This document shows positions 1-60,867 of a DNA stretch of 60,867 nucleotides, piece by piece. The stretch's first letter is position 1; every line of letters starts with the position of its first letter. Origin of the DNA: Verrucomicrobiia bacterium (GTDB lineage Bacteria; Verrucomicrobiota; Verrucomicrobiia; Verrucomicrobiales; DEV007); NCBI GenBank assembly GCA_030427505.1, contig JAUICH010000019.1, positions 64,001 to 124,867 of the forward strand. Direction: 5' to 3'. A program made the position numbers and the translations under genes. The notes beneath the pieces were generated by a model that made no database searches, had not been told where the DNA came from, and saw only the letters and a program-made list of their open reading frames with translations.

Positions 1-844
1 CGGCATAAACCGCTCCCGAAAGTAGGACGGCGCCCAGAATACTCTGGACCAGCGCGGCTTTCGCCTGGGCGGTACTGATATGGAAGGCACTAAACTGAAG
101 TTGCTTAACGGATTCAGCCAAAAAGGCCTGCTCCCGCGGTTCGCGCGCAAAAGCTTTAATTAGTTTCAGGGCGTTAAGGTGCTCGGCGATCAAATCAAAC
201 TGCGCCTTAAAGCGGTTGCGAATGGTCTCGCTGGTCCTGAAAATCCCACGGCGCAAGGGAACCAGCGTCAGAAAGATCGCCAGCCCGGCTCCCAACGCCA
301 CGAGAGTGATCTTCGCGGAAAGCTGCAATCCCACCAGGCTGTACACAAGAGTCAAAACGCCCGTGGAACAAAGCCGCAGAACAAGGTTCAAGTAGAGGCT
401 GAGTTGCCCAATGTCCCGCTGAACGAGGTTCAAAATTTCTCCTCCCGAATACTGGCTGGACTCCAGCCAGGGCCGAAACAGCCATTGCCGGTAAGAGCGC
501 ACCTGAAACTCACGGGTAATCAGTTGGATCAGGCCCGCGCTTTGAACCGATTGCCAGCACTTCAGCAGACTTGTCAGGGTAACCGCCAAGACGAAACCCA
601 ACAGCACGCTTTCCAAAGTCCAAGGGATGCCCACCCTTGCCGCCATGTCCGTGAGCCACCGAACCGCCGCGGGCGCTTCTCCGAATTCTCCTTCCTCTCC
701 CACACCCACAAGCCGGAGAAACGGGAGGATAAGCATCAACCCCACTCCCTGAATCAAGCCGACCGCGAGCAGCAACCCAAAGGCAAGCAGGATTTTCCTC
801 CCCGCCATGCGAAAGAAAGTCGGGAAGATTCGGCCCAGCGGCAT
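1..844 (-). CDS. ABC exporter, transmembrane part (truncated by window edge)
   Basis: Open reading frame on the minus strand that starts at an ATG at 844 and runs off the left edge, so only about 281 residues are present. The protein begins MPLGRIFPTFFRMAGRK and shows membrane helices typical of a type I ABC exporter (residues about 17-45, 80-100, 155-200). It also carries the exporter-like coupling region ending RNRFKAQFDLIAEHLNALKL and then IKAFAREPREQAFL, similar to the KxFxxE segment of these permeases. The ATP-binding domain would lie outside the window. It is divergent from a PqqD-like and a B2-peptidase gene, so export of a lasso peptide (D protein) is the likely role. This is inferred from context; the substrate is not visible. 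Confidence 0.8.
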   Translation of the reverse strand, partial: MPLGRIFPTFFRMAGRKILLAFGLLLAVGLIQGVGLMLILPFLRLVGVGEEGEFGEAPAAVRWLTDMAARVGIPWTLESVLLGFVLAVTLTSLLKCWQSVQSAGLIQLITREFQVRSYRQWLFRPWLESSQYSGGEILNLVQRDIGQLSLYLNLVLRLCSTGVLTLVYSLVGLQLSAKITLVALGAGLAIFLTLVPLRRGIFRTSETIRNRFKAQFDLIAEHLNALKLIKAFAREPREQAFLAESVKQLQFSAFHISTAQAKAALVQSILGAVLLSGAVYA

Positions 845-1153
845 CGTGGCATTGTCGTTAAATGACGGCCCGAGTCAAACGGCCCTTGGAAGTAAGAATT
901 CTGGGATAATGCCCATTCTCTCCCACCGGTCCCCAATCTTTTTCCCTGTGGTTTCCGCTTGAATTGGTTCTTTCCTCGGGAAGAAAATTTGGGCGGACCA
1001 TTTCCCGCGCCCGGGGCCGGTCTTCTCCAAAAGCAGACGTCCCATTGCACGGCCATACGTGGCCGGGAGCTTCCATGTTCCCACGCCACATCAAGCACGG
1101 TGAAGCCACATTTCGCCGCCAACCATTCTTCCAATGATCGACAACACCTCTTT
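845..1153. other. Divergent intergenic region between ABC exporter and PqqD gene
   Basis: About 310 bases between the two divergent lasso-type genes. Several open frames cross it on both strands, but none gives a protein I recognise and none looks like a lasso precursor (no WxxPxL...T-x-G leader pattern). It probably holds the promoters for both directions. No confident -35/-10 pair or terminator could be assigned by eye. Confidence 0.4.
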
Positions 1154-1420
1154 TTGGTCAGAACATCGGTTCCCATAAGCTATTCGACCCACCAGGAAAC
1201 GTTGCTCTTAAGCCTGGAAAACAATCGCCACCATGGCATGAATGAGATTGGCACACGTATATGGAGTTTGTTGGAAAACCCACCCACACCGCGCCAGATT
1301 AGCGGCCGGTTGACCGGGGAATACAATGTCTCCAGCCGGCGGCGCCCCGAGATTCTGGGGGTAGTGTTCCATGCCCTGATAAAGGAGAGGTTGGCCGAAT
1401 CCGCCGGGGAGCGCCCATGA
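1154..1420 (+). CDS. PqqD-like RiPP recognition element protein (lasso B1), first copy
   Basis: Small protein of about 88 residues with the PqqD/RRE pattern: a beta-strand LLLSLEN, then HHGMNEIGTRIWSLLE, a helix QISGRLTGEYNV and a C-terminal helix. In lasso systems the stand-alone RRE (B1) binds the precursor leader and hands it to the B2 peptidase. That fits the next gene, which is B2 and overlaps by ATGA. The start is uncertain. I chose TTG at 1154 because no in-frame ATG lies close to the domain. An ATG at 1134 would give a more natural N-terminus (MIDNTS...) but is one base out of frame through a run of five T. The open frame itself continues upstream to 959 without homology. Confidence 0.75.
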   Translation: MVRTSVPISYSTHQETLLLSLENNRHHGMNEIGTRIWSLLENPPTPRQISGRLTGEYNVSSRRRPEILGVVFHALIKERLAESAGERP

Positions 1421-1938
1421 AGCGTTTGATCGCGTTTTGCCGTCTTTCATCCTTCCGGAAACGCCTCTTTTTTCAGGCGGTGGCCGGGTTGATTTTCTAC
1501 CGGATCGCCATCCGGCACCGCCGCCTGAAGTCCCTACTGGCTGCTTTGGACTCCAGCTTGGGAGAATCTTCTGAAAACGCACCGGATGCTGATATGGAGA
1601 TCGCGAACCAAGTGGCGTGGGCCGTGGCATCGGCGGCCAATCATTTGCCTTTGCAATTCGTTTGCCTGACCCGGGCGTTGGCGGGAATGCGGCTGCTCCA
1701 CAAACACAACATCGGTTCCACTCTTTATCTGGGAGCTTCCGGCCCCCCAGACGATTTCAAGGCCCACGCCTGGCTGCGGTGCGGCAGGTCTATTTTGACT
1801 GGAGAAAAGGAAAGCCGGCGATACCAAACGCTGGCTGCCTTCCACTCACGCCCCGACCGCGGAAATACGGAGCCGGACAGTCAGCAATACTCGGAGCCGG
1901 CGCCTCTTGTACAAAATAGCCGGACGCCGGACACATAG
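1417..1938 (+). CDS. Lasso peptide B2 leader peptidase (transglutaminase-like)
   Basis: A 173-residue protein of the McjB-C/transglutaminase-like peptidase family. The Cys-His core is visible: FVCLTRALAG with Cys83 at the head of a helix, and FKAHAWLRCG with His117. This family cuts the leader from lasso precursors and works with a separate RRE protein, here the overlapping upstream gene (ATGA). The third triad residue is not obvious: canonical members have an Asp about 12 residues after the His, where this protein reads L-T-G-E. The last 40 residues (after RYQTLAAF) are polar, Ser/Pro/Arg-rich and look unstructured. No precursor or cyclase gene is adjacent on the right; they would lie left of the window or be supplied by the genes at 28.6-30.6 kb. 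Confidence 0.85.
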   Translation: MKRLIAFCRLSSFRKRLFFQAVAGLIFYRIAIRHRRLKSLLAALDSSLGESSENAPDADMEIANQVAWAVASAANHLPLQFVCLTRALAGMRLLHKHNIGSTLYLGASGPPDDFKAHAWLRCGRSILTGEKESRRYQTLAAFHSRPDRGNTEPDSQQYSEPAPLVQNSRTPDT

Positions 1939-2157
1939 AGATAGCCCATGCCCCCATATCGGCGCTGCCCGGATTTCCATTGCCATGTATTCTCAGTGCA
2001 AAATGGACTATGGCCCTAGAGTCCTCTCCGGCTTGCCACCGTGGAATCATGGACGACTCGGCGCGGCGGCCTTTTCAATCACACGAAAATTCCAATAGAG
2101 TTGTTTCACGGTCCAGATAGTATGTTCCCATCCATTGGCTCCGGCCGCCGGCTGGGG

Positions 2158-2180
2158 AAATTCCCTCCGCGGAATTTTTT
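2158..2180. terminator. Possible rho-independent terminator after B2 peptidase gene
   Basis: AAATTCC pairs with GGAATTT across a six-base loop, followed directly by a T run. It lies about 220 bases after the B2 stop and 17 bases before the acyltransferase start. The stem is short and AT-rich, so this is a weak call. Confidence 0.35.
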
Positions 2181-2196
2181 ACCGACTTGCGATTAG

Positions 2197-3189
2197 ATGG
2201 ATGCCTTATTGGAATCGCGGCGTTTTCATGAGATAGACGCCCTCAAAGCGTTCGCCATCACTGGCGTCGTCTTTGGCCACATGTCTTTTGTGGGAAGGTT
2301 TCCTCCCGGGGCGATGGCCTTGGTGGAATGGCTTCAAACCTGGCTCACCTCCTGGGCCCCCCTGGCCTTCTTTTGGGCAAGCGGATTCCTGGTTCAGCGC
2401 TCCATTTCGCGGAGAAAACGGTCCTGGACCCAGCACATGAAAGAGCGAGCCCGCCGGCTGCTGGTGCCGTTTGTTCTCTTTTCGGTCCTCTACTCGATCG
2501 CGCTCTATTTGCTTTCCCGTTTCAACCTGCTGGACCCCGCGAGTTTGCCTTGGAACAATTCCGCGCCGGGCATGTACTATTTCGTGATGTTGATTCCCGG
2601 GGCCGGGCACTACTTTTTTCTCTTTTTGTTTGTTATTTCTTTCATCATCGATCCCCTTCTGCTGCGGGGCTGGGTGTTCCCCGGCGCCCTGGTGGCCGCC
2701 GCTGTGGCTTTGGCGCTCAACGCCTGGTGGCTTGGCCTGCCGAAGATGCATCACGGTCCCTGGCCGGATCTCCTGGGGATATCTTCCCTGGCCTACGCGC
2801 TGGGGGCGGTGGCCGGCGTGCCGGGCCGGTTTCGCTCATCTCACTTCGCCGTCTGCCTGGCGGGACTGGCCGCCCTCGCGCTGGTGGGATGGCGGCTGGC
2901 CGTGCCTCCCTTCTACTGGATGCTGGTTCCTCCGCTGATCTTCGCGCTCTTTCAGGCCGTGCCAAAGCTGCGCGGCTTCATCTACCGGACTCGCGTGGGC
3001 CAACGCGCCGCCGCCATTTTGGTCTGGCATTCGCCCTTGCTTCTGGCTGGAGTCTCCATAGTGCTGGCGCGGGTGACGCAGAACCCGTTGATTCTCGTTT
3101 TCGGAAGCGCGACGCTGACCATTCTAGGCTGTTTTGCCATGGACTGGTTTGTTCGCCAATTTAAAGCCCTGCGCTGGTTCGCTGTTTGA
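2197..3189 (+). CDS. Membrane acyltransferase, family 3 (OafA-like)
   Basis: A 330-residue integral membrane protein with about ten hydrophobic segments. The N-terminus RRFHEIDALKAFAITGVVFGHMSF has the acyltransferase-3 hallmark (I-D-x-L-K-x-x-A-I-x-x-V-x-x-H), in which the first-helix His is functionally important. These enzymes transfer acetyl or other acyl groups to sugars of O-antigen or exopolysaccharide at the inner membrane. It opens the polysaccharide locus and its stop overlaps the open frame of the following FkbM methyltransferase. Substrate unknown. Confidence 0.85.
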   Translation: MDALLESRRFHEIDALKAFAITGVVFGHMSFVGRFPPGAMALVEWLQTWLTSWAPLAFFWASGFLVQRSISRRKRSWTQHMKERARRLLVPFVLFSVLYSIALYLLSRFNLLDPASLPWNNSAPGMYYFVMLIPGAGHYFFLFLFVISFIIDPLLLRGWVFPGALVAAAVALALNAWWLGLPKMHHGPWPDLLGISSLAYALGAVAGVPGRFRSSHFAVCLAGLAALALVGWRLAVPPFYWMLVPPLIFALFQAVPKLRGFIYRTRVGQRAAAILVWHSPLLLAGVSIVLARVTQNPLILVFGSATLTILGCFAMDWFVRQFKALRWFAV

Positions 3190-3197
3190 AGAAAGCC

Positions 3198-4052
3198 ATG
3201 GTCCCTCCGTCCTCCAAACGCTATCCGGACTGGCTCAGCGACCTGGCCGCCGCCTACGTCCGCAAACTGCCGCACCGCGGCCAAGGGCGTGTTCTGGATC
3301 TGTTTGAAAGATTGAGCGGCCGCCGCCGGTGGAATGCCCGGACCAACCACGGTTTCCGCGTCAGCCTGGATCGTGGCGACATGACTCAGTGGCACATCCT
3401 CAAACACGGGGAGTGGGACGCCGAAGTGGCGGAAGCGCTTTCCAGACGATGGTCGCCGGACGATGTCTTTTATGACATCGGGGCAAACATTGGCTTCTTT
3501 TCTCTACAGGCCCTCGCGGAAGATCTCCGCTTTGTCGTGGCGTTCGAACCGTTTGCCGCGTTGGCGCGCCTGATGTCGGACCATGTCAGGGCGAATGGGT
3601 TCGCGGAATCCCGCTACCGGATCGAGCCCACCGCGCTGGGAGCCCACCCGGATTCGTTGACCTATATGCCCGGACCGCCGGACAATTCCGGCGCGGGAAA
3701 ACTCCTCCCTTCCAGCCCCGGTGACGGAAATGAAAATGACATCACGGTAAAGGTGGAAACGCTCGACGGATTTCTCGCCCGCACCGGCAGCCTCCCACCG
3801 ACGATTTGCAAACTGGACGTTGAGGGCTTTGAACGCGAAGTGCTCGAAGGTGCCCGGACCCTGCTCGGCACCTCTCCCCCGCACACCATCGTCTTTGAAG
3901 CGGACTGCGATTCGGCCTTCTCCATCGCCGATAAATCCCTGGTGGAACTGCTGACCGGCGCGGGCTACCGCATCGAGCATCTGGCCCGCGACGCACCTGA
4001 AACGAAAGAAAATTTTATCGCGCTCCACTCCTCATCTCATCATGAGCCCTGA
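3198..4052 (+). CDS. FkbM-family methyltransferase
   Basis: About 284 residues with a class I SAM-binding core: VFYDIGANIGFFSLQAL (motif I), VVAFEPFAALARLM (acidic residue after strand 2), then the FkbM signature ICKLDVEGFEREVLEGARTLL. FkbM enzymes O-methylate sugars or small molecules. In a polysaccharide locus, methylation of a glycan residue is the likely role. I start at ATG 3198; a TTG at 3186 would add four residues and overlap the acyltransferase stop. The C-terminus overlaps the next gene by 11 bases, showing a tight operon. A second FkbM gene lies at 16.3 kb. Confidence 0.85.
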   Translation: MVPPSSKRYPDWLSDLAAAYVRKLPHRGQGRVLDLFERLSGRRRWNARTNHGFRVSLDRGDMTQWHILKHGEWDAEVAEALSRRWSPDDVFYDIGANIGFFSLQALAEDLRFVVAFEPFAALARLMSDHVRANGFAESRYRIEPTALGAHPDSLTYMPGPPDNSGAGKLLPSSPGDGNENDITVKVETLDGFLARTGSLPPTICKLDVEGFEREVLEGARTLLGTSPPHTIVFEADCDSAFSIADKSLVELLTGAGYRIEHLARDAPETKENFIALHSSSHHEP

Positions 4053-5076
4053 CCCTCTACGCCTCGCGATAGTGGGCTGCGGCGCCATTGCCGAACTGGG
4101 CCATCTGCCTGCCACGCGGGCTTTTCCCGGGGTGGCGGTGACCTTGCTGGTAGACCGCGACCGCCACAGGGCGGAGGCGCTCGCCAAGCAATTCGCCCCC
4201 GGCGCGGCGGTATCCGCGGACTTTGCCGAGGCGCCGAAACACGCCGACGCCGCCATTGTCGCCGTGCCGCCGCACCTGCACGCGCCGATTGCCAAGGCTC
4301 TACTGGCGGAAGGCGTGCACGTCTTGGCCGAAAAGCCCCTGGCGCGGACGGCCGCTGAGTGTGATGAAATGATCGGGGCCGCCGAATCCAGCGGCGCCGT
4401 CCTGGCGGTGGCCATGCAACGCCGGTTCTGCCAGTCCACACGTTTTCTTCAGCAGGCGTTGAAAGCCGGTATCCTGGGCAACGTTCGCTCCTTTTCCATC
4501 GAAAATGGAACCACGGCGAGCTGGCCCACGAAATCACTCTACTTTCTCCATCCAGAAATGAGCGGCGGGGGCGTGCTAATCAGCAACGCTTGTCATGACC
4601 TGGACTTAGCCATCGCGCTCTTTGGGGCGCCCAGCGAAATCGAGTGTTCCCTGGATTCGCCAATCAGGATGGAAGCAAACTGTCTACTGGATCTGAAAAT
4701 GACCTCCGGCGTCCGGGGCACCATCGAAACGAGCCTGACCCGCGACTTGGGAAACCGGATTCGAATTGAAGGCGAACGTGGTGTTGTCGAAGGACCTTTA
4801 CTGGGTGCGACCGCGAAACTGATACTCGGAAGCGAACCGGAACTGACTCTGGCTGGTGAGGTCGAAGTATCCGGGGCCGGAGCCATGGATTTCTATCTGG
4901 CCGCCATGCGGGAGCAACTGGATGACTTTGTCTCCGCCATCCGGACGGGAAAGGGCCCCACCGTGCCAGGCACTGAAGGCCAGGAACTCTTGCGCTGGAT
5001 CGAGCATTGTTACGTGGCAGCTAAGGCGCTCGATCATCCCTGGAATCAACCCATCGAAGAGCCGGCGGCGTCATGA
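4042..5076 (+). CDS. Gfo/Idh/MocA-family sugar oxidoreductase
   Basis: A 344-residue NAD(P)-dependent dehydrogenase. The N-terminal Rossmann fold has LRLAIVGCGAIAELGHLPA, then AAIVAVPPHLHAPIAKALL and the diagnostic HVLAEKPLARTAAECDEM, whose EKP Lys contacts cofactor and substrate. The C-terminal alpha/beta domain completes the family fold at a usual length. In glycan loci such proteins oxidise or reduce nucleotide sugars (for example UDP-GlcNAcA 3-dehydrogenases), but the substrate cannot be read from the sequence. The start overlaps the FkbM gene and the end overlaps the next SDR gene by four bases (ATGA). Confidence 0.9.
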   Translation: MSPDPLRLAIVGCGAIAELGHLPATRAFPGVAVTLLVDRDRHRAEALAKQFAPGAAVSADFAEAPKHADAAIVAVPPHLHAPIAKALLAEGVHVLAEKPLARTAAECDEMIGAAESSGAVLAVAMQRRFCQSTRFLQQALKAGILGNVRSFSIENGTTASWPTKSLYFLHPEMSGGGVLISNACHDLDLAIALFGAPSEIECSLDSPIRMEANCLLDLKMTSGVRGTIETSLTRDLGNRIRIEGERGVVEGPLLGATAKLILGSEPELTLAGEVEVSGAGAMDFYLAAMREQLDDFVSAIRTGKGPTVPGTEGQELLRWIEHCYVAAKALDHPWNQPIEEPAAS

Positions 5077-6233
5077 AGTCAAACGGGGCCACAGCTTTTG
5101 TCACCGGCGGCACCGGCTTTATCGGCGGGCGGCTCATCGAGTCGCTCGTCCGCGACCATGGTGTCCGGGTCAAGACACTGATCCACGGCACCGACACGGG
5201 TCCCGGCACGCTACGCGCCGCCCGTTGGGGGGTGGAGTTTGTCCAAGCGGACCTGTTGGATGAAGTGACGCTGAAACCAGCCGTCGCCGGTTGCGATTTC
5301 GTCTTTCACTGCGCCTGTGGCACCCGGGGCTCGGTGGCGGAGCAGCGCCGGGTCACTGTGGACGGAACCGCTGCCCTATTGTCCGCGACACGGGAGGCGG
5401 GTTCTGTATCCAGGTTCGTCTATCTCGGTTCCGCCAGTGTTTTCGGCAAACTGGACCGCCCTTCGGTGGATGAAAAAACGGCGCCCCAGCCTGCGCCCAA
5501 GTGGGCTTATGCCCAGGACAAATGGAAGGCCGAACAGCTCGTGGCCGCCAGCGGCCTTCCCTGGACCATCCTCCGGCTCCCCTCGGTTTACGGTCCGTAT
5601 GGATTTCCTTTTTCGATTCTGCCGATTCAGGAACTAAAGGCCGGCCGGGTCGCCCTGGTAGATGGCGGGACCGGAGCGCTGAATCCCATTTACGTGGACG
5701 ACGTGGTTCAGGGCATGCTCCTGGCCGCCACGCGGGAGAAGGCGGTGGGTGAAACGTTTCTCATCAATGGTCCGGACCGCGTCACGCGGCGCGAGTTGTA
5801 TGAGCGGTTCGAAAAACTGCTGAATCTGGAAAACCGCCTCGTAAGCATGACCGCTGACGAAATCCGTCAGGCGCATCGCCAGCAGCGATGGGCCGCCACC
5901 CTTTCGCTGCCCCGTCTTGCGCTGGACGCCTTTAAGCAGAGCGCTACTTTCCGCGCGGCACTCCATGCTTCGCACCTGGCTCCTCTCGCTCAGGCGGTCT
6001 GGAAACGCGCCCGGCAAAAGTTTGCCTCTCCTTCCACCCATCAAGCGGCGGAAGAGGCGGTGGAACTTCCTCTCACTCTTCCGCTGGATATTTTCCTGGA
6101 CTACTATGCCTCGGCGGCTCAATACGACGACGCCAAAGCGCGGCGCCTTCTCGGTTACGAGCCGAAATACAATTTCGACCAGGGCATGCATCTCACCGGA
6201 CAATGGGCGCGATGGGCGCGGCTCATTCCCTGA
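5073..6233 (+). CDS. NAD-dependent epimerase/dehydratase (extended SDR)
   Basis: A 386-residue extended short-chain dehydrogenase. The N-terminal GxxGxxG is in FVTGGTGFIGGRLIESL. The catalytic Tyr-Lys pair appears as YAQDKWKAEQL, and LRLPSVYGPYG is the usual substrate-loop region. There is an extra C-terminal segment of about 100 residues compared with minimal UDP-sugar epimerases. It probably makes or modifies a nucleotide sugar for the polysaccharide. ATGA overlap with the upstream oxidoreductase. Confidence 0.88.
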   Translation: MKSNGATAFVTGGTGFIGGRLIESLVRDHGVRVKTLIHGTDTGPGTLRAARWGVEFVQADLLDEVTLKPAVAGCDFVFHCACGTRGSVAEQRRVTVDGTAALLSATREAGSVSRFVYLGSASVFGKLDRPSVDEKTAPQPAPKWAYAQDKWKAEQLVAASGLPWTILRLPSVYGPYGFPFSILPIQELKAGRVALVDGGTGALNPIYVDDVVQGMLLAATREKAVGETFLINGPDRVTRRELYERFEKLLNLENRLVSMTADEIRQAHRQQRWAATLSLPRLALDAFKQSATFRAALHASHLAPLAQAVWKRARQKFASPSTHQAAEEAVELPLTLPLDIFLDYYASAAQYDDAKARRLLGYEPKYNFDQGMHLTGQWARWARLIP

Positions 6234-6266
6234 CCGAACACCGCGGCCCGCCGCACCCTTTCTACC

Positions 6267-7790
6267 TTGTCCAGCGAAGTCATCGATGCTCCCAGCCGGG
6301 TCGTTCCGAATCTGATCGCGAACGTGGCCAACTACGCGGCGCGTATCGGCATCGCGATCTGGTTCGTGCCTTTTCTGGTGGGGCACCTGGGCGCCGCCGC
6401 CTATGGGCTGGTCCCGCTGGCGGTCACCATTACCTCTTACCTGAGCATCGCCACCACGGCCATCAGCTCGGCGGTGTCCCGGGACCTGATTCTCTCCCTG
6501 ACCCGGGCGGATGATGACGGGGCGAATCGCGTCTTCAATTCGGCGCTGTTCGGGCTCGCGGGTCTGGCGGTGTTGCTCGTCCTGCCCCTGGCCATCGTCG
6601 CACTCAAGGCAGACACTTTCTTCAATGTGCCGGCGGGTCTGGAAACTTCGGCCCGGCATTTGTTCGGCTGGATCGGTGGGTCGTTTCTCCTGATGACGGC
6701 CTTCTCTCCCTTTGCCGCCTCGTCCATGGCGCGGCACCGGCTGGACCTGATGAATGGCATCGCCATTTTGGAGAATCTCGTGCGGGTGGGCTTGGTTGTC
6801 CTGGCCTTTATTTGGTGGAAGCCAGATGTCGGCCAGGTCGGTATGGGCACTTTTTTCGCGGCGGCGCTGGCGGGGGTTCTCAACATCTTTGTTTGGAAAA
6901 AACTCACCCCTCAGTTGGCGGTTCGAGTCCGGCACTTCAGCGCGGACGTGACCCGGCGCCTGACCGGCACCGGGAGCTGGGTGGTGGTGGGTCACGCGGG
7001 TACACTGCTCCTCCTGTCCATTGACCTCGTGCTGGTGAACCGCCTTTTCGGGGCCGAGAGCGGCGGACGTTATGCTCTGGCCTTGCAATGGGCCATGCTG
7101 CTGCGGGCGCTGGCGGTCGCCATCGCCGGGACGTTCACGCCCACCCTGACGTCTCTCTATGCGGAAGGAGATCACGGCCGGGTGCGGCGCATGCTCCGCC
7201 GTTCGGTGAAAGCCGTGGCGCTGTTTATGGCGCTACCCATTGGTTTGGCCTGCGGCTTCTCGGCGCCATTGTTAGGCACCTGGCTCGGCCCCGAGTTTTC
7301 GGATCTGGCGCCTCTCATGGTGCTTCTGGTGGCGCCGTTGATCCTGAATGTCCCCTTCACACCCGTCTACGCCGTGGTCCTGGCCGCAGACCGCGTCCGG
7401 GAATATGGCCTGGTAACGCTCTTTGTCGGAATCGCCAACCCTCTCCTGGCTTGGCTGCTGGCCATCCCCTGCGGGTGGGGGATGTATGGGGTCGCCGCGT
7501 CGAGCGCCCTCTTGCTGGCTGCGCGTTCCATCTTCTATGACACCCGGATCGCCTCGCGAATCCTGAACCGGTCCTGCTCGGTAGTGCTGCTGGACGTTTC
7601 TCTGGCGATGCTTTTGACCGCGCTCATTGGCTTGGCGGGATGGGCTGTCAGCCGCTGGATCGAGCCCCATTCCTGGTTCCATCTCGCGCTTTGCGCCCTG
7701 CCGCTGGTGTTCGCATTCGGAGCATTGGCCTGGTTCTTCTTGCTGGACGCCACGGAACGGTATCACCTTCTACCCTGGAAAAAGGGATGA
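6267..7790 (+). CDS. Wzx-type polysaccharide flippase (MOP superfamily)
   Basis: A 507-residue polytopic protein with 12-14 hydrophobic segments and the N-terminus VVPNLIANVANYAARIGIAIWFVPFLVGHLGAAAYG, characteristic of MOP/Wzx flippases. It would move lipid-linked glycan units across the inner membrane, between the WecA-like initiating enzyme (21.7 kb) and the Wzy-like polymerase (16 kb). The start is a TTG at 6267; there is no in-frame ATG before the first helices. The stop overlaps the next glycosyltransferase start by ATGA. Confidence 0.87.
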   Translation: MSSEVIDAPSRVVPNLIANVANYAARIGIAIWFVPFLVGHLGAAAYGLVPLAVTITSYLSIATTAISSAVSRDLILSLTRADDDGANRVFNSALFGLAGLAVLLVLPLAIVALKADTFFNVPAGLETSARHLFGWIGGSFLLMTAFSPFAASSMARHRLDLMNGIAILENLVRVGLVVLAFIWWKPDVGQVGMGTFFAAALAGVLNIFVWKKLTPQLAVRVRHFSADVTRRLTGTGSWVVVGHAGTLLLLSIDLVLVNRLFGAESGGRYALALQWAMLLRALAVAIAGTFTPTLTSLYAEGDHGRVRRMLRRSVKAVALFMALPIGLACGFSAPLLGTWLGPEFSDLAPLMVLLVAPLILNVPFTPVYAVVLAADRVREYGLVTLFVGIANPLLAWLLAIPCGWGMYGVAASSALLLAARSIFYDTRIASRILNRSCSVVLLDVSLAMLLTALIGLAGWAVSRWIEPHSWFHLALCALPLVFAFGALAWFFLLDATERYHLLPWKKG

Positions 7791-8713
7791 ACACCGTTTC
7801 CATCATCATTCCCCTCTACAATAAGGCACCCTACATTGCCGAGACGCTGGACTCCGTCCTCGCCCAGACGCATGCGGATTGGGAATGTCTGGTCGTGGAC
7901 AATGGTTCCACCGACGGGAGCGAAAAGGTGGTGGCCGAATTTGGCGACCCCCGAATCAAGTCGCTCTCTCACACCGCCACGCAAGGCCCCTCCGCCGCGC
8001 GGAACGAGGGGCTGAGACAGGCCACCGGAGAGTGGGTCCTCTTCCTGGATGCGGATGACTTGATCGAGCCGGAGCATCTCGCGACCCTGCTCCGCGTGGC
8101 GGGCGAGAACCCGGAGGCCACCTTGATCGCCGGAAGCTGGATCGAGAAAGGCCCGGACTTGAAAACGCCGGGACAGCCCATGCCTCTCCCCAGTCTCGAC
8201 CGCTTGGAGGCGGAGTCCATCGGCGCGGCGCCATGGGCGGTCCATGCCGCGATCCTCAAGCGGACCACCGCTCCTTTCTGGGCGGAAGAACTCGCCAACT
8301 TTCCGGGCGAAGACTTGAACTACTGGTTCGCCGCGGTGCTCCGGAACAGGGTGGCTTACTCGGATTCGGCAACCGCCCTCTACCGGTCGGACACGCCTGG
8401 CTGCCGGTCCGGGCGGGAAACCGTCTCCCACTGGTTTCCCGGCGTGGACGCCGCGCTGGAGCTGAACCTCCAGCTAGCGGGAACCCCCAGCCCGGCGCAG
8501 TGCGAAATGCTGGTGCGCGCCTACCAGATGCTTTACCGGAAAGCGAAGCGCGGGGACCATGCCGAATACGCCGCCGAGGCCCTCTCGAAAGCGAAACAGT
8601 GGCTCAAGACCCGTGCCGCCATGGAGGCTCCCTTGCCCCGGTCCTTCCGGCTGCGAAAATGGCTGGGCATCCCCTGGTTTGACCGCATCTTGCAATGGGC
8701 TCACCCCGATTGA
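7787..8713 (+). CDS. Glycosyltransferase family 2
   Basis: A 308-residue GT-A enzyme. MNTVSIIIPLYNKAPYIAETLDSVLAQ opens the nucleotide-sugar domain, followed by CLVVDNGSTDGS, AARNEGLRQATGEWVLFLDADDLIEPEHL with the metal-binding DxD (DADD), and a distal acceptor region. The start ATG at 7787 overlaps the flippase stop and is preceded by AAAAAGGG, a plausible ribosome-binding site; the longer upstream frame is only overlap with the flippase. It probably adds one sugar to the lipid-linked repeat unit. Donor and linkage unknown. Confidence 0.92.
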   Translation: MNTVSIIIPLYNKAPYIAETLDSVLAQTHADWECLVVDNGSTDGSEKVVAEFGDPRIKSLSHTATQGPSAARNEGLRQATGEWVLFLDADDLIEPEHLATLLRVAGENPEATLIAGSWIEKGPDLKTPGQPMPLPSLDRLEAESIGAAPWAVHAAILKRTTAPFWAEELANFPGEDLNYWFAAVLRNRVAYSDSATALYRSDTPGCRSGRETVSHWFPGVDAALELNLQLAGTPSPAQCEMLVRAYQMLYRKAKRGDHAEYAAEALSKAKQWLKTRAAMEAPLPRSFRLRKWLGIPWFDRILQWAHPD

Positions 8714-8723
8714 CGGCTCCAGC

Positions 8724-9893
8724 GTGAAGATCCTGATCCATACCAGCCTCACCTGGGGCGGAGTCGTTGACTACATGATCCAGCAGGCGAGCGAAATGGA
8801 GCGGCTGGGGCATGAAGTCACCCTGATCGTTCCCACTAACTTCGACCGGCCGGTGTCCGGGAAGATAGAGGTTCTCCGGTTGTTGCCGCCCTTGGACAGC
8901 GATAAACAGAGCTCCAAAATGATGCGGCGTTTCCAGTGGGTGCAAAGACTCCTCAAAGGCTGGAAAATGACCGCAAGCGAAGCCGGCCGGCGCCAACCCG
9001 ACGCGCTTCTCCTGTCCGGTTTCGCGGAGTATTTGAGCCCGTTGTGGAAACACCACTTTGACCGGCTGCGGCGAAAGCTGCCGGGACTCAAGATCGGGGC
9101 CACGGTACACGATCCCATTCGCCATCCCCTGGGTCCTGAATTCTGGCACCGCCGATCCATGCGGTGCGCTTTCGAAATGCTGGATGTGGCGTTCTACCAC
9201 GGCCATGTCAGCATGAACCCGGTGAGCGCCGCACCTTCCGTTCCCTTTGTCACCGTACCGCACGGCGCATATCCCGTTCCGGAACCGGCATCCGGACCTC
9301 GGGAGGTTCGCGAAAGCCTGGGCGTCTCCTCACGATCCGTTTTCCTCCTGGCTTTCGGGCACGTCCGCAACTACAAGAATTTCGACCTGGCGATTGAGAT
9401 GCTGGCGGATTATCCCGGCGTGCACCTCGTCATCGCGGGAACCACCACTTCCTCCCAGGACCGGCCCGCTTCTTACTACCAGGAACTCGCTGCGTCCCGT
9501 GGCGTTGCGGAGCAACTGACGATACTCGACCGGTTCATTCCTGACGGCGAGGCGGCGGACCTATTCAACACGGCGGACCTGATCCTCCTGTCCTACAGCC
9601 GGGAGTTTGTCTCGGCCAGCGGCGTGCTCCACCTGGCTATCCAGTTCCGTAAGCCTGTCCTCGCCAGTTCGGGAGGAGGGCACCTGAAGTGGGCCGTGGA
9701 AGAGTACGGCCTTGGCGTATGGGTGGAACCGGACTCGCGGGAAGCCCTGAAGCAAGGACTGACGAAGTTGCTGGACGAGAGCGCCCATCTCACGCCCCGT
9801 TGGGAGGCGTATGAAGCGGAAAATACCTGGACCCGGAATGCCGAAATCGTTGTGAATGCCCTAAGCGCGGGTGCGCCTCCGACTCATGACTAG
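8724..9893 (+). CDS. Glycosyltransferase family 4 (GT-B)
   Basis: A 389-residue GT-B enzyme. I start at GTG 8724 (VKILIHTSLTWGGVVDYMIQQASEMERLGHEV), ten bases after the previous stop. The N-terminal glycine-rich loop and the C-terminal SRSVFLLAFGHVRNYKNFDLAIEML, LTILDRFIPDGEAADLFNTADLILLSYSREFVSASGVLHLAIQFRKPVLAS match the nucleotide-sugar half of GT4 enzymes. The usual E-x7-E motif is weak. Part of the glycan assembly operon; ATGACTAG overlap with the next gene. Confidence 0.85.
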   Translation: MKILIHTSLTWGGVVDYMIQQASEMERLGHEVTLIVPTNFDRPVSGKIEVLRLLPPLDSDKQSSKMMRRFQWVQRLLKGWKMTASEAGRRQPDALLLSGFAEYLSPLWKHHFDRLRRKLPGLKIGATVHDPIRHPLGPEFWHRRSMRCAFEMLDVAFYHGHVSMNPVSAAPSVPFVTVPHGAYPVPEPASGPREVRESLGVSSRSVFLLAFGHVRNYKNFDLAIEMLADYPGVHLVIAGTTTSSQDRPASYYQELAASRGVAEQLTILDRFIPDGEAADLFNTADLILLSYSREFVSASGVLHLAIQFRKPVLASSGGGHLKWAVEEYGLGVWVEPDSREALKQGLTKLLDESAHLTPRWEAYEAENTWTRNAEIVVNALSAGAPPTHD

Positions 9894-10842
9894 CGAGGAA
9901 ACCCCAGCCTGTCCGCCGGTCCTCTTGCTCACCTACCGGAGGCCGGACACGACCCGCCGTGTCCTGGAAACCCTGCGCCCGGTCCGTCCGTCCCAGATTT
10001 TTTTCGCGGCGGATGCTCCCAGGAGCGCCGCTGAAGAGCAGGCTTGCGACGAGGTGCGTCAGTTAGCCGAGACCATCGACTGGCCCTGCGAAGTTCATCG
10101 CCGGTTCCGGGAAACCAACACCGGCCTAAAGGACGGAGTGAATTCTTCCATCGACTGGTTCTTCAGCCAAGTGAACGCCGGCATCATCCTGGAAGACGAC
10201 TGTGTGCCCGCTGCCAGTTTCTTTCCTTTCTGCGCCGAACTGCTGCGCCGCTACCAGGATCATCCCAGCGTGATGCAGATCAGCGGGAATTGCCACGACC
10301 GGACTCCCGTGGCGGAGTCCTATCGTTTCTCCCGCTATCCCTTCATCTGGGGTTGGGCCACGTGGGCCAAGGTGTGGCAAAGCCATCGCCAGTCACCACC
10401 CATCCAGAGAAATGTGTTGAAAGACAAGCTGCGCCAACACTTCGACTCTCCGGAAGAAAGAGCCTATTGGCTTCTATGTTGTGACTGCATGCAGAGAGGA
10501 AAATTCGATACCTGGGACTATGACTGGCTTTTCTCCCTGTTCATGAACGATGGGCTGGCGGCCTCCCCTCAATGCAATCTGGTGTCCAATATCGGATTTG
10601 GCGAGGGCGCCACCCACACCACCGCCCGTGAAAACCCACACGCCAACCGGAACACGGGAAAACTCAATCTCCCGCTCATTCATCCGGAAAAAATCGAACC
10701 CGACAAAAAGCGAGACCTGGAAGTCGCGACCGATTTGTATGGCGCTTTTCGCTCAGCCCGGCTTGCACACGCCAAACTCCGGCTTACAAAGTATCTGCCC
10801 GCCTCCGCTAAGCGGCGGTTGAAAAAACTGTTCGGAAAGTAG
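9886..10842 (+). CDS. GT-A fold glycosyltransferase-like protein
   Basis: A 318-residue protein starting at ATG 9886. VLLLTYRRPDTTRRVLETL, then FFAADAPRS and the metal site AGIILEDDCVPAASFFPFCAELL identify a GT2/GT-A-like nucleotide-diphospho-sugar transferase. YPFIWGWATWAKVW is typical of the hemolysin-type glycosyltransferases found in O-antigen loci. It overlaps the upstream GT4 gene by eight bases. Specificity unknown. Confidence 0.82.
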   Translation: MTSEETPACPPVLLLTYRRPDTTRRVLETLRPVRPSQIFFAADAPRSAAEEQACDEVRQLAETIDWPCEVHRRFRETNTGLKDGVNSSIDWFFSQVNAGIILEDDCVPAASFFPFCAELLRRYQDHPSVMQISGNCHDRTPVAESYRFSRYPFIWGWATWAKVWQSHRQSPPIQRNVLKDKLRQHFDSPEERAYWLLCCDCMQRGKFDTWDYDWLFSLFMNDGLAASPQCNLVSNIGFGEGATHTTARENPHANRNTGKLNLPLIHPEKIEPDKKRDLEVATDLYGAFRSARLAHAKLRLTKYLPASAKRRLKKLFGK

Positions 10843-10861
10843 GTCCTCCCACTTCCTTTTG

Positions 10862-11752
10862 ATGAAACACATTCTGGTTACCGGAGCGACTGGCTTTATT
10901 GGCAGGCACGTCGTCGATCTGCTGAAACAATCCGGTCACCAGGTGGCGACGATTTCCAAGACCGCCGGCGACTACCTGAGTCCGGACTTTTGCAGGGAAG
11001 CCGTGGACGGCAAAGAGGTGGTCATCCATTTGGCCTGGAAGGGAGTCCCGCACACTTCGAACGAAGCTCCAGCAGAGGACGTCACACAGAATGTCACCGG
11101 ATCGATCATGCTCATGCAAGCTTGCGTGGCGGCCAAAGTAAGCCGGTTCATTTTTATGTCATCTGGCGGGACTGTCTATGGAACGCCCGAGTCGATTCCC
11201 ATCCGGGAAAGTCATCGTTTTCAACCGATCTCGTCCTATGGAATCACCAAGCTGACCGTGGAGCGATACCTGCACTGTTTCCACGAAAGCCAAGGCTTGG
11301 ATTGCCTGATCCTGCGAGGCGCCAATGCCTATGGTCCAGGGCAAAACTTCTCTAGAGGCCAGGGAGTGATTGGCCAATGGCTAAACAACCTGATCAACGG
11401 CAAAGCGATCCGAATCTATGGAGATGGCTCTCAGATCAGAGACTTTGTTTATGTGGAAGATCTGGCCGAAGCCATTGGATGTGCCGTGGAACGAGGCGAC
11501 GCGGGTTCGATCCTGAACATTGGATCGGGACAGGGGCACTCGCTAACGGAAGTCTTGGACACGATCCAAAAGGTCACCGGCATCCATCCCCTGATCGAGA
11601 CTGTCCCCGAACGCCATTTTGACGTGCCCAAAAACGTGCTCGATTGCAGGCTCGCCGCATCGAATCTGGGCTGGCGGAGCACCACGAGTCTCGAAGAAGG
11701 CATCCGCCGCACTTGGCAATGGATGAAAACTCAGACCAGCAGCGAACGGTAA
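10862..11752 (+). CDS. NAD-dependent epimerase/dehydratase (GalE-like SDR)
   Basis: A 296-residue extended SDR. MKHILVTGATGFIGRHVVDLL has the NAD-binding GxxGxxG. VSRFIFMSSGGTVYGTP carries the catalytic Ser region and SYGITKLTVERYL the YxxxK pair. RIYGDGSQIRDFVYVEDLAEAI is the classic UDP-glucose 4-epimerase-type segment. It likely interconverts a nucleotide sugar for this glycan. Its 3' end overlaps by 22 bases with the convergent glycosyltransferase gene on the minus strand. Confidence 0.9.
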   Translation: MKHILVTGATGFIGRHVVDLLKQSGHQVATISKTAGDYLSPDFCREAVDGKEVVIHLAWKGVPHTSNEAPAEDVTQNVTGSIMLMQACVAAKVSRFIFMSSGGTVYGTPESIPIRESHRFQPISSYGITKLTVERYLHCFHESQGLDCLILRGANAYGPGQNFSRGQGVIGQWLNNLINGKAIRIYGDGSQIRDFVYVEDLAEAIGCAVERGDAGSILNIGSGQGHSLTEVLDTIQKVTGIHPLIETVPERHFDVPKNVLDCRLAASNLGWRSTTSLEEGIRRTWQWMKTQTSSER

Positions 11753-12834
11753 AATCGCGCCTGTTGACTCGCGACGGCCGTCAACGAAAACTGAGCCCGA
11801 ATAAACTCACGGGTCTGGGTCTGCCGGTCCGCGATTTCCCCGGGGGAGAACGTCGCGAGTAGATCCAGCCCCGTAACGATGTCTTCCATCTCCGGAGAAA
11901 CGGCAAGAGCCAAACCGGACTCGATGACTTCGGGTAAGTTGCACCCGTGGCTGATTAAAGGAATCAACCCCGCGGCCATGCCTTCAAGTAAAGCCATGGG
12001 AAACCCTTCACTACGCGAAGGAAGGGCAAAAAACGAACAAGACGCGAACAGCCCAGCCTTCTCTTTTCCGTAGACCGGTTCACGAAGAACCATGTTCGAG
12101 CCTGATGCTCTCACGATTCGCTTCAGTTCCGGCAAATCTCCGTCGTCGTTGCCAACGATAATCAGCTGAAACCCGCTGTTCCGGTAGAGACACGAGCGGG
12201 TCCAGGCCCGTGCCAGGGCGACCGCGCCCTTCTTAGGATGAAGCCTTCCCATAAAGAGCACCCTGGTAATGCCGTCCGGCCTGTGCTCCGGGTCGTCTCC
12301 ATTTGCTTCGATCCCGTGAGTTAACAAAGAGACATTGGAAAACAGCCGGGCGAGATTGTCCCGCTCGGGAACAGCCGTGGCTCTAACCACGTCCGCCTTT
12401 TCCGCGAGCCGCCGCTCCCGGAGTTCCCAATATAGCTTTTTCCGCAGCGCCTTTTGCCGGAGGCTCCAGGGTTCGAGCATGCCGTGCGGCGTATAGACCC
12501 AGGGAAAGGAAGCTTCCTTTAACCGCGCGCCCACCAAGGTTGGCGATCGCCAACAGCCGTGAGTGACCACCACGGTGCCCCGCGGGCAAAGTTGACGGCC
12601 GTCAGCAACCCTTCGCGGATCGAACACCGGGGTATCCCGAAACGCCACCGGCGCGGCCCCACGCAAATCGACCCGATGTGAACCGTTGGAAGCTTTGGGG
12701 AACCACAGCTCGGAGGTGATGCCATGGGATTCCGCCAGGATACCGGCCGTCCCCAACGCCGCCTCGATGATGCCGTGGTTCCCTTGAGATACCCCATCGA
12801 TCACATGAATGACTTTAATCCGGGCGTTTTCCAT
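11731..12834 (-). CDS. Glycosyltransferase family 4, tandem paralogue 1
   Basis: A 367-residue GT-B glycosyltransferase (start MENARIKVIHVIDG at 12834; an ATG three codons upstream is possible). GNHGIIEAALGTAGILAESHG is the N-terminal loop, VVTHGCWRSPTLVGARLKE and VYTPHGMLEPWSL the acceptor side. RVLFMGRLHPKKGAVALARAW and ALPSRSEGFPMALLEGMAAGLIPLIS (E-x7-E) form the donor site. It is clearly a paralogue of the gene immediately upstream at 12856-13983, with most of the length alignable by eye. Both lie on the minus strand inside an otherwise mostly plus-strand locus. Confidence 0.9.
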   Translation of the reverse strand: MENARIKVIHVIDGVSQGNHGIIEAALGTAGILAESHGITSELWFPKASNGSHRVDLRGAAPVAFRDTPVFDPRRVADGRQLCPRGTVVVTHGCWRSPTLVGARLKEASFPWVYTPHGMLEPWSLRQKALRKKLYWELRERRLAEKADVVRATAVPERDNLARLFSNVSLLTHGIEANGDDPEHRPDGITRVLFMGRLHPKKGAVALARAWTRSCLYRNSGFQLIIVGNDDGDLPELKRIVRASGSNMVLREPVYGKEKAGLFASCSFFALPSRSEGFPMALLEGMAAGLIPLISHGCNLPEVIESGLALAVSPEMEDIVTGLDLLATFSPGEIADRQTQTREFIRAQFSLTAVASQQARFYRSLLV

Positions 12835-12855
12835 CCGAAGCATTCTGTCACTATT

Positions 12856-13983
12856 CTAGCCCGCCGCTGGGTAGGATTGAAGGCAGAGCGAGCGGTATAG
12901 CTGAGCCAGTTGACCGGCAATCGCGGCCAGCGAGTAGCGGTCTTGGATGAATTGCCGGACCCGGTTCCGGCGGTCTTGGAGATCCCCATCTGATAAATCA
13001 GCCAGTTGATTCAATCCCGTCACAATGTCATCGACTTCCGGAGAAACCCGGAAGGCCAGCCCGTCCGCCACCGCTTCCGGCAAGTTACACGCGTCGCTAA
13101 TCAGCGGGATCAGCCCCGCGGCCATGCCTTCGAGCAGCGCCATGGGAAAGCCTTCGCTGTGCGACGGCAAGGCAAAGAAGGAACAAGCCGTCAGCAACTC
13201 CGTCTTTTCGGTTCCAAATACCGGCCCTTTGACGACCATGTTAGAGTTTGATTCCTTGGCAATCCGGTTCACTTCGGCCTCTTCGCCGCCATCCGTTCCA
13301 GCGACGATCAACTGAAAGCCTGGGTTACGATGCAGCCGGGAAAGGGTCCAGGCACGCGCCAGCGCGGCTGCGCTTTTTTTGGGATGCAACCGGCCCAGAA
13401 AGAGGACCCGTTTGACGCGGTCTGAATCGGGACAGGGTACGCCATTTCCATTCGATTCGATGCCATGCCCCACCAGGGAAACTTTCGAAAAAAACCGGGC
13501 CAGGTTATCCCGCTCCGCGGACGCGACGGCTCGAACGGCGTCAGCCTTTGCCGCGAGACGCTTTTCCCGCAGTTCCCAGTAGACTCTCTTTCGCCAAGGC
13601 TTCTGCAAGAGGCTCCAAGGTTCCAGCATGCCGTGCGGGGTGTAGACCCAGGGAAAGGCCGCGTCTTTCAACCGTGCGCCGACCAAGGTCGCCGACCTCC
13701 AGCATCCATGAGTGGTCACCACCGTGTCGCCAGGACAGAGTTTACGGCTGGCCGCAAAGCGGCGGGGATTGAAAACCGTGGATCTTGGAAACGCCACCGG
13801 CGTGGCGCCGCGAAAGTCCACTTCATGGGAGCATCCCAACTCTTTGGGAAACCACAGTTCCGTATCGATGCCATGGCGATCCGCCAGGATTCTGGCGGTG
13901 CTCAGGGTGGATTCGATGATGCCGTAATTCCCCTGGGAATAGGCTTCAATTACGTGAATGACTCGAATCCGGGCACCTTCCAT
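12856..13983 (-). CDS. Glycosyltransferase family 4, tandem paralogue 2
   Basis: A 375-residue GT-B enzyme. RIRVIHVIEAYSQGNYGIIES, FPWVYTPHGMLEPWSLLQKPWRKRVYWELREKRLA, RVLFLGRLHPKKSAAALARAW and LPSHSEGFPMALLEGMAAGLIPLISDACNLPE match the downstream paralogue almost motif for motif. This indicates a local duplication. The two may add the same or related sugars in succession, or one may be a diverged spare; the sequence does not decide. The genes are separated by about 20 bases and are probably cotranscribed. Confidence 0.9.
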   Translation of the reverse strand: MEGARIRVIHVIEAYSQGNYGIIESTLSTARILADRHGIDTELWFPKELGCSHEVDFRGATPVAFPRSTVFNPRRFAASRKLCPGDTVVTTHGCWRSATLVGARLKDAAFPWVYTPHGMLEPWSLLQKPWRKRVYWELREKRLAAKADAVRAVASAERDNLARFFSKVSLVGHGIESNGNGVPCPDSDRVKRVLFLGRLHPKKSAAALARAWTLSRLHRNPGFQLIVAGTDGGEEAEVNRIAKESNSNMVVKGPVFGTEKTELLTACSFFALPSHSEGFPMALLEGMAAGLIPLISDACNLPEAVADGLAFRVSPEVDDIVTGLNQLADLSDGDLQDRRNRVRQFIQDRYSLAAIAGQLAQLYRSLCLQSYPAAG

Positions 13984-14042
13984 CAGGTAATCTCAAAAGC
14001 AGTTTTCGCCGCGGAAAGACCGTCCCCTCCTCGCGCCATGAC

Positions 14043-14684
14043 TTAGTAATGGAACCAATAAAAAAAGGTTTTGGCGATCTCATTTGGAAACTGGATGACT
14101 CCCGATTCGTTCTTCCACCAGTCATCGGCGTGGAAGTAATTGAAGGGAGCCTCCGTGACCACCACTTCGCAATTCAGGAACTTGGAAAAGATCCACTTCG
14201 CCCGGCGGGTGTGAAAGAGATCGGTTGGTATCAGCACCCTTTTGAAACCTTCCGCTTGAACCAGTCCGGCGGCCTCGCGGGCCTCATCATACGTGCTCGT
14301 CACGGACGGAGAGAAGAGGTGAATCGCGTCCCTGTCGACCCCCATTTCAGCGAGGATCTCGACTGTCTCCGCCGCGTCGCGGGAGCCAAATCGGCCGTGT
14401 GCTTTAAAGACGTAAATCTTCCCGGCGAACCCTTCGTTCCACAACTTCGCCGCTGCCTGTGGGCGATAGGCGATCCCTCCTCCCAGAACCAGGATCGCAT
14501 CTGCCGCCGCCGGCTCCTCCGCGACGGACCAGCCCTCGGCGGCCCAGCGCAAAACCGGATCCGGAAAGATCCAGGTGACGGCCGCGATCGTCAGCCCAGA
14601 CAGACAGGCGATCAGAATCAGCCTCCGAAGCCACTTCCAAAAGAAGGCCAGAGCCCCCTTCGCGGCTGACAACCAGCGTCTCAT
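14043..14684 (-). CDS. YdcF/DUF218-family membrane-anchored protein
   Basis: A 213-residue protein starting at ATG 14684, which overlaps the stop of the Wzy-like gene (ATGA). One N-terminal membrane segment (LRRLILIACLSGLTIAAVTWIF) is followed by a DUF218 domain. ADAILVLGGGIAYRPQAAAKLWNEG, STYDEAREAAGLVQAEGFKRVLIPTDLFHTRRAKWIF contains the family's conserved acidic and His/Arg residues. Members such as ElyC/SanA/YdcF act in envelope biogenesis, but the reaction is not settled. Translational coupling to the polymerase suggests a role in the same glycan pathway. Confidence 0.85.
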   Translation of the reverse strand: MRRWLSAAKGALAFFWKWLRRLILIACLSGLTIAAVTWIFPDPVLRWAAEGWSVAEEPAAADAILVLGGGIAYRPQAAAKLWNEGFAGKIYVFKAHGRFGSRDAAETVEILAEMGVDRDAIHLFSPSVTSTYDEAREAAGLVQAEGFKRVLIPTDLFHTRRAKWIFSKFLNCEVVVTEAPFNYFHADDWWKNESGVIQFPNEIAKTFFYWFHY

Positions 14685-16183
14685 CACGGGCTTGGCAGAT
14701 TCTTCCGGAACGGATGGAGATTCGTCATGGTTCGGGATCGCCCCCTCAGCACGGGAATCAGATACCAGGCGTATAGGAAGAGACCGACGCAGGGAAGAAA
14801 CCCTATGGAGATCCAGATCACGCTGCGAACCGCCAGCGGCGCCCAGACAAAGCCGCTGGTGTACATCAAGATGAGCGTGGCATTCGAGGTATTTACCGGA
14901 ATCCGGTTCCACATCCCGAGAGCAATGCCGAGCAACAGACCGCAGCCGATCACCCCCATGACGCCGTAGGCCATGAAAGACTCCCCAACAAAAGTGGAGG
15001 CCACGGTGGCGCCTTCAATCCCAAGCATCCCTTCCACGGAAACGCTCAATCCCTCCGGCTTTCCCGGCCAAAGCGCTCGAGGAACCGGCCGCACCAGGAT
15101 TTGAAGCAACATTTCTTCCTCCAGAAACGGATGCTTATCCGGAAAGAAATCCGGAAAGACCGAGATGGGATACATGTTCCGGTCAATAATGAATTTGAAC
15201 TGGTCCCCCTCCATCCACATTTTGATGTCATACGCCACGGTGGGTTCGTCAAACTTGTCGCCTTTGGATTCGGCCACGAAATCGACCACTCTCTTAATCC
15301 CTAAATTCCGAAAATTGACGACTAAAAAGGTCGCCGCCAGAAATAGAACCGACAGCGGTAGCCCCATGACGAGGACTTTGCTAAAACGAAGCCTCGGCAG
15401 GGAAAGCACAAAGCCGCCGCCAAAACTGAGTAGGTAGAACGCGAATTGATACCGCGCTCCCAGTGAGAAACCGCTGAACATCACCAGGGCCAACATTCCG
15501 CCCATCGAAATCAGCATCCAGGCCGGCACTCGTTTTCTCCGCACCCAAAGGATGGCCGCGATGGCCGGGATCAGGCAAGTTAACCAGTACAATTCCGTAA
15601 GCAAAGCGCTGAACCCACCCAACTGACTCCGCTGCCAGGACTGAGAAAAGCGGGCGCCCATCATCTCCCGCAGCCATTCGAACGGGTTGAAGCTGACCGC
15701 CATCCACATGTGCAAATGCCCGGTCACAAAACAGAGCACCGCAAGCCAGAACAACTCCTTCTCAGTCATCGAAGGGACGCTTGTGACAAACTTTCCCGCC
15801 GGCCGCCGGAGGACCAGGTGCCGGCCAATGGCAATGGACCCCATTCCCAAAAGAACCAGGTGGGTTCCGGCCGCCGTTTGGGTGCCAGTGACAAGGGAAT
15901 CAAAAAAGCCCTGCGGAAAGAAAAACTCAAAGAAGGTCAGAAAGTAGAGGGCAAACAAGGAGATATTGTCGACCCTCACCAAGTTTTTCAGGCTGGTGAA
16001 GTGCGCTTCCAACGCAAAACTGGCCACCAACGAAAGGCCCACGACAGCAGCCGTTTTCCGCAGCATCCGTGTGGGAACTTCCACTTCGTTCAAGGCGTAT
16101 GCCACCAGCAACCCGAGCAACAACAAGGCGGTCGCTTGTACGCTCGGTTGGGCAACCGGTGAGGCATTTCGCTTTGCCAACAT
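14684..16183 (-). CDS. Wzy-like O-antigen/polysaccharide polymerase
   Basis: A 499-residue polytopic membrane protein with about 12 hydrophobic segments and a long hydrophilic loop near residues 300-400 (NRNMYPISVFPDFFPDKHPFLEEEMLLQILVRPVPRALWPGKPEGLSVSVEG). The loop P-R-x-x-W-P-x-K-P and the segment TVASTFVGESFMAYGVMGVIG are typical of the oligosaccharide repeat-unit polymerase family. It would polymerise lipid-linked units in the periplasm after flipping. Wzy proteins diverge strongly, so the call rests on topology, loop and context. It may be cotranscribed with the YdcF-like gene. Confidence 0.75.
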   Translation of the reverse strand: MLAKRNASPVAQPSVQATALLLLGLLVAYALNEVEVPTRMLRKTAAVVGLSLVASFALEAHFTSLKNLVRVDNISLFALYFLTFFEFFFPQGFFDSLVTGTQTAAGTHLVLLGMGSIAIGRHLVLRRPAGKFVTSVPSMTEKELFWLAVLCFVTGHLHMWMAVSFNPFEWLREMMGARFSQSWQRSQLGGFSALLTELYWLTCLIPAIAAILWVRRKRVPAWMLISMGGMLALVMFSGFSLGARYQFAFYLLSFGGGFVLSLPRLRFSKVLVMGLPLSVLFLAATFLVVNFRNLGIKRVVDFVAESKGDKFDEPTVAYDIKMWMEGDQFKFIIDRNMYPISVFPDFFPDKHPFLEEEMLLQILVRPVPRALWPGKPEGLSVSVEGMLGIEGATVASTFVGESFMAYGVMGVIGCGLLLGIALGMWNRIPVNTSNATLILMYTSGFVWAPLAVRSVIWISIGFLPCVGLFLYAWYLIPVLRGRSRTMTNLHPFRKNLPSP

Positions 16184-16277
16184 CTTCGGGCAACGTTACC
16201 AGAATCTCAGGTCTCGCCAATCAATTCCGCCAGCCCACAACGAACTGACGGGCTTACCCAAACTTCCCACCGTTAAA

Positions 16278-17234
16278 ATGATTTTCGACCTCCCGCGGAA
16301 ATATTTCCTTTCGGAAGTGATGCGAGGGTCGCTCCGGGCGACTCCGCTAGTCATCGCGGACGTTGGTTCGGCGATGGGTTTGGACTCCCGGTGGCAACCG
16401 GTTGCTGAATTTCTGGAAGTGCTCTCTTTCGAACCGGATGGCCGGTCGGATGGGGATGGGAAAGTTTTCCGCACGGCGCTGGGGGCGGAAGACGCGGGCG
16501 AACAAACCCTTTACCTCGCGAAGTTACCGGCGGCGTCTTCCTTTTTCCCCCACCATCCGGAAATGGACCGCTTCGCCATCCGGGAATGGCTGAAACCGGC
16601 AGGTACCGCAAGGGTATCGGTCACGACTCTGGATACCTGCCTGGAGGGCCGCCGGATTGACTTTCTGAAGATTGACACCGAAGGCGCGGATCTGGACGTG
16701 CTGAGGGGGGCCACCAAGGCGCTGGAAAATGTATTGGCGGTGCAGGTTGAAGTCAGCTTTGCCCAACGGCATGTGGGCGCCCCTGGATTTGCCGAGGTAG
16801 ACGGTTTCCTGACAGATCGCGCGTTTCGGATTCACCACCTGATTCCGGAACATTGGCTGCGGGAAAATGGGGCCTGGGGCTCCAATTCGCAGCCCCAGTT
16901 GATCTATGCGGACGCGATCTACCTGAAGGAAGGCGAACTCAAGGATGAGGACTTACCCAAATGGGCGTTGCTGTTTCAGGCCTTCGGCCTCCATGACCTG
17001 GCGCTCGACCGGTTGCCTGAGGCGTGGCACGAACCGATCCGGCGGAGCATGCGCGGCCACGCCGCCTTTTTCTGGTTGGCGGGCTGGCGCCTGACTCTAG
17101 CGACGGCGCTTCTTCCCGTGTTCTGGGGCCGGGCGTGGCGAAAATGGAAGAGTCTGGCGGCGGGCATTTTTCGGGAACTCTACCGCTTGGCCAACCGTTC
17201 CGGACCGAAGGGAGGAATTTTCCGTGGCGAGTAG
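16278..17234 (+). CDS. FkbM-family methyltransferase, second copy
   Basis: A 318-residue protein from ATG 16278 (MIFDLPRKYFLSEVMRG); the open frame continues upstream antisense to the polymerase gene and is not coding there. VIADVGSAMGLDSRW is a degenerate SAM motif I, EVLSFEPDG the following acidic region, and RRIDFLKIDTEGADLDVLRGATKAL is the FkbM hallmark. About 100 extra C-terminal residues include a hydrophobic stretch (FFWLAGWRLTLATALLPVFWG) that could anchor it at the membrane. It overlaps the next glycosyltransferase gene by 11 bases. Confidence 0.82.
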   Translation: MIFDLPRKYFLSEVMRGSLRATPLVIADVGSAMGLDSRWQPVAEFLEVLSFEPDGRSDGDGKVFRTALGAEDAGEQTLYLAKLPAASSFFPHHPEMDRFAIREWLKPAGTARVSVTTLDTCLEGRRIDFLKIDTEGADLDVLRGATKALENVLAVQVEVSFAQRHVGAPGFAEVDGFLTDRAFRIHHLIPEHWLRENGAWGSNSQPQLIYADAIYLKEGELKDEDLPKWALLFQAFGLHDLALDRLPEAWHEPIRRSMRGHAAFFWLAGWRLTLATALLPVFWGRAWRKWKSLAAGIFRELYRLANRSGPKGGIFRGE

Positions 17235-18462
17235 CGCGCCCGAAACGCCCCGGCGCCGCCTGATCGTCTGCGAGGAAGCCCTCAAAGATTTTAACGGCCA
17301 CTGGTATGAGTACGACAAGGCCGTGGTGGAAATGAACCGGGCGGAGGGAGTGGAGGTCACGGTCCTGGCCCACCGGGAGTTGATACCGGAAATCGCCCGG
17401 GAGATCAACGCGGTGCCTTTCTTTTCCCATACCAATTGGGATGGACTCTACTATCACCCTCGGGCCTGGCGCCGCTACCTGGGCATTCTCCGGCATAACT
17501 GGCGGATGTGGCGAGCCATGTCCCGCTATTTTCGCCAGCAGGCCGGAACCGTGGACCTGGTCTTTGTGCCCACCGTGGTCATTTTTCATCTCCTCGCCTG
17601 GTGGTTTCTCGCCTGGCGGTTCGGCGGCGGCAGGAAGGTGAAACGCATCGTCCTGCTCATCCGGAACAGCGCCACTCACTACGAGGCGGACAAAGAGATC
17701 CAATTTTCCCAGTCCGCCCGGATCCTGGGAGCCGTCCTGAAAGCCTATCAGCCGTGGACAAAAACGGGGCGTGTCGTATTTACGACGGACAGTCACCGCC
17801 TGGCGGATGAGTACGATCAACTGGCCGGGCTCCCCATGACCGTCCTGCCGCACCCGTGCAGTCTGGTCTCTCCCCCGGCCGTGAAACTTTCCGGCGCAAA
17901 GGCGGCTGGAACTTTCACGCTGATGTCTCCCGGTCCCGCCCGGTGGGAAAAGGGAGCGCACTTGCTGCTCGAAGCCTTGAAGGCGCCCAAGCTCGGCCAA
18001 GTCCGCTGCCGGATGCAATGGCCCGGGCCGGTCTTCAGCCCCTCCGGGACGGAAGTGAAGCCCAATCCCGGCGCCGCCAATATCGAAATCCTGGGCCGCC
18101 CGCTAAGTAGCGAAGCCTACGCCGCCCTCCTCGCCGAAGCGGACGCCGTAGTGCTGCCCTACCTGCGGGAAGCCTACTATGCCCGCATTTCCGGCGTGGC
18201 CGTGGAGGCTATGTTAATGGGCATTCCCCTCATTTACAGCCAGGATACCTGGGTCTCCAGCATGGTGTCCGAATACGGCGCCGGTCTGGGATTTCCCTCC
18301 GGAGACATCCAAGCGCTTTCCGAATGCATCTGGGAAATGTCTCAGAACCCCGTAAAGTGGAAAGCCCTCGCAGTGGAAAAGCGAAGCGCCGCCCGCGCAC
18401 ATTTCTCACCGGCGAACTTTCAGAGCGGCCTGTGGGGTGTTACACAAACACCAGCACCATGA
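17224..18462 (+). CDS. Glycosyltransferase family 4-like (GT-B)
   Basis: A 412-residue protein with a GTG start at 17224 inside the end of the FkbM gene. The N-terminal half (RLIVCEEALKDFNGHWYEYDKAVVE) is unusual for GT4. The C-terminal half has GTFTLMSPGPARWEKGAHLLLEAL, NIEILGRPLSSEAYAALLAEADAVVLPYLREAYYARISGVAVEAMLMGIPLIYS, the donor-binding region of GT-B enzymes. A hydrophobic stretch near residue 115-135 suggests membrane association. Acts in glycan assembly; sugar unknown. Confidence 0.8.
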   Translation: MASSAPETPRRRLIVCEEALKDFNGHWYEYDKAVVEMNRAEGVEVTVLAHRELIPEIAREINAVPFFSHTNWDGLYYHPRAWRRYLGILRHNWRMWRAMSRYFRQQAGTVDLVFVPTVVIFHLLAWWFLAWRFGGGRKVKRIVLLIRNSATHYEADKEIQFSQSARILGAVLKAYQPWTKTGRVVFTTDSHRLADEYDQLAGLPMTVLPHPCSLVSPPAVKLSGAKAAGTFTLMSPGPARWEKGAHLLLEALKAPKLGQVRCRMQWPGPVFSPSGTEVKPNPGAANIEILGRPLSSEAYAALLAEADAVVLPYLREAYYARISGVAVEAMLMGIPLIYSQDTWVSSMVSEYGAGLGFPSGDIQALSECIWEMSQNPVKWKALAVEKRSAARAHFSPANFQSGLWGVTQTPAP

Positions 18463-18977
18463 CGCTTCGCCTGTTCGCCGGTTCTCTCCTCTCCTGGGCG
18501 TATAACCATGGAGTTGGAAAACTTCCCTTCCCCTTTCCGCGAACGGCCTACCTGCGCGGCTACCTGAAAGCGTTGGGCCAGGGGTGCCGGATCTCTCCCG
18601 GTTGCCGGTTTTACAATGGCCGCAAGGTTTCCTTCGGAGACCGAAACTCCATTGGCGAAAACTGCGTCTTCGACGGCCGGACCTATGAAATCCGGACGGG
18701 CAACGACGTGTCCATCGGCCCGGAAGCCGTCATCCTCACCCTCGGTCACGATCCTCAGTGCCCGGAATTTTCAGATCGCGGCGGAGACGTGGTGATAGGA
18801 GACCGGGTCTGGATAGCATACCGGGCCACAATCCTGCCGGGGGTCACGATCGGCGAAGGCGCGGTGGTCGCCGCCGGGGCGGTCGTGACCAAGGACGTGG
18901 CCCCTTTCACCATCGTGGCCGGGGTGCCTGCTCGGGAAATCGGCAAACGGAACCCGAATTTGACCTACCGTCTTTGA
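18459..18977 (+). CDS. Hexapeptide-repeat (left-handed beta-helix) acyltransferase
   Basis: A 172-residue protein starting at ATG 18459, which overlaps the previous stop (ATGA). Successive hexapeptide turns are visible (ISPGCRF, VSFGDRNSIGENCVFDG, VIGDRVWIAYRATILPGVTIGEGAVVAAGAVVTKDV), as is the terminal AGVPAREIGKRN, matching the maltose/serine O-acetyltransferase class. The catalytic His is in TLGHDPQCPEF. It most likely acetylates a sugar residue of the repeat unit or its nucleotide-sugar precursor. Confidence 0.88.
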   Translation: MTLRLFAGSLLSWAYNHGVGKLPFPFPRTAYLRGYLKALGQGCRISPGCRFYNGRKVSFGDRNSIGENCVFDGRTYEIRTGNDVSIGPEAVILTLGHDPQCPEFSDRGGDVVIGDRVWIAYRATILPGVTIGEGAVVAAGAVVTKDVAPFTIVAGVPAREIGKRNPNLTYRL

Positions 18978-19015
18978 TCGGCCGCCGGCGCCGGACGTTT
19001 TCCCAGCCTTCCCGC

Positions 19016-20155
19016 ATGAACTGGATCTGCAGCCAGATAGGCGCTCGCGAGCATTACGCCATCCCCCGCGCACTCCAGAGTGAGGGCCGGCTTGCCCGCT
19101 TGTTCACGGATCTGCGCCGCCCCGGTTTGGGAGCCATAAACTCTCGCTTCGTAACGAGCTTCCCTGTCGGGGGATTGAAATGGTGGGGGACGCTGAGGTA
19201 TGCGCAATCTCCCCATACCACCTTCGTCAGGCAAGGCAGGTGGTTTTCCGAAAGCGTTCGCAATGCGCTGAGGCCCGTCACGGTGGAGAACCATGTCTTC
19301 TTTGGCTACGACACCGGATTTCTGGAAGCGGCCACGGAACTGAAAGATCGCGGAGCCTGGTGTGTCGTAGGTCAGATGGATCCCGCCCGGACGGAATTCG
19401 ATCTGGTGGCGGAGGAACGTACCCGCTGGCCCGGCTGGGAAGAGGCGGCGCCTCCGGTTCCCGAAGCCTACCACGCCCGCCGGGAAGCGGAGTGGAAAGT
19501 CGCGGACAGGGTGGTGGTGAACTCTGAATGGTCGCGCGACGCCTTATTAAGCCAGGGCGTACCCGGTGAAAAGTTGACGGTAGTTCCTCTATGCTTTGAA
19601 CCCACCATGCCCACCGGCCCAACCCCCATTTCCGAAAAGCCGCCTTCTAAAATCCTGGAAGTCTTGTGGCTGGGTCAGGTGAATCTACGCAAGGGGATTC
19701 CCTACCTGCTTCAGGCAGCCAAGACCCTGCGGCGCGAACCGATTCGCTTTACCGTGGTGGGTCCGCTCTCCATAAACCGTGACAAGGCCGCGGCCTTGGC
19801 GGGTTCCAATGTGCGCTTTACCGGACCGGTGAAGCGTTCGGAGGCAGCCGGCTACTACCGGAAGGCGGACGTCTTTGTGCTCCCCACCCTCTCGGACGGC
19901 TTCGCACTGACCCAACTGGAGGCCATGGCGCACGGCTTGCCCGTCATCGCGACGCCACGCTGTGGCCGCGTCGTGAGCCATGATCGTGACGGGTTTATTG
20001 TCCCGATTCGTGACGCGAAAGCACTGGAAGACCGCTTCCTGGAACTGGCTCAGGACCGGGAAAAGCTTCACCGGTTTAGACAGGAAGCAGGGTCCACGGC
20101 GCGGAAGTTCGGGCTGAGTCAACTGATGGCAAACCTGCGGTCGCTCGAACCGTGA
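19016..20155 (+). CDS. Glycosyltransferase family 4 (GT-B)
   Basis: A 379-residue GT-B enzyme from ATG 19016 (MNWICSQIGAREHYAIPRALQ). VNSEWSRDALLSQGVPGEKLTVVPLCFE, ILEVLWLGQVNLRKGIPYLLQAAKTLR, VRFTGPVKRSEAAGYYRKADVFVLPTLSDGFALTQLEAMAHGLPVIATPRCG cover the standard donor domain with an E-x7-E-like element. It ends 16 bases before the convergent WecA-like gene. Likely the last plus-strand glycosyltransferase of the locus. Confidence 0.9.
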   Translation: MNWICSQIGAREHYAIPRALQSEGRLARLFTDLRRPGLGAINSRFVTSFPVGGLKWWGTLRYAQSPHTTFVRQGRWFSESVRNALRPVTVENHVFFGYDTGFLEAATELKDRGAWCVVGQMDPARTEFDLVAEERTRWPGWEEAAPPVPEAYHARREAEWKVADRVVVNSEWSRDALLSQGVPGEKLTVVPLCFEPTMPTGPTPISEKPPSKILEVLWLGQVNLRKGIPYLLQAAKTLRREPIRFTVVGPLSINRDKAAALAGSNVRFTGPVKRSEAAGYYRKADVFVLPTLSDGFALTQLEAMAHGLPVIATPRCGRVVSHDRDGFIVPIRDAKALEDRFLELAQDREKLHRFRQEAGSTARKFGLSQLMANLRSLEP

Positions 20156-20171
20156 AGTGCCCACCCTCTCT

Positions 20172-21668
20172 TTATCGCCCCGGAGTCAGCTCGCTTTTTT
20201 CCTGACTTTCAGGCGCTTTTGCCGGAGAGGAATCCACGGTGGTCAGCCCCCGCCAATTGGGGGCCCCGAATTTTTTGATGCCAAGACACAGGGGCGTGAC
20301 GAAGCAGCTCGCCACGGTTTCGCGAGCGAGAGAGCCGCTCTCTCCCGTCAATTCACCGTCCGGAAGAGCGCCCAGACTGGCTATTTTCCAGGAGACGACT
20401 CCTTTGAATGGAAAATGAAACACCACGGTGGGCCCGTTGGAATCGAGAGTATTCGAAAGATTCAGGCGCCGCATTTCATGCTCGAAGATCTCCCAGAAAG
20501 TGGCGTGTTTCTTTTGCCTGACGACCTCCATTTCCAGCGCTTGAGAAACCAGGACGGCAAACCGGACTTCCTTTCGAGTTCCCAAAATGCGCTTCAGGTC
20601 AGCCGGAAGAGTTCGGAATTTTCCTACGTAACCGAGACCACGCAGGGCAATCAGGGCCACCAGGATCAGAAAACCCACGGACAACCCGATGCTGAGCGAT
20701 TTGTTAAAAATGGTACTTAGCGCCAGGACCGCCAGCGCAATAAAAACGCCGTAGAGAACGAACAATGCCTTACCCGAAGACATCCCGATGAGCAGGAGGC
20801 GGTGGTGGATATGGTCCGAATCTCCCCGCATGACCGGCACACCTTTCAGGAACCGGCGGCCAAAGGCGAAAATCGTGTCCAGGATGGGTACTCCCAGGGC
20901 GATGAGAGTCACGGTTAGGGACGCCCCGACATAGCTTTTCTGAGAGCTGTCGATGGTTGCGGCCGCAATGAAAAAACCAATGAAATAGGCGCCCCCATCC
21001 CCAAGAAAAATTCGAGCCGGCGGAAAATTGAAACACAGGAAGGCCACCGTCGCGCCGGCCAGCCCAAAACTCAGAAAGCCCAAGCCCTGCTGAAACTCGC
21101 TCAGCGCGCCGACAATTCCCAAAGTAATAAACAAAAACAGCCCGATACCGCCCGCCAGCCCGTCCATGCCATCCGCCAGGTTGATGACGTTGGGAATGGC
21201 CACCAGCCAGAGTACCGTGACCGCAAAGCTGATCGCTGGCGCCAGCGTTACCGCGGCTCCACTGACCGGGTTCGTCACCAAATCAATCCGCAGCCCGAGA
21301 ATCCACATCAAGATCGCGATCAATACCTGCGCGGCTAATTTGATCTTGGCGGAAAGGGGAACCAAGTCATCCCACAGTCCTAGAAGAAAAATCAGCGCCC
21401 CCCCTAAGCTAACCGCGCCCAACGATTCAAGATTGGGGATCTCTTCCAAAATCGCCATTCCTCCCGCCAAAATCGCGAAGGTTCCGAACACGGCCACGCC
21501 CCCCAGCCGGGGAACGGCCTTCGGGTGAGTCTTCCGCAGATCGTCAGGATGGTCCCAGCCTCGATGGGTTTCGCTTTTGCTCCGGGCCGTCAGCCTCAGA
21601 ATTGTCCAAATTCCGCCAAAGCAGCAAAGAAACCCCAGAATAACAGTGATGAGGAGAGGAACGGCCAT
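20172..21668 (-). CDS. WecA/TagO-like undecaprenyl-phosphate sugar-1-phosphate transferase
   Basis: I start at ATG 21668 (MAVPLLITVILGFLCCFGG), giving about 498 residues; the open frame extends to 22040 but the extra part has no homology. It has about ten membrane helices with family motifs: KAVPRLGGVAVFG, NVINLADGMDGLAGG (catalytic DD region), FPPARIFLGDGGAYFIGF and MRGDSDHIHHRLLL. It would load the first sugar phosphate onto undecaprenyl phosphate and start the glycan. The roughly 170-residue C-terminal extension after the last helices is longer than in E. coli WecA and resembles extended relatives in other phyla. Confidence 0.9.
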   Translation of the reverse strand: MAVPLLITVILGFLCCFGGIWTILRLTARSKSETHRGWDHPDDLRKTHPKAVPRLGGVAVFGTFAILAGGMAILEEIPNLESLGAVSLGGALIFLLGLWDDLVPLSAKIKLAAQVLIAILMWILGLRIDLVTNPVSGAAVTLAPAISFAVTVLWLVAIPNVINLADGMDGLAGGIGLFLFITLGIVGALSEFQQGLGFLSFGLAGATVAFLCFNFPPARIFLGDGGAYFIGFFIAAATIDSSQKSYVGASLTVTLIALGVPILDTIFAFGRRFLKGVPVMRGDSDHIHHRLLLIGMSSGKALFVLYGVFIALAVLALSTIFNKSLSIGLSVGFLILVALIALRGLGYVGKFRTLPADLKRILGTRKEVRFAVLVSQALEMEVVRQKKHATFWEIFEHEMRRLNLSNTLDSNGPTVVFHFPFKGVVSWKIASLGALPDGELTGESGSLARETVASCFVTPLCLGIKKFGAPNWRGLTTVDSSPAKAPESQEKSELTPGR

Positions 21669-22086
21669 TCGAAGTAGATACGTCCGACAATAGAAAGATA
21701 TGTCTGGCCACAGGCGGTAACGAAAGGGAGCCAATGCACACAGACCGTCCCCGGTTGGCGGGTTAAGCGCTTTCCGGCCATTTGTGTAGGCGGGATTTCG
21801 CTCCCTGGCAAGCGAGCAAGATCTCTGGCCGCGGAATGCTTTCCGCCCCGGTTTCCACCCCCAATCCGGGAAACTGCCGCCTTTCAGAGCTTTGCCAGTT
21901 TTCGAGCAACCCATTGAAAAGGCACGGATTCGAAAAATCCAGCACCCGGCGCCAACGCGCCCCCCCTTGCTGAAACTCCCTTCTCCCAAGGCGAATTCAC
22001 TTAACCAAAAGCATGACTTTTTTCTTAGAATACTGGACATTCCCTACCCTTATTTGGTAAGACTCTCAAACCCGCCCCCTTTTTCC
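21669..22086. other. Divergent intergenic region, WecA-like gene / Asp hydroxylase
   Basis: About 418 bases between divergent genes. The half nearer the hydroxylase is AT-richer. It contains a possible -10 box TAGAAT near 22027 with TTAACC about 19 bases upstream, a weak fit. Open frames crossing the region have no recognisable product. It marks the border between the polysaccharide locus and the RiPP/tail-collar block. Confidence 0.4.
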
Positions 22087-22710
22087 ATGGACCCAGTCCT
22101 GCTCCCTTCTCCCCCGCCAGAGACCCGTCTTCCCCCAGACCGTGTCCGGCTGCCGCTAGATTTTGACACCGCACGGCTGCGAAAAGATTTGGAAACCTTC
22201 TCCGAGGACGAGTGGATCGACCATTTTAATTCCCGTGACTACGAAGGCGTGTGGCGCATTCTGCCCCTGCGCGGGCCCGCTGGCGCGGAGCACCCCATCC
22301 TTCAGGCCTCCAGCCACTCCGGCACAAGAGATTGGGCCGACACCCCGTTCGCGGATCGTGCTCCGGCGTGCCGGGCGGTCATGCAGGCGTTCCGCTGCCC
22401 TCTAACCTCGGTGCGGCTCCTGAGCCTAGCTCCTGGCGCCCGCATTCTGGAACATTCCGATCCAGACTTGGGCTTCGAAGATGGGTTCGCCCGCATTCAC
22501 GTGCCGGTCCAAACCCATCCCGATGTGGAGTTCTATTTGAATGGAGAACGGGTGGTGATGGAGGAAGGGCAGTGCTGGTACTTGCGCCTTTCCGATCCCC
22601 ACCATGTCACCAATGGCGGTCCCGTTTCCCGCATTCATCTGATCCTGGATTGCGTGATCGACGACTGGCTGAAATACCTGCTGCTGGATGGAAACGACAC
22701 CCCTGAGTAA
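22087..22710 (+). CDS. Aspartyl/asparaginyl beta-hydroxylase-like 2OG-Fe(II) dioxygenase
   Basis: A 207-residue member of the Asp/Asn hydroxylase family. The iron site is ILEHSDPDLG (His123, Asp125) and DPHHVTNGG (His172/173). Arg182 and His184 in SRIHLILD are placed to bind 2-oxoglutarate. The core between them (ARIHVPVQTHPDVEFYLNGERV) is the usual jelly roll. Such enzymes hydroxylate Asp/Asn side chains of proteins or peptides. Here the substrate could be a product of the neighbouring tail-collar or lasso genes; that is inference. First gene of the block, overlapping the next by 23 bases. Confidence 0.88.
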   Translation: MDPVLLPSPPPETRLPPDRVRLPLDFDTARLRKDLETFSEDEWIDHFNSRDYEGVWRILPLRGPAGAEHPILQASSHSGTRDWADTPFADRAPACRAVMQAFRCPLTSVRLLSLAPGARILEHSDPDLGFEDGFARIHVPVQTHPDVEFYLNGERVVMEEGQCWYLRLSDPHHVTNGGPVSRIHLILDCVIDDWLKYLLLDGNDTPE

Positions 22711-23164
22711 GGACGAACTAATCCGCCGGATAACGGACTTTCTGGAAGAGATTGGCCTCCAGGTGAGTTTTCGGCCCCTAGGAGACGAGACCTTTCTACC
22801 CGGACTCCTCATCCAGCCCGGAAGCGTCATCGCCGTGGACCGGGAGCGGCTAAAGTGGCCCGGAGACATCCTCCACGAAGCGGGACACCTGGCGGTAAAG
22901 GCGCCCGCGGACCGGGAGCTTACCGGCGCCAACCCCGGCACGGATGGCGGCGAAGAAATGGCCGCCATCGCCTGGTCCTACGCCGCGGCGCGGTTCCTCG
23001 ACATCCCAGCGGAGGTGGTTCTACACGAAGGGGGCTACAAAGGGGGCGCGGACTCCCTCATCCCCGCTCTGGCGGACGGAGGCTTCGGTGTGCCACTGCT
23101 GCGTTACTATGGCATGCTGGAGGGAAAGTGGCCTCACCTGACTTTCTGGCTGCGTCCCGAGTGA
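22688..23164 (+). CDS. Small HExxH-containing protein, putative metallopeptidase
   Basis: A 158-residue protein with ILHEAGHLAVKAP (His63, Glu64, His67), the zinc-binding HExxH of many metallopeptidases. EEMAAIAWSYAAARFL about 20 residues later could supply a third ligand. No signal peptide or membrane segment is visible, so it should be cytosolic. I do not recognise a named family. Translational overlap with the Asp-hydroxylase gene points to a shared function, for example removal of a leader or maturation of a modified protein; that remains a guess. Confidence 0.6.
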   Translation: METTPLSKDELIRRITDFLEEIGLQVSFRPLGDETFLPGLLIQPGSVIAVDRERLKWPGDILHEAGHLAVKAPADRELTGANPGTDGGEEMAAIAWSYAAARFLDIPAEVVLHEGGYKGGADSLIPALADGGFGVPLLRYYGMLEGKWPHLTFWLRPE

Positions 23165-23566
23165 CTATCTCGTCACAAGTTACTTGGTCATACAGCGACT
23201 AACAAAAAAGAACACCTTCATCTGAAAATGTCTTGCGTTCGCTAACGTATTTGACTAGAAAGCTCTTGACCTTCCAATCGGACGCCGAACCCGGCATCGC
23301 GGAAATACAGCTCTACAACCCTCTGGTTATCTTTAGATAACGTGCTTTCTGGGTTATTCATTGGTGGATTTCCCTCAGCTTTCCAAGCCTTGATCTTTCA
23401 AAAACTTTAATCCACCTCAAGCCCCCCGCTGGCTAACTATTTACATAGGTCTTTCTTACCGTAAGCCAAACAATTTATCCTAAGCACGTTTTGGTGAAAT
23501 CAATTTCTCTCCGGCCCGAAGCCGTGACCCTTCTTTAATCACAAAAACCAGTCCCAACAAACAAAT
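23165..23566. other. AT-rich intergenic leader before the tail-collar block
   Basis: About 400 bases with no convincing gene and visibly lower GC than the flanks. It holds a perfect inverted repeat (listed separately). It probably carries the promoter for the 23.6-26.5 kb genes. I could not pick a promoter with confidence. Confidence 0.5.
23326..23341. repeat. Perfect inverted repeat in the AT-rich leader
   Basis: GTTATCT and AGATAAC separated by TT. It is a candidate operator or short hairpin about 225 bases upstream of the first small gene of the block. No T run follows, so a terminator is unlikely. Confidence 0.5.
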
Positions 23567-23872
23567 ATGATAACTCCATATGAATGGGCGCAATGCGCCA
23601 AAAACAAGAAAGACCAATCCTTCCAACTGTCCAAAGGCGGCAAAACCACCAGCGCAACCCTGTACAACATTCAGGAACAGGAAGTCGGCGGCGGCTACGA
23701 AGGCTTCACTTTCAGCTTCGAAGCTTCCGAGTCTCCGGACAATCCGAGGGGAGACGGCACCTATAGCGTTTCCGGCGCGGATTGCGGCGAAAGTGATTTC
23801 TTCGTGGTGCAGAACACTCACGAAGGCAAAGACGGCTACACCATCTCCATCACCTGCGAGACGGGAGCCTGA
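23567..23872 (+). CDS. Small DUF6916-like protein
   Basis: A 101-residue soluble protein. QSFQLSKGGKTTSATLYNI, GFTFSFEASES, GTYSVSGADCGESDFFVVQ and GYTISITCE give a run of short beta strands. The pattern (F-x-L...G-T-Y-x-V...G-E-x-x-F-F-V) resembles the 105-residue protein at 25609, which lies after the three tail-collar genes, and both resemble what I remember as the DUF6916 family. Upstream of the ATG there is no strong Shine-Dalgarno sequence. It opens the tail-collar set. Function unknown; a partner or cap for the collar proteins is possible. Confidence 0.6.
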   Translation: MITPYEWAQCAKNKKDQSFQLSKGGKTTSATLYNIQEQEVGGGYEGFTFSFEASESPDNPRGDGTYSVSGADCGESDFFVVQNTHEGKDGYTISITCETGA

Positions 23873-23914
23873 GTATTTTCCACTCAAATCCAACATTCGA
23901 CCCAAATACTTCCC

Positions 23915-24421
23915 ATGGCGGATCCATTTTTGTCTTCCATCCTGCCGGTTGGCTGGAGTTTTGCCTCCCACGGCTACGCCTTCTGCGATGGCCAGCTTTT
24001 GGCCATCAATCAGAACACCTCCCTGTATTCGCTCCTGGGTACCACCTATGGCGGAGACGGGCGGACCACCTTTGCTCTTCCGGACCTCCGCAGCCGCACG
24101 CCCGTGCATGGCCCCGGTAGCAGCTACCAGGGGCATCCCGGCGGCTCGGTCACGGTTATGCTCATAACCTCGGAACTACCCTATCACAACCACTCGTTCA
24201 ACTGTTACGAGCAACCGGGAAACCAGAACACTCCCAGTGGCGGCGTCCTCGCGAAGGCTCCTATCCCGGCGGTTTATCACCAAACTCAAGCCTCTCAAAC
24301 GGACATGAATTCCGCCATGATTCAACACACGGGAGGCTCGCAACCCCACAACAACCTGCAACCCTTCCTGACGATCAACTACTTGATCGCCACCTCGGGC
24401 GTCTACCCCAGCCGCAACTGA
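23915..24421 (+). CDS. Tail-collar domain protein 1 (microcystin-dependent-like)
   Basis: A 168-residue protein with the phage tail-collar/MdpB layout. The N-terminal unit is ILPVGWSFASHGYAFCDGQLLAINQNTSLYSLLGTTYGGDGRTTFALPDLRSRTPVH, followed by SVTVMLITSELPYHNHSF with the collar HNH, and QPHNNLQPFLTINYLIATSGVYPSRN. In phages this domain is part of tail fibres; in bacteria single-domain versions occur as standalone proteins of unknown role. There is no signal peptide. It differs from the two following paralogues by a Cys-containing middle loop (NCYEQPGNQN). Stand-alone genes in a RiPP context, with no other phage gene nearby, argue against a prophage. Confidence 0.9.
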   Translation: MADPFLSSILPVGWSFASHGYAFCDGQLLAINQNTSLYSLLGTTYGGDGRTTFALPDLRSRTPVHGPGSSYQGHPGGSVTVMLITSELPYHNHSFNCYEQPGNQNTPSGGVLAKAPIPAVYHQTQASQTDMNSAMIQHTGGSQPHNNLQPFLTINYLIATSGVYPSRN

Positions 24422-24463
24422 ACTCTCCGGATTCCATTTCACCTCTTTCTTTATTTACTCATC

Positions 24464-24985
24464 ATGAATCCATATATCGGACAGATCATCCTCTTCGCGG
24501 GAACTTTCTCTATCCAGAGATATGCTCTCTGCCACGGGCAGCTATTGCCAGTTTCTCAGAATCAAGCGCTATTTTCTCTCCTTGGCACGATGTACGGAGG
24601 CGATGGCCGGACCACCTATGGTCTTCCAGATCTGAGAGGCCGCATTCCTATTCACCGCGGCCAAGGCCCGGGCATTCCGTATGACTTCCGCCAGGGTAGT
24701 AAGGGTGGATCCGAAAAGGTGACGCTTGTCACATCGGAAATGCCCTCACACAATCACCTCAGCCGGGCGGTCTCCGCCGATGGTGATTCCGACGATCCCG
24801 TCAACAGGCAGTTGGCAGTGGTTCCCTCGCCATACGTTCTCTACACGACGAGCGGCAATCCGATCTCTTTCAACGCCAAGGCGGTGGGCTCTTCCGGGGG
24901 CACCCAAGCCCACAACAACATACAGCCGTCCATCGTAATGACTTACCAGATCTCTCTCTACGGCGTCTATCCCTCCAGAAACTGA
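24464..24985 (+). CDS. Tail-collar domain protein 2
   Basis: A 173-residue paralogue: GQIILFAGTFSIQRYALCHGQLLPVSQNQALFSLLGTMYGGDGRTTYGLPDLRGRIPIH, then KVTLVTSEMPSHNHLS and HNNIQPSIVMTYQISLYGVYPSRN. It keeps the canonical GQI-x-x-FAG-x-F opening of tail-collar proteins better than its upstream neighbour. The variable middle (residues about 105-140) is the part that differs among the three, as expected for a binding or modification surface. Spacing to the previous gene is 42 bases with a T-rich leader and no evident Shine-Dalgarno. Confidence 0.9.
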   Translation: MNPYIGQIILFAGTFSIQRYALCHGQLLPVSQNQALFSLLGTMYGGDGRTTYGLPDLRGRIPIHRGQGPGIPYDFRQGSKGGSEKVTLVTSEMPSHNHLSRAVSADGDSDDPVNRQLAVVPSPYVLYTTSGNPISFNAKAVGSSGGTQAHNNIQPSIVMTYQISLYGVYPSRN

Positions 24986-25038
24986 CCCGCTGGATTTATA
25001 GTTTCCACTTAAGACAAATCCATACCAAATTTCTTATT

Positions 25039-25569
25039 ATGTCAGAACCTTACATTGCCCAAGTTCAAATTTGGGGCTGTCTCTTTGCTCCGCGAATGTT
25101 TTCCTACACCGACGGTCAACTCCTCCCTATCGCCTCCAACACGGCGCTTTTCTCCCTCATTGGGATCATGTATGGCGGCGACGGCCGGTACAATTTCGCC
25201 CTCCCCAATCTTGAATACGGCGGCGACTATCCAGGCCGGACGGTCATGGGTAATGGCTCCGGGCCCGGCCTGACCACACGTGATGTGTCCAAAGTCCTGG
25301 GAACCGGGTCGGTCACTCTGACGGCGAGTCAAATGCCGCAGCACAACCACACCGCCATCGGCCATGATTCCAACAATGAAAACGACTCACCAACTGGGAA
25401 ATTCGTGGGGTTTCTACCGACGGGTTATCAATCCGGCGAGGGTGACAATACCATGGCGGATCAATCAATAAGCTATACTGGCGCGGGACAGTCCCATAAC
25501 AACTGGCAGCCCTATCTTACCCTGAACTATACCATCGCCGTCGCGGGTGTATACCCCGCCCGAAACTGA
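25039..25569 (+). CDS. Tail-collar domain protein 3
   Basis: A 176-residue paralogue: QVQIWGCLFAPRMFSYTDGQLLPIASNTALFSLIGIMYGGDGRYNFALPNLEY, SVTLTASQMPQHNHTA and SHNNWQPYLTLNYTIAVAGVYPARN. The loop after LPNLEY (GGDYPGRTVMGNGSGPGL) replaces the L-R-x-R-x-P segment of the other two. All three end in GVYP-(S/A)-RN. The middle region (DSNNENDSPTGK) is rich in Asp/Asn, a conceivable target for the block's Asp/Asn hydroxylase; this is only a compositional hint. Confidence 0.9.
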   Translation: MSEPYIAQVQIWGCLFAPRMFSYTDGQLLPIASNTALFSLIGIMYGGDGRYNFALPNLEYGGDYPGRTVMGNGSGPGLTTRDVSKVLGTGSVTLTASQMPQHNHTAIGHDSNNENDSPTGKFVGFLPTGYQSGEGDNTMADQSISYTGAGQSHNNWQPYLTLNYTIAVAGVYPARN

Positions 25570-25608
25570 TATCCGGAGTTACTTTCTTTGACTTTGCATT
25601 TCCGCCGC

Positions 25609-25926
25609 ATGAAGATACTGCCCAGCGATCTCAAGGTGGGGGACTTCCAACCACTGGTTGGCGAGTCCTTCACCCTGTCAGCCGGCGATCGGGATTTCGC
25701 CGGCCGGCTGATCGAAGCCAAGGCCTCCCGCTTCGTGCCCCCGGAAGGGATAGGGATTCGCATGGACCCCTTCTCGCTCTTGTTCGAAGTTCAGGAAAAC
25801 GTTTCTCAGCAAACTCTTACCCTGCGCCACGAGCAAATAGGCGAAGCGGGACTGTTCATGACTCCCGTCATGATTCCGGGGAAGATGAATCAGGGCGTCT
25901 GTTTCCTGGAAGCAGTGCTGGCCTGA
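25609..25926 (+). CDS. DUF6916-like small protein
   Basis: A 105-residue soluble protein from ATG 25609 (MKILPSDLKVGDFQPLVG); a TTG seven codons earlier is possible. ESFTLSAGDRDFAGRLIEA, PFSLLFEVQENVSQQTLTLRHEQIGEAGLFMTPVM follows the DUF6916 pattern as I remember it. It matches the strand order of the 101-residue protein at 23567, although the similarity is remote. In my recollection this family is often found beside tail-collar proteins. No catalytic residues are evident; a structural or binding role is more likely. Confidence 0.6.
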   Translation: MKILPSDLKVGDFQPLVGESFTLSAGDRDFAGRLIEAKASRFVPPEGIGIRMDPFSLLFEVQENVSQQTLTLRHEQIGEAGLFMTPVMIPGKMNQGVCFLEAVLA

Positions 25927-25997
25927 AAGCTGGCAGGACGTTGCGGACCATCTCTTCGCGGCGCCACCGTAGATCCCAACCAGAGCAACTCTTTTAC

Positions 25998-26531
25998 ATG
26001 CCTCCTCAAGCTCAGCTCACCTTGCGCCCCGCGCGGGACGACGACGAACCCTTTCTCCGCTCCCTGAAGGCAGAAGAGGATTCCGAACGTCTCTTTCTGG
26101 ACGATTGGCACCCGGACAGGGAAAAGGAAAAGCAGAAAATCATTGGCCTTCAGTTCGCGGCCCACGAGCGCTACTACACGAAGGATATCAATTGGGATCA
26201 CAAACGCTGCGTCATCGAGATGAACGGCGCGCCCGTCGGCCGGTTGACGGTCTGTCAGAACAGTGAAGAGATCCGCATCGCGGACATCGTCATCAGCCGC
26301 CACTTTCGCGGAATGGGCATCGGGGAAGCCATGATAGAGGCGAACAAACACGAGTCCCGCCAGTCCAAGCGCCCCATCCGCCTTCACGTGGAGCGCTTCA
26401 ATCCCGCCTTTCAGTATTATGAGAGGATGGGCTTCCGCCTCATCGAAGACCGGGGCTCCCACTTCTTCATGGAATGGGTCCCGGAGACCATGATCGGCCG
26501 AGCGCTCTACTTTCCGGGTCAGCCCCAGTAG
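25998..26531 (+). CDS. GNAT-family N-acetyltransferase
   Basis: A 177-residue GNAT domain from ATG 25998. LTLRPARDDDEPFLRSLKAEED is strand 1/helix 1, IRIADIVISRHFRGMGIGEAMIEAN is the acetyl-CoA loop (R-G-x-G-I-G), and LHVERFNPAFQYYERMGFRLIED is motif B with the acceptor-side Tyr-Tyr. The preceding insert (LFLDDWHPDREKEKQKIIGLQFAAHERYY) is typical of a subgroup I associate with tail-collar gene sets. It could acetylate a product of this block. The context, not the sequence, suggests the substrate. Confidence 0.88.
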   Translation: MPPQAQLTLRPARDDDEPFLRSLKAEEDSERLFLDDWHPDREKEKQKIIGLQFAAHERYYTKDINWDHKRCVIEMNGAPVGRLTVCQNSEEIRIADIVISRHFRGMGIGEAMIEANKHESRQSKRPIRLHVERFNPAFQYYERMGFRLIEDRGSHFFMEWVPETMIGRALYFPGQPQ

Positions 26532-26871
26532 CACTGGGTCTTTTTTTTCCGGGATTTCCAGAGGCCCTCGCCTCTCAAGTATTCTTTGTCCAGGCGGACC
26601 GGGCACTCTCTACGCCGCGGGAGCCGGCGCCCGCGGTGGCGCGGCGGCTGCCTGGAACACACCGTAGCGGTATAGGGGATGCCGAAGCCGCGGCGCCATG
26701 AGTTCGCGGCCGCGAATAGGTTGGGGATGGAAACGAACAGCGCTATATTGGCGGCTCAAGACGGGTTGAAGCGTGGGGATGGAATCCCGGCCGGCGGGAC
26801 GGGACACCAGCGCTTCTTCCCTGTTCTTTCCGTTGGCGATTCAGAGCCGGCGGAATAAGACTCATACCCCC
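26532..26871. other. GC-rich intergenic region with palindromes
   Basis: About 340 bases between the GNAT gene and the chosen start of the sulfotransferase gene. It contains CCGCGGG...CCCGCGG near 26610-26635, which can form a strong stem, and the perfect 14-base palindrome TTCGCGGCCGCGAA at 26703-26716. No convincing gene is visible. It may separate two transcription units. Confidence 0.45.
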
Positions 26872-27843
26872 ATGGAGCCCGGATCTTGCCATCTTCCCTT
26901 TCTGCCCCCCCCATGTCTATTGGTACCCTACCAGGTTGTTCAACGCGGTCCATTTTCCCTACTCCAGTGGCACCTTGCTCCGGGAACGAAGGGTCTTCCC
27001 CCAAAGATGGCGCCGCTTCTCAGAACTCTAGGGCAGGTGTCTTACTCCAAACTGGAGGAATTGGAGCAAATTCTGTCGGTAGGCCCGCTTTTGGAGCCAG
27101 CGCTGTTCATTTTCCACATCAGCCGGTGCGGCTCCACCCTGACGGCCCGCGCGTTGAGTTTGAACCCGGCGAATCGCGTGTTCAACGAGCCCACCGTCAT
27201 CTCTCAACCTCTGTTTTGGGACAAACTGCCTTCCGAAGTACAGAGTCATGTCTTCCGTTGCCACGGCCTGGTACCGGAATCCGGCCGGGAACAGCGGCTG
27301 ATCATTAAATTCGCCCCTTTTGCACTATTCCGGCTGCCTCGCATTCTGGAGCTGTTTCCGAATGTGGAAAAGTGGTTCGTCTTTCGCGATCCGCTGCCGG
27401 TGCTGGTGTCTAATCTTCTGAGAAAAGCCAGCTTTCTGGACCCGAAACGCACGGAAGAGATCGCCTGGACCTTGGGCGAGGATCCGGCAGATCTCTCGGC
27501 GATGCGGGAGCCCGCCTTCGCGGCCCACATTCTGGGACGGCAGGCGGAAGTCGCGGCCCGGCACCTGAATGAATTCGACCGGGTCCTGAACTACCGGGAT
27601 TTCCCCGGAACACTGATCGATGGCTGCCAACAGTGGTGGGACGAAGTTCCTCCCGGCGTGGAACACACTCTGAGCCGCTATGCCAAGGATACCAGCCGGC
27701 CGTTTGTTCCCGATGAAGAATCTAAGATCCAAGCCGCGACGGAAGAGATGCGCTCCGCCTGCTCGGAATACTGCGATTCCGCTTGGCAAATGCTAGAATC
27801 AGCCATCCGCGAGCGTCTTAGGATTGCGCGGCCCGCGCCCTGA
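26872..27843 (+). CDS. Sulfotransferase-like protein
   Basis: A 323-residue protein from ATG 26872 (a longer frame starts at 26773). FIFHISRCGSTLTARAL (Ser84-Thr89) is the 5'-phosphosulfate loop and WFVFRDPLPVLVSNLLRK (Arg172, Ser180) the 3'-phosphate site of PAPS-dependent sulfotransferases. The spacing of about 90 residues is normal. Cytosolic, no signal peptide. It lies 33 bases before the second PqqD gene, so it is a good candidate RiPP tailoring enzyme, though it could also sulfate sugars of the nearby glycan. Acceptor unknown. Confidence 0.8.
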   Translation: MEPGSCHLPFLPPPCLLVPYQVVQRGPFSLLQWHLAPGTKGLPPKMAPLLRTLGQVSYSKLEELEQILSVGPLLEPALFIFHISRCGSTLTARALSLNPANRVFNEPTVISQPLFWDKLPSEVQSHVFRCHGLVPESGREQRLIIKFAPFALFRLPRILELFPNVEKWFVFRDPLPVLVSNLLRKASFLDPKRTEEIAWTLGEDPADLSAMREPAFAAHILGRQAEVAARHLNEFDRVLNYRDFPGTLIDGCQQWWDEVPPGVEHTLSRYAKDTSRPFVPDEESKIQAATEEMRSACSEYCDSAWQMLESAIRERLRIARPAP

Positions 27844-27876
27844 TACTATTCATGGGGTTCCTTTCCCACGCAGGTC

Positions 27877-28173
27877 ATGAAGATAACCCTCGATACCGTA
27901 GTCACCCAGAAGCCAGATCTCCTTTCCAGCAATCTGGATGGGGAGACCATTCTCCTGGAGATCGAAAAGGAAGTCTATTACGGGATGAACCGCGTCAGTA
28001 CCCGGATTTGGGAACTGCTCGGAGAACCCAGAAAACTGTCCGCCATCTGCGAGGAACTTCTCAAGGACTACGCGGTGGAGCGGGAACAATGCGAGCAGGA
28101 GGTACTGACATTCGTTCAAAAACTGGCCAGCGAAGGGCTGATCTCGGAATGCACGGAGACACCGGCGCCCTAG
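27877..28173 (+). CDS. PqqD-like RiPP recognition element protein (lasso B1), second copy
   Basis: A 98-residue RRE protein: LLSSNLDGETILLEIEKEVYYGMNRVSTRIWELLGEP, then LSAICEELLKDYAVEREQCEQEVLTFVQKLASEGLI. This is a cleaner PqqD than the one at 1.2 kb, and the two share the YGMN/GMN-x-x-x-TRIW segment, so they are paralogues. It should bind the leader of the precursor at 30459. The TAG stop is formed at the junction with a MITE-like element, which now separates it from the cyclase gene. Confidence 0.87.
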   Translation: MKITLDTVVTQKPDLLSSNLDGETILLEIEKEVYYGMNRVSTRIWELLGEPRKLSAICEELLKDYAVEREQCEQEVLTFVQKLASEGLISECTETPAP

Positions 28174-28368
28174 TGCACTGACCGCCTTAAAATGATGAGC
28201 GCTTGGTCTGAACAAAGAGCCGTTGGCGGCAGGGCGGGAACCGGTCTTTTTGGCTGGGGTCTTCGTTGCTCTTCAGTCAGTTATGATTCACATAGCCTCC
28301 TTCATCGCGCCTTGCCCCCAGCCAAAAATCCTCGCCAATCACCCATCATCTTAAGGCGGTCACTGCAC
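28173..28368. mobile_element. MITE-like element A between B1 and cyclase
   Basis: A 196-base segment with 25-base terminal inverted repeats (28173-28197 and 28344-28368) differing at two positions, flanked on both sides by TA. Inner parts also pair (28247-28259 with 28316-28328), so the whole element can fold into a long hairpin. It encodes nothing. Short size, inverted ends and TA flanks fit a non-autonomous element moved by an IS630/Tc1-type transposase, which as I recall targets CTAG. The PqqD stop codon TAG spans its left junction. Confidence 0.75.
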
Positions 28369-28386
28369 TAGGAGCCTGTCGGACTT

Positions 28387-28599
28387 GGCAGTGTGGACAA
28401 ACTGGAGAACGGATCGGAAATGAAGAAAAGGAAAGAGAACTCAGCGGCGCGAAGCGGCGAATACCTGAAGACGCGGCCCATTTTTCGCCTGGCTTCGTTC
28501 CCGCTCTCTCTATTGGGGGTAGGCCCAATGCCGTTCACGGCGCCTTGTCAGCCCAAAAATGATCTCGCGCCGGTCCGCCCCCAATTTGTCCACACTGCC
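28387..28599. mobile_element. MITE-like element B, copy 1
   Basis: A 213-base element with ends GGCAGTGTGGACAAACTGG and CCAATTTGTCCACACTGCC, one mismatch in 19. The same 213-base sequence recurs at 52291-52503 with about 22 differences by eye. The right flank is TA, the left flank TT, so the duplication is not intact here. Short open frames inside both copies are side effects of the conserved sequence. It lies 26 bases before the cyclase start and may influence its expression. Confidence 0.85.
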
Positions 28600-28624
28600 T
28601 AGGTTTTTCCTGGCGAGAAGATCC

Positions 28625-30421
28625 ATGAGCGCGATTTTTGGAATCTTCCGAAAGTCTGGCGAGACGGTGGCGAAAGACACATTGAGCGCCATGCGGGCGC
28701 CTCTCGCGGGCTGGGGAACGGAGAGGCAAGGCGTGTGGAAGGAAGGCCCGGCGGGACTCGGCCATTTGCTCAGCGCGGACACGCCAGAGTGCGCCTTCGA
28801 ACGCCAGCCCATCGTCCGGGAAGGTTTCGCGCTGGTGGCCGACGCCCGGATCGACAACCGGGAGGAACTGGCGCCGGTTCTCGAACTTCCCGCGAACGCT
28901 TCCTTTCCTGACAGCGAATTTATCTTTCGCGCCTGGTTGCGCTGGGGGGAAGAGTGCCCACACCACCTGCTGGGAGACTACGCCTTCGCCATCTGGGACC
29001 TGGAGCGGCGCTCTCTGTTTTGTGCCAGGGACCACATCGGCGCCCGTCCTTTCTTTTACCATGATGGGCCGGAGTGCTTCGTGTTCGGTTCGGACTTGCG
29101 CGCGGTTTTGGCTGTCACCGAAGTTCCCGAACGGGCGAATGAAGAATTCGTCATGCTGAACTGCATGGTCGGAGCCCAATGCCTGACCCACGGGCGCACG
29201 GCTTTTCGGGACATTGCCCGGCTGCGGCCCGGCCATGTGCTTTTCGCCAATTCCCACCAGACGAAGGTCCCGCGATACTGGCGCCCAGACCGCGTTCCCC
29301 GCCGCTCTTTTTCCAGCCCTGACGAGATGGCGGCGGATCTCCGGCCTCTTTTGGAAGAGGCGGTCCGTTGCCGCCTGCGTTCGGCCGGCCCCGTGTCGGC
29401 GCATCTGAGTGGGGGGCTCGACTCGACAGCGGTCACCCTCCTCGCCAAAGACCTGCTGAAGGGTTCCCCTCACCCCCTGCGCCAGGTATTTTCCTGGTCG
29501 CCACCCTTTTCCGCCGTGCCGCGTCTGGAAGAAGATGAAAGGGACCGGATCGAGCAGATTTGTAACTCCGCGGACCTGGAGTGTTTCTGGACGGAGATTA
29601 CGCCGGACTCCCTTCGAACGGCTTTTTTGGAGCGCGATGTCTTCCGGGAATTTCGCTACGCCTGGATCCACGAACTTTCCGTGAGCGAACAGGCCCGGGA
29701 CAGGGGCATCCGCACCATTCTCTCCGGTTGGGGAGGCGACGAGGGCATCACCTTCCCCGGGCCACCCCACATCTGGTGGGAGTTGACTTGGCGGGGAAAG
29801 TGGAAGGATCTGTGGAGAGGCGTTACCTTCCGGACACGCCTGGACAACGGTTCCCGCGTCGCAAATCTGCTGAGGATGGCATTCTGGCATCCCCTGAAAA
29901 CCAGGCTGCTCTATTGGACCGGCCGGATCAATCTCCCCAGCCATTTCAGGCAAGCTGCCTCGGGGCTCGCCCCGGAGGAGGTTCCCATTTTCAGAAAAGC
30001 CCTGCGCCTGACCCACCACCCGCGCGCCAGCGTCCGCGCGGCGCAACTCTGGCGCATTGTGGGCAGCGGCCACCTGGAACGCCGGCTCGAGTCCTGGGCC
30101 GTGCTGGGGGCACGCACCGGCATCAGTTATCGTTATCCCTGGCTGGACCGGCGGGTACTGGAGTTCGCGCTCGCCCTTCAGCCGAAGTGCTACATCTGGG
30201 ACGGGCGAAATCGCCTGCCCCTCCGCCATGCTCTGAGCGATCTGCTGCCAGGGGATCTCTTGCAGGGAACCAAGCCGTCCGAACCCGCCTTGATCAAGCA
30301 CCATCAATCGGCCATGGCCAAAACACCCGCCCTGCCCTCAACCGGTTATACACTCGCGGACCGGTGGATTCGCCGCCAGCGGTTGGCCGGGAAATCCATT
30401 GACAAACCGGAAGTTACTTAG
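28625..30421 (+). CDS. Lasso cyclase (asparagine-synthetase-like, C protein)
   Basis: A 598-residue AsnB homologue from ATG 28625. The N-terminal glutaminase-like domain begins MSAIFGIFRKSG, with Ser in place of the catalytic Cys2, so it cannot use glutamine normally. The synthetase domain has AHLSGGLDSTAVTLLAK (ATP-pyrophosphate loop, residues about 262-267) and TILSGWGGDEGITF. In lasso systems this enzyme adenylates the Asp/Glu side chain and closes the macrolactam with the first core residue. The immediately following precursor gene and HprK-like kinase support a lasso role over asparagine synthesis. Confidence 0.9.
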   Translation: MSAIFGIFRKSGETVAKDTLSAMRAPLAGWGTERQGVWKEGPAGLGHLLSADTPECAFERQPIVREGFALVADARIDNREELAPVLELPANASFPDSEFIFRAWLRWGEECPHHLLGDYAFAIWDLERRSLFCARDHIGARPFFYHDGPECFVFGSDLRAVLAVTEVPERANEEFVMLNCMVGAQCLTHGRTAFRDIARLRPGHVLFANSHQTKVPRYWRPDRVPRRSFSSPDEMAADLRPLLEEAVRCRLRSAGPVSAHLSGGLDSTAVTLLAKDLLKGSPHPLRQVFSWSPPFSAVPRLEEDERDRIEQICNSADLECFWTEITPDSLRTAFLERDVFREFRYAWIHELSVSEQARDRGIRTILSGWGGDEGITFPGPPHIWWELTWRGKWKDLWRGVTFRTRLDNGSRVANLLRMAFWHPLKTRLLYWTGRINLPSHFRQAASGLAPEEVPIFRKALRLTHHPRASVRAAQLWRIVGSGHLERRLESWAVLGARTGISYRYPWLDRRVLEFALALQPKCYIWDGRNRLPLRHALSDLLPGDLLQGTKPSEPALIKHHQSAMAKTPALPSTGYTLADRWIRRQRLAGKSIDKPEVT

Positions 30422-30458
30422 CATGTTCAGAACTTGCTCGTACAATCGCGAAGAGTTC

Positions 30459-30635
30459 ATGAACGATCATCCAAATTCACACGAGAAACCGCCTGCTGAG
30501 GATCAAGTGCGTCACATGTGGGAAACGCCGGAATTGGTTGTTTTGGATCTGGTGGCTAATACCCTCACTGGGACACCAAATTCGGTTGAAACTACCGTTT
30601 TCGCCGGGACTCCTGCTGGCCCCGGCTCTTCTTAG
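30459..30635 (+). CDS. Lasso peptide precursor, paeninodin-like leader
   Basis: A 58-residue peptide starting at ATG 30459 with GAAGAG upstream; the frame extends to 30399 inside the cyclase gene but that part is not needed. The leader has MWETPELVVLDLVANTL, matching the W-x-x-P-x-L-x-x-L-D...T pattern of paeninodin-type precursors. With Thr35 at leader position -2, the core would start at Thr37, and Glu44 would close an eight-residue ring; starting at Gly38 gives a seven-residue ring. The tail is short and Gly/Pro-rich with one aromatic residue (Phe48) and ends in Ser-Ser, a possible kinase target. Located between cyclase and kinase genes. Confidence 0.82.
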   Translation: MNDHPNSHEKPPAEDQVRHMWETPELVVLDLVANTLTGTPNSVETTVFAGTPAGPGSS

Positions 30636-30652
30636 AGCAAGTCCATGATCTA

Positions 30653-31552
30653 TTGACCAGCTACCGTTACAGGGCGTATGGGCTGGAGATCTCTTCTTTT
30701 TTGGTTCTTCCCGAACTAGCGGCGGGAAATCCCGGCCTTCTTCCGGACATAACCATCGCCGAGGGGCCGGTTCCCGACACACTCCCAGACGCGGTCTTCC
30801 GTGGAAAGCGGGATGAAGTCAATAGAAGCCGCCACTTGGCTAATCTTGAGGAATCGAACGGCGTCCGCTTCCTGATCGAAGACGGATCTCGAATTACCGT
30901 CGAGCGCCGGAAAGAACCCGTGGATGAGATCCTGCTCGGCCTGCAGATATTGGGAACGGCCATGATTTCCGCCGCCTGCCAGCGTGGCATGGCCACCCTG
31001 CACGCGGCCGCTCTGAGCAATGGGCGGGAAGCCATCCTGATCGGCGGTCTTTCCGGAATGGGGAAATCCACCTTGGCATTCGCCCTGTGGAAACGGGGCT
31101 GGGACCTGATTTCCGACGATGTGGCCTCGCTGGAAGTCAGCAAAACTCCACCCGTGGTTCAACCGGGGTATCCGCGTTTCAAACTTTACTCTAAAAGCCT
31201 GGAACTTCTGAGCACTGCCACGGAGAATCTGAGCCGCATCCACCCCTCCCTGGAAAAGTACTACGTTCCGGCGGGTGACAGATTTGAAAACCACCCCCGG
31301 GAATTGAAGAGAATCTTTCTTCTGGCGCCCTCGGAACAGACTCGATTGCGCCCTCTACTCAGACAGGAAATGTTTCGGGAATTGCAGGCCCATTTGCGGC
31401 CTGGATTTCGAGTGGCGCAACGCAATTGGCCCTGGCTTCTGCCCGCGCTGGGAAAGATTGCTTCGCATGCTCCCGTGCGGGTGATCGAACGGCCGCCCCA
31501 ATCCGATCTGGAGGGGTTGGTCCGATTAATTGAGGAAGACCTCAAACGATGA
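30653..31552 (+). CDS. HprK-like kinase (lasso peptide kinase)
   Basis: A 299-residue protein starting at TTG 30653, 17 bases after the precursor. ILIGGLSGMGKSTLAFAL is the Walker A (131-140), TLHAAAL precedes it as in HPr kinases, and WDLISDDVASLEV holds the acidic pair. The N-terminal 110 residues are specific to the RiPP-associated branch (SYRYRAYGLEISSFLVLPEL). ThcoK and related kinases phosphorylate the C-terminal Ser of paeninodin-type precursors; the Ser-Ser end of the adjacent precursor fits this. It overlaps the next gene by ATGA. Confidence 0.85.
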   Translation: MTSYRYRAYGLEISSFLVLPELAAGNPGLLPDITIAEGPVPDTLPDAVFRGKRDEVNRSRHLANLEESNGVRFLIEDGSRITVERRKEPVDEILLGLQILGTAMISAACQRGMATLHAAALSNGREAILIGGLSGMGKSTLAFALWKRGWDLISDDVASLEVSKTPPVVQPGYPRFKLYSKSLELLSTATENLSRIHPSLEKYYVPAGDRFENHPRELKRIFLLAPSEQTRLRPLLRQEMFRELQAHLRPGFRVAQRNWPWLLPALGKIASHAPVRVIERPPQSDLEGLVRLIEEDLKR

Positions 31553-32058
31553 CTCCAGACATGGGCGCCTACGCCGTCATCGCTGTTCTGGGAATCTGGC
31601 AAGGGCTCCTCATCGCCACCCAACTACCAAAGTTCCGCCATCCCGTGGAACGCCTCAGGTTGAAAGTTTTTCCCGCCTGGCCAGTATTCCGGGGCCGGCT
31701 AACCACGCTAATAATCTACTATCGGGACCTTGGGGAGGACGGCACTCCAGAACCTTGGAAAGAGCTATCCCTCGACCATCATCGCGGTTGGTTTTCGACT
31801 ATTTGGAATCCGGAAAGCTGGCGGGTGGCCTCCGTGAAAGCAATGCTTGTCACCCTTGCTATTCTGGTGGAAAACCCGGAAGGCCGCAAAAAGCCGCTGG
31901 AGGAATACCACAGATATAAAGCGGTCGAATACTACATCCGGCAACAAACCAGAGAGCCCGGTAGCCGTCGCCGCCAGTTTCGGATCCTGCGTTCATGGGG
32001 CCATATTCCCATCCGTTCGCGCAAGGAAGTCTTTGTCTCACAACCTTTTCCATTGTGA
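31549..32058 (+). CDS. SdpA-like small membrane-anchored protein
   Basis: A 169-residue protein with one N-terminal hydrophobic helix (YAVIAVLGIWQGLLIATQL), then a soluble part: FPAWPVFRG, LIIYYRDLGEDGTPEPWKELSL and a basic C-terminus. The layout resembles the SdpA/DUF5819-type partners that occur with HTTM proteins. The next gene is an HTTM-like protein and overlaps by GTGA. In the Bacillus sdp system SdpA and SdpB mature a peptide toxin. Homology here is by pattern only; I would not exclude an unrelated family. Confidence 0.5.
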   Translation: MTPDMGAYAVIAVLGIWQGLLIATQLPKFRHPVERLRLKVFPAWPVFRGRLTTLIIYYRDLGEDGTPEPWKELSLDHHRGWFSTIWNPESWRVASVKAMLVTLAILVENPEGRKKPLEEYHRYKAVEYYIRQQTREPGSRRRQFRILRSWGHIPIRSRKEVFVSQPFPL

Positions 32059-32885
32059 CGGCCGCTCAGTTTGACGATCCGTTTACCTGCATTCACTGGA
32101 TCGCCCGGCTCCATGGCCTGGCGGTGTGTGTCGTAACGCTTGAATTGCTGGGGGCCCACCGGATTTTTTCCCGAAGCGGCCCTCAAAGCTGGGAAATTGT
32201 CAGCCAGTGCCTGCCAGGCATTAAAGCCTCCGGACTATATCCGCTCTTTTTTTCCTATCCCGCGTTTTGCGGCTGGCTGGCCGCCCGGTCGGCCGCGGGT
32301 GCCGTCCTCTTTTTCACGCCCAGCGATCCCCGGTTCGCCATTCCCTCATTGGCCGTGATTCTGCTGGTCCACACTCTATACGACATTCGAAGCTTGGGAT
32401 TCGTAGGTTCCGTTACTCTTCAAATGCTGGGAGTCATCACGGGGGCCCTCCTGCTCCGCGCTTTTGCTTGGGATAGCGACCTGGCAACCCGGGCCGTGGT
32501 TATTTTCATTGGTGTGAATGCGGCGCTGGCGTACTTCTTCTCTGCTCTCTGGAAGCTGCAAGACAAATACTGGCGCTCCGGAGAACAGATTTTTAATGTT
32601 TATAACAATGGATCTCTGGGCCGTGCCTCCCTGGCCCGGTTTTTTCACGAGAGACCGGGCCTGACTCGCGTGCTGACTTGGAGCACCATAGGAGTGGAAC
32701 TGATCTTTCCGCTGGTCTTGATCGTAGGGTCTCCCGCTTGTTACGTGTTCATCGGGTGGAGCTATTGCTTCCACGTTTTCAATTGGGCCGCCTTGGGATT
32801 GCGGGGGTTTACGCTGACCTTCGCGGCCACTTGGCCCGCCATGATTTACGTGAGCCGGCTCTTCCACGAATGGATCTTTCGTTGA
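32055..32885 (+). CDS. HTTM/SdpB-like polytopic membrane protein
   Basis: About 276 residues from GTG 32055 with roughly eight hydrophobic segments. LAYFFSALWKLQDKYWRSGEQIFNVYNNGSLG matches the HTTM/SdpB hallmark in which an aromatic-rich helix is followed by K-x-x-x-x-Y-W-x-x-G. LTWSTIGVELIFPLVLI is the next HTTM-like helix. These proteins are related to vitamin K-dependent carboxylase membrane domains. It pairs with the upstream SdpA-like gene and may act on a secreted peptide or protein of this block. Confidence 0.65.
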   Translation: MTAAQFDDPFTCIHWIARLHGLAVCVVTLELLGAHRIFSRSGPQSWEIVSQCLPGIKASGLYPLFFSYPAFCGWLAARSAAGAVLFFTPSDPRFAIPSLAVILLVHTLYDIRSLGFVGSVTLQMLGVITGALLLRAFAWDSDLATRAVVIFIGVNAALAYFFSALWKLQDKYWRSGEQIFNVYNNGSLGRASLARFFHERPGLTRVLTWSTIGVELIFPLVLIVGSPACYVFIGWSYCFHVFNWAALGLRGFTLTFAATWPAMIYVSRLFHEWIFR

Positions 32886-32966
32886 CTGCTCTTACCACGG
32901 CTTTCGGTCCACGTAAGAAACCGATCGTTGTTGCTTCGACACGGTTGACACCTCAAGATATTCCAG

Positions 32967-33776
32967 ATGCAAGCAACTCCGGATTCAGCTCAGGAGAACC
33001 CCAGAGCGGTCGAACTCACTGCCTACCAGATTTGCGAATGGGAAGTGCCCATCGTTCCGGCCTCTTATCGCCGGGACTGGATGATTCCGCACGCTTACCA
33101 CTGCCTTCCCATGACCCTGGCCAATCAGTCAGGATGGTTTCTCCTCTTGCCTCATGAAATCACCGCCGTGTGGGACGGTAGCGACTCCGAAAAAGGCTTA
33201 ACGATCTCCTTTCCAGACGGCAAAACGCCGGATTTCGTCATGGCCAAAAGTCATTTCGGGCAGGGAATTGTCTCCTTCGGGGTGCCTTTTCTCTTCAGGA
33301 CCTCTCCCGGATACGATCTGGTGATCAAGGGGCCTTCCAACTACATTCTTCCCAACGCACAGGCATTGGAGGGACTTATTGAGGCGGACTGGTCTCCCAT
33401 GTCCTTCACCATGAACTGGAAACTCCACTCCCCGGGCATCCCGGTGACCTTCCGGGCGGGCGAACCTTATTGCATGATTCATCCCCAACGCCGCGGTGAC
33501 ATCGAGTCCACCCGGCCAGAGATCCGCCGCCTGGAAGAAGATCCAGCATTGAAGGAGGAATTTCTCGCGTTTCTTCAGAAAAGGAATTTCAACCGGGCCC
33601 ACAACAAGTTTCGGCAAATCGAGCGGGAAAAGAAAGCCCAGACCCGCCTTCAGGCCTATGATCGCGACTATTTCCTAGGCCGGAAGGTCACGGATCCGAA
33701 GCCGATTGAAGGACACCGCCTCCGGCTGAATTTGAAGCCTTTTAGAGATCTGAGAACTCCATCTGAAAAACGATAA
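32967..33776 (+). CDS. DUF6065-family protein
   Basis: A 269-residue protein. YHCLPMTLANQSGWFLLLPHEITAVWDGS, SHFGQGIVSFGVPFLFRTSPGYDLVIKGPSN, LEGLIEADWSPMSFTMNWKLHSPGIPVTFRAGEPYCMIHP follow the DUF6065 pattern as I remember it, over the usual length. The C-terminus is basic and helical (NKFRQIEREKKAQTRLQAYDRDYF). In other genomes I associate this family with 2OG-Fe(II) oxygenases, and here a decayed oxygenase lies just downstream. Function unknown. Confidence 0.75.
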   Translation: MQATPDSAQENPRAVELTAYQICEWEVPIVPASYRRDWMIPHAYHCLPMTLANQSGWFLLLPHEITAVWDGSDSEKGLTISFPDGKTPDFVMAKSHFGQGIVSFGVPFLFRTSPGYDLVIKGPSNYILPNAQALEGLIEADWSPMSFTMNWKLHSPGIPVTFRAGEPYCMIHPQRRGDIESTRPEIRRLEEDPALKEEFLAFLQKRNFNRAHNKFRQIEREKKAQTRLQAYDRDYFLGRKVTDPKPIEGHRLRLNLKPFRDLRTPSEKR

Positions 33777-33837
33777 TTCGGCACCGGGTTCATCCCGGCC
33801 ATTTCGCGGACTCTGGCATCCGACAACACGCGCGGTA

Positions 33838-34290
33838 TACTGGAGTGGTGAAATTCCCGCCCTCAAGATCCCCGGATTCTTGCGGGTGGAGCGACCGGAG
33901 CAGCTCTACCAATTTTTCACAAGTTCGTCCACGATCTAAGATCTCCTGAACGGGTCGAATACTTTTCCCTGCTGACCCAGACTGCCCATACCGGTTGGAA
34001 CGGCCTTTCCGCCAGGCATTTGGCCCCGGTGACTTTCTCCGTCCTCATAACGGCCGCCATGGGAACCGTAGAATCGCTTTCATATTCTACCTAAATCGGG
34101 AGTGGTCTCCGGAACTTGGTGGCGGACTTCGCGTTGAGCGAGAAGGAACCGGAGAACTATTTTTCCCTTACGAATACAACAGCTTAATCTGTTCTGAAGT
34201 TGTGGGGCACTCCTCCCATCGGATCGGTCCCATCGAAAAACCGAGGGAGGCAGGATCCGGTTCAACGCGGGCGGCTGGTTCAAAGGGGTC
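33838..34290 (+). pseudogene. Degraded 2OG-Fe(II) oxygenase (prolyl-hydroxylase-like)
   Basis: Fragments of one protein can be read in different frames. GEIPALKIPGFLRVERPEQLYQFF lies near the 5' end and runs into a TAA. FGPGDFLRPHNGRHGNRRIAF with IFYLNREWSPELGGGLRV, FPYEYNSLICSEVVGHSSHRIGPI lies further on. The second part is the jelly-roll core of a small oxygenase of the type Y-x-x-G-D-F-L-x-x-H-x-D; the Asp of H-x-D is replaced by Gly. Frame changes, an internal stop and loss of an iron ligand indicate a dead gene. Sequencing error cannot be ruled out for the frame changes but does not explain the missing Asp. Confidence 0.65.
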
Positions 34291-34330
34291 CGGAGAGCGG
34301 GACGGCTGCCACGTCCAGATCCGGCGAGTA

Positions 34331-37300
34331 TCAAGGCGCCGCCCGGTGGAGGCGATAGCGATGTCCGGCGGGGAACGGCCCCTCCAGTACGGTCTCTTCG
34401 CCATCCGGCCACCGTACTTCGATACGTTCCACTTCTTTGACGTCACCCAATCCGAAGTTCGCGATGGGAGCATTGAAGGAAAGATAGCCGCCGCTCGCTT
34501 TGATCTCCCGGATCTGTTGGCCGCCTGGGTAACGAATAATGACCTGGGCTCCGATGCCGAAGTGGTTCCCTGCTTCATCCGCCAGTTCCACGGAAAGCGA
34601 GTTGGCGCGGCCGGCGCTCAGATTCTTGTGCCACTCCACTGGCCCCATCAGAGGCACGACGATCAAATCCACGTCTCCATCGAGGTCAAAGTCCGACTGG
34701 GTAAAGGACATCGTCTCCAAATAGGTTCCCACGCCTTGAGCCTCCGTTACCTCATTAAACCCATCTCCTCCCTGATTCAGAAAGAGGTGATTCGGCTCAT
34801 GAAGACTTTGGCCAGACATGCCGTTGACACAAAACAGATCCTGCCAGCCATCCAAGTCGAAGTCCACGAACTGGGCGTTCCAAGTCCATCCCGTGTATTT
34901 GACTCCCCATTCTTCCGTGACCTCCGCGAAGTCCCCTCCTTCCCCCATTGAAAGCAGCACATTGCGATCACGGACTTGGGGAATCTGTTTCTCTTTCTCC
35001 TCTTCCGTTGGCTGGTAGTTTGGCATGCGCATCCGTTCGACATGCCAGCTCATGTCCGCCCGCGACCGCGGAATATAGTCAAGATAGTGATCGAAATCAC
35101 TATTTACGGCGACATGGGAGAACACAAAATAACCAAAACTGTTCTGACGTTCTCTGTCATTCCAATCCAGCTGACCCTTTAGAGAATTGGCGTTCGAAGA
35201 ATAGCGGAACATGGGCTGAAGTTTTGCCAACCGCAGGTGTTGCTCCCGCAACTCCCGGCCGGGCAATTCCATGGCCATCTTCTCACGGGATTTCCCTACC
35301 TTTCGCTCTCTTCCCAAGCCGCCACCCGAAATATTCACCGAAAACAGTTCCGGACGCAGATCGTTGTTCAAGTCCCCAACCTCATAGCACATGTTGAAAT
35401 ACGGAGTGACGGGGATGGGACATTGGTCTTTCGATGCCGGGGTCAGGTTTAACTCCGCGCTCCCCGGATAGTATGAGTCTGGCTCGTCATAGTCGTTCCC
35501 CACCAGAATGTCGGACCAGCCATCTTGATCGATGTCACTGACGAGAATGGACAGCGTCTCGGCGGGCGGCCCCTGGAGTACCTGGAGATCGTGGCCTCCT
35601 CCGGGCCGGGAGAGCAGAACTTCATTGCGAGAAGACTCCGGTCCCCAACCCTTTCTTATCGCGACACTCCAACCGATCGTCCAGTTTCCCAGCACGGCAT
35701 CCAGCTGCCCATCCCGGTTAAGATCCGCGAACGCCGCCGCGCCAAGCAAACTGTATTTCCGGCGATTCACCTGTACGGGCTCTCCCGTGAAGGCGCCTTC
35801 CTGGTTGCGAATCCAGTAGCTTCCCTGACGGAAGGTCCCAAAGAAAAGATCCAACCAACTGTCGTTGTCCAAGTCCACCAGTGCTGTCAGGACCACCGTT
35901 TCTTTCGCAAGAGAACCCAGGTTCACTTCCTGCGCGACAAACCGGTCACCGTGCAGGTTGCTAAAGAGGGTCAGCCCCCCCGCGTAGAAATCGTTGGCGA
36001 TCACCAAGTCCGGCCACCCGTCTCCATGGACGTCTCCGGAAGCCACCGGGCGGCCATGCAAAGGGCGGTATTCCACCAAACGGTCCGTCGTTATCACGAA
36101 GGGCGAATCCACCCCAATCTCGCTTGCGAGGTGATTCTCAAAGATCCGCTCTCCCTCCGTCTTTTCGGTGCCACCAAAAGCGGCTTGTTCCACCGTTACC
36201 CGGCCGGCATTCGATGATTTCTCCACCGGAACCCAAACGGTGCGGAACGGATCCAATTCGGCTCTGAGCGCGGCCAGTGGCTTGCCTTCCGGTCCGGGCG
36301 GCGCTACTGGCGCCGGGGTTTCGGAACTTTCCGCAAAGTTCGTCAGGAGATCTTTCTCCAGCCAGGACTCGTTGGCCTTGTCTAAATAGTGAGCACAGAC
36401 TCCCGAGGCAACGCCCATCCCCATCACCGTCGCGAAAATGGCCACCGCCAGACTCTTGGACATGTCCCGGTAAATGACCAGAAAGGCCAGGATGCTGTAG
36501 ATCCCGGTCGTAAAAAGAACGGGCATCACATACTTGGCCGGCAAACCAGCGGCATAGAGCGAGGCCGCGAGAATCACATCCATCGCCATGGGAACGGGTA
36601 AAAACGTACCTACCGCGGCCACCACGAACATGACGCCCACCGTGGCGAGAATACCGTGGGTGGCGAGCTGATTGAGAATATTCTCGGTCGGGACGAATTC
36701 GTTCACGACCGACCCCAGAAACCCGGCGGCGACCATGAACGGAACGGTCAAAACACAGATTACGAGCAGATTGCGCCCCAGGTTCTTCCCGAACCACCAG
36801 ATCGAACTCCACCACCCCGGTCGCGGCTCGGCCGGTTTCACCGGGTCGCAGGGCGTTTCGGCCAGCTTTTCTCCCTTGATCCTGCCCTGCCAGACGCGGC
36901 CGGCCAGCGGCACGCACACCAGGATCAGCAGGAGGGAAAACACAATCTTCACCACCGCGAAGTGCCAGGGAAACAGCGTGAAGATCATGGAAATCACCAC
37001 CACGTTGAACGTGGGGGAACTGAACATGGTGGCCAGGGACATCTCCAGGCAACTGCCCCCCGCGTGCATCCCCCGCATAATGGGCGTCGCGCAGTTCACG
37101 CAGACACCCAGCGGGCTGCCCAGCGCGAAGCCGGCCAGAGTATTGGCATAGCGGCTTTTGAAGTTTCTGCGGGGGAACAAAGCCAACGCGGTCATCACCC
37201 CCGCGGCGAGAAGGAGACCGAACTTCATGCCCCGCTTATTGGCGTGGAGCCAGTTGACCGTCCCTTTGGCAATCCGCATCCAGGCACCGTCTTCAGGCTC

Positions 37301-37465
37301 CACGCTCCAGGCCGCCCCCAAACCCAGGGTCTGGAGATCCGAAACGGCGCCCATCGCCGCCTTGGCGTTTAGTTCCGGATACCGTGAGCCGGTCCAAAAC
37401 TTGAAGCCGATGATGCCGACAAAAATCAAACAGAACAGGAAGCGCTTATCCAAGAGAATTCGCAT
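34331..37465 (-). CDS. Permease (ArsP/YraQ-like) fused to FG-GAP/UnbV-like repeats
   Basis: A 1044-residue two-part protein. Residues 1 to about 370 form a permease with LGVCVNCATPIMRGMHAGGSCLEMSLATMFSSPTFNVVVISM, the duplicated inner motif of the DUF318/ArsP permease family, and LPVPMAMDVILAASLYAAGLPAKYVMPVL. Residues about 470 to 1044 hold FG-GAP/VCBS repeats with Ca-binding D-x-D-x-D-G loops (DLNRDGQLDAVLG, DIDQDGWSDILVGND, DFDLDGWQDLF, DFDLDGDVDLIV) and a C-terminal ASPIC/UnbV-like module (VIIRYPGGQQIREIKASGGYLSFN). The beta-propeller would face outside the inner membrane. Substrate unknown. It stands alone on the minus strand. Confidence 0.85.
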   Translation of the reverse strand: MRILLDKRFLFCLIFVGIIGFKFWTGSRYPELNAKAAMGAVSDLQTLGLGAAWSVEPEDGAWMRIAKGTVNWLHANKRGMKFGLLLAAGVMTALALFPRRNFKSRYANTLAGFALGSPLGVCVNCATPIMRGMHAGGSCLEMSLATMFSSPTFNVVVISMIFTLFPWHFAVVKIVFSLLLILVCVPLAGRVWQGRIKGEKLAETPCDPVKPAEPRPGWWSSIWWFGKNLGRNLLVICVLTVPFMVAAGFLGSVVNEFVPTENILNQLATHGILATVGVMFVVAAVGTFLPVPMAMDVILAASLYAAGLPAKYVMPVLFTTGIYSILAFLVIYRDMSKSLAVAIFATVMGMGVASGVCAHYLDKANESWLEKDLLTNFAESSETPAPVAPPGPEGKPLAALRAELDPFRTVWVPVEKSSNAGRVTVEQAAFGGTEKTEGERIFENHLASEIGVDSPFVITTDRLVEYRPLHGRPVASGDVHGDGWPDLVIANDFYAGGLTLFSNLHGDRFVAQEVNLGSLAKETVVLTALVDLDNDSWLDLFFGTFRQGSYWIRNQEGAFTGEPVQVNRRKYSLLGAAAFADLNRDGQLDAVLGNWTIGWSVAIRKGWGPESSRNEVLLSRPGGGHDLQVLQGPPAETLSILVSDIDQDGWSDILVGNDYDEPDSYYPGSAELNLTPASKDQCPIPVTPYFNMCYEVGDLNNDLRPELFSVNISGGGLGRERKVGKSREKMAMELPGRELREQHLRLAKLQPMFRYSSNANSLKGQLDWNDRERQNSFGYFVFSHVAVNSDFDHYLDYIPRSRADMSWHVERMRMPNYQPTEEEKEKQIPQVRDRNVLLSMGEGGDFAEVTEEWGVKYTGWTWNAQFVDFDLDGWQDLFCVNGMSGQSLHEPNHLFLNQGGDGFNEVTEAQGVGTYLETMSFTQSDFDLDGDVDLIVVPLMGPVEWHKNLSAGRANSLSVELADEAGNHFGIGAQVIIRYPGGQQIREIKASGGYLSFNAPIANFGLGDVKEVERIEVRWPDGEETVLEGPFPAGHRYRLHRAAP

Positions 37466-37746
37466 GGCGGGCTTATCGAAGTTGGCAGGTTTTCAGGACA
37501 CAGTCCTTCATTGCGACAGACTCAGATCATGCGACTAACGAAGATCGCATGCAATCCAAATGCTTTTCCGTTCAGGAGTAAAATCAACGGCAGGCCACGG
37601 GGCCCGGCAGAAGGCTTTTTTCGCCCCCGAAGATTTGCCGGATTGAAAATGGACCGGCTCGTTTCGCGATTTTTTGCGCAATTCCCGGTCAGGGTTTCGC
37701 TTTCAAAGAAGAACGACGGTATCGGACTGAGAAGAAAACACACCCC

Positions 37747-38757
37747 ATGGAAGGACATCAGACACAAGTAACCGCCGGCTCGGGCCAGGTGGAAGAACAG
37801 ATCGCGCAAGCGGCCGCGTGGATCCACCCGCTGCGGGGAGAGATCGCCAATCACCTGGTGGGCCAAACGGCGCTGGTGGACCGGCTCCTCATCGCGCTCC
37901 TAGTGAAAGGCCACATCCTGCTGGAAGGGGTGCCGGGCCTGGCGAAGACGCTGGCGCTGAAAACCCTGGCCTCGCTGGTGGACGCGGATTTCCGGCGCAT
38001 TCAGTTCACTCCGGACATGCTGCCGGCGGACATTGTCGGCACGCAGATTTTCGATCCCAAGCGATCGGAATTTGAGGTCAAACACGGGCCGGTCTTCGCG
38101 AACTTTATTCTCGCGGACGAGATCAACCGGGCACCGGCCAAGGTGCAGAGCGCGCTGCTGGAAGCCATGCAGGAAAAGCAGGTGACCATCGGCGAGCACA
38201 GCTTTCCCCTGCCGCGTCCCTTCCTGGTAATGGCCACGCAGAACCCCATCGAACAGGAAGGCACCTACCCACTGCCAGAGGCACAGGTGGATCGCTTCAT
38301 GTTAAAGGTCGTGGTGGACTACCCGTCCTTTGAAGAAGAGCTGCGGGTAGTCGATCTGGCCGCCACGACAGCCGACCCCGCGGCCCCCAAACCGGTGGTG
38401 ACGCTGGACCACATCCGCTATGCTCGCGAGGTGGTGAACAGCCTTTACCTGGACGAAAAGGTGAAGCGCTACCTCGTCACCCTGGTGCATGCCACGCGGG
38501 CCCCGGATGCCTTCGGTCTGAACCTGGGACCTTACCTGCGCTTCGGCGCCTCACCGCGCGCGTCCATCAGCCTGGCGCTGGCCGGAAAGGCTCACGCCTT
38601 CCTGGAAGGACGCGGGTATGTGACACCGCATGACATCAAGTCGATCGCGCTCGACGTGCTGCGGCACCGCGTGATCGTTTCCTACGAAGCGGAGGCGGAG
38701 GGATTGACCAGCGAGCAGATCATCGCCCGCATCCTGGACCAGTTACCCGTGCCTTAA
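37747..38757 (+). CDS. moxR: MoxR-family AAA+ ATPase
   Basis: A 336-residue MoxR ATPase. GHILLEGVPGLAKTLALKTLA is the Walker A, FANFILADEINRAPAKVQSALLEAMQEKQVTI the Walker B, LVMATQNPIEQEGTYPLPEAQVDRF sensor 1 and Arg-finger region, and RFGASPRASISLALAGKAHAFLEGR the sensor 2 lid. MoxR proteins work with von Willebrand A proteins to mature or remodel envelope complexes. It is the first gene of the Bat operon that follows, and the 281-base gap to the divergent permease gene should contain its promoter. Confidence 0.95.
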   Translation: MEGHQTQVTAGSGQVEEQIAQAAAWIHPLRGEIANHLVGQTALVDRLLIALLVKGHILLEGVPGLAKTLALKTLASLVDADFRRIQFTPDMLPADIVGTQIFDPKRSEFEVKHGPVFANFILADEINRAPAKVQSALLEAMQEKQVTIGEHSFPLPRPFLVMATQNPIEQEGTYPLPEAQVDRFMLKVVVDYPSFEEELRVVDLAATTADPAAPKPVVTLDHIRYAREVVNSLYLDEKVKRYLVTLVHATRAPDAFGLNLGPYLRFGASPRASISLALAGKAHAFLEGRGYVTPHDIKSIALDVLRHRVIVSYEAEAEGLTSEQIIARILDQLPVP

Positions 38758-38800
38758 GGGCTACCCCTCCCTATCAGCTAAGCCAGTAGTGGAGCGACAC

Positions 38801-39757
<957 letters not shown>

Positions 39758-39763
39758 ACTCGC

Positions 39764-40408
39764 ATGATTGCCAAAGGAACAAAAGCAGAGCGTTTGCTAC
39801 CCTCCTCAATAAGCCGCTCCAAGGCTTTCAGGGGTGGGTTGATTTGGTTCTTCGTGCTCATCACGGCTCCGGCCATGGCGCAGGAAGCGGAAGACATCCG
39901 CGACGTGAAGGACTTGGTCGAAATCCCCGAACCTCCCAACTACGCTCTCTGGTTAGGCATTTCCGTGGGCGCCATTCTGCTCGCGGTGCTGATTTGGAGA
40001 TTTCTCGCTTCCAGGAAGCCGAATGTGCCCGCTCAGTCCGCGGCGGAACGCGCGCTGGCGGAACTGAAGGATTGCGAAAAACTGACCGGCGACACTTCTC
40101 CGGAACCCCTGGCCAATGCCGTCACCGCCGCCGTACGGCGTTACATCGAAGAGCGCTTCGGCATCGCGGCTCCTCGGCGGACCACGGAGGAATTTCTATG
40201 GGATCTCCACGCAAATCCTCACCGCGAGATCGCTCCCTATGGAGAACACCTGAGCCACTTCCTGAGATACTGTGACGCAGTAAAGTTTGGCCAGGGCGGG
40301 CTGGAGCAGGAGCGCCACGGTGAACTCCTGGAAGGCGCGCGGCGCTTTGTCGAAGCCACCCGGAACCCAGCCCCCGCAACCTCGCCCATCACCGCGATGG
40401 CAAAATGA
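39764..40408 (+). CDS. DUF4381-like membrane protein of the Bat operon
   Basis: A 214-residue protein with an N-terminal signal/anchor (GGLIWFFVLITAPAMAQEAE), a short periplasmic segment, a second helix (YALWLGISVGAILLAVLIWRFLASRK) and a helical cytosolic domain (AAVRRYIEERFGIAAPRRTTEEFLWDL). This is the arrangement of DUF4381 proteins found between DUF58 and BatA genes. It likely scaffolds the membrane VWA complex. Six bases separate it from the DUF58 gene. Confidence 0.85.
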   Translation: MIAKGTKAERLLPSSISRSKAFRGGLIWFFVLITAPAMAQEAEDIRDVKDLVEIPEPPNYALWLGISVGAILLAVLIWRFLASRKPNVPAQSAAERALAELKDCEKLTGDTSPEPLANAVTAAVRRYIEERFGIAAPRRTTEEFLWDLHANPHREIAPYGEHLSHFLRYCDAVKFGQGGLEQERHGELLEGARRFVEATRNPAPATSPITAMAK

Positions 40409-40416
40409 ATTTTTGA

Positions 40417-41436
40417 ATGGAAGTCCTCACGAAAGAAACCTTTCAGTTTGCTCACCCTGAGCTGCTGTTCCTCCTGCTGCTGCTCCCTATCCTGGCGTGG
40501 TTGAAAGGCCGGCTGGGCGGAGCGGTGTCTCTGCGCTTCCCCTCCGTGGCGGCGGCACGGGCGGCGGGCGGTAAACCCCGGGGCCGGGCCGGTGGATGGC
40601 TCGGAGCCCTGCGGCTGCTGGCTCTGGCCGTTTTGATCGTGGCGCTGGCCCGTCCGCAACTCGGTCGCGGCACCACGGAAGTAGAAGCCAGCGGCATCGA
40701 CATCATGCTGGCGATCGACGTCTCAGGCTCCATGGAAGCGCTGGACTTCACCCAGAATGGCCAGCGGGTGAACCGGCTGGAGGTAGTAAAAGACGTGGTC
40801 GCCAAGTTCGCGAAAGAACGGCCCAACGACCGGATCGGAGTCGTGGCCTTCGCCGGCCGGCCCTACCTTTCCTGCCCCCTGACGCTGGACCACGACTGGC
40901 TGGTGGAGCGGTTGAGATCCCTGAAAATCGGACAAGTGGAAGACGGGACCGCCATCGGGTCGGCCATCGTATCGGCGGCCAATCATCTGAAGGAACAGGA
41001 AGCCAAGTCGCGCATCATCGTTCTTCTGACCGATGGCATGAACAACTCCGGCGCGGCCAACCCCGCGACCGCCGCCGAGGCCGCGAAAGCCCTGAATATC
41101 AAGATCTACACCGTGGGCGCGGGCACTCGGGGCGAAGCGCCCATGCCGGTGACGGACCGCTATGGCCGTCAGCGACTTCAAATGGTGCAAGTGGATCTCG
41201 ACGAAGACACCCTGAAGAAAGTGGCCGCCGACACGGGCGGTCAGTACTTCCGCGCCACGGACACCGGTTCGCTGGAAAAGGTATATGACGCCATCAACCA
41301 ACTGGAAACGACCAAACGGAAGCTGAAGAAATACGAAGACGTGGACGAACTCGTTTTCCTGGCGCTGTTTCCAGGGCTGATCTTGTTGGGAATGGAACGT
41401 CTGCTGGGCGAAACCCGGCTGCGGCGCCTGCCCTGA
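40417..41436 (+). CDS. batA: BatA-like membrane VWA protein
   Basis: A 339-residue protein: N-terminal helices (FAHPELLFLLLLLPILAWLKG; ALRLLALAVLIVALARPQLG), a von Willebrand A domain with the MIDAS motif IDIMLAIDVSGSMEALDF, TAIGSAIVSAAN (MIDAS Thr region) and IIVLLTDGMNNSG (MIDAS Asp), and a C-terminal helix (LVFLALFPGLILLGMERL). The VWA domain faces the periplasm. It forms a pair with the next VWA protein. Bat systems are linked to envelope stress tolerance in several bacteria, but the mechanism is not settled. Confidence 0.93.
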   Translation: MEVLTKETFQFAHPELLFLLLLLPILAWLKGRLGGAVSLRFPSVAAARAAGGKPRGRAGGWLGALRLLALAVLIVALARPQLGRGTTEVEASGIDIMLAIDVSGSMEALDFTQNGQRVNRLEVVKDVVAKFAKERPNDRIGVVAFAGRPYLSCPLTLDHDWLVERLRSLKIGQVEDGTAIGSAIVSAANHLKEQEAKSRIIVLLTDGMNNSGAANPATAAEAAKALNIKIYTVGAGTRGEAPMPVTDRYGRQRLQMVQVDLDEDTLKKVAADTGGQYFRATDTGSLEKVYDAINQLETTKRKLKKYEDVDELVFLALFPGLILLGMERLLGETRLRRLP

Positions 41437-41462
41437 CATTGATACCACTTTTGAACTGAAGA

Positions 41463-43700
41463 ATGGAAGACTCTCTACAATTTGGCCAGCCCGTCTGGCT
41501 CTGGATTGGCTTCGCGGCGTGCGCCGTGCTGGCCGCCGCGACCGTGCGGTGGAACCAGCGGCGCCAACGGGATTTGGAAAAGCTGGCCCAGGCGCGCCTT
41601 CTGGCGCAATTGACGGAGTCCTTCTCCAAGCGCCGCCGCTCCATCCGCCAGGTCCTTTGGCTGGTGGCGCTAATGCTGGGATTCGTCGCGTTGGCGCGGC
41701 CTCAATACGGTTTCGAATACCGTGAAGTAAAGCGGCGCGGCATCGACCTTGTCTTCGCCGTGGACACCTCCCGCAGCATGCTGGCGGAAGACGTGGTGCC
41801 GAACCGCCTGGAACGCTCCAAGCTCGCCATCCTGGACTTTGTCGACCGGCTGGAGGGGGACCGCGTGGGACTGATTCCCTTTGCCGGAAACGCGTTTTCG
41901 CTCTGTCCGCTCACCCTGGACTACAGCGCGTTCCGTCAGTCGCTTGAAGCGCTGGATACCGACATCATCCCCCACCAGGGAACGGACTTGGCCAGCGCGG
42001 TGCGGGAAGCGAACCGGCTCTTTGACGAGCAGGGCAACAACTTCCGCATCCTCATCCTCATCACCGACGGCGAAGACCTCCAGGGGTCGGTGATGGACGC
42101 GGTGAACACGGCCAAGGAAAAGGGCATGACGATCTATACCGTGGGCGTGGGCGATCCCGGCGGGACTTTGATACCCCTCACCATGGACGACGGCAGCCAG
42201 GACTTCGTGCGCGACAATTCCGGCCAGCCCGTCAAAACCGCGCTGGATGAAGAAACCCTCAAGACCATCGCCCAGGCCACCGGCGGGCTCTATGCGCCAC
42301 TGGGCAAAACCGGTGAAGGGCTGAACACGATCTACCGCGAAAAACTGCGCCTGGTGCCCAAGTCGGAAATGGATCAGCGGCTCGACCGCGTGCCGCTGGA
42401 GCGCTTTGAGTGGCCGTTGGGCGCGGCGATCTTGCTGCTGACCATCGAGTTCCTGTTCAGCGAACGGAAGCGCGACTCCCGCGCCCGGATCGTTCCGGTC
42501 GTGTCCGCGGCCCGGCGCCGCACCAGGCAGCCAGCACCGGTCAAGGCCAGAGGAGTGGCTGCCATGTTAGGATTGACTCTATTGCTCGGGGCCGCCCCCC
42601 TCACGCAAGCGCAAGACAGTCCGGGAAATCCTGAACCTCCGAAACCGGAAGAAACGTTGCCCGAAGATGCCCGGGAAACTTACAACCTAGGCACCCAGTC
42701 CTACCGGGATGGCGACTTCGAGCACGCCGAGGCCATGCTGGGGCACGGCCTGGCCCAGACCACCGACCTGACCCTCCAGCAGCGCGCCTACTACAACCTC
42801 GGAAACACCCGCTTCCGGCTCGGTCAGCAAATGCTCCAGGAAAAGCCAGAGACGACCATTTCCAAGTGGGAAGAAAGCGTGAAGGCCTACGAAGATGCCC
42901 TGGCCCTGAACCCGGACGATCAGGACGCGGCCTTCAACCGGGACTTTGTGAAGAAGAAGCTGGAGGAGTTGAAACAACAACAGCAGCAGCAACAACAAGA
43001 CCAGCAGAATCAGTCCCAAAAGGACCAGGACCAAGATCAGCAGCAGCAGGATCAACAAGAGAACCAGTCAGGCCAGAAAGACTCGCGGGACTCTTCCGAT
43101 AACCAGCAGGATGAGTCCTCTAAGCAGGAATCTCAAGACGGCCAGTCGCAAGAAAACCAAGAACAGCAGTCACCTGAGGACAAGAAACAACAGGGCGAGT
43201 CCGGCGAAGAGAAGAACGACTCACAGGGCCAAGAAGAACCGTCTTCTGAAAACAACGAACAGAAAGACAAGCAAGGCTCTTCAGAGCAAAAGCCGCAATC
43301 ACAGGACGCGGACCAGAAGAATCAGGAAGAAAAAGGCGCCGGAGGAGAAAAAGAGGACGAGGATAAGGAAGCCTCCGAAACGAAGCCACAGTCTGGCGAT
43401 CAGGGTAACGAGGAAAAAGAAGATCAGCAGCAGGAGACCAATTCTAGTAAGCCGAAACCCGGCCAAGAGAACCAGGACGCCGAGAAGGCGGAACCACAGC
43501 CTGCGGGAGAAACAAATCCCCAGGACGGCAACGCTGAATTTTCAGAGGAACGTCGCGCCCCGGGTGAGATGTCTCGCGAAGAAGCCGCGCAACTGCTGCA
43601 GGCGCTGCATAGCGACGAACGTTCCGTCATCCCGCTGCCTGACGCGCAAACCTATCGCCAGGCAGTGCCTAACAACACGACCAGAGGGAAAACATGGTGA
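41463..43700 (+). CDS. BatB-BatC fusion: VWA domain, TPR and Gln-rich linker
   Basis: A 745-residue protein. Residues 1-340 are a BatB-like VWA protein with two N-terminal helices, MIDAS LVFAVDTSRSMLAED, ILILITDGED and a helix (GAAILLLTIEFLFS). Around residue 368 a signal-peptide-like stretch (MLGLTLLLGAAPLTQAQD) begins a BatC-like half with TPR helices (TYNLGTQSYRDGDFEHAEAML; YYNLGNTRFRLGQQML). Residues about 500-690 are a Gln/Glu/Lys/Ser-rich low-complexity region, then a conserved short end (EAAQLLQALHSDERS). The join suggests an ancestral fusion of adjacent batB and batC. Confidence 0.9.
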   Translation: MEDSLQFGQPVWLWIGFAACAVLAAATVRWNQRRQRDLEKLAQARLLAQLTESFSKRRRSIRQVLWLVALMLGFVALARPQYGFEYREVKRRGIDLVFAVDTSRSMLAEDVVPNRLERSKLAILDFVDRLEGDRVGLIPFAGNAFSLCPLTLDYSAFRQSLEALDTDIIPHQGTDLASAVREANRLFDEQGNNFRILILITDGEDLQGSVMDAVNTAKEKGMTIYTVGVGDPGGTLIPLTMDDGSQDFVRDNSGQPVKTALDEETLKTIAQATGGLYAPLGKTGEGLNTIYREKLRLVPKSEMDQRLDRVPLERFEWPLGAAILLLTIEFLFSERKRDSRARIVPVVSAARRRTRQPAPVKARGVAAMLGLTLLLGAAPLTQAQDSPGNPEPPKPEETLPEDARETYNLGTQSYRDGDFEHAEAMLGHGLAQTTDLTLQQRAYYNLGNTRFRLGQQMLQEKPETTISKWEESVKAYEDALALNPDDQDAAFNRDFVKKKLEELKQQQQQQQQDQQNQSQKDQDQDQQQQDQQENQSGQKDSRDSSDNQQDESSKQESQDGQSQENQEQQSPEDKKQQGESGEEKNDSQGQEEPSSENNEQKDKQGSSEQKPQSQDADQKNQEEKGAGGEKEDEDKEASETKPQSGDQGNEEKEDQQQETNSSKPKPGQENQDAEKAEPQPAGETNPQDGNAEFSEERRAPGEMSREEAAQLLQALHSDERSVIPLPDAQTYRQAVPNNTTRGKTW

Positions 43701-45685
43701 ACCATTTCTTAAATTCAGCGAACAGAAGAAGGGCCATTCCCTTATCTTGCTCCTATTTGGCCGCACTCGTTTTTGCGTTTTCGATCTGCGCCGTCCAGGC
43801 CGCGGATGTATCGGTGAGTCTTCAATCCAACACCGTGCCCGCGAATCGCGAATTGGAACTGTCTGTCACCATCCAAGGCGGATCGGTCAAATCGCTGCCC
43901 ATGCCGCCCGTGCCGGATGGCGTCAACATCCGGCCCTACCGGCGCAGCCAGAATTTTCAGTTCATCAACGGGCAGATGAGCCAGTCCATCACGCAAAGTT
44001 TCCTGGTCAATGCCAGTCAGCCAGGGGACTACACCATCCCCTCCTTTGAGATCCAAGTGGGCGGGGAGACCCTGAAAACCGATCCCGTCAGCTTCAAAGT
44101 CACCCCGGCCAACTCACCCACGCCACCTCCGGCACCGGGCAATCCACGACAACAGCCATCCGCGGCCTCGCCGGATGCCCCGGCCCAGCCGCTCGGACAA
44201 CTCCGGCTGGATTTTCCCAAGCGCGAGCGCGACTACCTCTACGTCGGCGAAATGGCGCCGATCCGGATCAAGGCTTACTTTCCGCCAGACACCCGGGGAA
44301 ACCTCAAGAGCGACCCTCGCCCGGAAGGCCAGGGATTCACGCTTCATAACCTGAGCGAAAAGCCGGAGACAGGGTACGAAGAGATCGGTGGCCAGACTTA
44401 CCAGACCCTGACCTGGTTTGCCGGGGTCTCCATGGCGAAAGCTGGGGAATATCCCATCAACGTTTCCCTCGACGTTACGGTCATGGTTCCAGATGAATCG
44501 TCTTCAGGCCGGTCGCGCCCGCGTTCCCCTTTTGGAAGGCGGAGCATTTTTAACGACCCTTTCTTTGACGACTTTTTTAACAACACCATGAGGACCCTGG
44601 TGCCCCGGGAGGTGACCCTGACCTCTCCGGGTGATCCGCTGGAAGTCCGCTCCCTGCCTCAAGAGGGCCGGCCGGCAAACTTCAGCGGCGCGGTGGGAGA
44701 TTTTTCACTGGGTTCCTTCCGGCTGCCGGCCGAAGCCGCCGCGGGCGAACCCCAGCAGGTCAGGGTAACGATCGAAGGTAAGGGAAACTTCGAACGCATG
44801 AGTTCCCCCGTCTTGGAACCCGCCGGCGCCTGGAAAAGCTACACGCCCAAGGTCGAGTTCAAAGCCGAGGACGCCGCGTCGTTTTCAGGTCACAAGACCT
44901 TTGAGTTCAGCGCTGTTCCGCGAAAGAGCGGCGAACAGAAAGTGAAGCTGGCCTTCAGTTACTTTAATCCTGAGACCGGAACCTACGAATCGATAGACAG
45001 TCCTCAGATCGCGATGAACGTCACCGGGAATGATGTGGCGCCGGAACGCGAAACCGTGGCCGCGAACGCGGCTGCCCCACGATCTGGGAGTGATGACGCC
45101 ATTGAAGATTCGCCAAAAGACAAGGCTGCCTCTACTCCTCAGAACGACCTGGCGCCCCTCCGCCTGAACGTAGCCGCGGCCGGAGCTTCGCTCAAGCCCC
45201 TGATCCACCGGCCTGACTTTCTGGCGGGGCTCGGGATCGCCTTGACGGGCATCGCGGCCGGTTTTGTAGTGGGCGCGGTCCGGCGCGGCCGCGATGCCCC
45301 GGATCGCGTCGCGGCCCGGAGGTCGAAGCAACGGGAACGTGATGCCCTGGCTAGTGCGGAAAAAGCATTGCGGGAAGGCGACACACAGGCCTTCTTCGAC
45401 TCGGCCCGGCGCGCCCTGCAGATTCGGAGCGGCGCTTTGTGGAACCTTCCGGCGGACGCCCTGACCCAGGGCGAACTCCGCAAGCGCTTGCCCCCCGACT
45501 CTCCCGTGCTAACCATCTTTTCCCAAGCTGATGCCTTGGCCTACGCACCGGAGGGATCGAAGTCCGCGGCGGAATTGGAACGGTGGAATCAACTCCTCCA
45601 CCAGGGCTTGGAAAGTCTAACAGAATCCCCAACCGCTTCGCGGCGCGCGAAGTCCTCTCAACCCGTCGGAAGCGCGGCCCCATGA
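43694..45685 (+). CDS. batD: BatD-like periplasmic protein
   Basis: A 663-residue protein with a signal peptide (LAALVFAFSICAVQAADVSV), repeated beta-sandwich segments of the BatD type (VSLQSNTVPANRELELSVTIQGGSV; RNPYRR-type region near FQFINGQMSQSITQSFLVN), a Gly/Pro spacer and a late membrane helix (LGIALTGIAAGFVVGAV) followed by a cytosolic helical tail. ATG 43694 overlaps the stop of the fusion gene. It likely bridges the VWA proteins across the periplasm. Confidence 0.9.
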   Translation: MVNHFLNSANRRRAIPLSCSYLAALVFAFSICAVQAADVSVSLQSNTVPANRELELSVTIQGGSVKSLPMPPVPDGVNIRPYRRSQNFQFINGQMSQSITQSFLVNASQPGDYTIPSFEIQVGGETLKTDPVSFKVTPANSPTPPPAPGNPRQQPSAASPDAPAQPLGQLRLDFPKRERDYLYVGEMAPIRIKAYFPPDTRGNLKSDPRPEGQGFTLHNLSEKPETGYEEIGGQTYQTLTWFAGVSMAKAGEYPINVSLDVTVMVPDESSSGRSRPRSPFGRRSIFNDPFFDDFFNNTMRTLVPREVTLTSPGDPLEVRSLPQEGRPANFSGAVGDFSLGSFRLPAEAAAGEPQQVRVTIEGKGNFERMSSPVLEPAGAWKSYTPKVEFKAEDAASFSGHKTFEFSAVPRKSGEQKVKLAFSYFNPETGTYESIDSPQIAMNVTGNDVAPERETVAANAAAPRSGSDDAIEDSPKDKAASTPQNDLAPLRLNVAAAGASLKPLIHRPDFLAGLGIALTGIAAGFVVGAVRRGRDAPDRVAARRSKQRERDALASAEKALREGDTQAFFDSARRALQIRSGALWNLPADALTQGELRKRLPPDSPVLTIFSQADALAYAPEGSKSAAELERWNQLLHQGLESLTESPTASRRAKSSQPVGSAAP

Positions 45686-46422
45686 AGTCTGGATTTCTTG
45701 TAATACTCACGGCCGCGCTCTTCGCCCTGTCCGCCACCGCTCACGCGGCGCCGGAAGCGGAGGAGGGAAATTCGGCTTATCTTTCCGGGAAATTCGAAGA
45801 AGCGGCCCAGGCCTACGAAAAGGCCCTGGAGACGAAAGGAGCCAGTGCCAGCCTGCTTTACAACCTGGGCAACACCTACTACCGGATGGGGGAATTTGGC
45901 CCCGCCATCCTGGCTTATGAACGGGCCCTGGCACTTGATCCCCGCGCGGCGGACATTCAAACCAATCTCCGCCAGGCCCGCGAAGCCGCCGCGGCTTTCG
46001 ACGAAAGCCATCAGCCCGCGCCCTGGGAAGCACCGGTCCATTGGCTGAGCTTCAACGAATGGGCCGTGGTCTGCGCCGTGGCCTTGGGCCTTTTGGCGGC
46101 GGTCAGCCTGGCCCAGGGGCTCTTCCTCTCCGGAAAGAAAATCGCGGCCGTCCGGTGGGCTGCCGTCATTTCCGCCGTCGTCCTATTTATCAGCATCACC
46201 GCCCTAGTGCTCCGGCTTTCAGATCTGAACCGCGCCATCGTCCTGACTCCAGATGCCAGGGTGCGGCTCTCCCCTTTCGAAACCGCGGACACCGTCGCCA
46301 CTCTGAAAGCCGGATGGGCCGTCCAGGTGGAGGGCGAACACGACGGCTTCTACCGCATCCGCAATGGGTGGATTTCGCGGAACGATGCAGCGTTGGTTCA
46401 CGAACCTTCCGCCGCCAGATAG
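45682..46422 (+). CDS. batE: BatE-like TPR/SH3 protein
   Basis: A 246-residue protein from ATG 45682 (ATGA overlap with batD). It has a signal peptide (LVILTAALFALSATAHAAP), TPR repeats (GNSAYLSGKFEEAAQAYEKAL; LLYNLGNTYYRMGEFGPAILAYERALALDP), two membrane helices and a C-terminal SH3-like domain (ARVRLSPFETADTVATLKAGWAVQVEGEHDGFYRIRNGWIS). This is the standard BatE layout and ends the operon. Confidence 0.9.
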   Translation: MKSGFLVILTAALFALSATAHAAPEAEEGNSAYLSGKFEEAAQAYEKALETKGASASLLYNLGNTYYRMGEFGPAILAYERALALDPRAADIQTNLRQAREAAAAFDESHQPAPWEAPVHWLSFNEWAVVCAVALGLLAAVSLAQGLFLSGKKIAAVRWAAVISAVVLFISITALVLRLSDLNRAIVLTPDARVRLSPFETADTVATLKAGWAVQVEGEHDGFYRIRNGWISRNDAALVHEPSAAR

Positions 46423-46534
46423 GCGGCGAAGCTCAGCCAAGGCGTCGCAGGGGTCTCTTTTCTTTTAGCCTACCCTTTCTGGCTTTTCCATTGCACCGGG
46501 TACAAAGGAACGTAAGTTGGAAACCTCCGGCGAG

Positions 46535-46574
46535 CCGGTGACTCCCGTCACCGGCGCTTCAAGCACAAGTGCTT
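46535..46574. terminator. Two adjacent hairpins after the Bat operon
   Basis: CCGGTGAC-TCCC-GTCACCGG (46535-46554) is followed by AAGCAC-AA-GTGCTT (46561-46574), between batE and the tRNA gene. There is no T run, so this is either a weak/rho-assisted terminator or an RNA processing signal just upstream of the tRNA. Confidence 0.4.
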
Positions 46575-46590
46575 GATTCCCAATCCATCA

Positions 46591-46676
46591 GCCAGGGTGG
46601 CGAAATTGGTAGACGCGCTAGATTTAGGATCTAGTGGGCTTAGCCCGTGCAGGTTCGATTCCTGTCCCTGGTACCA
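46591..46676 (+). tRNA. tRNA-Leu (UAG anticodon)
   Basis: An 86-base tRNA with encoded CCA. The acceptor stem is GCCAGGG/CCCTGGT, the D-arm contains AAATTGGTAGACGCG, the anticodon stem is CTAGA/TCTAG around loop TTTAGGA (anticodon UAG), followed by a long variable arm (TGGGCTTAGCCCGT) and T-arm GGTTCGATTCC. The long variable arm is typical of tRNA-Leu. Confidence 0.97.
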
Positions 46677-46692
46677 TCTTTTGAGAACGGCC

Positions 46693-49350
46693 TTAGACCG
46701 TCACCTCCACGGTCTCGCCGTTTTCGGGCTTGGCCTGGAGACCCGTGAGGGTCCGGGAACGGCCGGTTTCGGGTTCGGAAACTTTCACCGCGTAGGCGCC
46801 TTCCGCGAAGACGTGCGGCTGGAAGGTCTCTTCCGGCCGCAGGCGAATGGCATAGACCAGCTCGCCCGTGGCGTCTTCCACCACTTCCACCAGGGGTTCT
46901 TTCACCCCGGAGATCTTTAGCGTGGGCAAGTGCGCGGCGGCCTTGCGGCCGTAGTTTTCGCGCTGGGTCAAGGTGACCGGCCAACCTTCCATCTGCCCAC
47001 CCTCCTGAGCCGGATCGGTGGAGTAAGGCCAACATTCCACGACAAAGGTGCGCTCGGCCTTGTTGATGCGGACCAGGCCCAAGCCGCTGGTCTTGGCGTT
47101 CACCATTTCCAGGACGGGTTTAGGCAATTCGTAGGGACCGTTCTTAACCGCCAGGACGGTCAACGGATTCCCGAAGTGATCGTCAAAATCGCCAATCAAT
47201 CCTTCGGTTCCGGTCTTCTTGTTGCGATGAGTCTTCTCCGGTTCCCACCAGCGTGGGTAGCCGACGTTCACCGCCGGCCCGGCAAAGGCGGCTCCGGCGT
47301 CGCGATGCTCGTCCACCCCATAGTGAACCACGGCGGGCAGGTGCTGGTCGCCCGCCAGGTGGAAGGCAAAGGCCTTGCGGATCACGCGGAGCGCTTCGTT
47401 CCGCTGGGCCTGGGGCCAGCCGTTGGCGTCATAGTCCGCGTAAAGCACCTCCAGGTTTCCGCCGTGAGTCGTAGCCATGGCGGTGAAGATGGTCTGAGAA
47501 ACGACGGCCTTCATCTCCGCGCCGCGCCAGTCGCTCACCCAGTCGCGCAGGAACGCCATCTGGTTGGCGCCCAACAGGTCCAGGCCTTCCAGGTCGGCGG
47601 TCTTGGGGTCGAATTCCGGATTGATCACATGATCTCCCCGGTCTCCAGTCGGCGGTACTTCGCCCTCGGGACCCGTCTTGTACTGACGGTCGGCCAGCAC
47701 GGCGAAACTCACCCGGCCATATGTCATTGGGCCGTAGTAGTTCGAGGTGCCGCGCTTGCAGGGCGTGGAATCGTAAGGGTCCGGATGGTGGGAAGTCTGA
47801 GTGCGGTGTACCACGTTCACCCAGTCCACGGGCATTTCGTAGCCGCCAGCCTCCTGCGTGGTCTCCCGCGCCGCGCCGCCTTCACCCCACAGGTTCCCTT
47901 GATACACGTCATGATCGTCCGGAAGCGACAGCGAAGGCCGGTCGCGCGTCAGCTCCCGCCAGGTCCAGCCGTGGAAATACCACTTCCGCAGGTAGTCGAT
48001 GACGGCGCCTCGCAGTTCATCCCGAAAAGTCCCATATCCGCCGCAGTTTTCGTAAAACTGATCCCCCACAAAGGCCAGGAGGTCGGGGTCCAGTTTGGCC
48101 ATGTTCTGAGTGAACGGCACATTCGGGAAGATCATGTGGATGTTGCAGGACACGTCGCCGATGACCAATTCATCCTTATCCACCGGATCTTTCCGGACTT
48201 TCCCCTCCCAGTAGGAGGTCTTCGCTTCGCCGGATTTCTCTTTCAAACCGTAGCGAAGGCGATACGGCACGTCCTTGGTGGAGTCCCAGCCTTCCACGCG
48301 AAAGGTGGCCGTCCGCGCCAGGGGATGAATGGTTTCCGTAGCCGCTTCTTTCCACCCGCCACTGCCGTCGCCCAGTTCCAGGGTCACGCTTTGCTCGTCC
48401 TCCGCGCCCAGCGGCGGCATTTGAGCAGTCAGTTTCAATATGCCATGGCTGACAGTGTACTGAGAAAACAGGATGGGGCCAAAGGTCTGCTCCGGGCTGA
48501 CCGTGAGTTTAGTGCCCGAAATCTTCCAGTCACTGAACCAGAACTGCCCCGTGCCGTAGTTCGGCCCCTGGTTGGGCTGATTGCGGCGGCGGGCCGCTCC
48601 GAAGTTGTTGACCAACGCCAGGTTACCGATGAGCCGCTGGCCTGGCACGTTCTTCGCGGTGGCTTCGCCCAGCACCTTTCCATTCGCCGCGTCTTTCACC
48701 GTCAGGGAAATGTCATACTGACCGTCCTTACCCGCGGGGGCTACTTTCAGGGACAGTTCCAAGGATTCCGCGCCGGTCTCGACCTTCCCCTTCGTTCCCG
48801 CGCCGACAAACAACGTGCCATCAGAGGCGATCCCCGCGTCGAAGCCCGCTCCGGCGGCGGGCCAGAGGTTATTCCGGAAGTCGTGCAGTTCCGGGTAGTC
48901 GCCCAGGGTGCCCAGGATGCCGATGCGGAAGCCAAAAGAGCCTTTGCCTTTCCCAACACTCCCCCCGCCCACGCGGCCGGCCTTCACGCTCATTTCGAGC
49001 GTCCCTTCCTGGTCCCCGGTTTGATGGGTCAGCACATGCACATTCCGGTCCGGAGCCGCCTTGGTGCACTCGATCCGTCCGCCCGCCACGCGCCAGTCCT
49101 GCATGGGATTGGCCCAGACATCGGGCCCCAGCCACACGCGATCCAGCGCTTGGTCCCACTGGCTCTGAAAACTTTCCGGACCTTCCTGCGCCGCGGCAGA
49201 GGGCACAAAGGCTCCACCCGCCTGCGAGGCCACTACGGCTCCCGCCACGGCCAGGGTGGAATCCGCCGTAAACTGCCGGCGAGTGATGGGTTCAGAAGCG
49301 GATGCCTCGGACCGGGAGGCGGAAACTGGGGTGGGATCGGGTTTATTCAT
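46693..49350 (-). CDS. PhoD-like alkaline phosphatase/phosphodiesterase
   Basis: An 885-residue exported enzyme from ATG 49350. The N-terminus has a Tat-type signal (ITRRQFTADSTLAVAGAVVASQAGG). Residues about 60-300 form a sugar/lectin-like beta domain of unknown binding. The PhoD metallophosphatase core follows: VIGDVSCNIHMIFPN, LLAFVGDQFYENCGGYGTFRD, LSLPDDHDVYQGNLWG, FHLAGDQHLPAVVHYG. PhoD enzymes use Fe/Ca to hydrolyse phosphate mono- or diesters outside the cytoplasm. It faces the tRNA gene convergently; a long antisense frame across it is not a gene. Confidence 0.9.
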   Translation of the reverse strand: MNKPDPTPVSASRSEASASEPITRRQFTADSTLAVAGAVVASQAGGAFVPSAAAQEGPESFQSQWDQALDRVWLGPDVWANPMQDWRVAGGRIECTKAAPDRNVHVLTHQTGDQEGTLEMSVKAGRVGGGSVGKGKGSFGFRIGILGTLGDYPELHDFRNNLWPAAGAGFDAGIASDGTLFVGAGTKGKVETGAESLELSLKVAPAGKDGQYDISLTVKDAANGKVLGEATAKNVPGQRLIGNLALVNNFGAARRRNQPNQGPNYGTGQFWFSDWKISGTKLTVSPEQTFGPILFSQYTVSHGILKLTAQMPPLGAEDEQSVTLELGDGSGGWKEAATETIHPLARTATFRVEGWDSTKDVPYRLRYGLKEKSGEAKTSYWEGKVRKDPVDKDELVIGDVSCNIHMIFPNVPFTQNMAKLDPDLLAFVGDQFYENCGGYGTFRDELRGAVIDYLRKWYFHGWTWRELTRDRPSLSLPDDHDVYQGNLWGEGGAARETTQEAGGYEMPVDWVNVVHRTQTSHHPDPYDSTPCKRGTSNYYGPMTYGRVSFAVLADRQYKTGPEGEVPPTGDRGDHVINPEFDPKTADLEGLDLLGANQMAFLRDWVSDWRGAEMKAVVSQTIFTAMATTHGGNLEVLYADYDANGWPQAQRNEALRVIRKAFAFHLAGDQHLPAVVHYGVDEHRDAGAAFAGPAVNVGYPRWWEPEKTHRNKKTGTEGLIGDFDDHFGNPLTVLAVKNGPYELPKPVLEMVNAKTSGLGLVRINKAERTFVVECWPYSTDPAQEGGQMEGWPVTLTQRENYGRKAAAHLPTLKISGVKEPLVEVVEDATGELVYAIRLRPEETFQPHVFAEGAYAVKVSEPETGRSRTLTGLQAKPENGETVEVTV

Positions 49351-49551
49351 GGCAAGGGACAGAAAATGGGAACTTTCCGTCCCCGGCAACCCTTTTCCGA
49401 AACGCGACAACGCCATTCCTCCGGATTCCAGAGTCCCGGCAATTCCAGGAAGTCCCTTCTTTCCCAAAATTCCCCTCCCGCCGGGTTAACTTTTCCGAAA
49501 TTTCCCAAAAGCGGATGCCAGCCCCGGTCCTTTGCGCTACGGTGCCAGCCC

Positions 49552-50748
49552 ATGGGTTTTGCGGAGGACAACCGGGCGGCTTCGGCCATCGTACGGACCA
49601 CCTACGATGAAGGCCGTGTCGCGGAAACAGTGCGCCAGTGCCGTGAAGATCTGGGCGGCGACCCCTCCCTGGTGTTTGCCTTTGCCTCCTCTGACTGGAA
49701 GCCGCACCTTCGCGAATTCCTGGATACCGTGCAGGTGGATGGGCATGCCGCCACGGTGGTGGGTTGCTCGGGCGACGGCCTGATTGGCACCGGCGAGGAA
49801 GACGAAAACGTCTCCGGATTTTCCCTGCTGTTCCTGCGGCTGCCCCACACGCGGATCGCCACTTCGGCCCTCGGAAACGAAGAACTCTACCGCGTGGAAA
49901 ACGGCGCCACCTGGGACAGCGTGACCGGCGTGCCCCGGGAAAGCGACGGCGGGTGGCTGGCGCTGTGCAACCCCCTGAGAATGCGGTCGGAACAGTGGCT
50001 GAAGGGCTGGAACGCCACCTATCCCGGCATGCCGGTTTTCGGCGGCCTGGCCAGCGGCGGAGACGCCTCGGACGCCTCTTTTTTCCTGATGCACAACTCC
50101 CAGGAAACGGACGCCGCGCTGCTGGCGGTGCACCTGGATGGCGGCATGCGGCTGGCTGGCGTGGTCAGCCAGGGATGCCGCCCCATTGGCGAGCCCTACA
50201 CCATCACGGAAGTGGATGACAACGTGCTCGTCTCCGTGGCCCAGCGCCGCGCCTTTGACGTGCTGGAAGAGGCCTTCGATTCCCTGGACGAGACGGAACA
50301 GGCCTCCGCCCAGGGCAACATCTTTGCCGGCCTGGCCATGACGGAGTACGTGGAAGACTTCAAACGCGGTGACTTCCTGGTCCGGAACATCATCGGCGGC
50401 GATCCCCAGGCCGGAGTGCTGGCCCTGGGCGCCTACCCCCGGGTCGGGCAGACCTTGCAGTTCCAGTTGCGCGACAAAGACACCGCTGATGAAGACCTGC
50501 ACATCCAGTGCGAAGAGGTACTGGAGAAAAACGGCATCCCCTTCGGCGGACTGTTGTTTTCCTGTTCCGGCCGGGGCAGCCGGATGTTCGGCCTGCCGAA
50601 TCACGACGCCGGCATCCTCAAAGACGTTTTCGGCAGCGTCCCGCTGAGCGGCTTTTTCTGCAATGGAGAGATCGGCCCCGTCGGCGGCCAGAATTTTATA
50701 CACGGATACACCGCTTCGGCGGCGCTCTTCTTCAACGCTGACGGCTAG
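49552..50748 (+). CDS. FIST-domain sensory protein
   Basis: A 398-residue protein from ATG 49552. Both FIST modules are visible: FIST_N with PSLVFAFASSDWKPHLREFLDTV, ATVVGCSGDGLIGTGEE, and FIST_C with GNIFAGLAMTEYVEDFKRGDFLVRNIIGGDPQAG and FGGLLFSCSGRGSRMFGLPNHDAGILKDVFGSVPLSGFFCNGEIGPVGGQNFIHGY. FIST proteins are thought to bind small ligands such as amino acids, often next to kinases or chemotaxis proteins; here it stands alone, cytosolic and without an output domain. Confidence 0.92.
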   Translation: MGFAEDNRAASAIVRTTYDEGRVAETVRQCREDLGGDPSLVFAFASSDWKPHLREFLDTVQVDGHAATVVGCSGDGLIGTGEEDENVSGFSLLFLRLPHTRIATSALGNEELYRVENGATWDSVTGVPRESDGGWLALCNPLRMRSEQWLKGWNATYPGMPVFGGLASGGDASDASFFLMHNSQETDAALLAVHLDGGMRLAGVVSQGCRPIGEPYTITEVDDNVLVSVAQRRAFDVLEEAFDSLDETEQASAQGNIFAGLAMTEYVEDFKRGDFLVRNIIGGDPQAGVLALGAYPRVGQTLQFQLRDKDTADEDLHIQCEEVLEKNGIPFGGLLFSCSGRGSRMFGLPNHDAGILKDVFGSVPLSGFFCNGEIGPVGGQNFIHGYTASAALFFNADG

Positions 50749-50806
50749 TCTGCCCTCCAATCACTTTACCAATACCTTACTTCCGTCCTCCGCTTTTCCC
50801 CCAAAC

Positions 50807-52291
50807 ATGAGTCAAGAGCCCTACGCAAAACTGACCGAACTGGCAAAAGAGACCACCATTCTGCGGGACGCCGCAGCACTGCTTTCCTGGGACCAGGAAA
50901 CCTACATGCCCCCTCAAGGGGTTGCCTACCGGGCCTCGGAAATGGCCTATCTCTCCGGCAAAGCGCACGAGTTGTTCACCGCGTCTCAAGTGGGTGACTG
51001 GATCTCCGCCTGCGAAAACAACGGGTTCACCCCCGACAGCCCGGAAGGCGCCAACGTCCGCGAATGGCGTTTTCACTACGACCGCGCCACGCAGTTGCCG
51101 GTCGAGTTGGTCAAAGAGTTCGAGGAAACGTGCAGCCTGGCGAAGGCCGCCTGGTCCAAGGCCCGCAAAGCGTCGGACTTTGCCGCCTTCGAACCCTACC
51201 TGGAAAAACTCATTTCCCTTTCCAAACAGAAGGCGGAGCGCTTCGGCTACGAAGACCATCCCTTCGACGCCCTCCTCGCGGATTACGAGCGCGGCGCCCG
51301 CACCTCGGAAATCACGACACTCTTCCAGGGGCTCCGTTCTGATCTGGTGGAACTGATCCAAACCATCAGCGAGCGCGGTCCCCGGGTTCCTCAAGACCTG
51401 CTCGAAGGCAACTACCCGGAAGAAGGACAAAAGCTCCTGAACCAGGAAGTCGCCGAAGCGCTGGGCTTCGACTTTGAATCGGGCCGCATCGATACCGCCG
51501 CCCACCCTTTCTGCTCCGGTGTCGGTCCGGCGGACACCCGGCTGACCACGCGATACAATACCGCGGACTTTACCAGTTCTCTCTTTGGCGTCATGCACGA
51601 GGCCGGTCACGGGCTCTACGACCAAGGACTGCCGGGAGAAGGCCATGCTCAACCCTACGGACAAGCCGTTTCCCTGGGCGTGCACGAAAGCCAGTCCCGC
51701 CTCTGGGAAAACCACGTGGGCCGCAGCCGGGAGTTCTGGGAACGCTGGCTGCCGCGCGCCGCGGAGATCTTTCCCGATCTCAAAAAGCTGAGCGTGGAAG
51801 AAATGTTTTACGCGGTGAACCAGGCCCACCCCTCCTTCATCCGGGTGGAATCGGACGAAGTGACCTATGACCTGCACATCATGATCCGCTTCGAGCTGGA
51901 AAAGGCCTTGTTCGATGGCCGCTTGAAAGTGAAGGACATTCCCGGGGAATGGAACCGCCTCTACAAAGAATACCTGGGCGTGGAGGTCGATAAAGACTCC
52001 AACGGCTGCCTGCAGGACATTCACTGGAGCCTCGGCATCTTCGGCTACTTCCCCACCTATACCCTGGGCAACCTGAACGCCTCCCACCTGATGACCGCGG
52101 TGTTCCGGGAACGCCCGGAGACGAAGACGGAATTGGAGGCTGGCCAGTACCTGGGACTCCTGGGCTGGCTGCGTGAGAAAATCCATCTCCAAGGCAGCCT
52201 GTATTTGCCCATGGACCTGATGCGGAACGCCACCGGCGAACCCGTCAGCCCCAAAGCTCACCTCGACCACCTCAAAGAACGCTACCTCTAG
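50807..52291 (+). CDS. M32 carboxypeptidase (Taq family)
   Basis: A 494-residue cytosolic zinc carboxypeptidase from ATG 50807. LFGVMHEAGHGLYDQGLP supplies HExxH, and VSLGVHESQSRLWENHVGRS supplies the third ligand Glu and the M32-specific HES-Q-x-R segment. ILRDAAALLSWDQETYMPP is the N-terminal M32 signature, and HPSFIRVESDEVTYDLHIMIRFELE and GYFPTYTLGN complete the active-site cleft. The length is normal. Its TAG stop is shared with the left end of a MITE-like element. Confidence 0.95.
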   Translation: MSQEPYAKLTELAKETTILRDAAALLSWDQETYMPPQGVAYRASEMAYLSGKAHELFTASQVGDWISACENNGFTPDSPEGANVREWRFHYDRATQLPVELVKEFEETCSLAKAAWSKARKASDFAAFEPYLEKLISLSKQKAERFGYEDHPFDALLADYERGARTSEITTLFQGLRSDLVELIQTISERGPRVPQDLLEGNYPEEGQKLLNQEVAEALGFDFESGRIDTAAHPFCSGVGPADTRLTTRYNTADFTSSLFGVMHEAGHGLYDQGLPGEGHAQPYGQAVSLGVHESQSRLWENHVGRSREFWERWLPRAAEIFPDLKKLSVEEMFYAVNQAHPSFIRVESDEVTYDLHIMIRFELEKALFDGRLKVKDIPGEWNRLYKEYLGVEVDKDSNGCLQDIHWSLGIFGYFPTYTLGNLNASHLMTAVFRERPETKTELEAGQYLGLLGWLREKIHLQGSLYLPMDLMRNATGEPVSPKAHLDHLKERYL

Positions 52292-52503
52292 GCAGTGTAG
52301 AAAAATTGGAGAACGGACCGGAAATGAAGAAAGGGAAAGAGAACTCAGCGCCGCGAAGCGGCGAATACCAAGAGACGCGGCCCCTTCTTCGCCTGGCTTC
52401 GTTCCCGCTCACTCTATTGGGGGGAGGCTCAATGCCATTCGCGGCGCCTTGCCAGACAACAAATGGCCTCGCGCCGGTCCGCCCCCAATTTGTCCACACT
52501 GCC
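52291..52503. mobile_element. MITE-like element B, copy 2
   Basis: A 213-base copy of the element at 28387-28599 (about 22 differences). The inverted ends GGCAGTGTAGAAAAATTGG and CCAATTTGTCCACACTGCC differ at two positions, and TA flanks both ends, as expected for a TA target duplication inside CTAG. It sits exactly at the stop codon of the M32 gene and 24 bases before the lipoprotein gene. Confidence 0.88.
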
Positions 52504-52526
52504 TAGTTAAAGATAAGGAAGGACAC

Positions 52527-54650
52527 ATGGCATCAGGAAGGAACGAATGGCTCAAAAGCATCGCGGCGATTGCGGCCGTGATTCACTTGGCCGGTTGCGG
52601 GGACCAGGAAGCCAACGGTCAGGTTGACGACCAGAACCTCCAGTCCCATACCATCCTGGCCGCGCCGCAGGACCCCCTGTCCAAACAGGTAGAGGCCTTT
52701 ACCAAGAACCACACCCGCATGGTGTGGATGCGCTACACCAAGACGGACACCAACGACGTGTTCGCCAACTACGAGCAGTTCGTTCTCTGCGGCTTGGACA
52801 CTCGCGACGGCCTGGGGGAGCGGGTGCTCATCGAAGACAAGTCCAACTACGCCCGTCCGATGATCTCTCCGGACGGCAGCACCATTGTTTTCTCAGACAA
52901 GAACACAGACCGGAAAGGCAGCACCAAGCACTTCGACCCCAAAGTTTACAAAACGGACTGGGTGGGAACTCCCCCGGAAGAACTGGGCGACGGTTATGCG
53001 GTGGACATCTGGCGCGACCCCAAGACGGGCCATGACTGGGTCTATGTGGCCGACCTGAAGCCCACGGACCGGTCCAGCATGTTCGGCTCCAAGCTGGAGC
53101 GCTTCCGCTTGGACAAACCCTCCGAACGGGAACTGGTCTGGAACAAGACAGAGATCAGCGTGGACAACATCCAGCTCTCCCGGGACGGCTTGCGCGCCTC
53201 CTGCCTGTTCCCCTGGCCCACGGTGGGGGTGATCAATTTCGAGAACAACACCTGGCACATGAACCAGAATGGCTGCTGGCCCTCCATGGCGCCGGACAAC
53301 AGCTACGTGGCCTGGGTCTTTGATGGCTCCCACAAATCCATTCACCTCTTCAGCGACGACAAGACCCGCCGCTGGGAGGTCGATGTCAGTCACGCGCCAG
53401 GCAACAATGGGCACGAAGTATATCACCCCCGGTGGAGCAATCACCCCCGCTACTTCGTCATGACCGGCCCCTACATTGGCGAAACCATCGGGAAAGGCGG
53501 GAATGAAGCGGAGGTTTACATCGGAAACTTCAGCGAAAATATGGAGAAAATCGTGGCCTGGTCTCAGGTCACCGACAACGGCCTGGGGGATTTCTATCCG
53601 GACCTCTGGGTGAAAGGCGGCGACAAGGCTGGGGTCGTGAAGACGAGCACGCCACCGGCTTCTCAGCCGGACAAACCCGCGCCCGGCATGACGGAAGCCC
53701 CCAAGGCCACTTGGCCCGCCAAACCGGACAACCTGATCTTTCTGTGGGACAACGCCGGCGAGAAGAATGAAGTGGTCGCCCCGGATGGAAGCTCCGCCAT
53801 CTGCAAAGTGGAAGCCAGGGACGGCGCGCGCTTTTCCCGGTCCGTGGGAATGTTGACCGATGGTGGCTATTTTGAAGCGGACGAAGCCTCAGCCCAGCGG
53901 GCCATGGAACTGCGCGGCCTGGAGATGCTGATCCGGCCCGCGGAGTCCCCCCAAACCGGCGTCATTTTCAGCGATGGCGGCCTGCGGCTCTGGCAGAATG
54001 GAGAGTTTCTCTTCTTCCGGGGCACTGGCTCAGCCGACGCTTACCAGATCGGGCATGTGGAGGTTGGAAAGCCGGTGCACGTCGCCATCACGGAAGAGTC
54101 CGGCAAGTGGTTCGGTTATCTGGACGGGAAGAAGAATTCCTCTCAGGCCAAGGCGGACTCCCCCGCCATCCGCAAAGGGCTCACCTTCGGTGGCGGCTGG
54201 GCGGGCGAAATCGAAGCCGTGGCCTTTTATGGGAGGCCACTGGAGGTCTCGGAAATTCAGGACAATGCCGCCTTCCAACTGGCCAAGGCCTCCCGGAAGT
54301 CGATTCCCCCCCGCTACAAGCTGACCGGCCGCCTGGTGGAAAAGACGCCCACGCCCTCCATCGAGAGCCTGGATACCTACAACCGCGCCCTGGTGGCTTA
54401 TTCTTACGATGTGGTGAAGGTGGAGGATGGCGAGTTGAAGGATGAGCGGATCCGGGTATATCACTGGGTCATCCTCGATCGCAAAGTGTTGCAGACGGAC
54501 GAACGAGCCATCGGACGCCTTTACGAAATCGAGGTGGAACCCTTTAAAGAACACCCCGAACTGGATCCGGAACGCAAGTTCAACGACAGCGAAGACTTTT
54601 TAATCCGAGATTTCTATGACGTCGCCACACCTGAAGACCCCAAGCCGTAA
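52527..54650 (+). CDS. Lipoprotein with WD40-like and LamG-like domains
   Basis: A 707-residue protein from ATG 52527. The signal ends in a lipobox (AAVIHLAGCGDQ). Residues about 50-380 contain TolB/WD40-like beta-propeller repeats (NYARPMISPDGSTIVFSDKN; NIQLSRDGLRASCLFPWP; PSMAPDNSYVAWVFDGSHKSIHLF). Residues about 430-620 look like a concanavalin/LamG fold (GLRLWQNGEFLFFRGTGS; VHVAITEESGKWFGYLDGKK; GWAGEIEAVAFYGRPLEVSEI). A short C-terminal domain ends in RKFNDSEDFLIRDFYD. Likely outer-membrane or surface attached, binding a glycan or polymer. It overlaps the next gene by 35 bases. Confidence 0.8.
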   Translation: MASGRNEWLKSIAAIAAVIHLAGCGDQEANGQVDDQNLQSHTILAAPQDPLSKQVEAFTKNHTRMVWMRYTKTDTNDVFANYEQFVLCGLDTRDGLGERVLIEDKSNYARPMISPDGSTIVFSDKNTDRKGSTKHFDPKVYKTDWVGTPPEELGDGYAVDIWRDPKTGHDWVYVADLKPTDRSSMFGSKLERFRLDKPSERELVWNKTEISVDNIQLSRDGLRASCLFPWPTVGVINFENNTWHMNQNGCWPSMAPDNSYVAWVFDGSHKSIHLFSDDKTRRWEVDVSHAPGNNGHEVYHPRWSNHPRYFVMTGPYIGETIGKGGNEAEVYIGNFSENMEKIVAWSQVTDNGLGDFYPDLWVKGGDKAGVVKTSTPPASQPDKPAPGMTEAPKATWPAKPDNLIFLWDNAGEKNEVVAPDGSSAICKVEARDGARFSRSVGMLTDGGYFEADEASAQRAMELRGLEMLIRPAESPQTGVIFSDGGLRLWQNGEFLFFRGTGSADAYQIGHVEVGKPVHVAITEESGKWFGYLDGKKNSSQAKADSPAIRKGLTFGGGWAGEIEAVAFYGRPLEVSEIQDNAAFQLAKASRKSIPPRYKLTGRLVEKTPTPSIESLDTYNRALVAYSYDVVKVEDGELKDERIRVYHWVILDRKVLQTDERAIGRLYEIEVEPFKEHPELDPERKFNDSEDFLIRDFYDVATPEDPKP

Positions 54651-55698
54651 GCGTCCGCTCTCTCTTTTCCTGACTTTTCTGCTCGCCACCGCCGGATTCT
54701 TCGGGACCGGCCTCCCTGGCCATACGCAGACCGACCCCGCCGCCGAGGCTTTCGCCAAGATTGCCGGCACGACCATCGAGGGGGCCAACACCGCCAACGT
54801 CACCGGCGCCGACGCCTCCTGGTTTTTCCTGGTGCGGGAACTTCAGCAGATGAGCCTCGGCCAGTTCTGGACCCAGCCTTGGGAACAAGTGGCCCAGAAC
54901 GGCACCGACCCGGTGCCTTTCATCGCGGAGTTCAATCAATTGCTCAAAGACAAGGGCATCCGCCTGATCCTGGCGCCCATCCCGGCCAAGGCGTCCATCT
55001 ACCCGGACAAACTGACCCCCATCGCCAAGCCGGGCGATCCCTACCCGCTGAAGCCTTTCTTCGACCAAATCCGCGCGCAAGGCGTGGAAGTGCTGGACAT
55101 CGAACCCGTCCTCCGCCAACGGCGCGCGGATACCGGCGACAAACTTTATTGCGAGCAGGACGCTCACTATTCGCCTCAATCGATTCTCATCCTGGCGGAC
55201 CTGCTCAAGCAACAGGTCGCCAGCGAGCCGTGGTTTCAGGCGGTCCCGAAGAACAGCTACTTCCGCACCGCGCCCCAGCAGCTGTTGATCGCCGGCGACC
55301 AAGTGAGCCAGCACCCGAACACGCCGAAGGAGATGCTGGATCTCACCTACGTGTATCAGTCAGACGGCAGCGAAGAACCCGTGCCGCAAGACACCGGCAG
55401 CCCGGTGCTGCTCCTGGGCGACAGTCATACCCTGGTCTTTCACGAAGGCGCCAGCACCGGCATGCACTGCCAAGGCGCCGGCCTGGTGGATCAGCTGCAA
55501 TACGAGTTCGGTTTTCCCGTGGACCTCGTGGGCGTGCGCGGTTCCGGCCAGGTGCAGGCCCGCCGTTCCCTGATCATGAAGGCCAAGGATCTGCCGGACT
55601 ACTGGGCGAACAAGAAGCTCGTCATCTGGGTCTTCAGCGTGCGCGAATTTACCCAGTCCTTCGACAAGCTGATCTCCATCCCGATCGAGCTTCCCTGA
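54616..55698 (+). CDS. AlgJ/AlgX-like SGNH polysaccharide acetylation protein
   Basis: A 360-residue exported protein with signal peptide LSLFLTFLLATAGFFGTGLPGHTQ. DKLYCEQDAHYSPQSILILADLL carries the catalytic D-x-H and VLLLGDSHTLVFHE the GDS nucleophile of the alginate O-acetyltransferase AlgX/AlgJ family. FIAEFNQLLKDKGIRLILAPIPAKASIYPDKL is the typical N-terminal segment. In known systems it transfers acetyl groups received from a membrane MBOAT partner; no MBOAT gene is in this window. It may act with the overlapping lipoprotein. Confidence 0.82.
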   Translation: MTSPHLKTPSRKRPLSLFLTFLLATAGFFGTGLPGHTQTDPAAEAFAKIAGTTIEGANTANVTGADASWFFLVRELQQMSLGQFWTQPWEQVAQNGTDPVPFIAEFNQLLKDKGIRLILAPIPAKASIYPDKLTPIAKPGDPYPLKPFFDQIRAQGVEVLDIEPVLRQRRADTGDKLYCEQDAHYSPQSILILADLLKQQVASEPWFQAVPKNSYFRTAPQQLLIAGDQVSQHPNTPKEMLDLTYVYQSDGSEEPVPQDTGSPVLLLGDSHTLVFHEGASTGMHCQGAGLVDQLQYEFGFPVDLVGVRGSGQVQARRSLIMKAKDLPDYWANKKLVIWVFSVREFTQSFDKLISIPIELP

Positions 55699-55826
55699 TG
55701 GGGAAAGGCGCGGGACCCCTGCCCGCTCCACGCCGGTATTGCCCTGAAGCGTCCTTTGGCCGATAAGGGAGGAGGACGCTTGGCGGCACAGCTCTATTCA
55801 GGACCCGCCCGGCGCCGCTCGCTTTC

Positions 55827-58565
55827 ATGATGAACCGGCTTTTCTTACTCGACGGCATGGCGCTGGTGTACCGCGCCTACTTCGCGCTGATCCGCAGTCC
55901 CATCCGGACTTCCAAGGGCTTCAACACCTCCGCCATCTATGGCTTCGCCAATACCCTGGTGGACCTGGTGCAAAGCCATGAGCCGACTCACCTGGCGGTG
56001 GCCTTTGACACGCCGGAGCCCACGCCCCGGCACAAGATGTTTCCCGAATACAAGGGCAAGCGGGAGGAAATGCCGGAGGACTTAAGCAATGCCCTGCCCC
56101 ACGTAAAACGGCTCATCGAAGCCTTCAACATCCCGGTCCTCGAATGCCCGGGCTATGAGGCGGACGACATCATCGGCACCCTGTCCCGCCGCGCGGAGGC
56201 GGAGGGAGACTTTGAGGTGTTTATGGTGACGCCGGACAAGGACTTCGCCCAGTTGGTGACCGAAAAGACCGTGATGTACAAGCCTGGCCGCCAAGGCGGC
56301 GGCGCGGAAGTCCTGGACTTGGCGAAGATCAAGGAAGACTGGAACATTTCCGACCCCAAGCAGGTGGTGGATGTCCTGGGACTGTGGGGAGATGCCTCGG
56401 ACAATATTCCGGGCGTGCCGGGCATCGGCGAAAAGACCGCCAAGAAATTGATCGGCGAGTTTGGCAGCATCGAAAATCTCCTGGCCCACACGGATCAGCT
56501 GAAGGGCAAACAGAAGGAAAATGTGGAATCCCACGCGGACCAGGCCCGCCTGTCCCGGGAACTGGCGGAGATCATCGTGGATGTGCCGCTGGACGTGTCT
56601 TTCGACACACTGAAGGTCCAGGACCCTGACGAGGCCACCTTGCAGGATCTCTTCGCGGAATTCGAGTTCAACTCCCTGGGTAAACGCCTTTTCGGAGACA
56701 GATTCAAAGCAGGCCGCGGCCAGGAAGAGCCCAAGACCCTGGAAGAAGTCGAACACGACTACCATTTCATCCGCCCCGAACAGGCGAAGGAACGGGCGGC
56801 CTTCATCAAGGAACTCGCCAAGCAGAAGTCCTTCTGTTTCGACACGGAAACGTCCAGCCTGGACCCGCGCACGACTCAACTGGTGGGCATGTCCTTCTCC
56901 TGGAAGAAAGGCGTGGCTTGCTACGTCGGTTTCCCGTCCGGCGCTGAGGAAGCCGCGGCGGTGATGGAAGAGTTTCGAGATGTGCTGACCAAGGAGGGCA
57001 CGGAGAAGATCGGGCACAACCTGAAGTTCGACCTTTCCGTCCTCATCTGGCAGGGGCTGGAGGTGAAGGGACCGTTCTTCGACACCATGTTGGCGCACTC
57101 CCTGGTGGAGCCGGATCAGCGGCACCAGATGGACTACATGTCCGAGGTCTATCTGGGCTACACCCCTGTCTCCATCGCCACCCTGATTGGGGACAAGAAG
57201 AACAAGGAAGCTCAGCTCAGCATGCTGGACGTGGTCGAGGAAAAGGGAGACGAGGTAGCGGAGTACGCCGCGGAAGACGCGGACGTGACCTGGCAGCTCG
57301 CCGCCGTCATGCGCGAGGAGCTGAAGAAAAAGAAGGTCGAACGCGTTTTCTCCGAGATCGAATGCCCGCTGCTCCCCGTGCTCGTGGCCATGGAGCACGA
57401 GGGCATCCGCGTGGACATCCCAACACTAAAGGAAATCGGCAAGGGTCTGGAAACCCGCATCAAGTCCCTGGAAAGCGACATCTTTGCCGCCTCCACCCGG
57501 CCCTTCAATCTGAACTCCCCCAAGCAGCTTGGCGAAATCCTCTTCGACGAACTGAAGCTCATCGAAAAGCCGAAGAAGACCAAGACCGGCCAGTACGTGA
57601 CCAACGAGCAAGTGCTGACCGCGCTGGCGCCCTTCCACCAGATCGTGGCGGATATCTTGAGCTACCGGGAAGCCACCAAGCTGAAGAGCACCTATGTGGA
57701 CACGCTTCCCGGCGCGGTTTTCGAAAAGAGCGGCCGCATTCATACGACTTTCCACCAGCTTATGACGGCGACGGGGCGGCTGGCCTCGAACAATCCGAAC
57801 CTCCAGAACATCCCCATCCGCACCGAGCAAGGGCGGGAGATCCGGAAAGCCTTTGTGCCCCGCAACGAAGAGTACGTGCTACTCTCGGCGGACTATTCGC
57901 AAATCGAGCTGCGCGTCATGGCTTCCCTGAGTGGCGACGAGGCCATGATCGAGGCCTTCCGCGGCGGGCTGGACATTCACAACGCCACCGCCGCGCGGGT
58001 CTACGGGGTGGACTTGGACGGTGTGCTGCCGGAAATGCGCCGCACGGCCAAGATGGTGAACTTCGGGATCATTTACGGCATTTCCGCCTTCGGCCTCTCC
58101 CAGCGGCTGGGCATTCCCCGGGGCGAAGCGGCTCATATCATCGACGAATACCTGCGCCAGTATTCCGGGGTGAAAGCGTTCATGGAGCGCATCGTGGAAG
58201 AAGCGCGGGAAAACGGCTTCGTGGAGACCCTGGCCGGACGGCGCCGGTATTTGCCCAACATCAAGGACAGCAACGCCACGGTGCGGAATGCCGTGGAACG
58301 CACCGCCATCAACACCCCCATCCAGGGCACGGCGGCGGACATGATCAAGCTGGCCATGGTAAACGTGGCTCAGGCCCTGGAAGAGCGCGGGGCAAAGACC
58401 CGCATGCTGCTCCAGGTACACGACGAACTGGTCTTCGACCTGCACCGGGACGAAGCGAAAGACATCATCCCCCTGGTGGAAGACCGCATGCGCAACGCCA
58501 TGCCGCTGGAAGTGCCCATCGTGGTCGAAACCGGTACCGGCGAAAACTGGCTGGATGCTCATTGA
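55827..58565 (+). CDS. polA: DNA polymerase I
   Basis: A 912-residue Pol I with three domains. The 5'-3' exonuclease/flap domain (1-290) has YEADDIIGTL and VTPDKDFAQLV. The 3'-5' exonuclease near 338 is apparently active, with FDTETSSLDPRT, IGHNLKFDLSVL and YAAEDADVTW. Polymerase motifs are A (LLSADYSQIELRVMA, about 685), B (RRTAKMVNFGIIYGISAFG, about 737) and C (LLQVHDELVFDL, about 861). It functions in repair and Okazaki fragment maturation. A second ATG directly follows the first, so the start is uncertain by one residue. Confidence 0.98.
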   Translation: MMNRLFLLDGMALVYRAYFALIRSPIRTSKGFNTSAIYGFANTLVDLVQSHEPTHLAVAFDTPEPTPRHKMFPEYKGKREEMPEDLSNALPHVKRLIEAFNIPVLECPGYEADDIIGTLSRRAEAEGDFEVFMVTPDKDFAQLVTEKTVMYKPGRQGGGAEVLDLAKIKEDWNISDPKQVVDVLGLWGDASDNIPGVPGIGEKTAKKLIGEFGSIENLLAHTDQLKGKQKENVESHADQARLSRELAEIIVDVPLDVSFDTLKVQDPDEATLQDLFAEFEFNSLGKRLFGDRFKAGRGQEEPKTLEEVEHDYHFIRPEQAKERAAFIKELAKQKSFCFDTETSSLDPRTTQLVGMSFSWKKGVACYVGFPSGAEEAAAVMEEFRDVLTKEGTEKIGHNLKFDLSVLIWQGLEVKGPFFDTMLAHSLVEPDQRHQMDYMSEVYLGYTPVSIATLIGDKKNKEAQLSMLDVVEEKGDEVAEYAAEDADVTWQLAAVMREELKKKKVERVFSEIECPLLPVLVAMEHEGIRVDIPTLKEIGKGLETRIKSLESDIFAASTRPFNLNSPKQLGEILFDELKLIEKPKKTKTGQYVTNEQVLTALAPFHQIVADILSYREATKLKSTYVDTLPGAVFEKSGRIHTTFHQLMTATGRLASNNPNLQNIPIRTEQGREIRKAFVPRNEEYVLLSADYSQIELRVMASLSGDEAMIEAFRGGLDIHNATAARVYGVDLDGVLPEMRRTAKMVNFGIIYGISAFGLSQRLGIPRGEAAHIIDEYLRQYSGVKAFMERIVEEARENGFVETLAGRRRYLPNIKDSNATVRNAVERTAINTPIQGTAADMIKLAMVNVAQALEERGAKTRMLLQVHDELVFDLHRDEAKDIIPLVEDRMRNAMPLEVPIVVETGTGENWLDAH

Positions 58566-58603
58566 GTTGCCGTCTCCCTCCGGTTAATGTGGTACTCCCT
58601 CTC

Positions 58604-59029
58604 ATGTTCGGCGAAGAGTTGTCCATCAACTTTGAAATTCCCGCTCGCGACCCCCTCGGGCGCGAGCATGTGGAAGGAAAACTGCGTTGCCTGGAAACCG
58701 CCGTGTCTCTCCAGTTCAAAATTCGCGACCGCACCTTTCACCGCTCCGAACCGAAGGAAATTGAATTTTCCTATGGAGACATTGCGAACTTTGAATACAC
58801 CGGCGGCTGGTTCGCTCCAAAGCGCCTGGTTCTTTCTACCTCCGATGCGGAGATCCTTCACCAGCTTCCCGGCGCGGAAATGGGTAAAGTGGAGTTGTTC
58901 GTGAGCAAAGATTCGCGGAAAGATGCCCGCAAAGCGGCAAAACTGGTGGAATTTCAACGTTCCCAATCCTGGGTCGAAAAACGCCAGGACCGCCTGGAAG
59001 CGGCGGGCTGGAAAGCAGACGAATCGTGA
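58604..59029 (+). CDS. Small conserved-looking protein of unknown function
   Basis: A 141-residue soluble protein from ATG 58604 (the reading frame is open far upstream antisense-like within polA, which is not coding). EELSINFEIPARDPLGREHVEGKLRCLETAVSLQFKIRDRTF, KEIEFSYGDIANFEYTGGWFAPKRLVLST and a basic helical end. It reads like a beta-rich domain of PH-like or S1-like size. I do not recognise the family. It overlaps the next gene by GTGA, so both may be cotranscribed. Confidence 0.65.
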   Translation: MFGEELSINFEIPARDPLGREHVEGKLRCLETAVSLQFKIRDRTFHRSEPKEIEFSYGDIANFEYTGGWFAPKRLVLSTSDAEILHQLPGAEMGKVELFVSKDSRKDARKAAKLVEFQRSQSWVEKRQDRLEAAGWKADES

Positions 59030-60558
59030 CAAAAGACTCCCCGATGCCAGAAGAAACCGGGCCGCGGCCCGGTAAGGAGCCCGCTCTGGGTGTCTCGCGC
59101 ATTGTGCGGGGGAGCGGGCTGCGCTGGATCCTGTTTGCCGTCATCACCACGATCTATCTGTGGGTCTTTTTCTTCCTGGGCACCCACCTGGTCCACCAGA
59201 CCAACCAGGATCGCCTGAACTGGGACCAGCAACACAACATCCACCTGGCGGAAATCGCCAAACAACGCGCTGAAGCGCCGCCCTCCGAAGCGGACAGCGT
59301 GACCAACCGGCTCTGGCAGCACCTGCCCCACTACACGGATGGCGTGGTGAACCCGCTGTGGCCCTGGGTCGCGGCCCGGTTTTCCACCGAAGATCACGAG
59401 GCCTTCTTCGAGCGTGGCAAGTGGTTCAACCTCATCCTGACCGCCACGTTTATCGTGTTGCTGGGGGTTTTCAGCCTGCAACGCCTCAGCCTTCCGGCCA
59501 CCATCAACGTCATGCTGGTGGCGGGTTTGGGCGCGCTGCTGCCCCGGGCGCCGTTTTTCCAGCCAGAGCCCCTGTTCTACATCTTCTTTTTCCTGAGCTG
59601 GATCTGTTGCCTGGTCCTGATGCGCCGGAACCCGCTCTGGCTCTACGGGGCCCTGGGCGTCACCTCGGGGCTGGCCTACCTGGCGAAGGGCTCGGTGCAG
59701 TTGCTCTTGCTGGTGTTCCTCGCCGTCAGTTCTGGGCGCTTCCTGGCCCGCTGGTATGCCATGCGGAAGTATCCCGACGAAACCCGCGACCGCTGGAATC
59801 TCGCAAACCATTTCATTGGCGTGGCCTGCCTGGCCGCCGGGTTTCTCATGGTGGCCGGTCCACGCCTGAACTACGCCAACCAGTACTACGGCGATCCCTT
59901 TCACAGCTACCCCTCCTACTGGATGTGGGTGGACGGCTTCGAAGAAGGCGCGGCCTTCATGCAGACCTACCAGAACAAGGAAGACTTCGCCAAGCTGCCA
60001 CCCGAAGAGAAGCCCTCCCCCTTCAACTACCTGAAAAGCCACACCATCGAACAGTGCCTCGAACGCATGTGGTCGGGCACGAAGGCAAAGACGCTGGACT
60101 TCCTGCTCCCAAAAGAGATCAAACAGAACAAAGAACACAACAAACCCTGGCGGGAAATCCTGCCCCTGCGCGGCTGGTACCTGGCCTACCTGTGGCTCGC
60201 GGCCAGCCTGATGGTGCTGTGGTGGAAAGCGCTCCGGCCTCCGGAGGAACGCATCGCCAGCGTGCCGCGCCTGCGCCACGGCTGGATGGTGGGCTTTGTG
60301 TTCCTGGCCTTCGCCGCCTACGCCATGGCCTATGGCTGGTACACCCCGGTGGGCAAGGGAAACCGCTTCATGCTTTCCCTCTTCCTGCCCATGGTTTTCA
60401 CCTTTGTCTGGCTGGGCGAAGAGTTGCGCACCGCCTGCGCCCGGGTAAAGCCCAAGACCCTGGCCAACACCGTGAGCCTGGGCCTGAACCTCCTCCTCAC
60501 CGCCGCCGTCACCTGGCGGATCATCGAGTTGGTCCGGACGCCTTTGTTTAAGGGCTGA
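59026..60558 (+). CDS. GT-C-like polytopic membrane glycosyltransferase
   Basis: A 510-residue membrane protein with about ten helices, GTG start at 59026 (ATG 59044 is an alternative). The first periplasmic loop NQDRLNWDQQHNIHLAEIAK and the segment YTDGVVNPLWPWVAARF, then LAYLAKGSVQLLLLVFLA, resemble ArnT/PMT-type GT-C enzymes, where an acidic residue in the first loop is catalytic. The acceptor is unknown. A large loop near residues 300-370 faces the periplasm. Ends just before the tandem repeat array. Confidence 0.65.
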   Translation: MTKDSPMPEETGPRPGKEPALGVSRIVRGSGLRWILFAVITTIYLWVFFFLGTHLVHQTNQDRLNWDQQHNIHLAEIAKQRAEAPPSEADSVTNRLWQHLPHYTDGVVNPLWPWVAARFSTEDHEAFFERGKWFNLILTATFIVLLGVFSLQRLSLPATINVMLVAGLGALLPRAPFFQPEPLFYIFFFLSWICCLVLMRRNPLWLYGALGVTSGLAYLAKGSVQLLLLVFLAVSSGRFLARWYAMRKYPDETRDRWNLANHFIGVACLAAGFLMVAGPRLNYANQYYGDPFHSYPSYWMWVDGFEEGAAFMQTYQNKEDFAKLPPEEKPSPFNYLKSHTIEQCLERMWSGTKAKTLDFLLPKEIKQNKEHNKPWREILPLRGWYLAYLWLAASLMVLWWKALRPPEERIASVPRLRHGWMVGFVFLAFAAYAMAYGWYTPVGKGNRFMLSLFLPMVFTFVWLGEELRTACARVKPKTLANTVSLGLNLLLTAAVTWRIIELVRTPLFKG

Positions 60559-60587
60559 GGGGTAATCATCAGAGCGATTTCCCGTTT

Positions 60588-60709
<122 letters not shown>

Positions 60710-60805
60710 CCACGAGTGCCGGCCCAACGGGCCGGTCGCACAAAGCGAAGATTAAATGAGAAGGCAGTGAGGCCGCGCGAGCGGTCTGAGATAGAATCGC
60801 TGTCT
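60710..60805 (+). mobile_element. Putative left non-coding end of an IS110-family element
   Basis: About 95 non-coding bases between the repeat array and the transposase start, with a short palindrome GGCCCAACGGGCC near 60721. In the IS110 family the non-coding ends carry the bridge RNA that guides recombination. The exact element boundary is not visible. Confidence 0.4.
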
Positions 60806-60867
60806 ATGAACTCATCAATACCATCCCATACGCTCGGCATCGACCTCGGTGATAAGAAACACGCGGT
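60806..60867 (+). CDS. IS110-family transposase, N-terminus only
   Basis: The last 62 bases encode MNSSIPSHTLGIDLGDKKHAV and run off the right edge. The motif G-I-D-L-G-D-K-K-H is the first catalytic strand (first Asp of the DEDD RuvC-like site) of IS110-type transposases. Only this segment is available, so subfamily and intactness are unknown. Confidence 0.75.
   Translation, partial: MNSSIPSHTLGIDLGDKKHA

Follow-up and report, generated by a model that had tools for sequence, protein, structure and literature searches.

A permease-propeller fusion protein in a Verrucomicrobiia bacterium is built from known families and may serve the transfer of cargo to exported proteins

CRTAC1-type propellers are known in vertebrates, and we know of no test of their role in bacteria. 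The ArsP_1 permeases are a family formerly called DUF318. Another permease, SO_0444, called a Cu/Zn efflux protein, was reported to be needed under zinc and copper stress (PMC3219624). The name "CRTAC1 family protein", and nirK together with FG-GAP, appear in one anammox paper (PMC12758564). In the open-access literature searched, no description of a permease-propeller fusion was found, and a paper matching ASPIC, UnbV and permease is not about the fusion (PMC3174227). The same literature returned no link of UnbV with copper, of FG-GAP with type II secretion in Roseobacter, or of tail collar with PqqD.

We analysed a stretch of 60,867 nucleotides, here called the window, which carries a permease-propeller fusion gene with full-length homologues. 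The first-pass annotation had described a single continuous frame of 1044 residues without giving its strand. This frame is exact at positions 34331..37465 of the minus strand, which is open throughout (1044 codons); the plus-strand reading of the same positions is interrupted by stops. The permease, the FG-GAP repeats and the UnbV end do lie on this one frame, each above the curated Pfam cut-offs. The ArsP_1 match (PF03773) covers residues 102-358 (36392..37162, minus strand) with 44.3 bits against a gathering score of 32.3, which places the protein in this family. FG-GAP_3 scored 97.1 bits in five stretches (cut-off 26.9), FG-GAP 39.4 bits (cut-off 22.1) and the terminal UnbV_ASPIC domain, residues 970-1030 (34376..34558, minus strand), 68.1 bits (cut-off 23.4). 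A PHROG search with the whole protein gave no match. The fusion is a variant built from an ArsP_1 permease and a CRTAC1-type propeller.

The propeller spans about residues 442-960 (34586..36142, minus strand; boundary judged from the alignment and the model). Motifs of the form D-x-[DN]-x-[DNSG], which presumably bind calcium, start at residues 531, 581, 644, 698, 868 and 925. Of its 827 PDB matches, the top one was mouse CRTAC1 (9etn), with a TM by target of 0.66 and an E of 5.5e-20. The FG-GAP and UnbV scores (97.1 and 68.1 bits) also make it a CRTAC1/ASPIC-UnbV member. It shares FG-GAP repeats and a UnbV domain with the CRTAC1/ASPIC proteins and differs from them in being joined to a transporter and in having a modelled helical insert at about residues 727-825. 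As a side observation, CRTAC1-type propellers are abundant in the relatives of the window.

An alignment-based scan of genome contigs recovered 99 relatives, of which the best 80 were kept; a contig scan with a single protein as the query matched a pattern in 74 stretches, none confirmed as a relative. The first-pass annotation had suggested looking for the same domain order in other genomes, and had reasoned that homologues found only as separate proteins would point to an error of assembly or gene calling. The fusion is full-length, collinear and in one frame in 84 of the 88 fetched relatives, including seven of eight plasmid records, so we regard it as more than chance and as a real protein family. 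An artefact that merged two genes was rejected on these uninterrupted homologues, and we put its probability at practically nil. The statement that such modules normally occur in separate proteins is right for generic members of both families but not for this permease clade.

Fused relatives come mostly from Alphaproteobacteria and also from Gammaproteobacteria, Myxococcota, Bdellovibrionota and Bacteroidota; by record title these make four phyla apart from that of the window (Pseudomonadota being the fourth). In a sample of the window's own phylum, the full protein at E 1e-30 was found only in its own genome (1/288), and the permease matched weakly, at 18-21 bits, in three other genomes of the same order (4/288 including its own). 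Horizontal acquisition is a likely candidate for the origin of the fusion in the window.

At the level of the permease, the fused type shares with ArsP_1 permeases, SO_0444 and SaoE included, the profile match over residues 102-358, and differs in being a clade of its own that carries or pairs with a propeller: in the tree, its 33 rows were separate from eight ordinary ArsP_1 rows (100/99). Foldseek with the permease model alone gave no match with E < 0.001. VIA ranked elevator transporters first (NaDC, INDY, Pho90 and ArsB, which we take to be the IT superfamily), with Z of 9-11 and a maximum of 11.1, values that helical models can reach (about 11) through arrangement alone. ArsB (10tp) reached Z 9.8 against the predicted fold; identity to these transporters was only about 10%, with rmsd of 4-8. 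An elevator-like fold is thus weakly suggested by the model.

None of the 57 aligned fused rows varies at six permease positions (C122, N124, C125, P290, P292 and D296) or at those of a Ser-Pro-x-x-Asn motif. In the window, the CxxC motif reads C122-V-N-C125 (37091..37102, minus strand, from the alignment of fused rows); fused proteins have either CVNC or CANC, and two loci where the halves are separate genes (L151 and L152) have CSAC. The invariant CxxC, together with six nearly invariant cysteine columns in the propeller insert of homologues, could indicate a thiol/disulfide electron conduit that supplies exported proteins in the periplasm with reducing power. However, these insert cysteines are absent from the window protein in the alignment, and in neither of two neighbour sets do the 25 most frequent families include one of the thioredoxin type, though SCO1 lies near one separated pair. 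We consider this conduit very improbable.

In the propeller tree, the fused clade forms one monophyletic group, set apart from 19 ordinary CRTAC1-type rows (100/100), and the trees show that the halves were inherited together within this clade. The halves also occur as adjacent genes in two separate evolutionary cases. One is a secondary split: two sister propellers (L113 and L146) are nested inside the fused clade, and therefore a fission retained both halves. The other comprises four copies from one class of Bacteroidota, with a sister permease branch and a propeller clustering with ordinary CRTAC1 proteins (100/97); by this phylogeny, it is a second, independent pairing of the permease clade with a CRTAC1 propeller. 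In three of these four (L151, L152 and L160) the two genes share 8 nt, and in L113 the overlap is 20 nt.

Read by eye, the split propellers of L113 and L146 start with a signal-peptide-like N-terminus of their own, and those of Bacteroidota with an N-terminal hydrophobic stretch. These starts place the propeller outside the cytoplasm, in line with the periplasmic face proposed in the first-pass annotation. The functional pairing assumed there is likewise borne out, since the two parts are either fused or found as adjacent genes twice; this recurrence argues that they work together, with the propeller extracytoplasmic. The further step taken in that annotation, capture of a ligand for the permease by the propeller, is a hypothesis.

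Our main reading, to which we give a probability of roughly 0.4, is an inner-membrane transporter with a tethered periplasmic propeller that hands an exported small cargo to an exported or surface protein. The N-terminal half would be a secondary transporter, probably of the elevator type, from an ArsP_1 clade of its own; it has the invariant CxxC and, in its opposite half, an invariant Asp. In the C-terminal half, a CRTAC1-type propeller with its UnbV domain would be kept at the membrane's outer face. The permease would move the cargo outward, and the propeller would dock an exported or surface protein to which the cargo is passed locally. The cargo may be a soft metal, with copper as a weakly supported best guess. 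CRTAC1-type propellers may have a testable role as the client-binding partner of a transporter.

Metal-related genes beside homologues had been proposed as a check. Within up to 10 kb on each side, relatives of five NirK, NirV, SCO1 and CopD queries (E 1e-6) were found beside none of the 84 fused loci, and the fused form thus lacks the linkage to nirK that copper delivery would suggest. Metal-resistance or ars families were not among the 25 most frequent families in two neighbour sets (92 and 89 scanned). This speaks against a metal or metalloid efflux pump for resistance, with the propeller as a periplasmic metal buffer, which ArsP_1 membership and the stress phenotype of SO_0444 would favor. 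The window protein matches the SO_0444 model weakly and stays far from the equivalog cut-offs: 17.9 bits against 300 for the SO_0444 Cu/Zn model (NF033936) and 19.2 against 325 for SaoE (NF040736). We find such a pump quite improbable.

Three of the four Bacteroidota split pairs have a copper nitrite reductase gene, or a relative, within 10 kb: in L152 and L161 it passes the NCBIfam cut-off, and in L151 it is a relative that falls below it. L152 also has SCO1 and FGE-like genes, and L151 has CopD; among NCBIfam models, the L152 permease matched SO_0444 (Cu/Zn transporter) best, with 57.7 bits against a cut-off of 300. The fourth pair, L160, showed no copper gene in 7.3 kb on one side. Given the 0/84 among fused loci, support for copper comes from three related Bacteroidota loci, uncontrolled for background frequency. 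A more specific proposal, which we hold to be rather improbable, is that a cofactor, probably Cu(I), is carried outward by the permease, whose own propeller presents it to exported proteins during maturation. Evolution would have built such a device at least twice out of this permease clade; it would serve NirK in one lineage and surface-export systems elsewhere.

The fused form is located in surface-export and surface-glycan islands. Of the 84 fused loci, 68 carry a small secreted protein (about 140-150 aa) and 62 a tail-fibre-like one, also secreted, as detected by HMMs of an alphaproteobacterial partner set; Sel1 proteins were present in 53, and 38 hold a T2SS pseudopilin or a prepilin peptidase (A24). 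A sulfotransferase lay within the fetched stretch in 28 of 96 sources, and MBOAT, glycosyltransferase and sulfotransferase genes were among the neighbours at other loci. In Maricaulis, Robiginitomaculum and Hellea the gene order is rearranged and the gene set kept. The fusion, two Sel1 proteins, the small secreted protein, the tail-fibre-like protein and often T2SS genes form a discrete module, which occurs in collection strains such as Maricaulis maris DSM 4734. Labelling the entire tail-fibre-like cluster as S74 was discarded: five of 92 neighbours match, but the two tested representatives of the cluster do not. One tested representative gave a weak phage tail-fibre match.

These export and surface neighbourhoods, with the gene set kept despite reordering, favor a permease that is mainly an anchor. 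The propeller would then be a platform in the periplasm at which a surface-export machine docks (T2SS, tail-fibre-like proteins, surface glycan), and any transport would be incidental. The propeller may indeed be a docking scaffold without a part in transport. However, conservation of CxxC, PxP, Asp and Ser-Pro-x-x-Asn without exception across the 57 aligned fused rows would not be expected of a mere anchor, and the same permease clade has been paired twice with a CRTAC1 propeller. We take the anchor to be unlikely.

The alphaproteobacterial partner genes were not found in the window, so even the context differs between lineages. The fusion is convergent with the 3' fragment of a 2OG-Fe(II) oxygenase gene (33995..34330, plus strand). 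Next to it, 26773..33776 (plus strand) holds sulfotransferase-like, PqqD, AsnB/lasso-cyclase-like and HprK-like genes, two ORFs without a Pfam match (31549-32058 and 31995-32885) and DUF6065. The HprK-like match is below the Pfam cut-off, and the sulfotransferase-like gene (22.6 against 27) is missed by the sulfotransferase model; pieces of this stretch are common to three fusion loci (L085, L098 and L061). Surface-polysaccharide genes lie at 10859..22040: an epimerase, four GT4-type glycosyltransferases, a glycosyltransferase family 4 gene (PF00953) and an O-antigen polymerase match just under its cut-off. Peptidase_S74 was not found in the window's own genome. Phage tail Collar proteins are encoded by three tandem genes (23915-24421, 24464-24985 and 25039-25569, plus strand), which account for three of the four Collar matches in the whole genome.

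The frame that the first-pass annotation placed at 34331-37465 is indeed open on the minus strand for 1044 residues, and its three proposed parts all exceed the Pfam curated cut-offs: an ArsP_1 permease (residues 102-358), FG-GAP repeats, and a UnbV_ASPIC end domain (970-1030). Two NCBIfam models, SaoE and the Cu/Zn transporter SO_0444, matched it weakly, each far under its cut-off. The AlphaFold2 model, built on a 53-row alignment (mean pLDDT 84.6, pTM 0.77), was helical up to about residue 378, followed by strands that a helical insert interrupts at about 727-825, and finally by the end domain. Mouse CRTAC1 was the first of 827 structural matches to the whole model, with the likeness confined to the propeller. 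Permease and propeller each come from known families; we found no description of a fused, repeatedly re-formed permease-propeller pair in the open-access literature searched. We favour, with a probability of about 0.4, an outward transporter. The permease would move cargo outward, the tethered propeller would dock an exported client, and the cargo would pass to that client next to the transporter; cargo, direction and docking are what we infer.

Searching the permease part by tblastn against 72,556 plasmid records gave eight matches, all from Rhodobacterales, where the gene is named 'FG-GAP-like repeat-containing protein'. An alignment of seven plasmid relatives and the window protein then retrieved 99 relatives across 84,980 genomes, and the best 80 of these 99 plus the eight plasmid loci made up the 88 loci examined. 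The same domain order was present in other genomes, with a single uninterrupted full-length fusion in 84 of the 88, so homologues are not confined to separate proteins, contrary to what an assembly or gene-call artefact would predict. The remaining four were a frameshifted copy (L038, on a Parasedimentitalea plasmid, disrupted by frame changes at 10055-13076), a split copy (L113), and two contig-end cases: L118, whose permease is followed by only 2.4 kb that contain no match to the propeller, and L121, whose match the contig end interrupts.

By record title, the best 80 of the 99 relatives were chiefly Alphaproteobacteria (Rhodobacterales, Maricaulales, and others), together with Gammaproteobacteria, Myxococcales, Bdellovibrionales, one 'Deltaproteobacteria', and two Roseivirga. 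Because the query alignment was rich in Rhodobacterales, the scan favoured that order. The fusion is rare and patchy in the phyla sampled as follows. Source genomes included, the full protein (E 1e-30) was found in 1 of 288 sampled genomes of the window's phylum, and the permease model matched 4/187 genomes around the Myxococcales genome, 5/188 around the 'Deltaproteobacteria' genome G543 (four shared with the Myxococcales sample), and 3/247 around the Roseivirga genome. In the 1285-aa Bdellovibrionales fusion, about 320 residues separate the aligned end of the permease from the start of the propeller (L116, 11093-12052). A Roseivirga-titled MAG (G541) carries three fusions, L061, L149, and L150, with differing neighbours.

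Phylogenies, rooted by midpoint only, support the pairing of the halves. The permease tree had 41 rows (20 of the 84 fused loci, the window, six more fused, six split, and the eight ordinary ArsP_1 proteins matching the permease model): fused and split permeases formed a clade of 33 (100/99), whereas the ordinary ones fell outside it, several outgroup branches being long. In the 52-row propeller tree, 29 fused or secondarily split propellers formed one group (100/100), distinct from the 19 ordinary CRTAC1-type proteins, which were drawn only from the window's relatives. The split copies L113 (Porticoccus) and L146 (G543, which also holds a fused copy, L147) came out as sisters within the fused clade in the permease and the propeller tree alike (100/99), which makes a single split, with the halves kept as neighbours, the probable history. 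Read by eye, both their propellers start like a signal peptide, which supports a propeller on the extracytoplasmic side. In L113 (9971-14698), a truncated permease start is followed by another ORF, presumably a REP-type transposase, and then the split pair.

A sister-branch permease adjoins a propeller gene in four genomes of one Bacteroidota class (4/244 searched). In L151, L152, and L160 the two genes share 8 nt, and the longest propeller ORF of L161 likewise overlaps its permease gene. The propellers of these split pairs clustered with ordinary CRTAC1 proteins (100/97, 52-row tree), and on this branching one permease clade gained a CRTAC1 partner at least twice.

The split form has copper genes nearby. 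In L152 the pair adjoins a copper nitrite reductase (351.5 bits, cut-off 296.3), an FGE-like gene, and SCO1; L161 has a copper nitrite reductase (353.1 bits) about 5 kb downstream; and L151 has a nitrite reductase relative with a cupredoxin domain about 2 kb upstream (133.9 bits, below cut-off) and CopD on the opposite side of the pair. L160 showed none of these genes in 7.3 kb on one side; on the permease side, the locus stops after 0.6 kb. The varying positions and strands of the copper genes argue against simple synteny, but the permeases are related, that of L151 having 84% identity with the one in L152 and 65% with the one in L161, and the copper link is tentative. A metal or metalloid resistance pump seems quite unlikely for the fusion. 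In Shewanella, SO_0444 is reported to be required when zinc or copper causes stress (PMC3219624), and Cd and Cu are reported to induce a transporter of its family in Nitratiruptor (PMC10092412), but the metal genes anticipated beside homologues did not appear for the fused form: none of the 84 fused loci had copper genes of the nitrite reductase, SCO1, or CopD type.

Could the propeller be a docking platform and the permease mainly its anchor? This possible, if rather unlikely, scaffold has to be weighed against the permease positions that never vary across the 57 fused rows aligned: C122, N124, C125, P128, S150, P151, N154, P290, P292, D296, G321, and S324. The cysteines among them bring up a thiol relay, which we hold to be very unlikely; CSAC replaces CVNC in the L151 and L152 permeases. 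The permease-only model (pLDDT 81.6) had no Foldseek match with E < 0.001; a second-look aligner ranked elevator-type transporters first (NaDC3, Z 11.1; Pho90, 10.6; ArsB, 9.8), a resemblance that is suggestive only.

Neighbourhoods of the 84 fused loci, analyzed by ORF clustering and then HMMs, support a surface or export setting. These loci are related rather than independent events, and only fusion-bearing genomes were covered: HMMs placed a secreted protein of ~140-150 aa at 68/84 and a tail-fibre-like secreted protein at 62/84, while clustering alone gave Sel1-repeat proteins at 53/84 and an A24 prepilin peptidase or T2SS pseudopilin at 38/84. We named the clusters after the annotation in L035 and records like it, and by reading. 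Twelve loci had none of these clusters (L043, L044, L047, L061, L063, L074, L081, L082, L085, L098, L105, and L116). The gene set persists though its order varies among Rhodobacterales, Maricaulis, and Robiginitomaculum/Hellea. In 16 genomes hand-picked from the 84, the ~140-150 aa protein was always present, single-copy in 13, and by coordinates within the fetched locus in 14 (exceptions L104, L068). The one member tested had no Pfam or PHROG match. An alignment of this uncharacterised family (24 rows, loci L045-L122) has the consensus AxWFENWxGLSNATL, and the family is tied to the fusion in alphaproteobacteria.

Among 92 of the 95 immediate same-strand neighbours, the most frequent families were DUF7933 (8), DUF11 (7), and Sulfotransfer_3 (6), followed by T2SSK_1st, Sulfotransfer_1, and Peptidase_S74 (5 each), and Sel1 and DUF2793 (4 each). 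Counting proteins rather than loci, 89 hand-picked neighbours from twelve other loci included five AMP-binding and three each of Condensation, MBOAT, GATase_7, Glycos_transf_2, Sulfotransfer_1, 2OG-FeII_Oxy_3, and Asn_synthase. The sulfotransferase model matched 28/96 sources, an undercount since it misses genes annotated in records L035 and L036.

A surface theme also surrounds the window copy, but without the alphaproteobacterial partners, as HMMs found neither the ~140-150 aa nor the tail-fibre-like protein there. At lower window coordinates are surface-polysaccharide genes (10859-22040) and three tandem tail Collar proteins (23915-25569), three of the four Collar matches in the genome, next to which we noticed no further phage gene; Collar proteins also adjoin fusions in 5/88 loci (L035, L062, L073, L076, and L088). 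A lasso-peptide-like cassette follows (26773-33776): sulfotransferase-like, PqqD, AsnB/lasso-cyclase-like, HprK-like, two ORFs without Pfam match, and DUF6065. Its PqqD passes NF033536 (83.7, cut-off 80), and its cyclase-like protein stays under the NF033535 cut-off (353.7, cut-off 525). The 169-aa ORF and DUF6065 had counterparts in none of the 88 loci. Beside fusions, Erythrobacter L085 has sulfotransferase, PqqD, AsnB, and HprK counterparts, and Erythrobacter L098 an AsnB one; Roseivirga L061 has HprK, the 296-aa ORF, and the Asp hydroxylase (window 21892-22710), and Roseivirga L150 an Asn synthase protein. A 2OG-Fe(II) oxygenase fragment (33995-34330), its upstream part not open in the same frame, abuts the end of the fusion gene; on the other side of the fusion lies a MoxR gene, followed by what we take to be a Bat-type operon.
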